Shown here one piece after another: positions 1 through 27,664 of a DNA stretch of 27,664 bases. Source of the DNA: a virus; IMG/VR virus record IMGVR_UViG_3300031726_000037, positions 1 through 27,664 of that record. One strand, written 5' to 3'. Position numbers and translations under genes: made by a program. The notes under the pieces are model-generated. The model was not told the origin of the DNA. It ran no database searches and saw only the letters and a program-made list of their open reading frames with translations. The first letter of the stretch is position 1; each line of letters starts with the position of its first letter.

Positions 1-4
1 CATA

Positions 5-101
5 GTGATAACATACGCATAGCACAATGATTAACTATGTGATAATATAAACTAATGCTAACAATAAATACGTGTGATATAGAGTACGGCAGCGGGTGAT
101 A
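5..101 (+). repeat. Four GTGATA repeats
   Basis: The hexamer GTGATA occurs at 5-10, 39-44, 74-79 and 96-101. The first three copies are spaced 34 and 35 bases apart and the last 22. Flanks are partly alike (TAGTGATAACATA, TGTGATAATATA). The array lies a few hundred bases before the small terminase gene, where a recognition site for that protein would be reasonable, but a six-base word in AT-rich DNA can recur by chance. Confidence 0.3.
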
Positions 102-120
102 CGTAAGCGCTATGGCGGGT

Positions 121-173
121 TTGGAATAAAAGATGTGGTGAAAAGACCCTCCCACATCTTCCAAATTTTTTTT
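121..173 (+). terminator. Rho-independent terminator of the upstream transcript
   Basis: AGATGTGG (131-138) pairs perfectly with CCACATCT (152-159) around a 13-base loop. TTGGA (121-125) pairs with TCCAA (160-164), extending the stem past a five-base bulge on one side. A run of eight T follows at 166-173. This is a standard intrinsic terminator on the + strand and probably ends the transcript entering from the left, so the terminase operon needs its own promoter downstream. Confidence 0.7.
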
Positions 174-329
174 GAAAATTTCAAAGTGAAAATATAATAT
201 GTAAAATTTTTATGGAACTTTTGAAGTGAAAAGGTGATTATGTGAATACGATAGAATCATATAAAAGGAAAAAAAGGAAAGCATTTTACCATACCGGACA
301 TATAGGGAGAAAATGTAAAATATAGTTTA

Positions 330-358
330 TTGGTTTATTCTATTCCTAATTACTTTTA
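330..358 (+). promoter_or_regulatory. Weak Bacteroidetes-type promoter candidate for the late operon
   Basis: TTG at 330-332 and TACTTTTA at 351-358 are 18 bases apart. This resembles the Bacteroidetes sigma-factor pattern (TTTG, about 19 bases, TAnnTTTG) with one mismatch in the -7 box. It lies between the terminator at 121-173 and the first gene, where a promoter is expected. AT-rich DNA yields such matches easily. Confidence 0.25.
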
Positions 359-467
359 CTTTTTATTTAGGTGATAAAAAATTTGTGGAAAAATTTTTAG
401 GATTTTTGAAGTGAGATTTAGTTTGTTTTGTAGAAATTTGGTTTATATTGGAAGATGTGGTATATTT

Positions 468-542
468 ATGGCGGGATTTAAAGACAAAATCAGCGATGAA
501 GAGGACGATACAACCACCGAAGCCGAAAGACGTGACAAATAG
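468..542 (+). CDS. Possible 24-residue acidic leader ORF overlapping the terS 5' end
   Basis: ATG at 468 opens a 24-residue frame starting MAGFKDKISDEED, rich in Asp, Glu and Thr, ending in TAG at 540-542. It looks more protein-like than the overlapping upstream extension of the small terminase frame, and it stops 28 bases before the terminase start preferred here. It may be a small coupled leader gene. It may also be the true N-terminus of the small terminase, cut off by an indel somewhere around 540. No Shine-Dalgarno sequence is seen. Low confidence that it is a separate gene. Confidence 0.22.
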   Translation: MAGFKDKISDEEDDTTTEAERRDK

Positions 543-570
543 AGTTCCGTTGGCAGAAGGGTCTGGTGAC

Positions 571-1167
571 ATGCACAGACCTTCTTTTTTAGATAAGTTG
601 AAAAGTGGATTTTTTGAAGGTAGAGAGGATTTACCCCATCCAAAAAGGGGAGGGGCACATATACTGTTCAAGAATGATTTTATGCGGCAGGTTTATTATC
701 TGGCGAGGCTCGGAGCGAGGGATAGTGATATTGCTGAATTTTTTGGAGTTTCAAATAGAACGATTGATTTGTGGAAGAGCACTAATCACGAGTACAAGGA
801 AGCGTGGCAGGAAGGTCACTGGATGTTTGGGATGAAAGTGGGAGAGACGTTAGGGCAAAGGGCTTTGGGGTATGATTATACAGAGGTAGAGCACAGCCAG
901 CACGTAGATCGCCAAGGGAACATCCGGGACTTAGTTAAGACCAGTCATAAGCACATGGCTCCTGATACAGTAGCAATTATATTTTACTTGAAGAATAGAT
1001 TTAGAGATACTTGGGCTGATGTGAATAAAACTGAAATTGATGCTCGAATGAATGTAGACATCACCAAGCGACTTGAAATGGTTAATCTTACCGAAGAAGA
1101 GAGAAAGATGATTAAGAGTATAGCAATAAAAAGTATAAGCCCTATTCATGGTGTCACGAACAACTAA
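571..1167 (+). CDS. terS: Terminase small subunit (TerS-like, HTH)
   Basis: Probable small terminase subunit, which recognises phage DNA and hands it to the large subunit. The frame from 571 encodes 198 residues. A helix-turn-helix-like stretch with GARDSDIAEFFGVSNRT and then IDLWKST lies near residues 50-70. The C-terminal part is charged and helical. Its place directly before an unmistakable large terminase, overlapping it by 20 bases, is the main support. The start is uncertain. ATG 571 has AGAAGGG nine bases upstream and is preferred; ATG 496 and TTG 448 open the same frame further upstream without a ribosome site, and another frame (468-542) competes for that DNA. Confidence 0.8.
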   Translation: MHRPSFLDKLKSGFFEGREDLPHPKRGGAHILFKNDFMRQVYYLARLGARDSDIAEFFGVSNRTIDLWKSTNHEYKEAWQEGHWMFGMKVGETLGQRALGYDYTEVEHSQHVDRQGNIRDLVKTSHKHMAPDTVAIIFYLKNRFRDTWADVNKTEIDARMNVDITKRLEMVNLTEEERKMIKSIAIKSISPIHGVTNN

Positions 1168-2689
1168 TAAGTTTCCAGAAGATATAATCACCAGAGATGA
1201 GGCTGTGAAAACAGCACTGGAAAATCCGTATGCTGCGATTATCAGTTTGGGTGGATTGGAATTGTATGAGTTTGTTGTGTGCTTCTGGAATGAAGTAAGT
1301 GATGATGAATTTAAGACGAACTGGCACATAGAATACCTCTGCCAGCAGCTTACAGAAGTGGCCGAGAGAGTTGGGAATCACGAAAAGAAGTTGTTTGACG
1401 TAATCATAAACATTCCTCCGGGAACTTCGAAGACAATTATATGCTCAATCATGTTTCCGGTGTGGTGCTGGACACGTTGGCACTGGATGCGGTTTATCAC
1501 AGGATCATATTCCAGTGATTTGTCTTTGGAAAGTGCGGAAAAGAGCAGAGACGTGATGCGGTCTGATAAGTTTAAATTGCTGTATCCTGATATAATCATA
1601 AAAGAAGATAAAGATACTAAATCAAATTACAGGATAGCGAAGAGAGAACGTGATAAAGATGGTAGAATACGTAGGGTGATTCTGGGAGGAGGAAGATACA
1701 GCACATCCACAGGTGGAACAATCACCGGGTTTCACGGACACATAAACATCTGGGATGATCCACTTAATCCAAAGCAAGCTGTTTCTGATGCTTTGTTGAA
1801 AGTGGCAAATGACTGGATTACTCAATCAGCATCTACACGTAAAGCTGATAAAGATGTTTCGGTGACGATTATGGTCATGCAGAGACTACATCAAAATGAC
1901 CCAACCGGGTTTATGATGGAAAAGACGAAAGAGGGAAAGTTGATTAAGCAGATTTGTTTGCCGGGGGAGATTCGACACTTCAAAGATCAATTGGCTCCAC
2001 CAGAACTTGAAAGCTTTTACAAAGATGATTTGCTCGACCCGGTTCGATTATCTTGGACTGCGCTGAAAGAAATGGAAGCTGATTTAGGGCAATATGGATA
2101 TGCCGGACAGGTAGGTCAGCACCCAACCCCTCCGGGCGGGGGTATGTTTAAGGTTGACAATTTCCAAATAATAGATGCTTTGCCGGGCGACATTCATAGA
2201 CAACAAGTGATGCGCTATTGGGACAAGGCCGGGACGGAAGGGGCCGGCAAAAGAACAGCGGGTGTGAAGATACTTAAACTCGCGAACAGGAAGTGGGTTA
2301 TTTTGGATGTTAGAAAGGGTCAGTGGGCCGCAGAGAAGCGGGAGAGGATCATCCGGCAGACAGCGGAGGGTGACGAGCGGAATTGCGAAATAGGAATCGA
2401 ACAGGAGCCGGGAAGTGGAGGAAAAGAAAGTGCAGAGGCTACGGTTAAAAATTTGGCCGGGTTTGTTGTACACAAGGACCTTCCTAAAGGTGATAAAATA
2501 TACAGAGCAGAACCTTTTGCCATTCAAGTCAACGAAGGCAATGTGATGCTGTTAAGAGGGGATTGGAACCACGAATTTGTAGAAGAGTTGAGATTTTTTC
2601 CATTCGGGAACTACAAAGACCAAGTTGATGCTGCATCTGCTGCATTTAATTTACTGGCTTCAAAACGAATTGCCGGAAGAATAACATAA
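1148..2689 (+). CDS. terL: Terminase large subunit (ATPase and nuclease)
   Basis: Large terminase: the packaging motor that cuts concatemeric DNA and pumps it into the prohead through the portal. The 513 residues contain both domains. In the ATPase half there is a deviant Walker A, NIPPGTSKT (residues 88-96), a Walker B-like HINIWDDP (198-205) and a coupling-type VMQRLH (243-248). In the RNase H-like nuclease half, candidate metal ligands are D359 in YWDKAG, E418/E420 in IEQEPG, and D491/D494 in DQVDAASAAF. Length and motif order match complete terminases. The start at 1148 overlaps the small subunit stop by 20 bases, so the two are probably translationally coupled. Function is secure; the choice of start is less so. 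Confidence 0.97.
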   Translation: MVSRTTNKFPEDIITRDEAVKTALENPYAAIISLGGLELYEFVVCFWNEVSDDEFKTNWHIEYLCQQLTEVAERVGNHEKKLFDVIINIPPGTSKTIICSIMFPVWCWTRWHWMRFITGSYSSDLSLESAEKSRDVMRSDKFKLLYPDIIIKEDKDTKSNYRIAKRERDKDGRIRRVILGGGRYSTSTGGTITGFHGHINIWDDPLNPKQAVSDALLKVANDWITQSASTRKADKDVSVTIMVMQRLHQNDPTGFMMEKTKEGKLIKQICLPGEIRHFKDQLAPPELESFYKDDLLDPVRLSWTALKEMEADLGQYGYAGQVGQHPTPPGGGMFKVDNFQIIDALPGDIHRQQVMRYWDKAGTEGAGKRTAGVKILKLANRKWVILDVRKGQWAAEKRERIIRQTAEGDERNCEIGIEQEPGSGGKESAEATVKNLAGFVVHKDLPKGDKIYRAEPFAIQVNEGNVMLLRGDWNHEFVEELRFFPFGNYKDQVDAASAAFNLLASKRIAGRIT

Positions 2690-2705
2690 TTCTAATTTAT
2701 TTAAT

Positions 2706-2713
2706 TAAATTTG
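2706..2713 (+). promoter_or_regulatory. TAnnTTTG-like -7 box after terL (weak)
   Basis: TAAATTTG matches the Bacteroidetes -7 consensus exactly and is followed by C. No TTTG or TTG is seen at the expected upstream distance. It could start a transcript for the cold-shock and portal genes, but only half of the promoter pattern is present. Confidence 0.2.
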
Positions 2714-2719
2714 CGAAAC

Positions 2720-2836
2720 ATGCACGGATATTTTTACACAACAACAGGAGGAGTTACACATTACGTTTACTCTACGGATTCTACATCATGTCAGTCAATA
2801 ATATATTGTTTCACAACACAAAATAAATTAATTTAA
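2720..2836 (+). CDS. Possible 38-residue hypothetical protein
   Basis: A short open frame fills the gap between the large terminase and the cold-shock gene. It starts MHGYFYTTTGGVTHYVYS and ends with TAA at 2834-2836. It is rich in Thr, Ser and Tyr and carries two Cys. There is no Shine-Dalgarno sequence, but most genes here lack one. A -7-like box lies just upstream. I do not recognise it. It might instead be untranslated leader of the cold-shock gene. Confidence 0.33.
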   Translation: MHGYFYTTTGGVTHYVYSTDSTSCQSIIYCFTTQNKLI

Positions 2837-2847
2837 TCTTAAAAATT

Positions 2848-3045
2848 ATGAACACAGGTAGAATCAAGTTTTTTAATGAATCAAAAGGGTACGGTTTCAT
2901 TATCCCAAATGATGTGAATCAACAAGAGATTTTCTTTCATTGTACAAAAGTGCTGGGTAAAGTATCAAACGACGTAGAAGTCGAGTATGAAGTTGAAACA
3001 AACAAAAAAGGATTGGCTGCAATCAATGTAAAGCGGATTTCCTAA
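2848..3045 (+). CDS. Cold-shock domain protein (CspA-like)
   Basis: A complete 65-residue cold-shock domain protein that should bind single-stranded RNA or DNA. The RNP1 motif KGYGFI is at residues 13-18 and RNP2 at EIFFH (27-31); the N-terminal GRIKFFNESKG and the acidic middle strand are typical of the family. Such proteins melt RNA structure or act as antiterminators in bacteria. It sits alone between the large terminase and portal, 11 bases before the portal start, so it is expressed within the late operon. Its target is unknown: it could tune late phage mRNA or host mRNA. Family assignment is secure. Confidence 0.94.
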   Translation: MNTGRIKFFNESKGYGFIIPNDVNQQEIFFHCTKVLGKVSNDVEVEYEVETNKKGLAAINVKRIS

Positions 3046-3056
3046 AATAAACATAC

Positions 3057-4505
3057 ATGAAAAGGACAACACCATCAGATAAAATAACCGCCAATGGGCG
3101 GGAAATACAAGCGTTGGCCAGTACGCTGGTAGCAAGAGCTTCTTTAGCGGCTTCACTCGGCCAACAAACGTATGGTGGTGATCGCGACATATACCAAGCA
3201 TTAGGCTACCCAAATAAAATAAAGTATGGTGATTATGTTGCACGGTATTTTAGACAAGATATAGCTAAAGCAATCATAGATCGCCCCGTGAAGGCCACAT
3301 GGCAAGGCAAGCTTGAACTTGTAGAATCAGAGAATGATGAAACTCCTTTCGAAAAAGCTTGGCTTGATTTAAAAGATAAGTTTGATTTACAATCCATATT
3401 TTCCAGAGTAGACAGATTAACCGGGCTTGGAAGATATGGTATTCTTTTGTTGGGTTTGGATGACGTTAAGGAAAATACTGATTTTAGAAATCCTGCTGTT
3501 GGGAAAAGGAAGCTTGTATATTTGATGCCTTTTGGGGAAGGCTCGGCTTTGATTAATACGTATGTCACGGACCCTAAGAATCAGAGATACGGAAAACCCC
3601 TTACCTACAATATCACTGTACAGCAAATGGAAGGTGGAAACAGTTTAGTGATAGAGGTCCACTATTCCAGAGTAGTCCACATTGTTGAAAATCCATTGGA
3701 ATCTGATGTTGAAAGCACACCTGTCTTGGAGGTTGTGTTCAATCGCCTAATTGATTTGGAGAAACTTGTTGGAGGTGATGCTGAAATGTTTTGGAGAGGA
3801 GCAAGGCCGGGATACGCTGGCACAGTTAATCCTGAATTTCAAATGACCCCGCAAACTAAATCAGATTTAAAAGATCAGATTGATGAATATGAACATAATC
3901 TACGAAGGATATTAGTAAATGAGGGGATTGATTTAAAAGCATTAGCTCAACAAATATCAGACCCAATAAATCACGTTGAGGTGCAGATTATGATGATTTC
4001 AGCAGTAACCGGAATTCCAAAACGAATATTAGTAGGGAGTGAGCGCGGGGAACTGTCTTCGGCACAAGATTCAGGGGAGTGGAAAACGTACATCAATATC
4101 CGTAGAACAGGACACGCCGAACCACACATTGTTCGGCTGTTCGTATTGCGTTGTCAGGAATTAGGGATTTTACCACAAACATCCACAGGAAAATATTCGA
4201 TAAGTTGGGAGGATTTGTTTGCTTTGAGTGAAGGGGACAGGGTAAAGATTGGCCTCGACCGTTCAACAGCGATAAAGAACTATACAGCCAGCCCATTGGC
4301 AGAGGTGATTATGCCACCAGAAGCTTTTGCTGAGTTCTGTCTTGGATTCTCTTCTGATCAAATCAATAAGTTGAGGCAGCTTATGGGAGGGCCGGGAGCA
4401 TTGGAAGATGCCAGCCTACAAAAAGCCCAACAAGAGGCTGCAAGTCAAATACTCCCAAAAGTTCCGATTAAACAAATACCAGCAAAAACACCTATTCCTA
4501 AGTAA
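3057..4505 (+). CDS. Portal protein (DUF1073-like family)
   Basis: Probable portal protein, the dodecameric ring at one capsid vertex through which DNA passes and to which the terminase and connectors bind. The 482 residues resemble the DUF1073 (Phage_portal) family. Visible signs are YVARYFRQDIAKAIIDRPVK near residue 60, RLTGLGRYGILLLGLDD near 125, VHYSRVVHIVEN near 210, and IPKRILVGSERGELSSAQD near 325, a pattern typical of portal wing and stem regions. The C-terminus is Pro/Lys-rich. Members of this family are sometimes labelled Acb1 (anti-CBASS) because some homologues carry that phosphoesterase; I see no HxT pair here and treat this as a portal only. Gene order (terminase, portal, MuF) supports it. 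Confidence 0.92.
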   Translation: MKRTTPSDKITANGREIQALASTLVARASLAASLGQQTYGGDRDIYQALGYPNKIKYGDYVARYFRQDIAKAIIDRPVKATWQGKLELVESENDETPFEKAWLDLKDKFDLQSIFSRVDRLTGLGRYGILLLGLDDVKENTDFRNPAVGKRKLVYLMPFGEGSALINTYVTDPKNQRYGKPLTYNITVQQMEGGNSLVIEVHYSRVVHIVENPLESDVESTPVLEVVFNRLIDLEKLVGGDAEMFWRGARPGYAGTVNPEFQMTPQTKSDLKDQIDEYEHNLRRILVNEGIDLKALAQQISDPINHVEVQIMMISAVTGIPKRILVGSERGELSSAQDSGEWKTYINIRRTGHAEPHIVRLFVLRCQELGILPQTSTGKYSISWEDLFALSEGDRVKIGLDRSTAIKNYTASPLAEVIMPPEAFAEFCLGFSSDQINKLRQLMGGPGALEDASLQKAQQEAASQILPKVPIKQIPAKTPIPK

Positions 4506-4511
4506 ATAGAT

Positions 4512-5444
4512 ATGGTTGATGTTAAAAATTTAATAGCTGTAAATATAGCCCGTGACCCAACGCATACAACAGGGTTGCGTAATTTGTTTGTCAGTGACGT
4601 TGATCGTCGCTTCAATGAGCTAATTTCGGTGATTAAAACGACCGTAGATACGAATGATTGTTTTGGTTTAAAGCAAATACAAACACATCAAGTTACTCCG
4701 GCAGGTTGGCAAGCGTTTAATTATAGGTTAAGTCAAGAAAAGGTAGCTAAATTCATGGAATGGCTACAAACACAAGTGAATTCTGGGATTTTAAACGTTA
4801 AGGAATATGAGCAAATTGGAACTGCTATAAATTTAGCATGGACAAATAAATATATTCTTGATTCATATAAAAGAGGGGTGATTCGTGCCCGATATGAATT
4901 ACAAAAAGCCGGATATAATGTCCCGTCAATTGAATCAACTGGTGGAGTTGAAATGGCAATAGCTTTGCCTATTCATTTAGATCGAATTGGTTTACTATAC
5001 ACAAGAACTTATACAGATTTAAAAGGGATTACTGAGGTAATGGATACTCAGATAAGTCGAATTTTAGCACAGGGAATTGCTGATGGTGATAGTCCTATAC
5101 TACTTGCTCGTAAAATGGTTTCTGTGATAAATGGACAAGGTTTAGGTGATCTTGGGATTACTGATTCTTTAGGTAGGGTTATTTCGGCAAAAGTTAGAGC
5201 TGAAACCCTTGCTCGAACCGAAATCATACGTGCTCATCATATCGCGACAATCCAAGAATATCGAAATTGGGGAGCATTGGGAATAATTGTCAAAGCAGAA
5301 GTAGTGACTGCGGGTGACGATAAAGTATGCCCTGTATGTGATGCTTTGGCTAAGGGAGGGCCATATACACTTGATGAAGCAGAAAAATTAATTCCGGCTC
5401 ATGGGAATTGTAGATGCTGTTCTATTCCAGTATTAATAAATTAA
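4512..5444 (+). CDS. MuF-like head morphogenesis protein
   Basis: A minor head protein of the phage Mu gpF / SPP1 gp7 family, thought to sit inside the capsid near the portal. The diagnostic part is C-terminal: AETLARTEIIRAHHIA near residue 235, then TAGDDKVCPVCDALAKGG and HGNCRCCSIPV, giving the conserved Cys/His cluster (CPVC ... HxNCRCC). The N-terminal two thirds is helical with no recognised domain. In many phages this module is fused to a toxin or ADP-ribosyltransferase domain; this protein ends right after the motif at residue 310, so no such cargo is present. It follows the portal after six bases. Confidence 0.92.
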   Translation: MVDVKNLIAVNIARDPTHTTGLRNLFVSDVDRRFNELISVIKTTVDTNDCFGLKQIQTHQVTPAGWQAFNYRLSQEKVAKFMEWLQTQVNSGILNVKEYEQIGTAINLAWTNKYILDSYKRGVIRARYELQKAGYNVPSIESTGGVEMAIALPIHLDRIGLLYTRTYTDLKGITEVMDTQISRILAQGIADGDSPILLARKMVSVINGQGLGDLGITDSLGRVISAKVRAETLARTEIIRAHHIATIQEYRNWGALGIIVKAEVVTAGDDKVCPVCDALAKGGPYTLDEAEKLIPAHGNCRCCSIPVLIN

Positions 5445-5446
5445 TG

Positions 5447-5454
5447 TATATTTG
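5447..5454 (+). promoter_or_regulatory. TAnnTTTG-like -7 box
   Basis: TATATTTG followed by T matches the Bacteroidetes -7 consensus exactly, and the distance to the next ATG at 5479 is suitable for a short leader. No convincing -33 TTTG is seen. It may start a transcript for the beta-helix segment, which would let this segment be expressed apart from the head genes. Confidence 0.27.
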
Positions 5455-5478
5455 TGTAACATTTAAAAAATAAAAACT

Positions 5479-5793
5479 ATGATCTCAGCTAATGGATTAC
5501 CAGAAACAAGCAATACAGGAGATAGAGCGCCATTGGATTTGGTCACATCTCATTCCACCCCAGTAATCCCAGAAGATGATAATGGCATCCCTTGGACTTC
5601 TGGATTTTATATATTTTCAGGGAATTCTGATATGGTGGAGATTGAATCAATACCTATGTCAAATACAAAACCAGCTAATCTTTGGACTGATGCTGATTAT
5701 AAGACTCAATATGTATTTCCGGGAGGTAATTTTGAAAAAATACGTGCTGTGAAAGAAAAGGATACTATTACAAAATTATACGCTGTAAGATAG
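5479..5793 (+). CDS. Hypothetical protein, 104 residues
   Basis: I do not recognise this protein. It starts MISANGLPETSNTGDRAPLD and is soluble, with several Pro/Gly turns, GIPWTSGFYIFSGNSD in the middle and YVFPGGNFEKIRAV near the end; no signal peptide or membrane segment is visible. It is followed after six bases by the beta-helix gene, so the two probably work together, for instance as an adaptor or base for that fibre. That is inference from position. A TAnnTTTG box lies 25 bases upstream of its start. Confidence 0.8.
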   Translation: MISANGLPETSNTGDRAPLDLVTSHSTPVIPEDDNGIPWTSGFYIFSGNSDMVEIESIPMSNTKPANLWTDADYKTQYVFPGGNFEKIRAVKEKDTITKLYAVR

Positions 5794-5799
5794 AATAAT

Positions 5800-7929
5800 A
5801 TGGGAATAAATCTCGGATTTGGTTTAGGGATAAGTAAAGTTAAAAATTTAATATCAGGCATTCCTGGTAGAGCTGATGCTTTATTCACTCTTGATGGTAC
5901 AATATCCGGCGATAACTTCGTTGATAAAATCAATGGTAAACTATTCCCTATCGCCAATAAAGACTTTTCATCTGATGTAAAAGGATTCCCATACAAAACA
6001 GCATCAACCATTTCGGCTCCGGCAAATGATTCGGTTTTACAGGCAACTGACATAAATCATTTTTGGTACGCGACAGACGGGACACCGAATCAAATACCTG
6101 TTACGGCATTCGCATCCTCAGATATAGATTTAGAAAATCGGGGATTTGCAAGACATTTACCTCAAAAACTCGACGCGAATGGAGTTGAAACATTCGAGCC
6201 AAGGGTTGTAGATATTACACTTTATACTAATCCAAAAACTGGTGCAGATTTAGTAAAATGTCAAACCTATTACAATGTCCCAAGTGCTGAAATTTACTGG
6301 CTTAACTTAGCATCAGGCAACGACTCCCAATCAGGTTTAACAAAAGCGCTATCTAAAAAAACTGTTGCAAATACTGAAACAACATTCACAACCGGAGGCG
6401 TAAACGTCCTGACTGGCGCTGATACTGACACTTCAATAACTCTAACAAAAGTAATCAACTGGATAGGTAAAGGATTGTCAGTGATTAAAACGACTGCCAC
6501 AGCTAATGGAGTTATTCGTGCTGGTAATACAACAAATGCAAGAACAATAAAAGGTCTTATTATAGACGGACAATCTCAAAATGGTTGGATTGGCATTAAT
6601 ACAACATTTTCAAATTTCACTATTGAAAAATGTTATTTCAAAAACTGTAAATCAACAGCTGATGGGATTGGTGTTTATGCGGCGTTTACTTCTGATAATA
6701 TTATTGTAAAGGATAGTATACTAACAGGGTCACTTAATTATGGAGGTTATGCGAGTTTTTCTGAAATATCAGGATGCTTAGTCACATCTACAACAGCAGC
6801 AGGATTATTTAGATCACTAAAAAATTCGATAATAAAAAATAATAAAATACTTGCATCTATTGCAACTGGTAGTTTTATGTTTCAAGTTGAAACATTAGGG
6901 GCTGAAATATACGGGAATACATTAGTTAATAATGGTTTAGGTGGTATTTTTTACGATAAAGCTAATACAACTTTTAAAACAAAATTCAATTTTAATACGA
7001 TTTTACAAAGTGATATAGGAGGTTCACCAAATATCTATATTAATCTCCGGGGTATTAATTCAGAATTAAATAACAATACAATAACATTAACTGGAGTATC
7101 TATAACTGGAACTGCAAATGCTGTTCGTGTTATACTATTTTCAAGTGTTACTACTCCAAGTTGCTGCAATAACGTAATAGAATCTAACTCAGCATCTATA
7201 TTTTCGCACATTGAACTCGAATCAACTACAGTAGTATGTGGAGCAGGGAAAGCAAACAACAATAGAATATTAATTAAAAAAGCTATAAATAGTGTAGTTA
7301 TAGCATTTGATGAAGAAAAGGCCGCAGCTCAACATAATCATTTCGATGGATTTGAAGTAAATGATAACGTAGTCTATTGTCCTGCTTATTACGGTAATGG
7401 ATATGGTACAATGCATGCATTATTTGCATGGGGAAACAATGGGGATATGCTTCGAAATTATGTAAATGGAGCATGGATTGGCTGCTTAATGAAAGGGGCC
7501 GGGTTAGTTGTAAATTTTAATATGGCATATAATAAGCTAATTAACTGTGGTGTAAGCCTATATATAAAAGGCGTTTCCGGTGCGACAATCAATAATAATT
7601 ATGCTGATACTAATTGTAATGTTTCGAGTACACATATAATTGACATAGTAAATAATGGAGCGTCGGTTGCTCACGGAACATTTGTACATAACAACACATT
7701 AATTTATAGAGGCACTAATGCAGCAGTAAGAGCAATATATATTGATTTTGCTGATAATTTAACGGGGTTTACAAGTGACTATAATACTTTTTATTCTACA
7801 AATGTGAACATAGTAACAGTTGGTTCAACAAATTACACATTTGCTCAATGGCAAGCATTAGGATATGATTTGAACTCTACGTTGTTAAGCTCACCACCTG
7901 CATTCGATGATTCTGAAATTGTACATTAA
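5800..7929 (+). CDS. Right-handed beta-helix spike or fibre-like protein
   Basis: A 709-residue protein predicted to form a right-handed parallel beta-helix. A stretch typical of the entry to such folds, YWLNLASGNDSQSGLTKAL, begins at residue 166. It is followed by about 450 residues of short strand repeats with Asn ladders (IIKNNKI, IYGNTLVNN, NNNTITL, VNDNVVYC, IEKCYFKNC). Residues 1-100 have a different make-up (MGINLGFGLGISKVKNLI) and may anchor it to the virion. Such folds occur in tailspikes that bind or cut host polysaccharide and in passive adhesins; I cannot pick out catalytic acids. It lies in the head region, between the MuF gene and the protease, which is unusual for a receptor-binding spike. 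A head fibre is an alternative. Confidence 0.85.
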   Translation: MGINLGFGLGISKVKNLISGIPGRADALFTLDGTISGDNFVDKINGKLFPIANKDFSSDVKGFPYKTASTISAPANDSVLQATDINHFWYATDGTPNQIPVTAFASSDIDLENRGFARHLPQKLDANGVETFEPRVVDITLYTNPKTGADLVKCQTYYNVPSAEIYWLNLASGNDSQSGLTKALSKKTVANTETTFTTGGVNVLTGADTDTSITLTKVINWIGKGLSVIKTTATANGVIRAGNTTNARTIKGLIIDGQSQNGWIGINTTFSNFTIEKCYFKNCKSTADGIGVYAAFTSDNIIVKDSILTGSLNYGGYASFSEISGCLVTSTTAAGLFRSLKNSIIKNNKILASIATGSFMFQVETLGAEIYGNTLVNNGLGGIFYDKANTTFKTKFNFNTILQSDIGGSPNIYINLRGINSELNNNTITLTGVSITGTANAVRVILFSSVTTPSCCNNVIESNSASIFSHIELESTTVVCGAGKANNNRILIKKAINSVVIAFDEEKAAAQHNHFDGFEVNDNVVYCPAYYGNGYGTMHALFAWGNNGDMLRNYVNGAWIGCLMKGAGLVVNFNMAYNKLINCGVSLYIKGVSGATINNNYADTNCNVSSTHIIDIVNNGASVAHGTFVHNNTLIYRGTNAAVRAIYIDFADNLTGFTSDYNTFYSTNVNIVTVGSTNYTFAQWQALGYDLNSTLLSSPPAFDDSEIVH

Positions 7930-7941
7930 AAAAGAAATTAT

Positions 7942-8106
7942 ATGGATAATAAAATTTTAGACAATACACTACCTAAAGCTAATTTAAAATTTATCATATT
8001 CCATAAGCCCACAAAAACTGAGATAATAATGCCTGTATTAAGCATTTGTGATGAGTATAGTGAATTGGCATTTGGAACAAGTGAAAAAGATTATGATGGC
8101 AAGTAA
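7942..8106 (+). CDS. Hypothetical 54-residue protein, possibly a truncated gene
   Basis: The frame starts MDNKILDNTLPKANLKFIIF and ends at TAA 8104-8106. I do not recognise it. It follows the beta-helix gene after 12 bases. The reading frame continues past the stop with protein-like sequence (NGIGRLPSYLGSENINDYD), so this is probably the front part of a once longer gene; see the adjoining remnant. If the stop is genuine in a living population, the product is a short soluble peptide. Confidence 0.5.
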   Translation: MDNKILDNTLPKANLKFIIFHKPTKTEIIMPVLSICDEYSELAFGTSEKDYDGK

Positions 8107-8246
8107 AATGGTATAGGTAGGCTTCCCAGCTATTTAGGAAGCGAGAATATTAACGACTATGATATATATATGTTGAGATAAATGGAATCCTACATTTATA
8201 TTCTGGGATACTTTATTCTGAAGGTAAAGAGTTCGATAAATATTAA
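8107..8246 (+). pseudogene. Remnant of the gene at 7942: in-frame stop plus AT-repeat frameshift
   Basis: Directly after the TAA at 8104, the same frame reads NGIGRLPSYLGSENINDYDIY without a start codon. It then meets the run ATATATATAT at 8162-8171. Removing one AT unit joins it to another frame reading VEINGILHLYSGILYSEGK and ending in TAA at 8244-8246. The joined product is about 100 residues in all and is uniformly protein-like, so the simplest reading is one gene with two lesions. A hairpin GCTTCC/GGAAGC lies at 8121-8142 with no T run. Sequencing error is possible for the repeat, less so for the stop. Confidence 0.45.
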
Positions 8247-8258
8247 AAAACTTTAAAC

Positions 8259-8402
8259 ATGAAAACTAAAAATGATGAAATTGACCCACTTTCAATAGAG
8301 GAAGTGAAGGATGAAAATAAGAATGTAAAAGTAGATGACACCCTTCCAAATTATGCACCATACGGCGGTGGGGGTGATGATCCACAAGACGGACAATGTT
8401 AA
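8259..8402 (+). CDS. Small acidic hypothetical protein, 47 residues
   Basis: The open frame starts MKTKNDEIDPLSIEEVKDEN and ends with a Gly/Asp-rich tail (YGGGGDDPQDGQC). It is very acidic, without membrane segment or signal peptide. It stops four bases before the start of the membrane protein gene at 8407, a spacing that suggests coupled translation. I do not recognise it. An alternative upstream extension of the membrane-protein frame overlaps its 3' end but lacks support. Confidence 0.55.
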   Translation: MKTKNDEIDPLSIEEVKDENKNVKVDDTLPNYAPYGGGGDDPQDGQC

Positions 8403-8406
8403 TTGC

Positions 8407-8889
8407 ATGAGAAAGTTTCTATCATTCACATCAAACCCAAAAGTGATTATATTAATATTTTCAATTTTTTGGATATTAAGTGTGGTTTACATGCGATTTT
8501 GTGAAAATATTAGACTTGTAGATTCTCACGGTCATTTATACGGGAAATACCCAACTTTGGGATGGAATTTTTTGGCTAAAGAGAATACACACATGCACAT
8601 CATATTACTTGATTTTATTATTTTAGCATTTATATCAAATAAACTAATAAAAAGTGTGATTTGGACTGATGTTTTGTTTATGTCACAAAAAGCAATCATA
8701 CAAATAATCGGCCTTCTTTTCGGAAAGGTTCCAGCTTGGACTAATCAAAGAATAATTGGATTATATATGACATTAGGGATATTGGTAATATTCAGTATTG
8801 TTTATAGCAAGGATTTTATTAAATTAGCGTTGATTTTATGGGATAAATTAAAAAAGCATTGTGTATGGCTAAAAACTTTTGGGATCTGA
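8407..8889 (+). CDS. Multi-pass membrane protein, 160 residues
   Basis: Unknown membrane protein. Hydrophobic segments lie at about residues 12-29 (VIILIFSIFWILSVVYM), 63-79 (MHIILLDFIILAFISN) and 116-133 (IIGLYMTLGILVIFSIVY), with weaker ones at 91-106 and 137-147. The start at 8407 (MRKFLSFTSN) is chosen over 8335 because the longer form would begin inside the preceding small gene and adds a sequence unlike a membrane protein N-terminus. It overlaps the next membrane gene by 25 bases. Together they could be a lysis or superinfection-exclusion pair, but no lysozyme is nearby to support lysis. Confidence 0.72.
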   Translation: MRKFLSFTSNPKVIILIFSIFWILSVVYMRFCENIRLVDSHGHLYGKYPTLGWNFLAKENTHMHIILLDFIILAFISNKLIKSVIWTDVLFMSQKAIIQIIGLLFGKVPAWTNQRIIGLYMTLGILVIFSIVYSKDFIKLALILWDKLKKHCVWLKTFGI

Positions 8890-9290
8890 TGGGCAGTATG
8901 CTGCTTGCCGCTGTTTTTTTTATCTTGATCTACATATTGGTCATTACGTCATGGGATGTTACCAAAGAAGCGAAATTAGCAGCAATTGTTACGATAGTGG
9001 TTGGGTTCGGTATATTCATTGCTAAATGGATTTCAAATCATAAAAAAGAAGAGTTGGGTAAAAAGGCAGATGTGGTGGATCTTGAAAGTCAAAAATTGAT
9101 TTTGAGTAATCATATAAAAGAGGACGATGAGCGGTATCATATCCATAGAAAATCAGACGATGACCGCTATGATGAAATGAAAGCCATCATTGAACAAAGC
9201 TTACATTTAGCCAAAGAGGGGCGTGAAACGGTTGTTAGAATAGAACAATGGATTTTAACAGGGCAAATAACTAAAAAAGCATATAAATAA
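8865..9290 (+). CDS. Two-TM membrane protein with coiled-coil tail (holin-like candidate)
   Basis: A 141-residue protein with two membrane segments near residues 8-28 (LMGSMLLAAVFFILIYILVI) and 37-56 (AKLAAIVTIVVGFGIFIAKW). A charged, helical, probably coiled-coil region from about 65 to 135 contains two similar units (DDERYHIHRKSDDDRYDEM). Two membrane helices plus a charged tail recall some holins and XhlA-like proteins, but no family is certain. ATG 8865 is preferred to the TTG two codons upstream. It ends 13 bases before the protease gene, whose Shine-Dalgarno site lies in the gap. Confidence 0.75.
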   Translation: MAKNFWDLMGSMLLAAVFFILIYILVITSWDVTKEAKLAAIVTIVVGFGIFIAKWISNHKKEELGKKADVVDLESQKLILSNHIKEDDERYHIHRKSDDDRYDEMKAIIEQSLHLAKEGRETVVRIEQWILTGQITKKAYK

Positions 9291-9303
9291 GGAGGAACTC
9301 AAA

Positions 9304-10923
9304 ATGCCATACACTTTAAAGGATGTAGACAAGCACAACAAAGGATTATCCAAAAAACAAAAAGCCCAATGGGTAGCGGTAGCCAATTCTGTGCTTGATA
9401 AATGTATAAAAAATGGGGATGATGAGAGCACATGCGCCGCATCGGCCATAAAACAAGCTAATGGGGTTGTTTCTACGAATCAGTTGCATGTCAATGTAGC
9501 AAATACTGGATATGTGATTAGACAAGAAACACATCAAGGTAGAAATCACATCATAGTTCCTGTTGTAATGATGGTGGAAGGTGTGCATAGCGGTTCTAAA
9601 GGAGCTTTATTGCATCAAGCAGATGAACTCGGTAAATTTCCAGCATCATGGGATGGTATTCCTGTTGTGATTAATCACCCAACCGATAATGAAGGAAATA
9701 ATGTATCAGCTAATTCTCCTGAGATAATAGATTCGGAGGTTACAGTAGGGAGAGTTTACCATGCACACATGGTTGATTCTAAATTAGTAGCGGAAGCATA
9801 TTTAGATGAAGCTAAATTAAACGAAGCATCTCCAAATGCTTTATCAGCTATAATGAGTGGCAATCCACTTGAAGTGAGCATTGGTGTTTTTACAGATGAA
9901 GAAGAAGTGCCCGGAGTGTGGCATGATGAACAATATAGTGCTGTGGCTATAAACCATAGACCAGACCATCTCGCTCTTTTGCCCGGAGGGACCGGAGCTT
10001 GTTCATGGGAAGATGGATGCGGCATTAGAGTGAATCAAAAAAAGGAAGGAGGGAATGTAATAATGAAAAATGAAAAATTAATTGATGCTATTAAAACCCT
10101 TAATTTGAATAATTTTACAATAAATGAGATCAATACCAATGAAGAAGGATATAATGTTAAAATGGAGATTCTAAGACGACTTGTAGATAGTTTAGATGAT
10201 CAAAAAGTGTATCATTATTTGGAAGAAGTGTATGATCAGTATTTTATTTATTGTGAGCGATTAAAAGAAGGAGGGGAAAGTAAATTATTTCGACAAGATT
10301 ATCGAATTGTGGAAGACCAAACTGAATTGCTTGGAGATCCTGTTGAAGTGATAAAGAAAATAGACATCGAGTATTCTCCAATTCAAAGCAATATAAAAAG
10401 GACTAAATTTAATATTAATTCAAAAGGAGGTAGTAAAATGAATGGTAAAGAAGGATGCGGACAGTGCATGGAAAAAATTGTAGCAATTATTAATACAAAT
10501 GCTGCTGGCATGACTGCTGACAACCGCGAATGGCTATTAACACAGGAAGAAGCCACTTTGGACATGTTGTTATCAAAGAAACCTGTTGAAAATAAAGTAG
10601 AAGTGAATACTTTAACATCGGAACAGATCATCAATGCGATGTCTGCCGAAGACAAAGCTGCTCTTGCTTTCGGGCGTAGGCAATTAGCTGAAAAAAGAGC
10701 TACTATGGTAAAAGGGATTCAGGATAATACCTCGAAAGAGTTATGGCCTGATGCGGTACTAAATGCACTCAGTGAAGATTTTCTTGAAAAGTTGTATACT
10801 TCTGTAAATGTAAATACAGAGAGTGATGTTAATTATGCTTTAAACGCAAATTCACGTCACATTGATACAAACGCAGAAGAAGGATTGTATCCTGTGGATA
10901 TTACATTTGACGCTAAAAAATAA
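9304..10923 (+). CDS. ChaB-like/DUF2213 prohead protease fused to scaffold-like region
   Basis: Probable capsid maturation protease joined to scaffold. Residues 1-55 (MPYTLKDVDKHNKGLS ... CAASAIKQANG) resemble the short ChaB-like segment often placed before phage DUF2213 proteins. Residues 70-243 match DUF2213: VVINHP (H125), LEVSIGVF (S192) and NHRPDHLALLP (H222) are candidate Ser/His catalytic residues of a herpes-type assembly protease; this assignment is inference. Residues 254-539 are Asn/Glu-rich and helical, as expected of scaffold. AAGGAGG lies eight bases before the start. Two more Shine-Dalgarno plus ATG sites occur in frame at codons 254 and 379, so shorter products are likely. Decoration and capsid genes follow. 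Confidence 0.88.
   Translation: MPYTLKDVDKHNKGLSKKQKAQWVAVANSVLDKCIKNGDDESTCAASAIKQANGVVSTNQLHVNVANTGYVIRQETHQGRNHIIVPVVMMVEGVHSGSKGALLHQADELGKFPASWDGIPVVINHPTDNEGNNVSANSPEIIDSEVTVGRVYHAHMVDSKLVAEAYLDEAKLNEASPNALSAIMSGNPLEVSIGVFTDEEEVPGVWHDEQYSAVAINHRPDHLALLPGGTGACSWEDGCGIRVNQKKEGGNVIMKNEKLIDAIKTLNLNNFTINEINTNEEGYNVKMEILRRLVDSLDDQKVYHYLEEVYDQYFIYCERLKEGGESKLFRQDYRIVEDQTELLGDPVEVIKKIDIEYSPIQSNIKRTKFNINSKGGSKMNGKEGCGQCMEKIVAIINTNAAGMTADNREWLLTQEEATLDMLLSKKPVENKVEVNTLTSEQIINAMSAEDKAALAFGRRQLAEKRATMVKGIQDNTSKELWPDAVLNALSEDFLEKLYTSVNVNTESDVNYALNANSRHIDTNAEEGLYPVDITFDAKK
10047..10065 (+). promoter_or_regulatory. Internal in-frame ribosome binding site and ATG (codon 254)
   Basis: AGGAGG at 10047-10052 lies ten bases before ATG 10063, in the same frame as the protease gene. 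It comes just after the DUF2213 domain ends, where a separate scaffold gene would begin. The predicted product is 286 residues starting MKNEKLIDAIKTLN. The spacing is slightly long, so this start is less certain than the one at 10438. Confidence 0.45.
10438..10923 (+). CDS. Nested scaffold-like protein from an internal start
   Basis: Within the protease gene, AGGAGG at 10425-10430 lies seven bases before ATG 10438 in the same frame, predicting a 161-residue protein that starts MNGKEGCGQCMEKIVAIINT. This equals the best ribosome sites in the window (capsid, tail tube), all of which precede genes of abundant virion proteins. The product would be the C-terminal third of the protease polyprotein, like lambda Nu3, the scaffold made from an internal start inside gene C. 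It is helical with a CGQC pair near its start. Direct evidence is the ribosome site and position only. Confidence 0.55.
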   Translation: MNGKEGCGQCMEKIVAIINTNAAGMTADNREWLLTQEEATLDMLLSKKPVENKVEVNTLTSEQIINAMSAEDKAALAFGRRQLAEKRATMVKGIQDNTSKELWPDAVLNALSEDFLEKLYTSVNVNTESDVNYALNANSRHIDTNAEEGLYPVDITFDAKK

Positions 10924-10937
10924 GAAAGGAGAAAACT

Positions 10938-11471
10938 ATGTCAAAATTTAATTCTATCATTTTAAAAAGGTATCTGCATATTCAGGAAGAATATGCCGCT
11001 GCTGCTGCAATCATTCCGGGGATGCTCGTTGAGCTTACCAGTGCTGGCACAGTTCAAAAACATTCGGGAGCTGGCAAAAGTGCAATCCCTATGTTTGCCA
11101 TCGAAGATGCTTTGCAAGGAAAAGGTATAAATCAAAATCTTGCTGCTGATAATTATGCTGTGGGGGATATTGTTCGCTGCTGGATTCCCACAAGAGGGGA
11201 CATCGTGTATGCTCTCTTAAACGATGAGGAAAAGGTTGTGATTGGTGATTTTGTTGAAAGTGCTGGAAACGGATACCTTCGCAAAGCCACTCGAACAAAT
11301 GACAGTTGGGAATCTGCTGATGCAAATCCCGGTGGTGGGCAACATTCTATTTACACTTTGCATCTTGTAGGGCAGGTTCTTGAAGCAAAGGATTTAACTT
11401 CTTTGGAAGGGTCAGAATCAAGTGCTGCAACAGCCACTACTACTCAGTATGTGCAAGTTCGAATTGTTTAA
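10938..11471 (+). CDS. Probable capsid decoration (head stabilisation) protein
   Basis: A 177-residue protein rich in Ala, Gly, Val and short strands, lying exactly where decoration proteins lie: after the protease/scaffold and directly before the major capsid gene. Features include IPGMLVELTSAGTVQKHSGAGKSA near residues 26-50, then PMFAIEDALQGKGI and YAVGDIVRCWIPTRGDIVYALL, which look like the compact beta fold of lambda gpD-like or DUF2190-like cement proteins. AAAGGAG six bases before ATG 10938 predicts high expression. The assignment comes from context and composition, not from a diagnostic motif. Confidence 0.72.
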   Translation: MSKFNSIILKRYLHIQEEYAAAAAIIPGMLVELTSAGTVQKHSGAGKSAIPMFAIEDALQGKGINQNLAADNYAVGDIVRCWIPTRGDIVYALLNDEEKVVIGDFVESAGNGYLRKATRTNDSWESADANPGGGQHSIYTLHLVGQVLEAKDLTSLEGSESSAATATTTQYVQVRIV

Positions 11472-11492
11472 TTAAAGAAAGGAGGAAAAGAT

Positions 11493-12596
11493 ATGAACGT
11501 AAATATAGACTTATTTGGAAAAGGCGGGAGCAAAGGAGCGGTTGCTAACATGATTATGTCAAATGGTAAACTCAATCCCGGAACTATGCGCCCTTTTATT
11601 GGGAGTGATGGTAATTCGTATATCACTTTTTACAAGGGAGGTGATCCTAAAAAGCCCGATAGCTATTCCACGCAGAAAATAAACACCAATGCCACGCTTA
11701 GACGTGATGAGTGGAAGCAGCTTGATGAAGCTTTGCTTGCTGTATCGCGCCAACGTCTTGGTGGTGTTCAGGATTTGATTGACAGCGGCCTTACTTATAA
11801 TCTTGGGAATGCAATGGGAACTACCGTTCTCGAATACCATGATGTGAGTGATGCTATGGAAGCCGACATGACAATGGACGGTATTTCAAGGGGAAAGAAT
11901 GATCGCCCTGATTTCAATTATCACTATTTGCCAATCCCTATAATCCATGTGGATTATGAGATCAATTCACGCGAATTGGCCGCAAGTAGGAACTTAGGCA
12001 ACCCATTGGACACTATTGACGCTGAAACAGCAGCAAGAAAAGTTCAAGAAAAGTTGGAAACAATGTTGTTTACCAACACATCATATTCTTTCGGTGAAAA
12101 AGGTTCGAATGGCAGAAATACCATTTATTCCTATGTAAATCACCCAGACCGTAATTTGGTGACACTTGGCACACATTGGGATGACCTTTCGGTAGGTGAT
12201 CGCGGCCCTGCTGTAATTGAAGATGTGATTGCAATGAAACAAGCTTCCATTAATGATTATCATTATGGACCTTGGAAATTGTATATCCCTACCAATTACG
12301 AAACCGTATTGGATATGGACTACGATGCCACAACTCCGGGAACCACTATACGTGAGCGTATTTTGAAAATCGCTGGTATTTCTGGGATCAAAGTAGTGGA
12401 CACTCTGGCCGCTGACAATGTTCTTTTGGTTCAAATGACCAGTGATGTTGTTCGTTTAGTTCGTGGTATGGGCATTCAGAATGTCGAGTGGAAATCGGAA
12501 GGCAATATGGTCACTAACTATAAGGTTATGACAATACAGGTCCCACAGATCCGTTCTGACTACAATAAACGAAGCGGGGTTATACATCTTGCTTAA
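11493..12596 (+). CDS. Major capsid protein (HK97 fold, encapsulin-like)
   Basis: Probable major capsid protein of 367 residues. The middle has the pattern seen in encapsulin-like and DUF2184-type HK97-fold shells: YHYLPIPIIHVDYEINSREL, then ASRNLGNPLDTIDAETAARKVQEKLETMLFTN around residues 160-190. The C-terminal half has WKLYIPTNYETVLDMDY and the conserved-looking VLLVQMTSDVVRLVRGMGIQNVEW. The N-terminal 100 residues could form the arm. AGGAGG seven bases before ATG 11493 is among the best ribosome sites in the window. It is followed by an AT-rich hairpin whose core recurs after the tail tube gene. Gene order strongly supports the call; the exact family is less certain. Confidence 0.9.
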   Translation: MNVNIDLFGKGGSKGAVANMIMSNGKLNPGTMRPFIGSDGNSYITFYKGGDPKKPDSYSTQKINTNATLRRDEWKQLDEALLAVSRQRLGGVQDLIDSGLTYNLGNAMGTTVLEYHDVSDAMEADMTMDGISRGKNDRPDFNYHYLPIPIIHVDYEINSRELAASRNLGNPLDTIDAETAARKVQEKLETMLFTNTSYSFGEKGSNGRNTIYSYVNHPDRNLVTLGTHWDDLSVGDRGPAVIEDVIAMKQASINDYHYGPWKLYIPTNYETVLDMDYDATTPGTTIRERILKIAGISGIKVVDTLAADNVLLVQMTSDVVRLVRGMGIQNVEWKSEGNMVTNYKVMTIQVPQIRSDYNKRSGVIHLA

Positions 12597-12602
12597 TTAT
12601 AC

Positions 12603-12621
12603 ATTTACTAATCAAGTAAAT
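12603..12621 (+). terminator. Hairpin after the capsid gene
   Basis: ATTTACT (12603-12609) pairs perfectly with AGTAAAT (12615-12621) around the loop AATCA. Only a weak T-rich stretch follows, so it may partly terminate, protect the capsid mRNA 3' end or mark a processing site. The same 13-base core, TACTAATCAAGTA, recurs after the tail tube gene. Confidence 0.4.
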
Positions 12622-12641
12622 TAATTTTAAAAAAGAGTAAA

Positions 12642-13151
12642 ATGAAACGCACAAGTAAAGTAATTGAGGATACAAAGAATAAAGAGGTTGAAGAAGTTGA
12701 AATTAAATCAACACCCGCTGCCGATGCAATTGAACCGATAGCTGATATTGTAGAGGTAGAGGTAGAGGTAGAGGTAGAAGTTCCAATTGAAAAACCAGCA
12801 ATCGCCGCCAAACAGGAAGAAGTTCCTACTCAGGTTAAAATACGATGGAGGAATGATGGAGGCACTTTGCGATTTAGGAAAAATCAGATAATTAAACCGG
12901 GCGAAAAGTTCTCAGCATACCCGGACGAAATCCCAAAAGCATTTAGGGATGTTATCATAGCTTTGGAGCCTATTCAAGAAGGCCCAATTCGCCCGGAAAT
13001 CCCGACGAATGTTGTTATGCCTGTTTACAAAATGGAACCTGCTGAAAAAGAAGGTTTTTTTGACATTTACAATGGGAATGGTAAAAAAATGAATGAGTCT
13101 CCGCTTGAAGCAGAAATAGCCACACAATTAATCAAAGACCTACAAGGATAA
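12642..13151 (+). CDS. Hypothetical protein with Val-Glu repeat, capsid-adjacent
   Basis: A 169-residue protein in two parts. Residues 1-60 are acidic and low-complexity, with a run of Val-Glu pairs (VEVEVEVEVEV) written by a six-base DNA repeat. Residues 63-110 are folded-looking and basic-aromatic: VKIRWRNDGGTLRFRKNQII then KPGEKFSAYPDEIPKAF. The C-terminus ends in ATQLIKDLQG. I do not recognise a family. It lies between the capsid gene and the glycan cassette and overlaps the next gene by one base (TAATG). A small head or adaptor protein is plausible from position. Confidence 0.82.
   Translation: MKRTSKVIEDTKNKEVEEVEIKSTPAADAIEPIADIVEVEVEVEVEVPIEKPAIAAKQEEVPTQVKIRWRNDGGTLRFRKNQIIKPGEKFSAYPDEIPKAFRDVIIALEPIQEGPIRPEIPTNVVMPVYKMEPAEKEGFFDIYNGNGKKMNESPLEAEIATQLIKDLQG
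12750..12779 (+). repeat. GTAGAG microsatellite encoding Val-Glu pairs
   Basis: Four perfect GTAGAG units (12750-12773) and one near-perfect unit GTAGAA (12774-12779) stand in tandem inside the coding region. Units are six bases long, so gain or loss changes the protein by whole Val-Glu pairs without a frameshift. Confidence 0.9.
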
Positions 13152-13864
13152 TGTGGCAAGTCCCTGAGATATGGAAAAATGGGGAATGTTGGATATTAGG
13201 AGGGGGTCCGTCGATAACTGAACAATTCAACATACCCAAAAGGATTGTTAATGATGTCATAGAAGGCAGATCTACTCCTGATGCCTACTCTCCTTATATG
13301 AAAGCAATCCACGACAAACATATTATAGGCATTAACATGTCATATAAATTTGGGGATTGGATTGATATTGTATTTTTTGGGGATAATAGTTTCTTCCTAC
13401 GGGAAAAAAATGGATTGGCTTCTTTTCCGGGTATAAAAGTTTCAAGCCATCCCAACATTGAAAAATACCCGTGGGTAAAGTATGTAGGAAGAGATACAGC
13501 ACATTCAAAAGGGATAAGTAAAAATCCTAAAATGGTATCTTGGAATGGTAATTCTGGGGCCGCAGCAATTAGTTTAGCTGTTCATCTTGGTGTTAAGCGC
13601 ATCATATTGGTTGGATTTGATATGAAATTGGATGAAAGTGGGAAACAACACTGGCATGACTTGTACCATAGACTTGAAAATCTAAGCAGACCTATACCTA
13701 AAAATCAAAAACCAAAACCGGGAGGACTTCCATTCAATAGACACCTATTGGGATTTCCAGAAATTGCAAAAGATGCAAATCGGATGGGCGTGGAAATTTT
13801 AAATGCTAACCCGGATTCAGCCATTCAAGATTTCAAAAAAGTAAATGTATGTGATTTGATTTAG
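13151..13864 (+). CDS. DUF115 / MptE- and Maf-like protein
   Basis: A 237-residue protein of the DUF115 group, which includes archaeal MptE (a pterin pyrophosphokinase) and the Maf-type proteins that help attach nonulosonic acids to flagellin. GECWILGGGPSIT (residues 11-23) carries the Gly-rich GGGPS nucleotide-binding motif, and SGAAAISLAVHLGVKRI then ILVGFDM (near 133-156) is the characteristic second half. In this setting a sugar-transfer or glycan-related role is more likely than pterin synthesis, given the nine glycan genes that follow in the same operon. Substrate unknown. It overlaps the preceding gene by one base. Confidence 0.82.
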   Translation: MWQVPEIWKNGECWILGGGPSITEQFNIPKRIVNDVIEGRSTPDAYSPYMKAIHDKHIIGINMSYKFGDWIDIVFFGDNSFFLREKNGLASFPGIKVSSHPNIEKYPWVKYVGRDTAHSKGISKNPKMVSWNGNSGAAAISLAVHLGVKRIILVGFDMKLDESGKQHWHDLYHRLENLSRPIPKNQKPKPGGLPFNRHLLGFPEIAKDANRMGVEILNANPDSAIQDFKKVNVCDLI

Positions 13865-13872
13865 AATAGCTT

Positions 13873-14646
13873 ATGAATACAATTAGAGTCTGCGGTGGAT
13901 TGGGGAATCAGTTATTTCAATATGCGTTTGGTAGATTTCAAAAATCACGAGGGATTCGTGTAAATTATGATGTTTTATGGTATGAAACAAGTCAAAATCC
14001 GATCAGGCCATTGCTCCTTAATAAATTTAATATTGATTTAGGTGAGTTTAGAAGATTAAAATATGTTAGGTCAATAAGAGAACGTGGATTTGATCTACGT
14101 AGAATCATAGACATTGGTTTTAAATATAATGGATACTGGCAATCACCTTTATATCATAAAGGAATATATCAAATCTTAAAAGAAGAAATCAAAGTAAAAG
14201 AAGAGCACTACACAGAATCATTTCTGGAATTAAAGAAAGAGATTGAGAAAACTAACTCTGTTTCATTGCATGTTCGAAGAGGTGACTATTTGAATAATCC
14301 AAATCATCTGGTTTTACCATTAGAATATTACATGAAAGCTCTACGTGTGATTTCTGTAATATGCAGTGATATTAAAATATTTGTGTTTAGTGACGACATT
14401 GAATGGTGTAAACTTAATTTTTCAAATGCGACTTTTGTCGAAATAAACCCATATCTTGAATTAGAATTGATGTCTTTATGCAAACATAACATCATTTCAA
14501 ATAGCACATTCAGTTGGTGGGCCGCATATTTGAATTCTAATCCTGATAAAAAAGTAATAGCCCCTAAGCGATGGGTTGTTAAAAATGTGGATCAGGAATT
14601 GATTGAAAAAAAGAAACTTATTTTAAACGATTGGATAAAACTCTAA
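13873..14646 (+). CDS. Alpha-1,2-fucosyltransferase family enzyme (GT11)
   Basis: A GT11-family glycosyltransferase that would move L-fucose or a close relative such as L-colitose from a GDP-sugar to a galactose-type acceptor in alpha-1,2 linkage. All family marks are present in 257 residues: GGLGNQLFQYAFG at 8-20, the donor-binding HVRRGDY at 133-139, and SNSTFSWWAAYLN near 207-219. The length is slightly below bacterial members (about 280-300). Reductase and dehydratase genes able to make its donor lie about 4-5 kb downstream. Some GT11 enzymes of colitose-containing O-antigens use GDP-colitose, so the sugar cannot be fixed from this sequence alone. Confidence 0.93.
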   Translation: MNTIRVCGGLGNQLFQYAFGRFQKSRGIRVNYDVLWYETSQNPIRPLLLNKFNIDLGEFRRLKYVRSIRERGFDLRRIIDIGFKYNGYWQSPLYHKGIYQILKEEIKVKEEHYTESFLELKKEIEKTNSVSLHVRRGDYLNNPNHLVLPLEYYMKALRVISVICSDIKIFVFSDDIEWCKLNFSNATFVEINPYLELELMSLCKHNIISNSTFSWWAAYLNSNPDKKVIAPKRWVVKNVDQELIEKKKLILNDWIKL

Positions 14647-14649
14647 ACT

Positions 14650-15396
14650 ATGTTTGATATACTAATACCTTCGGCAGAAAAAGATTTTGTAAAATTTAAG
14701 TTTGTATATGACTCAATTGTTAAATATATCGAGGGATATAAAGGCATATTCTGCATATCCCCTGTTAAAGTTCCTGGTAATTTGAAAATAATAGGAGTCA
14801 ACTACTTTTTAGATTCTGATGTTATTGATTTTGACTTTAGTCTATACAAAGGCAACATTCAGAAAAGAACCGGGTGGTATCGTCAACAATTTGTAAAATT
14901 ATTTCAAAATGTAACCGGGGATGAATATCTCGTTACTGAATGTGATAATATATACAATAAAAAAGTAACAATCATTGAAGATGAGAAACCTGTATTTCTT
15001 TTAGGAAAAGATCAAAATCATAAACCATATTACGACATCACACAGAAGCTATTTGGGTTCGGTCGAGAATATCCGTATTCATTCATAAATGAAGTGATGT
15101 ATATAAAAAGAAATTTTGTAAATGAATTGGTTAGTTTACGCGGGCTGAATAAACATGGATTTTTTGGGTTGATTGCTTCTGAATTAAATAGAACGCAGGA
15201 AATAAGTGGACTTTCTGACTATGATTTATATGGTAATTTCGTTGCAAAATACCATAAAGATGCTTATCTATATAAACAAGTAGACACTGTAGTAACAGCC
15301 AAATTAAAAGAATGGTCCGCTGCTGAAATAAATAAGCATTTACAACAACATACAGCTTCAAATAACTCAATGATAAAAATACACTCATGGATTTAG
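14650..15396 (+). CDS. Probable glycosyltransferase (DUF6492-like)
   Basis: A 248-residue protein of a style found in polysaccharide clusters and seemingly related to DUF6492. It begins MFDILIPSAEKDFVKFKFVYD, a typical GT-A opening strand. GWYRQQFVKLF lies near residue 76, and DEYLVTECDNIYNKK near 90-105 may hold the metal-binding acidic pair in place of a classic DxD. YSFINEVMYIKR and a C-terminal helical region follow. It starts three bases after the GT11 gene and overlaps the next gene by ten bases, so it is part of the same translated chain. Donor and acceptor are unknown. Confidence 0.72.
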   Translation: MFDILIPSAEKDFVKFKFVYDSIVKYIEGYKGIFCISPVKVPGNLKIIGVNYFLDSDVIDFDFSLYKGNIQKRTGWYRQQFVKLFQNVTGDEYLVTECDNIYNKKVTIIEDEKPVFLLGKDQNHKPYYDITQKLFGFGREYPYSFINEVMYIKRNFVNELVSLRGLNKHGFFGLIASELNRTQEISGLSDYDLYGNFVAKYHKDAYLYKQVDTVVTAKLKEWSAAEINKHLQQHTASNNSMIKIHSWI

Positions 15397-16265
15397 TAAT
15401 GTTTCATAGTGGTGAGTTGCCAAAGTATATTCGCTATACTTTTAGTCAGATTAGATTATTTAACCCTGATTTAACTATTCATTTTATTACTGATAAAAAA
15501 CACATAATAGAGCAACCTACTTTATTTCACACATTTGGGGTTAAGGTGTATAATAAAGATGAATACTATTCTAATAAGATAGAAATGCTAACCAAACTTA
15601 TGGGGAGAGATCATGCCGATTTTTGGATGATTACTATGTCAAGGTTGGTTTATATTGAAACATTCATAGGATTGCATAATTTAAAGAATGTTTTCCATTT
15701 TGAGAACGATGTGCTATTGTATCGTTCTTTGTCCGAAATGTACGATACTTTTGATAAACTATATCCAAGTTTAGCTATTACACAAGGAAGTGAGCATAAA
15801 TGGATGACTGGGTTTGCTTTTATAAAGGACTACATCTCATTATCCAAAATGACCCATTTTTTTATCTATGTTTTACAGACATACGGGATAAAAGGAACTA
15901 TCAAAAAGTACGGGATGGATATGGTGCATGAGATGTCCCTCATGGCCGCATACCATAAAGAACAACCAAACAGGCTTGCCCCTTTGCCTACTTTACCGAG
16001 TTCTGATAATTTTAACGATTTCAATTCCATTTTCGATTCAGCAGCATGGGGTCAATTTGTGGGTGGTACGCAAAATGAAGGACCGGGAGCTAAACCGACA
16101 GACCATGATGTAAGTCGTGTATTAATCAATAACCCGACACATAGTGTAATTTGGAAATTAGATGATAAAAATAGAAAAGTTCCTTATTACAAAACCGAGG
16201 AAGATTGCATCAGAATAAATAACTTGCACATACATTCTAAAAATTTACATTTATACCTAAGCTAA
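15387..16265 (+). CDS. Probable GT-A-type glycosyltransferase
   Basis: A 292-residue protein with glycosyltransferase features. It begins MDLVMFHSGELPKYIRYTFS, a typical first strand and helix. FHFENDVLLYRSL (residues 104-116) sits where GT-A enzymes place the DxD-like metal site, and ITQGSEHKWMTGFAFIKD follows. The C-terminus CIRINNLHIHSKNLHLY resembles the closing His-containing motif of similar phage and capsule transferases. It overlaps its neighbours at both ends (10 bases and 1 base), so it is tightly coupled. The sugar is unknown. No signal or membrane segment is seen, so it should be cytoplasmic. Confidence 0.72.
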   Translation: MDLVMFHSGELPKYIRYTFSQIRLFNPDLTIHFITDKKHIIEQPTLFHTFGVKVYNKDEYYSNKIEMLTKLMGRDHADFWMITMSRLVYIETFIGLHNLKNVFHFENDVLLYRSLSEMYDTFDKLYPSLAITQGSEHKWMTGFAFIKDYISLSKMTHFFIYVLQTYGIKGTIKKYGMDMVHEMSLMAAYHKEQPNRLAPLPTLPSSDNFNDFNSIFDSAAWGQFVGGTQNEGPGAKPTDHDVSRVLINNPTHSVIWKLDDKNRKVPYYKTEEDCIRINNLHIHSKNLHLYLS

Positions 16266-16996
16266 TGGATTTTATACAGGGAGAACGCTTTAAAGAATTG
16301 GCAAATGATAAAGACATATTTTATTGCCACACACACCACTTACCTGATTTTTTAAAAAAAATGGAGGATCACGATCCGTATTATTTGATTACACACAATA
16401 GTGATAGAGGAACAAACATCCCGGCCCCAGATAATGTGATTAAATGGTATGCTCAAAATGTAAACATCAAAGATCCTAAAATAGAATCATTGCCTATTGG
16501 GATTGAGAACAATGAATGGCTTGCAAAAGCTTGTAAAAGAGGGGTATTACTTGATACTATGGAAAGTTCAGCGTGGCCGATATTAAATGTAGCCTATATG
16601 AATCATAATATAGCTACTAATCTAAAAGAAAGAGAGGGATTGTATCCTATGTTTAGAGATAAACCTTGGGTGACGATTAAAGAAGGTAGAAATGGAAAAG
16701 GGTTCCGTGATTATATCCATAATATCAGACACCATTTATTTACGTTTTGCCCGGAAGGAAATGGGATTGATACACACAGAACATGGGAGGTTTTGTATAT
16801 GGGCAGGATTCCAATTGAGAAGCGAAATATAAATAATCAATATTATACTGATTTACCTATATGTTTTGTTGATTCTTGGGAAGAAGTCACCTTGGAGTTC
16901 CTTTCGCTCGAACTCGAAAGGATAAAAACAACCACATGGAATTTTGATAAACTTACTTTTGATTACTGGAAAAATAAAATACAAAACCATGAATAA
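16265..16996 (+). CDS. Exostosin-like glycosyltransferase, copy 1
   Basis: A 243-residue protein whose C-terminal half resembles exostosin-type (GT47-like) transferases: HHLFTFCPEGNGIDTHRTW (156-174) followed by EVLYMGRIPI (175-184) matches the conserved pattern of a Pro-Glu/Ala-Gly-Asn-Gly loop, a basic residue and then E-x-L-x-x-G-x-(I/V)-P-I. It is shorter than full exostosins, as expected for bacterial relatives. The start shares the A of the previous stop (TAATG). The gene immediately downstream carries a second version of the same motif, so these two may be diverged duplicates that add related sugars. Confidence 0.73.
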   Translation: MDFIQGERFKELANDKDIFYCHTHHLPDFLKKMEDHDPYYLITHNSDRGTNIPAPDNVIKWYAQNVNIKDPKIESLPIGIENNEWLAKACKRGVLLDTMESSAWPILNVAYMNHNIATNLKEREGLYPMFRDKPWVTIKEGRNGKGFRDYIHNIRHHLFTFCPEGNGIDTHRTWEVLYMGRIPIEKRNINNQYYTDLPICFVDSWEEVTLEFLSLELERIKTTTWNFDKLTFDYWKNKIQNHE

Positions 16997-17840
16997 CGTA
17001 GGAATGATATGTGATCTATCTTATGATAGACATCATCTGTTTAAAAGCTATTACCATGCAATTGAAAATTTGTATGGCCCTCCTAAAATAGTGAAAACCG
17101 TGGATGATTTAAAAGGGATTAAAATACTATTCATTGGTGACGATCATTATACTCCGCACAAAATAGTTTGGCAACAGCCTGATTTTATTCCATATTGTAA
17201 TATCAACAATATAAAAGTGGTTGTGTTTACAAATGAGAAAATACTGAATTCTTTCTTTTCTTGGAATTCTGACAATCTAATCAAATTAAAAAAGATAAAA
17301 AATCTATATCACTATACAAGTGATGTGGAAGATTGCATAGCCTTGGGGACTAAAGTGAATCGGATGATTCCTTCCAAGAAGCTTAATGAAGCATTCACTA
17401 TTTGCTCCGATAAGAAAGATGCTGTTATATTTATTGGAAATGTAAACTGCCCACGGAATTCATATAGAAACAGAAAAAATGTTCTAGAACAGTTGCAGAA
17501 AATAATGTGCATTGATGTTGTTCCTCCAACTATCCCAAAATGGGAAGACTATTTGCTTCGGATTTCTGAATATAAATTTGTACTTTCACCCGCAGGGAAC
17601 GGAGACTTTTTCCCAATGCGATTTTATGAGATTTTGAACGTAGGCTCTGTTCCTATCCAACAAGTAACGGATAAAACATTAGAGTATTATGATATTGAAA
17701 AAGAATTTAAAAATTGCATCTTTTTCAAAGAAGTTGAAGAATTGAAGGAAAAGTTAGAATCTTTTGATCTAAAACAACAAAATCCATTTTGGTTGGAAGA
17801 TTATTTAATTGATACATTAAGAAAGGACGGTTTATTATGA
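16989..17840 (+). CDS. Exostosin-like glycosyltransferase, copy 2
   Basis: A 283-residue protein with the same C-terminal pattern as its upstream neighbour: YKFVLSPAGNGDFFPMRFY (195-213) followed by EILNVGSVPI (214-223). The N-terminal half has KGIKILFIGDDHYT (42-55) and a central DAVIFIGNVNCPRNSYRNR (144-162), as in GT-B-type nucleotide-sugar enzymes. The start at 16989 (MNNVGMICDLSYDRHH) is chosen because the longer TTG form only extends into the end of the preceding gene. Its stop overlaps the next start by four bases (ATGA). Donor unknown. Confidence 0.73.
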   Translation: MNNVGMICDLSYDRHHLFKSYYHAIENLYGPPKIVKTVDDLKGIKILFIGDDHYTPHKIVWQQPDFIPYCNINNIKVVVFTNEKILNSFFSWNSDNLIKLKKIKNLYHYTSDVEDCIALGTKVNRMIPSKKLNEAFTICSDKKDAVIFIGNVNCPRNSYRNRKNVLEQLQKIMCIDVVPPTIPKWEDYLLRISEYKFVLSPAGNGDFFPMRFYEILNVGSVPIQQVTDKTLEYYDIEKEFKNCIFFKEVEELKEKLESFDLKQQNPFWLEDYLIDTLRKDGLL

Positions 17841-19012
17841 TTCCATTAATGCGAAATACATTTATCAATGAGTTTTCCACTAAGACAGCTCTTGCTAATT
17901 TTATCAAGAATTCGGAAATATTAAGCATGAATACTCAATGCAGTTCTTTTGAGATTTCTTTTGCTCAGAAACAAGACCGGGATTTCGCTGTTCTTTTTAA
18001 TAGTGGAGGAAGTGCTAATTTAGCGTTGTTGCAAGCATTGAAGAATTTAGGTAGAATATCCGAAGGTGATAAAATTGGATTTTCTGCTCTTACATGGTCT
18101 ACCAATGTGATGCCTATTATTCAAATGGGATGTATTCCGGTAGCTATTGATTGTGAAATTGATTCATTGAATGTCAGCTCTAAAAAACTCACAGAAACTC
18201 TGAAAAAAGAAAAGTTAAAAATGGTGTTTTTAACTAATGCTTTGGGGTTTGTAGATGATATTTGGAATATAAAAGAGATTTGTGATTTAGGAGGCATCAT
18301 TTTAATTGAAGACAACTGTGAGTCTCTTGGTACTGAAACCCCCTATGGGAAAACTGGGAACTTTGGAGTAGCATCTACTTTTTCATTCTTTGTCGGACAC
18401 CACATGTCTACTATTGAAGGAGGTATGGTTTGTTCGGATGATGATGAATTGGTTGAAATGTTGAAAATTGTTAGAGCGAATGGATGGGATAGGAATTTGA
18501 CGTTACGGCAGCAAAGAACATGGCGAGAAAACAACGGTGTGTCTTCTGAGTTTGAAGCTAAATACACATTCTATGATTTAGGATACAATTTACGCCCTAC
18601 TGAAATCACCGGATTTTTAGGATTAAATCAATTACCTTATTTGGATGCTTCGGTAAGCAAAAGAGAGTCTAACTACATGTTGGTGGAATTTGCTATGCAA
18701 GATAATCCTGATTTTATATGCCCAAAACATAATAGGATTACAAAACTATCATCGTTTGCCATTCCTGTAATTTGTAAAACTCCCGAATTGCGAAAAAAAT
18801 ACTTAACCAAATGTGCTGATTTTGGTGTTGAAACAAGGCCGATGATTGCCGGGAACATCCAAAATCAGCCATTTTATTCTAAGTATGTTTTAGAGGAACA
18901 ATACACACCTAACAGTGATTTTCTACATACAAATAGTTTCTATTGTGGGAATTATCCTGAAATGACAGAAAATGATTTGAAAACAATACGTAAAATTTTG
19001 ACTAAAGATTGA
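17837..19012 (+). CDS. PLP-dependent sugar 3-dehydratase, ColD-like (His in place of Lys)
   Basis: A 391-residue DegT/DnrJ/EryC1-fold enzyme. Normal sugar aminotransferases bind PLP through a Lys in a segment like SFxxxKNxxxxGDGG. Here the segment is STFSFFVGHHMSTIEGGMV (180-198), with His188 at the Lys position. This swap marks the dehydratases ColD (GDP-4-keto-6-deoxy-D-mannose 3-dehydratase) and E1/RfbH (CDP-sugar). Other family marks are FNSGGSANLALLQAL (54-68), FSALTWSTNVMPI and the PLP-binding IEDNCESLG (157-165). The length is close to ColD, and I see no iron-sulfur Cys cluster as in E1, so ColD-like is preferred. From memory ColD also numbers this His 188. It stands next to a GDP-fucose-synthase-like gene, which fits a GDP-colitose pathway. 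Confidence 0.87.
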   Translation: MIPLMRNTFINEFSTKTALANFIKNSEILSMNTQCSSFEISFAQKQDRDFAVLFNSGGSANLALLQALKNLGRISEGDKIGFSALTWSTNVMPIIQMGCIPVAIDCEIDSLNVSSKKLTETLKKEKLKMVFLTNALGFVDDIWNIKEICDLGGIILIEDNCESLGTETPYGKTGNFGVASTFSFFVGHHMSTIEGGMVCSDDDELVEMLKIVRANGWDRNLTLRQQRTWRENNGVSSEFEAKYTFYDLGYNLRPTEITGFLGLNQLPYLDASVSKRESNYMLVEFAMQDNPDFICPKHNRITKLSSFAIPVICKTPELRKKYLTKCADFGVETRPMIAGNIQNQPFYSKYVLEEQYTPNSDFLHTNSFYCGNYPEMTENDLKTIRKILTKD

Positions 19013-19015
19013 TTT

Positions 19016-19954
19016 ATGAATAAAGATAGTAAAATACTGGTAACAGGTTGTCAAGGGATGCTTGGTTGGGCAATGGTCAGAGAATTGGATCAGTTGGGGT
19101 ATGATAATGTCAGTTGCATAGATAGAGTTGATTATGATTTATTAAATCAGCGTAGAGTATGGGAATTATTCGAGAAAGAAAGGCCCGAATACGTTTTCCA
19201 TATAGCTGCAAAAGTGGGAGGGATTTTTGCAAATGATTCACAAAGCGGAGCTTTTATTTATGAGAACTTAATGATGCAATGCAATGTGATTGAAGCCGCG
19301 AGGATTTATAATGTGAAAAAGCTTTTATTCTGTGGATCTGCTTGCATATACCCAAAAGACACAGCTCAACCAATCAAAGAAGACTCCCTTTTAACAGGCT
19401 CATTGGAAAAAACAAACATTGGATATGCGATTGCTAAAATATCAGGAGTTGTGATGTGTCAGATGTATAGAAAGCAATACGGATGTAATTTTGTTTCAGT
19501 AATGCCCACAAATATATACGGTAGAGGTGATAATTTCAATTCAAACACCGCTCATGTTGTTCCGGGGCTAATAAACAAATTCAACGATGCTAAGGTAAAT
19601 AAAAGCCTCTCAGTTGAAGTATGGGGCACGGGGGAAGCAAGTAGGGAATTTATCTATGTAGATGACCTTGCCAATGGGCTGGTGTTTGTTATGAACAATT
19701 ATGATGATTCCGAAGTAATCAATATTGGCTCTGGGGACATTATAAAAATAAAGGACGTTGTTCAAACCATAAAAGATGTAGTCCGGTATAATGGGGATGT
19801 GGTGTACAATGGGGTTTTGGAAGGGGTTAAAGATCGTAGCTTAGATATTTCTAAAATAACAGCACTTGGCTGGCAACCTAAAACAAAATTTGAAGACGGG
19901 GTTAAAGTAGTATATGATTGGTATTTGAATAATTATACATTTTTGAGAAAATGA
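19016..19954 (+). CDS. GDP-L-fucose or GDP-L-colitose synthase (Fcl/ColC-like SDR)
   Basis: An extended short-chain dehydrogenase of 312 residues resembling GDP-L-fucose synthase, which epimerises and then reduces a GDP-4-keto sugar with NADPH. Visible: NADP site VTGCQGMLG (9-17), KVGGI (66-70), GSACIYPK with S108 and C110 (107-114), YAIAK with Y137 and K141, SVMPTNIYG (161-169), NTAHVVP with H180, and WGTGEASREFIYVDDLA. All residues that I recall as catalytic in E. coli Fcl (S107, C109, Y136, K140, H179) are present one position later, so it should be active. ColC, which makes GDP-L-colitose, belongs to the same family. The ColD-like gene three bases upstream favours colitose; sequence alone does not decide. 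Confidence 0.92.
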   Translation: MNKDSKILVTGCQGMLGWAMVRELDQLGYDNVSCIDRVDYDLLNQRRVWELFEKERPEYVFHIAAKVGGIFANDSQSGAFIYENLMMQCNVIEAARIYNVKKLLFCGSACIYPKDTAQPIKEDSLLTGSLEKTNIGYAIAKISGVVMCQMYRKQYGCNFVSVMPTNIYGRGDNFNSNTAHVVPGLINKFNDAKVNKSLSVEVWGTGEASREFIYVDDLANGLVFVMNNYDDSEVINIGSGDIIKIKDVVQTIKDVVRYNGDVVYNGVLEGVKDRSLDISKITALGWQPKTKFEDGVKVVYDWYLNNYTFLRK

Positions 19955-20613
19955 GTAAGCAAAGAACAGTTGTTTTAGTATTGCGGAGCGGGAAAGATTT
20001 CACTATACAGGATGTTGAGTTGATTACACATCACATAAATAGTAAATGGAAGTATGAGATAAAGCCGAGAATTGTCTGTCTTTGGGATAAGGCTTCTCGT
20101 GCGTATTCTTTAGGTAACATCGAACTGATTCCATTAACAAATGATTATCCCGGAACTTGGTCGCGAATGCAACTGTACAGCCCAGAAATGGAAATGTACC
20201 GTCCTTTTCTTTACATGGATTTGGACACTGCTGTAATTTCTTCCTTGGAAAATATATTTGATTTAGTAAAAGATGAAAGTCAATATATCCCTTTGGAAGA
20301 TTTCTATCAAAAGAAACAACTTGCTACAGGGTTGGTTTGGTTCCCGGCCAATTCTGATAAAATTAAAAAAGTATGGAATTCATGGGATATATCAAAACTG
20401 ATTGGAGGTCGAATGGACTATTTTTTAAGGAAAGTTATTATTCCCGATTGTTTCTGGCAACAGTTGACGTATTCGATAGTTGATTTTAAGCCTAAACATA
20501 GGGAATTTCTAACGATCTTACCAAAAGGAACATCTTTGGTTTGCTTTCATGGAAAGCCCCGCATACCGAATGCTACGCATATAAAATGGGTTAATAATTA
20601 CGTAAACGATTAA
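19951..20613 (+). CDS. Glycosyltransferase with DxD motif (GT8/GT-A type)
   Basis: A 220-residue protein with a clear GT-A signature: FLYMDLDTAVISSLENIF (86-103), where D90 and D92 form the DxD site that binds the metal and nucleotide sugar. TWSRMQLYSPEM upstream (69-80) and LVCFHGKPRIPN near 193-205 are the supporting motifs commonly seen in small transferases of phage and capsule clusters. It overlaps the preceding gene by four bases and ends two bases before the next. Donor and acceptor unknown. It has no membrane segment. Confidence 0.85.
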   Translation: MSKQRTVVLVLRSGKDFTIQDVELITHHINSKWKYEIKPRIVCLWDKASRAYSLGNIELIPLTNDYPGTWSRMQLYSPEMEMYRPFLYMDLDTAVISSLENIFDLVKDESQYIPLEDFYQKKQLATGLVWFPANSDKIKKVWNSWDISKLIGGRMDYFLRKVIIPDCFWQQLTYSIVDFKPKHREFLTILPKGTSLVCFHGKPRIPNATHIKWVNNYVND

Positions 20614-20615
20614 TT

Positions 20616-21230
20616 ATGAAAATAAGCATCATCATCCCATATAAAGTAGATCGTGGTTGGTTAAAATATGCTGTTGATAGTGTTCCAAAAAGTGTGCAAT
20701 TAATCCTTAGCCAAGGAGAAGGGAACTGGCCTCAAAATTTCAACAAAGCCCTTTCTAAAGCAGATGGAGGCTTAATTAAGTTCTTACATGAGGATGATAT
20801 GTTATCCCCAATTGCAATACAAGCGTATATTGATGCTTTCACTTCTCCTGAATTTAAAAATATAGATTTTGCACACGGCTTGGCATACGAGGTTGATGCA
20901 AATGGCGTGAACATAGGCAGATTATATAAACCAAAGATTAAAAATCCATCTTTGTCTGATTTGCTTATAACCAATGTAATTCACAGCGCATCCTTGATAT
21001 ATCGAAGAGAGGTGTTTGGTAAAATAGGGGGATTTGATGAAAGCCCAAATGTGCATTCATTTGAAGAATATGAATTTAACTTACGTTGTTTGAAAAATGG
21101 TTGCAATATCGGATATATTGGCGTACCTTTAGCGTATTATAGAAGACACCCTAATCAGATAATTCGGACTTGTGATATAGTTCAAAGAAAACAAAACAGA
21201 GCAAACCTATTAAAAAGTTACGGAGCATGA
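20616..21230 (+). CDS. Family 2 glycosyltransferase
   Basis: A 204-residue GT2-type enzyme. It starts MKISIIIPYKVDRGWLKYAV, the usual nucleotide-binding strand, has the acidic metal site FLHEDDMLSP at 57-66, and later FGKIGGFDESPN and SFEEYEFNLRCLKNG, the common acceptor-side pattern with the catalytic acidic residue. It ends AYYRRHPNQIIR, again typical. It is shorter than average GT2 enzymes but complete in motifs. It overlaps the sulfotransferase gene by four bases (ATGA). The transferred sugar cannot be told. Confidence 0.9.
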   Translation: MKISIIIPYKVDRGWLKYAVDSVPKSVQLILSQGEGNWPQNFNKALSKADGGLIKFLHEDDMLSPIAIQAYIDAFTSPEFKNIDFAHGLAYEVDANGVNIGRLYKPKIKNPSLSDLLITNVIHSASLIYRREVFGKIGGFDESPNVHSFEEYEFNLRCLKNGCNIGYIGVPLAYYRRHPNQIIRTCDIVQRKQNRANLLKSYGA

Positions 21231-21934
21231 TTCAAGCGAATGTAGACAGGCCTATTTTTGTAACAGGAGCGCAACGTTCCGGTTCTTCTATTATTGCTCG
21301 CATCATAAGTTTATCCGGAGGATATGCCGGGAATGTATCGCATATGTACGAAAATGTAAATATCCGCAAGGAAGTTGATTTGCATTACTCTACAATGGGG
21401 ATGTTGAACCCGACACAATTCCAGTTTCCTTTGCCAAATACAAAAGAACTGTTGATTCCTATCAATTGGAAAGATCGAATACTACATGCTATATCACAGG
21501 GGCAAGTCCCAACAGAAGATGAAATATTTTGGATGTATAAAGGATATAGCCTTTGTCAAGTATGGCCGATATGGAATTATGCCTTCCCAAATGCAAAGTG
21601 GATTATTGTTCGGCGCAGAACGGGGGATATTGTATCTTCCTGTATGAAAACAGGATATATGTCTGCTTTTAAAGACAAAGATATTCAAAAAGCCGTAGGT
21701 GTTTCTAATGAACAGGACGGTTGGATATGGTGGGTGAATGAGCACGAGAAGTTATTCATTGAAATGATTGATTCTGGTTTGAATTGCAAAATTATCTGGC
21801 CAGAAAGAATGGTAAATGGTGATTATTCTCAAATATGGGAAATGCTTGAATGGCTTGACTTAAAATGGCATGATTCTATAATCAAAACCATAGACCCGAT
21901 GTTGTGGAATTCTAAGCAAAAAGATAAAAAATAA
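21227..21934 (+). CDS. Sulfotransferase (PAPS-dependent)
   Basis: A 235-residue soluble sulfotransferase that would move sulfate from PAPS to a hydroxyl or amino group, here most likely on a sugar. The 5'-phosphosulfate loop is IFVTGAQRSGSSIIAR (10-25) and the 3'-phosphate site is IIVRRRTGDIVSSCMKTG (126-143), with Arg and Ser in the expected places. A C-terminal part rich in Trp (DGWIWWVNEHEK) may contact the acceptor. It is the last gene of the cassette and is followed after five bases by the first connector gene. Sulfated glycans from a phage would be unusual; acceptor unknown. The family call is firm. Confidence 0.87.
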   Translation: MIQANVDRPIFVTGAQRSGSSIIARIISLSGGYAGNVSHMYENVNIRKEVDLHYSTMGMLNPTQFQFPLPNTKELLIPINWKDRILHAISQGQVPTEDEIFWMYKGYSLCQVWPIWNYAFPNAKWIIVRRRTGDIVSSCMKTGYMSAFKDKDIQKAVGVSNEQDGWIWWVNEHEKLFIEMIDSGLNCKIIWPERMVNGDYSQIWEMLEWLDLKWHDSIIKTIDPMLWNSKQKDKK

Positions 21935-21939
21935 TATTT

Positions 21940-22329
21940 ATGGCAACAAGAGTCACACCTGATGAAGTAAAAGAGATAATGGATGGGTTAACAGCAACCG
22001 ATTCCATTATAGAAACATTTATCACTGCGGCAAGTGCCGTAATAGATCAAGTGTTTGCTGGTGACACAGTGATTAGTTCTACACTGTTGAAGGAACTTGA
22101 AAGATGGCTAACAGCTCACTTTATAGCATCTACCATTTTTAGAATGGCCTCGGAAGAGAAATTAGGTGAAGCTCAAATGAAGTACACCGGAAAATGGGGT
22201 GAGAATTTAGCCTCCACTTCATACGGCCAGACGGTGAAGCTGCTTGACATCACAGGTAAAATGAGTCAAGTAGGAAAGTCCGCAGCAACAATATTTGCAG
22301 TTACAAGTTTTAACACGAGCGCAGAATGA
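21940..22329 (+). CDS. Head-tail adaptor (DUF4054 / gp6-like)
   Basis: A small helical protein of 129 residues in the position of the head-tail adaptor that docks on the portal. VTPDEVKEIMDGLTATDSII then ETFITAASAVIDQVF and LERWLTAHFIAS resemble the helical DUF4054/gp6-like connector fold. A Gly/Ser-rich loop (GQTVKLLDITGKM) follows. It starts the four-gene connector block and overlaps the next gene by four bases. The call rests on pattern and synteny; no catalytic function is expected. Confidence 0.78.
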   Translation: MATRVTPDEVKEIMDGLTATDSIIETFITAASAVIDQVFAGDTVISSTLLKELERWLTAHFIASTIFRMASEEKLGEAQMKYTGKWGENLASTSYGQTVKLLDITGKMSQVGKSAATIFAVTSFNTSAE

Positions 22330-22721
22330 GCATAACTGGATTTTTAACAAAGACATGTACTCAAACAGCGGTATATTGGGGCTACCCACACAATGACGGC
22401 CAAGGTGGTTTTACGTATGATTCACCAAGGGAAATAAAGTGCAGGTGGGAAGATCGCAATGAGACGTTTGTCGCTCCAAATGGAGATGAGGCTGTTTCTA
22501 AATCAGTTGTGTATGTGCTTGAAGATTTAGAACAAGAAGGATATTTGTATTTAGGTACTTTGGATTCTTTATATGATAGTGCTGAGAGTTCAGGAATCAC
22601 ATTAGATCCAAGTGAGATAGATGGTTGTCAACGGATCAAAAGATTTGATAAACTCCCAGCATTAAGCTCTACTTCTGAATTTTTAAGAAAGATATATCTA
22701 ACCAGTAAAAACATGGTGTAA
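22326..22721 (+). CDS. Head closure / head-tail stopper-like protein
   Basis: A 131-residue beta-rich protein between the adaptor and the gp10-like gene, where stoppers sit. TAVYWGYPHNDGQGGFTYD then SPREIKCRWEDRNETFVAPN is typical of phage stopper proteins, which have strands around a conserved CRWE-like segment. The C-terminus ends KIYLTSKNMV. It shares one base with the next start (TAATG). Assigned by gene order and the CRWED motif; moderately sure. Confidence 0.75.
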   Translation: MSITGFLTKTCTQTAVYWGYPHNDGQGGFTYDSPREIKCRWEDRNETFVAPNGDEAVSKSVVYVLEDLEQEGYLYLGTLDSLYDSAESSGITLDPSEIDGCQRIKRFDKLPALSSTSEFLRKIYLTSKNMV

Positions 22722-23230
22722 TGGCTAAAACATACTCTTTAGGTGATACAGGGATTAAGGGGTTTGACGATGTAATGCGAAACCTTAATGAAGAAATACA
22801 GAAGATTGAAGGGCGAACTATACAGGGCATTATTAAAGCTGCGATAGACATTCGTAGGGATATGGCTTCTACACCCCCTTTAATTCCTATAAAAACAGGA
22901 AACTTGCGAGCATCTTGGTTTATTGTAACGGCAAAAGGAGTAGAAAGCAAACCTCCTGTATTTGATAATTCAGAAAAAGGGGCTGCTAAAGTGCAAGAAG
23001 CGTATAATGCTTCAATTTCTGAGGCGCAAAGCACTGTGGCAGCATCAAGTAAAGAAAATCCTTTTCTTGTTATGGGATTTGGAGCTAATTATACGATGCC
23101 TGTGCATGAAATGATAGGTGATATTGAATGGTCAGCTAAAAATACAGGCCCTAAATTTTTTGAAAGTGCTTTAAAAAGAAGAAAAGATGCTGTTTTGAAA
23201 ATTATACGAGATAATGCTCAAATAAAATGA
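22721..23230 (+). CDS. HK97 gp10-like neck / tail completion protein
   Basis: A 169-residue protein of the HK97 gp10 group, which joins tail and head. The family pattern is present: a helical N-terminus, then PIKTGNLRASWFIVTAK (near residues 55-70) and PFLVMGFGANYTMPVHE (near 112-128), the latter a classic gp10 signature. A 40-residue Ala/Ser-rich insertion lies between them. The C-terminal helix FFESALKRRKDAVLKIIRD also fits. It is six bases before the tail terminator gene. Confidence 0.87.
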   Translation: MAKTYSLGDTGIKGFDDVMRNLNEEIQKIEGRTIQGIIKAAIDIRRDMASTPPLIPIKTGNLRASWFIVTAKGVESKPPVFDNSEKGAAKVQEAYNASISEAQSTVAASSKENPFLVMGFGANYTMPVHEMIGDIEWSAKNTGPKFFESALKRRKDAVLKIIRDNAQIK

Positions 23231-23236
23231 TAAACA

Positions 23237-23650
23237 ATGAACCCAACATCATTTGATATAAAAGATATTTTAGAGTCGGAAAGTTCTTTAGGGCTGATCT
23301 ATGCTACAAATCTTTTTATAGGAAAAGAGCCAGCCACACCAAAGAACACAGTAACGATATTTGACACTCCGGGATTCCCGGATGAACTGTTGCTCACAGG
23401 AAGTGAAAAGGGAGGGAGTTATCAGTACCCAGCGGTTCAAATCAGGGTTCGCAGTACAAAATACATTGACGGATACAATCTTATAGAAAACATAAAGAGT
23501 GTGCTACATGGCCGGGCAAACGAGACATGGGGTGGTTCTTTATATTCAGTAATCAAATGTTCCAGTGGTCCCGCATTGTTGGATTGGGATGATAATTCAA
23601 ATGCAAGATTCATTTGTAACTTTGACCTGCAAAGAAGAAGTGGATATTAA
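23237..23650 (+). CDS. Tail terminator-like protein
   Basis: A 137-residue protein with the build of tail terminators (minor capsid / DUF3168-like): an N-terminal helical stretch, VTIFDTPGFPDELL in the middle, YPAVQIRVRSTKYIDGYNLI (the most telling part), ENIKSVLHGRANE and a final strand RFICNFDLQRRSGY. It lies between the gp10-like protein and the tail tube, which is the standard place. It would stop tail tube growth and form the joint with the head. Family name uncertain, role likely. Confidence 0.78.
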   Translation: MNPTSFDIKDILESESSLGLIYATNLFIGKEPATPKNTVTIFDTPGFPDELLLTGSEKGGSYQYPAVQIRVRSTKYIDGYNLIENIKSVLHGRANETWGGSLYSVIKCSSGPALLDWDDNSNARFICNFDLQRRSGY

Positions 23651-23676
23651 TTTAAAATTAAAAAGGAGGTAAAATT

Positions 23677-24114
23677 ATGAGTAATGCTAAAGCAGGTGTT
23701 GGCACTTTATTTCGCAGGTGGAACACCGTCACCCATAAATGGGTAAACATCGCTGAAATAAACTCTATTACCGGCCCAAGTATGTCAAGGGACACGATAG
23801 ACGTGACCAGCCTTGACTCAACAGGAGGGTACAGGGAGTTTATAACCGGATTTCGTAAAGCGGGAACAGTTGCTCTCAAAATGAATTTCACTCGTCCAAC
23901 GTATGAGCTAATGAAAGACGATTTTGAGAATGATGCGTTACAAAATTACGAAATTGTGTTGCCGGACATTGAAAACACAACGATTGAATTTGAAGGTCTT
24001 GTTACAGAATTACCTTTAACCGTACCAGCGGATGATAAAATGACTGCTGATGTGACTATTCAGGTATCTGGGCAAGTGACTATCAATTCAGGAGCAAGTT
24101 CAGGTTTAACCTAA
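23677..24114 (+). CDS. Major tail tube protein
   Basis: A 145-residue tail tube subunit. It begins AGVGTLFRRWNTVTHKW, and INSITGPSMSRDTIDVTSLD (near 28-47) is the hallmark of the siphovirus tube family; GGYREFITGFRKAGTVAL and a C-terminal VTIQVSGQVTIN strand complete the fold. AGGAGG seven bases before ATG marks strong expression, as expected for an abundant protein. It is followed by a hairpin with a T run and then the chaperone genes. No sheath gene lies between terminator and tube, which fits a non-contractile tail. Confidence 0.93.
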   Translation: MSNAKAGVGTLFRRWNTVTHKWVNIAEINSITGPSMSRDTIDVTSLDSTGGYREFITGFRKAGTVALKMNFTRPTYELMKDDFENDALQNYEIVLPDIENTTIEFEGLVTELPLTVPADDKMTADVTIQVSGQVTINSGASSGLT

Positions 24115-24128
24115 ATTGCTTTAAATTT

Positions 24129-24153
24129 AATACTAATCAAGTATTTGTTTTTT
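24129..24153 (+). terminator. Hairpin with T run after the tail tube gene
   Basis: AATACT (24129-24134) pairs with AGTATT (24140-24145) around the loop AATCA, followed by TG and six T (24148-24153). The stem is AT-only except one pair, so it is a weak terminator, perhaps leaving abundant tube mRNA upstream and less downstream. Its core TACTAATCAAGTA is identical to that after the capsid gene. Confidence 0.45.
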
Positions 24154-24154
24154 A

Positions 24155-24182
24155 ATTTTAATCATTAAAATATTTTAATCAT
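24155..24182 (+). repeat. Inverted repeat and direct repeat at the chaperone start
   Basis: ATTTTAA (24155-24161) pairs with TTAAAAT (24165-24171) around TCA. The 11-base word ATTTTAATCAT is repeated directly at 24155-24165 and 24172-24182, the second copy running into the ATG at 24181. It may hide or expose the start of the chaperone gene, but all-AT repeats are common in this DNA. Confidence 0.4.
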
Positions 24183-24612
24183 GGGAATGTTAGACAAGTC
24201 GATGCTGTTAACGAAACAAGCATTAAAAGTTGAAAAAGTTGAATTTGAAAATGGTGATTTTGTTTATGTTCGGGAAATGACCGGAAAAGATCGGGACAAT
24301 TTCGAAAATTCTATTTTAAAAGCCCGCCGTGATGCCAAAGGCGACATAAAAGGGTACGATCAGGTAATGGATAATTTCCGTTCTAAACTGGCCGTTGTTA
24401 CTTTGTGTGACGAAGAAGGTAGTCTATTGTTTGAACCAACCGATGCTGATAAATTAAGTTCCAACATAAGTATCACTTATTTGGAAAAGATTGTTGAAAA
24501 AGCATCATCATTGAATGCTATAACCCCAAAAGATAAAGAAGAGTTGATAAAAAACTCAGAAGCCGACCCGGACGGCAATTCCAGTTTAGACTCTGCCGGG
24601 AACTTGGAATAA
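24181..24612 (+). CDS. Tail assembly chaperone, short form (gpG-like)
   Basis: The 143-residue short product of the tail assembly chaperone pair, which coats the tape measure during tail assembly and is absent from the virion. It resembles gpG-type proteins: FENGDFVYVREMTGKDRDNF near 20-40, DNFRSKLAVVTLCDEEGSLLF near 62-84, and a helical C-terminus. Position between tube and tape measure is diagnostic. A slippery heptamer at 24549 (codons 123-125) allows a fraction of ribosomes to shift into the downstream frame and make a longer fusion. Non-shifted ribosomes stop at TAA 24610-24612. Confidence 0.88.
   Translation: MGMLDKSMLLTKQALKVEKVEFENGDFVYVREMTGKDRDNFENSILKARRDAKGDIKGYDQVMDNFRSKLAVVTLCDEEGSLLFEPTDADKLSSNISITYLEKIVEKASSLNAITPKDKEELIKNSEADPDGNSSLDSAGNLE
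24549..24555 (+). promoter_or_regulatory. Programmed -1 ribosomal frameshift site A AAA AAC
   Basis: The heptamer A AAA AAC is in exact phase with the short chaperone frame (codons AAA 24550, AAC 24553), matching the X XXY YYZ rule for -1 slippage. The -1 frame is closed by TAA at 24534 and open from 24537 on; the zero frame stops at 24610. So the shift must happen in 24537-24609, and this is the only in-phase heptamer there. A possible stimulatory hairpin CGGCA (24573-24577) / TGCCG (24594-24598) lies downstream, and CCCGG/CCGGG is an alternative pairing. Confidence 0.85.
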
Positions 24613-24965
24613 TCCACCCAGATTACCTATTGGATCAATTAACGTCCTTTCAAATAAGTGAGTGGGAAGTGTACGATAGAATTGATCCAATAGGCACATG
24701 GCGGGAAGATTCTCGGTTTGCAAAATTAGAAGCTTTGATTCAAAATTTAGTAAGTTCAATATATTGCTCAAAGGGGGAAACTCCGAAATTAGTAACACCC
24801 GAAGATTTAATGCCTGATTGGACAGGGGAAAAGAAACAACAGGAAGAGAAAACACAATCAGTAGAAGAAATGAAAGCTATATTTATGAGTATAGCACGAG
24901 AGCAAAACAAGAAAGTGGAACGCTTGAATATGAAAACACCTCCTCCTAAAAAGAAGGGTAACTAA
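24555..24965 (+). CDS. Tail assembly chaperone extension (T part, made by -1 frameshift)
   Basis: The downstream half of the tail chaperone, equivalent to the T part of lambda gpGT, which binds the tape measure or tail tube. It has no good start codon: the first candidate is TTG at 24630, but convincing sequence (RELGIIHPDYLLDQL) begins before it, showing the frame is entered from upstream. After the slip at 24549-24555, reading goes LRSRPGRQ, then the conserved-looking GIIHPDYLLDQLTSFQISEW and a Lys/Pro-rich end KTPPPKKKGN. Full fusion: 24181 to 24965, about 260 residues. It ends 11 bases before the tape measure start. Confidence 0.83.
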   Translation, partial: LRSRPGRQFQFRLCRELGIIHPDYLLDQLTSFQISEWEVYDRIDPIGTWREDSRFAKLEALIQNLVSSIYCSKGETPKLVTPEDLMPDWTGEKKQQEEKTQSVEEMKAIFMSIAREQNKKVERLNMKTPPPKKKGN

Positions 24966-24976
24966 TTAATACTCAA

Positions 24977-27664
24977 ATGAATATAGGAAGTTTAACTGCA
25001 ACATTGGGGGTTGACACTAAATCACTGTTAATCGCTCAACAGCACATGATTGATTTTCAAAAAACAACGAATGCTTCTTTATCCGCTATTCAAGCAAAAT
25101 TAAATGAAATTGGGGATGCTTCGACTAAAGCAGCTGAAAAAGTACAAGAAATAGCAAAACCCGTAACACCTCCTATATCCGGTATCCAAGCGTTTAATAA
25201 TTCCCTAAAGGCAGTATCTACAACATTAGATAAAACCGGACGTAACATTTATTATTTTGGTACGGCTGCTACAAAGTTCTTAACCGTCCCATTAGCAGGA
25301 GCAAGTATAGCTATCACAAAAACAGCAAAAGATTATGAGTATTCCATGCAGAAAATTGTTGGTTTAGTCGGGGTATCCCAAACCCAAGTAAACGCATGGA
25401 ATAAAGAATTGCTGCAAATGGGACCTGCTCTTGGTAAGGGACCTAAAGAACTGGCTGATGCTTTATACTTTGTTACTTCTTCCGGGTTTAAGGGAGCAGA
25501 GGCATTAGATATTGTTCAAAAATCTGCAAAAGCCTCCGCTGCTGGACTAGGTGAAACCAAATCAGTGGCAGATTTAGTTACTTCTGCTATGAGTGCGTAC
25601 AGCTCTTCTGGTTTAACAGCATCCCATACATTAGACATATTGACCGCTGCTGTACGTGAAGGCAAAGGTGAGGCTGCTGACTATGCAAATCACTTAGGGG
25701 ATATTATACCTGTTGCTTCTCAAATGGGAATTTCTTTTGACCAAGTGGCCGGAGCTATTTCGGCAGTAACTTTGACCGGACAAAATGTAAGTAAAGCTGT
25801 TACTGGGATTCGTCAAGCTTTATTTGAAATAGAAAAACCAAGTGCGGAGTCTATAAAAAATGCGAAAGCAATGGGGATTTCATTTGGGGAATTGCAAAAT
25901 GTTATCACTAATAAAGGATTACTCGCCGGACTTAAAATGATGTCTGATTTAACCAAAAAGCATGGGGATGACTTATCAAGCGTATTCCCAAACATTCGAG
26001 CATACAATTCTATATTATCATTATTAGGAGATAGGTATACTGAGAATGTATCTTTGATTCAACGTGTGATAGGTTCCACTGGTAGTTTAGAAAATGCGTA
26101 TAAAGCCATAGGCGATACAATAGAACAAAAGTACAATCAAGCAGTAAGTTCCGTACAAGCTTCTTTAATTAAAATGGGACTTGCTTTAAAAGATAGCATC
26201 ATTCCAATAATGGGGTCATTTGCAAAAATGATTGAAAATATTGTAAATTGGTACACAAGTTTAAGCACAGGAACCCAGCAATTCATTTTAAAACTTGGGA
26301 TATTTCTGGCAGCAATAGGTCCTGTTACAATTGCTGTGGGTTTATTTATGCGTGCATTAGGTGGGATTATTTCCACAACTGCAACTGTAATTCGAACACT
26401 GACGGCATTAAATGCTATAATGATTGCGAATCCTATGATGGCAATGGTGGCTACTATTGGGCTTTTAGTAGGGGCATTTTATATGTTAACTCGAAATACA
26501 GGGGAAGCTCAAAAAGAATTATCAAAGTATAATGATGAAGTAGAAAGAGGAAAAGCTCTGGCTGCTTCACAACAAAGCATTACAGACCAAATGGCTGTGA
26601 TTAATAATTTGAATAAAACACAGATTGCGGCATTAAAAGAAAGAATACAAGAGGAACTACGGCTGGAAGATCAAAGAGGTGCTGATATATTGGCAAAAGA
26701 GAAAAAGGCACAAGACGATTATATAAAATCATTGTCTGATACAGTTATCAGAGAAAAAGCAGCTCTTGGTACGGCTATGAAAGATAAAGAACTTTTATTT
26801 GCACAAGGCCAAACGTATGAAAAAAACATAAAGCAACTGAATGATTATCTAAAAACAGTTGATAGTAAACTAAAGACAATGGGGACGGGTTCTGTAAATG
26901 TGACCAAAAGTCCATTAGAAAACTATCATCATTTAGTTCTTGAAGAATATAAAACATTTTTATATAGCCTTAAAAAATCAGGTGAAGATTTTGTAACTGA
27001 AACAACAACAATCAAAGATAAATTAGGAAAAACGCAGTATGTTATGACTGCAAAAATGAATATTCCTGAAATAGATACAGGCCCGGTTGAAAGTTATCGA
27101 AGACTTTTATTGACAACCTCTGATGCTGGTGATACTCTGCAAAAAAAGTTAGCAGATGTTGCTATGCAAAATTCTATTTTTGGTGATGTATTAGACGTTG
27201 ATGCTGTAAAGGCAAAAACAATGTCTGACCAAATGCGGATATTGTCCTACGCTATGCAAACTCTTATAGATAATGGGATTCGCCCCGGAGATAGTTCTGC
27301 TTCTGTATTTGGAATGACATTAGATCAATTGATTGCAAAATTTCGTGAGTTACAAGAGGCTTCGAGAACATCACTGCAAGCTATCGCAAATAATATGTCG
27401 CAAGTAGGGGGAGCAGCTAATAATTTTTTAGGAAATATCAGCTCTCTTTTACAAGCAAATAAGCAAAATGAACTTACTGCCTTACAGGAAGTACAAGACG
27501 CAAGACGACAAGCTCAGGACGAAATGGATGCGAGAGCGGAAGCATCCGACGCTATGGCAAATGCGAAAAATGAAAAAGAAAGATCAGACATCCAAGCGAC
27601 TTTGGCTAAAAAGTTGGCTTCTATGCAAAAAGAAAATGAAGCACAAAAAGCCATAGCTTCAGAA
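24977..27664 (+). CDS. Tape measure protein (TP901 family), 3' end beyond window
   Basis: The tail tape measure protein, which sets tail length and helps deliver DNA. The open frame runs 896 codons to the last base with no stop, so it is partial. It starts MNIGSLTATLGVDTKSLLIA. The TP901-type core is at about residues 115-320: YSMQKIVGLVGVSQTQVNAW, then ELADALYFVTSSGFKGAEAL, LVTSAMSAYSSSGLTASHTL and GIRQALFEIEKPS. Two hydrophobic segments follow near 435-460 (LGIFLAAIGPVTIAVGLFM) and 480-500 (MIANPMMAMVATIGLLVGAF), as is usual. The last 60 residues are a charged coiled coil (DARRQAQDEMDARAEASDA). The minus-strand frames inside it are shadows. Confidence 0.95.
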   Translation, partial: MNIGSLTATLGVDTKSLLIAQQHMIDFQKTTNASLSAIQAKLNEIGDASTKAAEKVQEIAKPVTPPISGIQAFNNSLKAVSTTLDKTGRNIYYFGTAATKFLTVPLAGASIAITKTAKDYEYSMQKIVGLVGVSQTQVNAWNKELLQMGPALGKGPKELADALYFVTSSGFKGAEALDIVQKSAKASAAGLGETKSVADLVTSAMSAYSSSGLTASHTLDILTAAVREGKGEAADYANHLGDIIPVASQMGISFDQVAGAISAVTLTGQNVSKAVTGIRQALFEIEKPSAESIKNAKAMGISFGELQNVITNKGLLAGLKMMSDLTKKHGDDLSSVFPNIRAYNSILSLLGDRYTENVSLIQRVIGSTGSLENAYKAIGDTIEQKYNQAVSSVQASLIKMGLALKDSIIPIMGSFAKMIENIVNWYTSLSTGTQQFILKLGIFLAAIGPVTIAVGLFMRALGGIISTTATVIRTLTALNAIMIANPMMAMVATIGLLVGAFYMLTRNTGEAQKELSKYNDEVERGKALAASQQSITDQMAVINNLNKTQIAALKERIQEELRLEDQRGADILAKEKKAQDDYIKSLSDTVIREKAALGTAMKDKELLFAQGQTYEKNIKQLNDYLKTVDSKLKTMGTGSVNVTKSPLENYHHLVLEEYKTFLYSLKKSGEDFVTETTTIKDKLGKTQYVMTAKMNIPEIDTGPVESYRRLLLTTSDAGDTLQKKLADVAMQNSIFGDVLDVDAVKAKTMSDQMRILSYAMQTLIDNGIRPGDSSASVFGMTLDQLIAKFRELQEASRTSLQAIANNMSQVGGAANNFLGNISSLLQANKQNELTALQEVQDARRQAQDEMDARAEASDAMANAKNEKERSDIQATLAKKLASMQKENEAQKAIASE

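Follow-up and report, generated by a model that had tools for sequence, protein, structure and literature searches.

The analysed stretch of DNA (the window) is 27,664 nt long and comprises positions 1-27,664 of the IMG/VR record IMGVR_UViG_3300031726_000037. It is part of a tailed-phage genome, with genes for the small and large terminase, the portal, a Mu-F-like protein, the major capsid protein, tail proteins and the tape measure. The matches of the terminase and capsid proteins were all distant and spread over phages of many hosts, so that they point to no particular host. The structural genes enclose a block of sugar genes (13151-21934), which is bounded by the capsid gene and a small gene (12642-13151) on one side and by a DUF4054 gene on the other (Table 1). 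All genes of the block are on the same strand and the intergenic gaps range from -10 to +8 bases, thus the block is probably co-expressed with the late structural genes. The gene preceding the ColD-type gene overlaps its start by 4 bases, and the gene of the short-chain dehydrogenase/reductase (SDR) starts 3 bases after it.

Three proteins encoded outside the block were noted by reading. A 65-aa protein (2848-3045, GRIKFFNESKGYGFI), encoded between the terminase and portal genes, is cold-shock-domain-like. A 709-aa protein (5800-7929), which had no Pfam match, appears right-handed beta-helix-like; its gene separates the Mu-F-like gene from the capsid module. The small post-capsid gene encodes the run VEVEVEVEVEV; its counterpart in the viral contig L003 is shorter (123 vs 169 aa) and lacks the run.

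Table 1. Positions of the capsid gene, the sugar-gene cassette and its key residues in the window
Feature	Position	Strand	Evidence or remark
Major capsid protein	11493-12596	+	PF19774/PF09950 and phage major capsid proteins; cassette downstream in late operon
MptE/DUF115-like or sialyltransferase-like protein	13151-13864	+	PF01973 below cut-off; phrog_4603 E 1.5e-28
GT11 transferase (alpha-1,2-fucosyl/colitosyltransferase kind), 257 aa	13873-14646	+	PF01531 E 4.8e-29; HVRRGDY motif
Cassette protein, no family match	14650-15396	+	L003 counterpart 69% identical
Cassette protein, no family match	15387-16265	+	L003 counterpart 60% identical
Cassette protein, no family match	16265-16996	+	Possibly exostosin-type transferase-like, by reading
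Cassette protein, no family match	16989-17840	+	Three other genes in its place in L003
Predicted ColD-type PMP-dependent nucleotide-sugar 3-dehydratase, 391 aa	17837-19012	+	PDB match, predicted fold, tree clade
Cys161 codon	18317-18319	+	Position computed from residue number; coupled to His188
PLP-site segment FVGHHMSTIEGG, residues 185-196	18389-18424	+	Homologous segment in all His-type relatives
His188 codon CAC	18398-18400	+	Place of PLP-Lys in aminotransferases
SDR, GDP-L-fucose synthase / GDP-L-colitose synthase (ColC) kind, 312 aa	19016-19954	+	NF047922 and conserved residues
Glycosyltransferase-like protein	19951-20613	+	phrog_1962
Family 2-like glycosyltransferase	20616-21230	+	PF10111
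Sulfotransferase, last cassette gene	21227-21934	+	PF13469
DUF4054 protein, first after cassette	21940-22329	+	Slightly below curated cut-off; putative head-tail connector

Residues of the cofactor site

The original prediction placed a histidine, His188, at the position of the PLP-binding lysine in the DegT-fold protein, and alignment with His188 of E. coli ColD bears this out. The coordinates given there for the PLP-site segment (18393-18431) are shifted by a few bases and do not follow the reading frame. The catalytic residue is the first His of an HH pair. The mutant ColD chains in the PDB, H188N (3b8x), H188K (2r0t) and S187N/H188K (3gr9), differ at the first His of this pair, which identifies it as the catalytic one, and it is this residue that aligns with His188 of the window protein. 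In the viral relatives the second His varies (HT, HQ, HI) and the first is invariant. The alignment provided no candidate for a Schiff-base lysine: there is none within 15 residues of His188, and K172, 16 residues away, is the sole Lys in the span from residue 160 to 210.

For a wider comparison 212 DegT-fold sequences, collected from the relatives of the window protein and from their neighbourhoods, were aligned. Only two residues occurred in the catalytic column, His (186 of the 212 sequences) and Lys (26). Without exception, position 161 was Cys where the catalytic column had His and Ala where it had Lys, which, as the sequences are related and partly redundant, is to be read as a clean rule and not as 212 independent events. 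The His at the catalytic column is not a chance replacement. Asp159 and Ser183, which we take to be the ligand of the cofactor ring nitrogen and the serine of the PLP site, respectively, were present in 212/212.

Nearest structures, predicted fold and phylogeny

Searching the PDB with phmmer returned E. coli O55 ColD first (2gms, E 1.4e-52), followed by E1 (1.1e-40) and the putative 3-dehydratase 9wvy (1.6e-27); Lys-type enzymes appeared from 9e-20 on. The AlphaFold2 model of the protein had a pLDDT of 96.6. The modelled fold was closest to ColD among solved structures (Foldseek E about 3e-34; VIA-align Z 49-50, best 50.1, rmsd 2.0 Å over 379 residues). In the VIA-align comparison ColD was followed by E1 (Z 46.6) and then by aminotransferases (46 and lower), with the Lys-type GDP-perosamine synthase at 44.6. 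The latter (3bn1), a 4-aminotransferase whose substrate is GDP-4-keto-6-deoxymannose, has the same fold as the window protein but Lys in place of its His. The shared fold alone cannot separate ColD, E1 and the aminotransferases; the residues and the tree do.

The window protein and ColD of E. coli O55:H7 (2gms, 3b8x) have in common the full-length DegT fold, His188, Cys161, Asp159, Ser183 and Glu162, the lack of an Fe-S motif, a neighbouring gene for an Fcl-type SDR and a GT11 gene in the same cluster. They differ in that their identity is ~30%, residue 187 is Gly in the window protein and Ser in ColD, and the window gene is phage-borne, with no gmd in the window. E1/RfbH, the CDP-4-keto-6-deoxy-D-glucose 3-dehydrase (3bcx), shares the fold and the catalytic His but needs a reductase. 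E1 and SpnQ bind a [2Fe-2S] cluster via four Cys residues, which ColD does not have (PMC8987622). Except for Cys161, which is also found in ColD, the E1-type Cys positions are occupied by Leu or a gap in the window protein; three of the four positions are not Cys. Cys 249, 251, 260 and 263 of the E1-type protein L006_E1 correspond to Leu, Leu, gap and gap. The viral E1-type controls (L173-L198) do show the CxC...CxxC pattern.

A maximum likelihood tree was built from 67 thinned rows by a quick search, with SH-aLRT as the only measure of support. All Lys enzymes were on one side (starred support, 100). The His enzymes split into the clade with Fe-S cysteines (99, starred) and a second group (99, starred), which consisted of the ColD clade and the window clade. 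The ColD clade (100, starred) comprised E. coli ColD and 12 viral sequences. Viral and cellular sequences were mixed in the window clade (98, starred), which was sister to the ColD clade; the window protein was not inside the latter. The cellular relatives, with up to 65% identity, came from Bacteroidota, Elusimicrobiota, Patescibacteria, Verrucomicrobiota and others. By sequence, the window protein is a member of a widespread sister clade of ColD. To our knowledge the window's own clade has no characterised member.

Gene neighbourhoods of the relatives

In 63 non-redundant viral loci the genes within 7 kb included one for an Fcl-type SDR in 45, gmd in 40, GT11 in 27 and all three in 20. Of 76 non-redundant cellular loci, 69 had the SDR gene nearby, and in 58 it directly adjoined the dehydratase gene. 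A stricter rule, the same for both viral sets, demanded gmd at 45% identity or above (at least 45%) within 7 kb. By this rule gmd was found at 34/58 ColD-type vs 2/17 E1-type viral loci (Fisher p 7e-4) and the Fcl-type SDR at 36/58 vs 1/17 (Fisher p 5e-5), while the frequency of GT11 was not different (p 1.0); these p values are indicative, because some neighbourhoods of either set are truncated at contig ends and the rows still include close relatives. The enrichment of gmd and SDR ties the ColD-type viral enzymes to sugars derived from GDP-mannose.

Two contigs resemble the window closely. L002 matches positions 16573-24953 at 99.99%. L003 has the same block, likewise placed and flanked by the same structural genes, with counterparts in order that are 59-77% identical (dehydratase 72%, SDR 72%); the capsid protein is 86% identical. 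Only the gene preceding the dehydratase is replaced in L003 (L003:7611-9995). Since the pair was retained while its neighbour was swapped, the dehydratase and the SDR behave as a kept unit; they are adjacent in the window, in L003, in L005 and in L006.

The replacing genes of L003 were, by reading, FAD-oxidoreductase-like, Gfo/Idh-like and methyltransferase-like. In the viral contig L005 (L005:10001-14068) the dehydratase, an Fcl-type SDR and two transketolase halves are encoded in a row. Transketolase halves accompany the dehydratase in L014, L045, L061 and L089 as well, and branched 3,6-dideoxy sugars are possible products there.

The adjacent SDR and the GT11 transferase

The SDR scored 372 bits on the GDP-L-fucose synthase model NF047922, under the equivalog cut-off of 500. 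It keeps Ser107, Cys109, Tyr136, Lys140 and His179 of E. coli Fcl; as Fcl has the same set, these residues are common to the ColC and Fcl kinds. The SDR shares 41% identity with E. coli Fcl and 34% with O55 ColC, but ColC and Fcl are themselves only 39% identical, so identity distance does not decide between the two kinds. The nearest rows in the SDR tree were Fcl_Ec and Patescibacteria SDRs, with weak support and in no starred set. From its sequence the enzyme is expected to be a C5-epimerase and C4-reductase.

The GT11 protein matched PF01531 with 102 bits (cut-off 23.9), with LHVRRGDY in the alignment. A sequence search of the PDB gave no match for it. It is 31% identical to WbgN of E. coli O55. 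WbgN is a GT11 colitosyltransferase which also uses GDP-fucose (PMC11987014); the presence of GT11 is therefore not proof of colitose. The trio colD-colC-GT11 (wbgN) of E. coli O55:H7 matches the set of ColD-type enzyme, SDR and GT11 in the window. In RefSeq the members of the O55:H7 trio are labelled 'DegT/DnrJ/EryC1/StrS family aminotransferase', 'GDP-L-fucose synthase family protein' and 'alpha-1,2-fucosyltransferase', respectively.

Enzyme class, substrate and product

We are highly confident that the enzyme is a PMP-dependent C3-dehydratase. The original prediction had preferred a 3-dehydratase to an aminotransferase, and His188, the ColD-type clade, the missing E1 Fe-S cysteines, the fold and the GDP-sugar neighbourhood support that preference. 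It also holds that an aminotransferase label misleads: PHROGs (PHROG 3139), the RefSeq entries of cyanophages and that of E. coli ColD all carry it. Such labels, from Pfam and PHROGs, speak for an ordinary sugar aminotransferase despite His188. So does SpnQ, a His enzyme that transaminates in the absence of its reductase, which means that His is not an absolute bar to aminotransfer; ColD and E1 were without such activity in the same comparison (PMC8987622). Every Lys enzyme, however, is in another clade. Moreover, conversion of ColD to an aminotransferase reportedly requires H188K and S187N together, as in 3gr9. We rejected the aminotransferase reading on the grounds of His188/Cys161 and the tree, and consider it extremely improbable. 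Hardly more credible is a reductase-dependent dehydratase of the E1/RfbH or SpnQ kind acting on a CDP or dTDP sugar. It would have the same fold and the same His, and the top-scoring NCBIfam model was RfbH, though its 206 bits are far below the cut-off of 423. Against it stand the absent Fe-S cysteines, the position outside the E1 clade, a cassette in which no E3-like reductase was recognised, and a gmd/Fcl linkage unlike that of the E1-type viral loci. With these loci as control, the Fe-S cysteines and the clade led us to reject the E1 reading.

For the C3-dehydratase a GDP sugar is the likely substrate. The same chemistry on a GDP-6-deoxy-4-keto-heptose has a precedent in Campylobacter C3-dehydratases, which are 62-67% identical to ColD and use GDP-heptose (PMC10440746); the chain length is thus not fixed by homology to ColD. 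The gmd homologues that adjoin the viral relatives are, however, 45-74% identical to GDP-mannose dehydratases, and no heptose kinase, isomerase or guanosyltransferase was recognised in the cassette, which makes a heptose improbable. A more serious alternative, though still an unlikely one, accepts the dehydratase and takes the SDR for a true GDP-L-fucose synthase. The cassette would then make GDP-fucose, as donor for the GT11 transferase, and, separately, a GDP-4-keto-3,6-dideoxy sugar, to be reduced by a host enzyme or converted to a different 3,6-dideoxy sugar or a branched one. The identity of the SDR to E. coli Fcl does exceed that to O55 ColC, the SDR is weakly grouped with Fcl_Ec, GT11 enzymes can use GDP-fucose (PMC11987014), and the transketolase halves beside the dehydratase in L005, L014, L045 and L061 hint at branched sugars there. 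In the window, however, no transketolase was recognised, and the only SDR of the cassette directly follows the dehydratase, the two having stayed together in L003 through the exchange of the preceding gene; the distance to ColC loses its force when ColC and Fcl are themselves so far apart. The cassette probably builds colitose or a close relative, and GDP-colitose is the product that we favour, less firmly than the GDP substrate.

Proposed pathway

From His188, the clade, the fold, the missing Fe-S cysteines, the conserved SDR and GT11 residues and the gene order we infer, with a probability of roughly 0.7, that a ColD-type C3-dehydratase and the SDR make GDP-L-colitose for attachment by the GT11 transferase. 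The reaction would follow the dehydratase mechanism described in PMC8987622. PMP would form a Schiff base with the 4-keto group of GDP-4-keto-6-deoxy-D-mannose, His188 would remove a cofactor proton, and the C3 hydroxyl would depart. Hydrolysis of the enamine would give GDP-4-keto-3,6-dideoxymannose and ammonia, and glutamate would restore PMP, without need for an iron-sulfur reductase. The SDR would most likely epimerise C5 and reduce C4 to yield GDP-L-colitose, which the GT11 transferase could attach to a virion protein or to a host surface polysaccharide. No gmd gene turned up in the window or on the 75 kb L003 contig, where the sole family match was the SDR itself; the Gmd 4,6-dehydratase step would therefore have to be supplied by the host or by an unsequenced part of the phage.

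Related cassettes in other phages and possible role

About 50 Synechococcus phage records matched, and one genome each of S-CAM7 and ACG-2014f was read. Like the window, both have a GDP-sugar cassette with a His-type enzyme (L007:6049-9903 and L008:6047-9960, respectively), in the order gmd-fcl-[His enzyme]-GT11. They differ from it in having their own gmd, a dehydratase that is 31% identical, and Synechococcus as host. Their dehydratases are labelled aminotransferase or CDP-4-keto-6-deoxy-D-glucose-3-dehydrase. The uncultured huge phage LR756502 (L006) has a dehydratase 59% identical to that of the window, with the SDR directly upstream; it differs in its genome of 642 kb, deposited unannotated, and in an extra E1-type Fe-S paralogue.

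The original prediction knew of no well-described phage ColD, but homologues do occur in many public phage genomes. The viral AMGs reported from marine viromes include rfbH, ascC, ddhC, gmd and fcl (PMC10653327). In a cyanophage paper phage GDP-fucose genes were described as cell wall genes (PMC9602691). Within the partial coverage of our literature search we found no paper joining phages with ColD, colitose synthesis or a colitose pathway. His188 with Cys161, as opposed to Lys with Ala161, gives a two-residue rule for a class of phage genes that are labelled 'aminotransferase' where the sequences indicate a 3-dehydratase. With re-annotation, a 3,6-dideoxy sugar replaces an amino sugar as the predicted product.

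The late-operon position, the many transferases and the sulfotransferase are compatible with a decoration of either the virion or the infected-cell surface. Since 3,6-dideoxyhexoses at the ends of O-antigens are strongly antigenic, a phage making one could alter adsorption or shield its own particle. Glycosylation of capsid and tail proteins by phages is known, as are phage-induced changes of host serotype (work cited in PMC12619734). A wider idea, which we put forward tentatively and at somewhat below even odds, is that a portable GDP-L-colitose cassette, often gmd-colD-colC-GT11, is present in unrelated phages (cyanophages, huge phages and this one) and places colitose on virions or on the infected-cell surface. 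If true, this would be a phage strategy so far undescribed in the literature searched.

Two minor observations concern these phages. The sugar blocks of S-CAM7 and ACG-2014f include genes for an adenylylsulfate kinase and an annotated galactose-3-O-sulfotransferase, respectively, and that of the window ends with the PF13469 sulfotransferase. In LR756502 the E1-type paralogue (L006:22559-23860), with HH and CHCVG...CGTC, is encoded 6 kb from the ColD-type gene, as if two different 3,6-dideoxy sugars were made.
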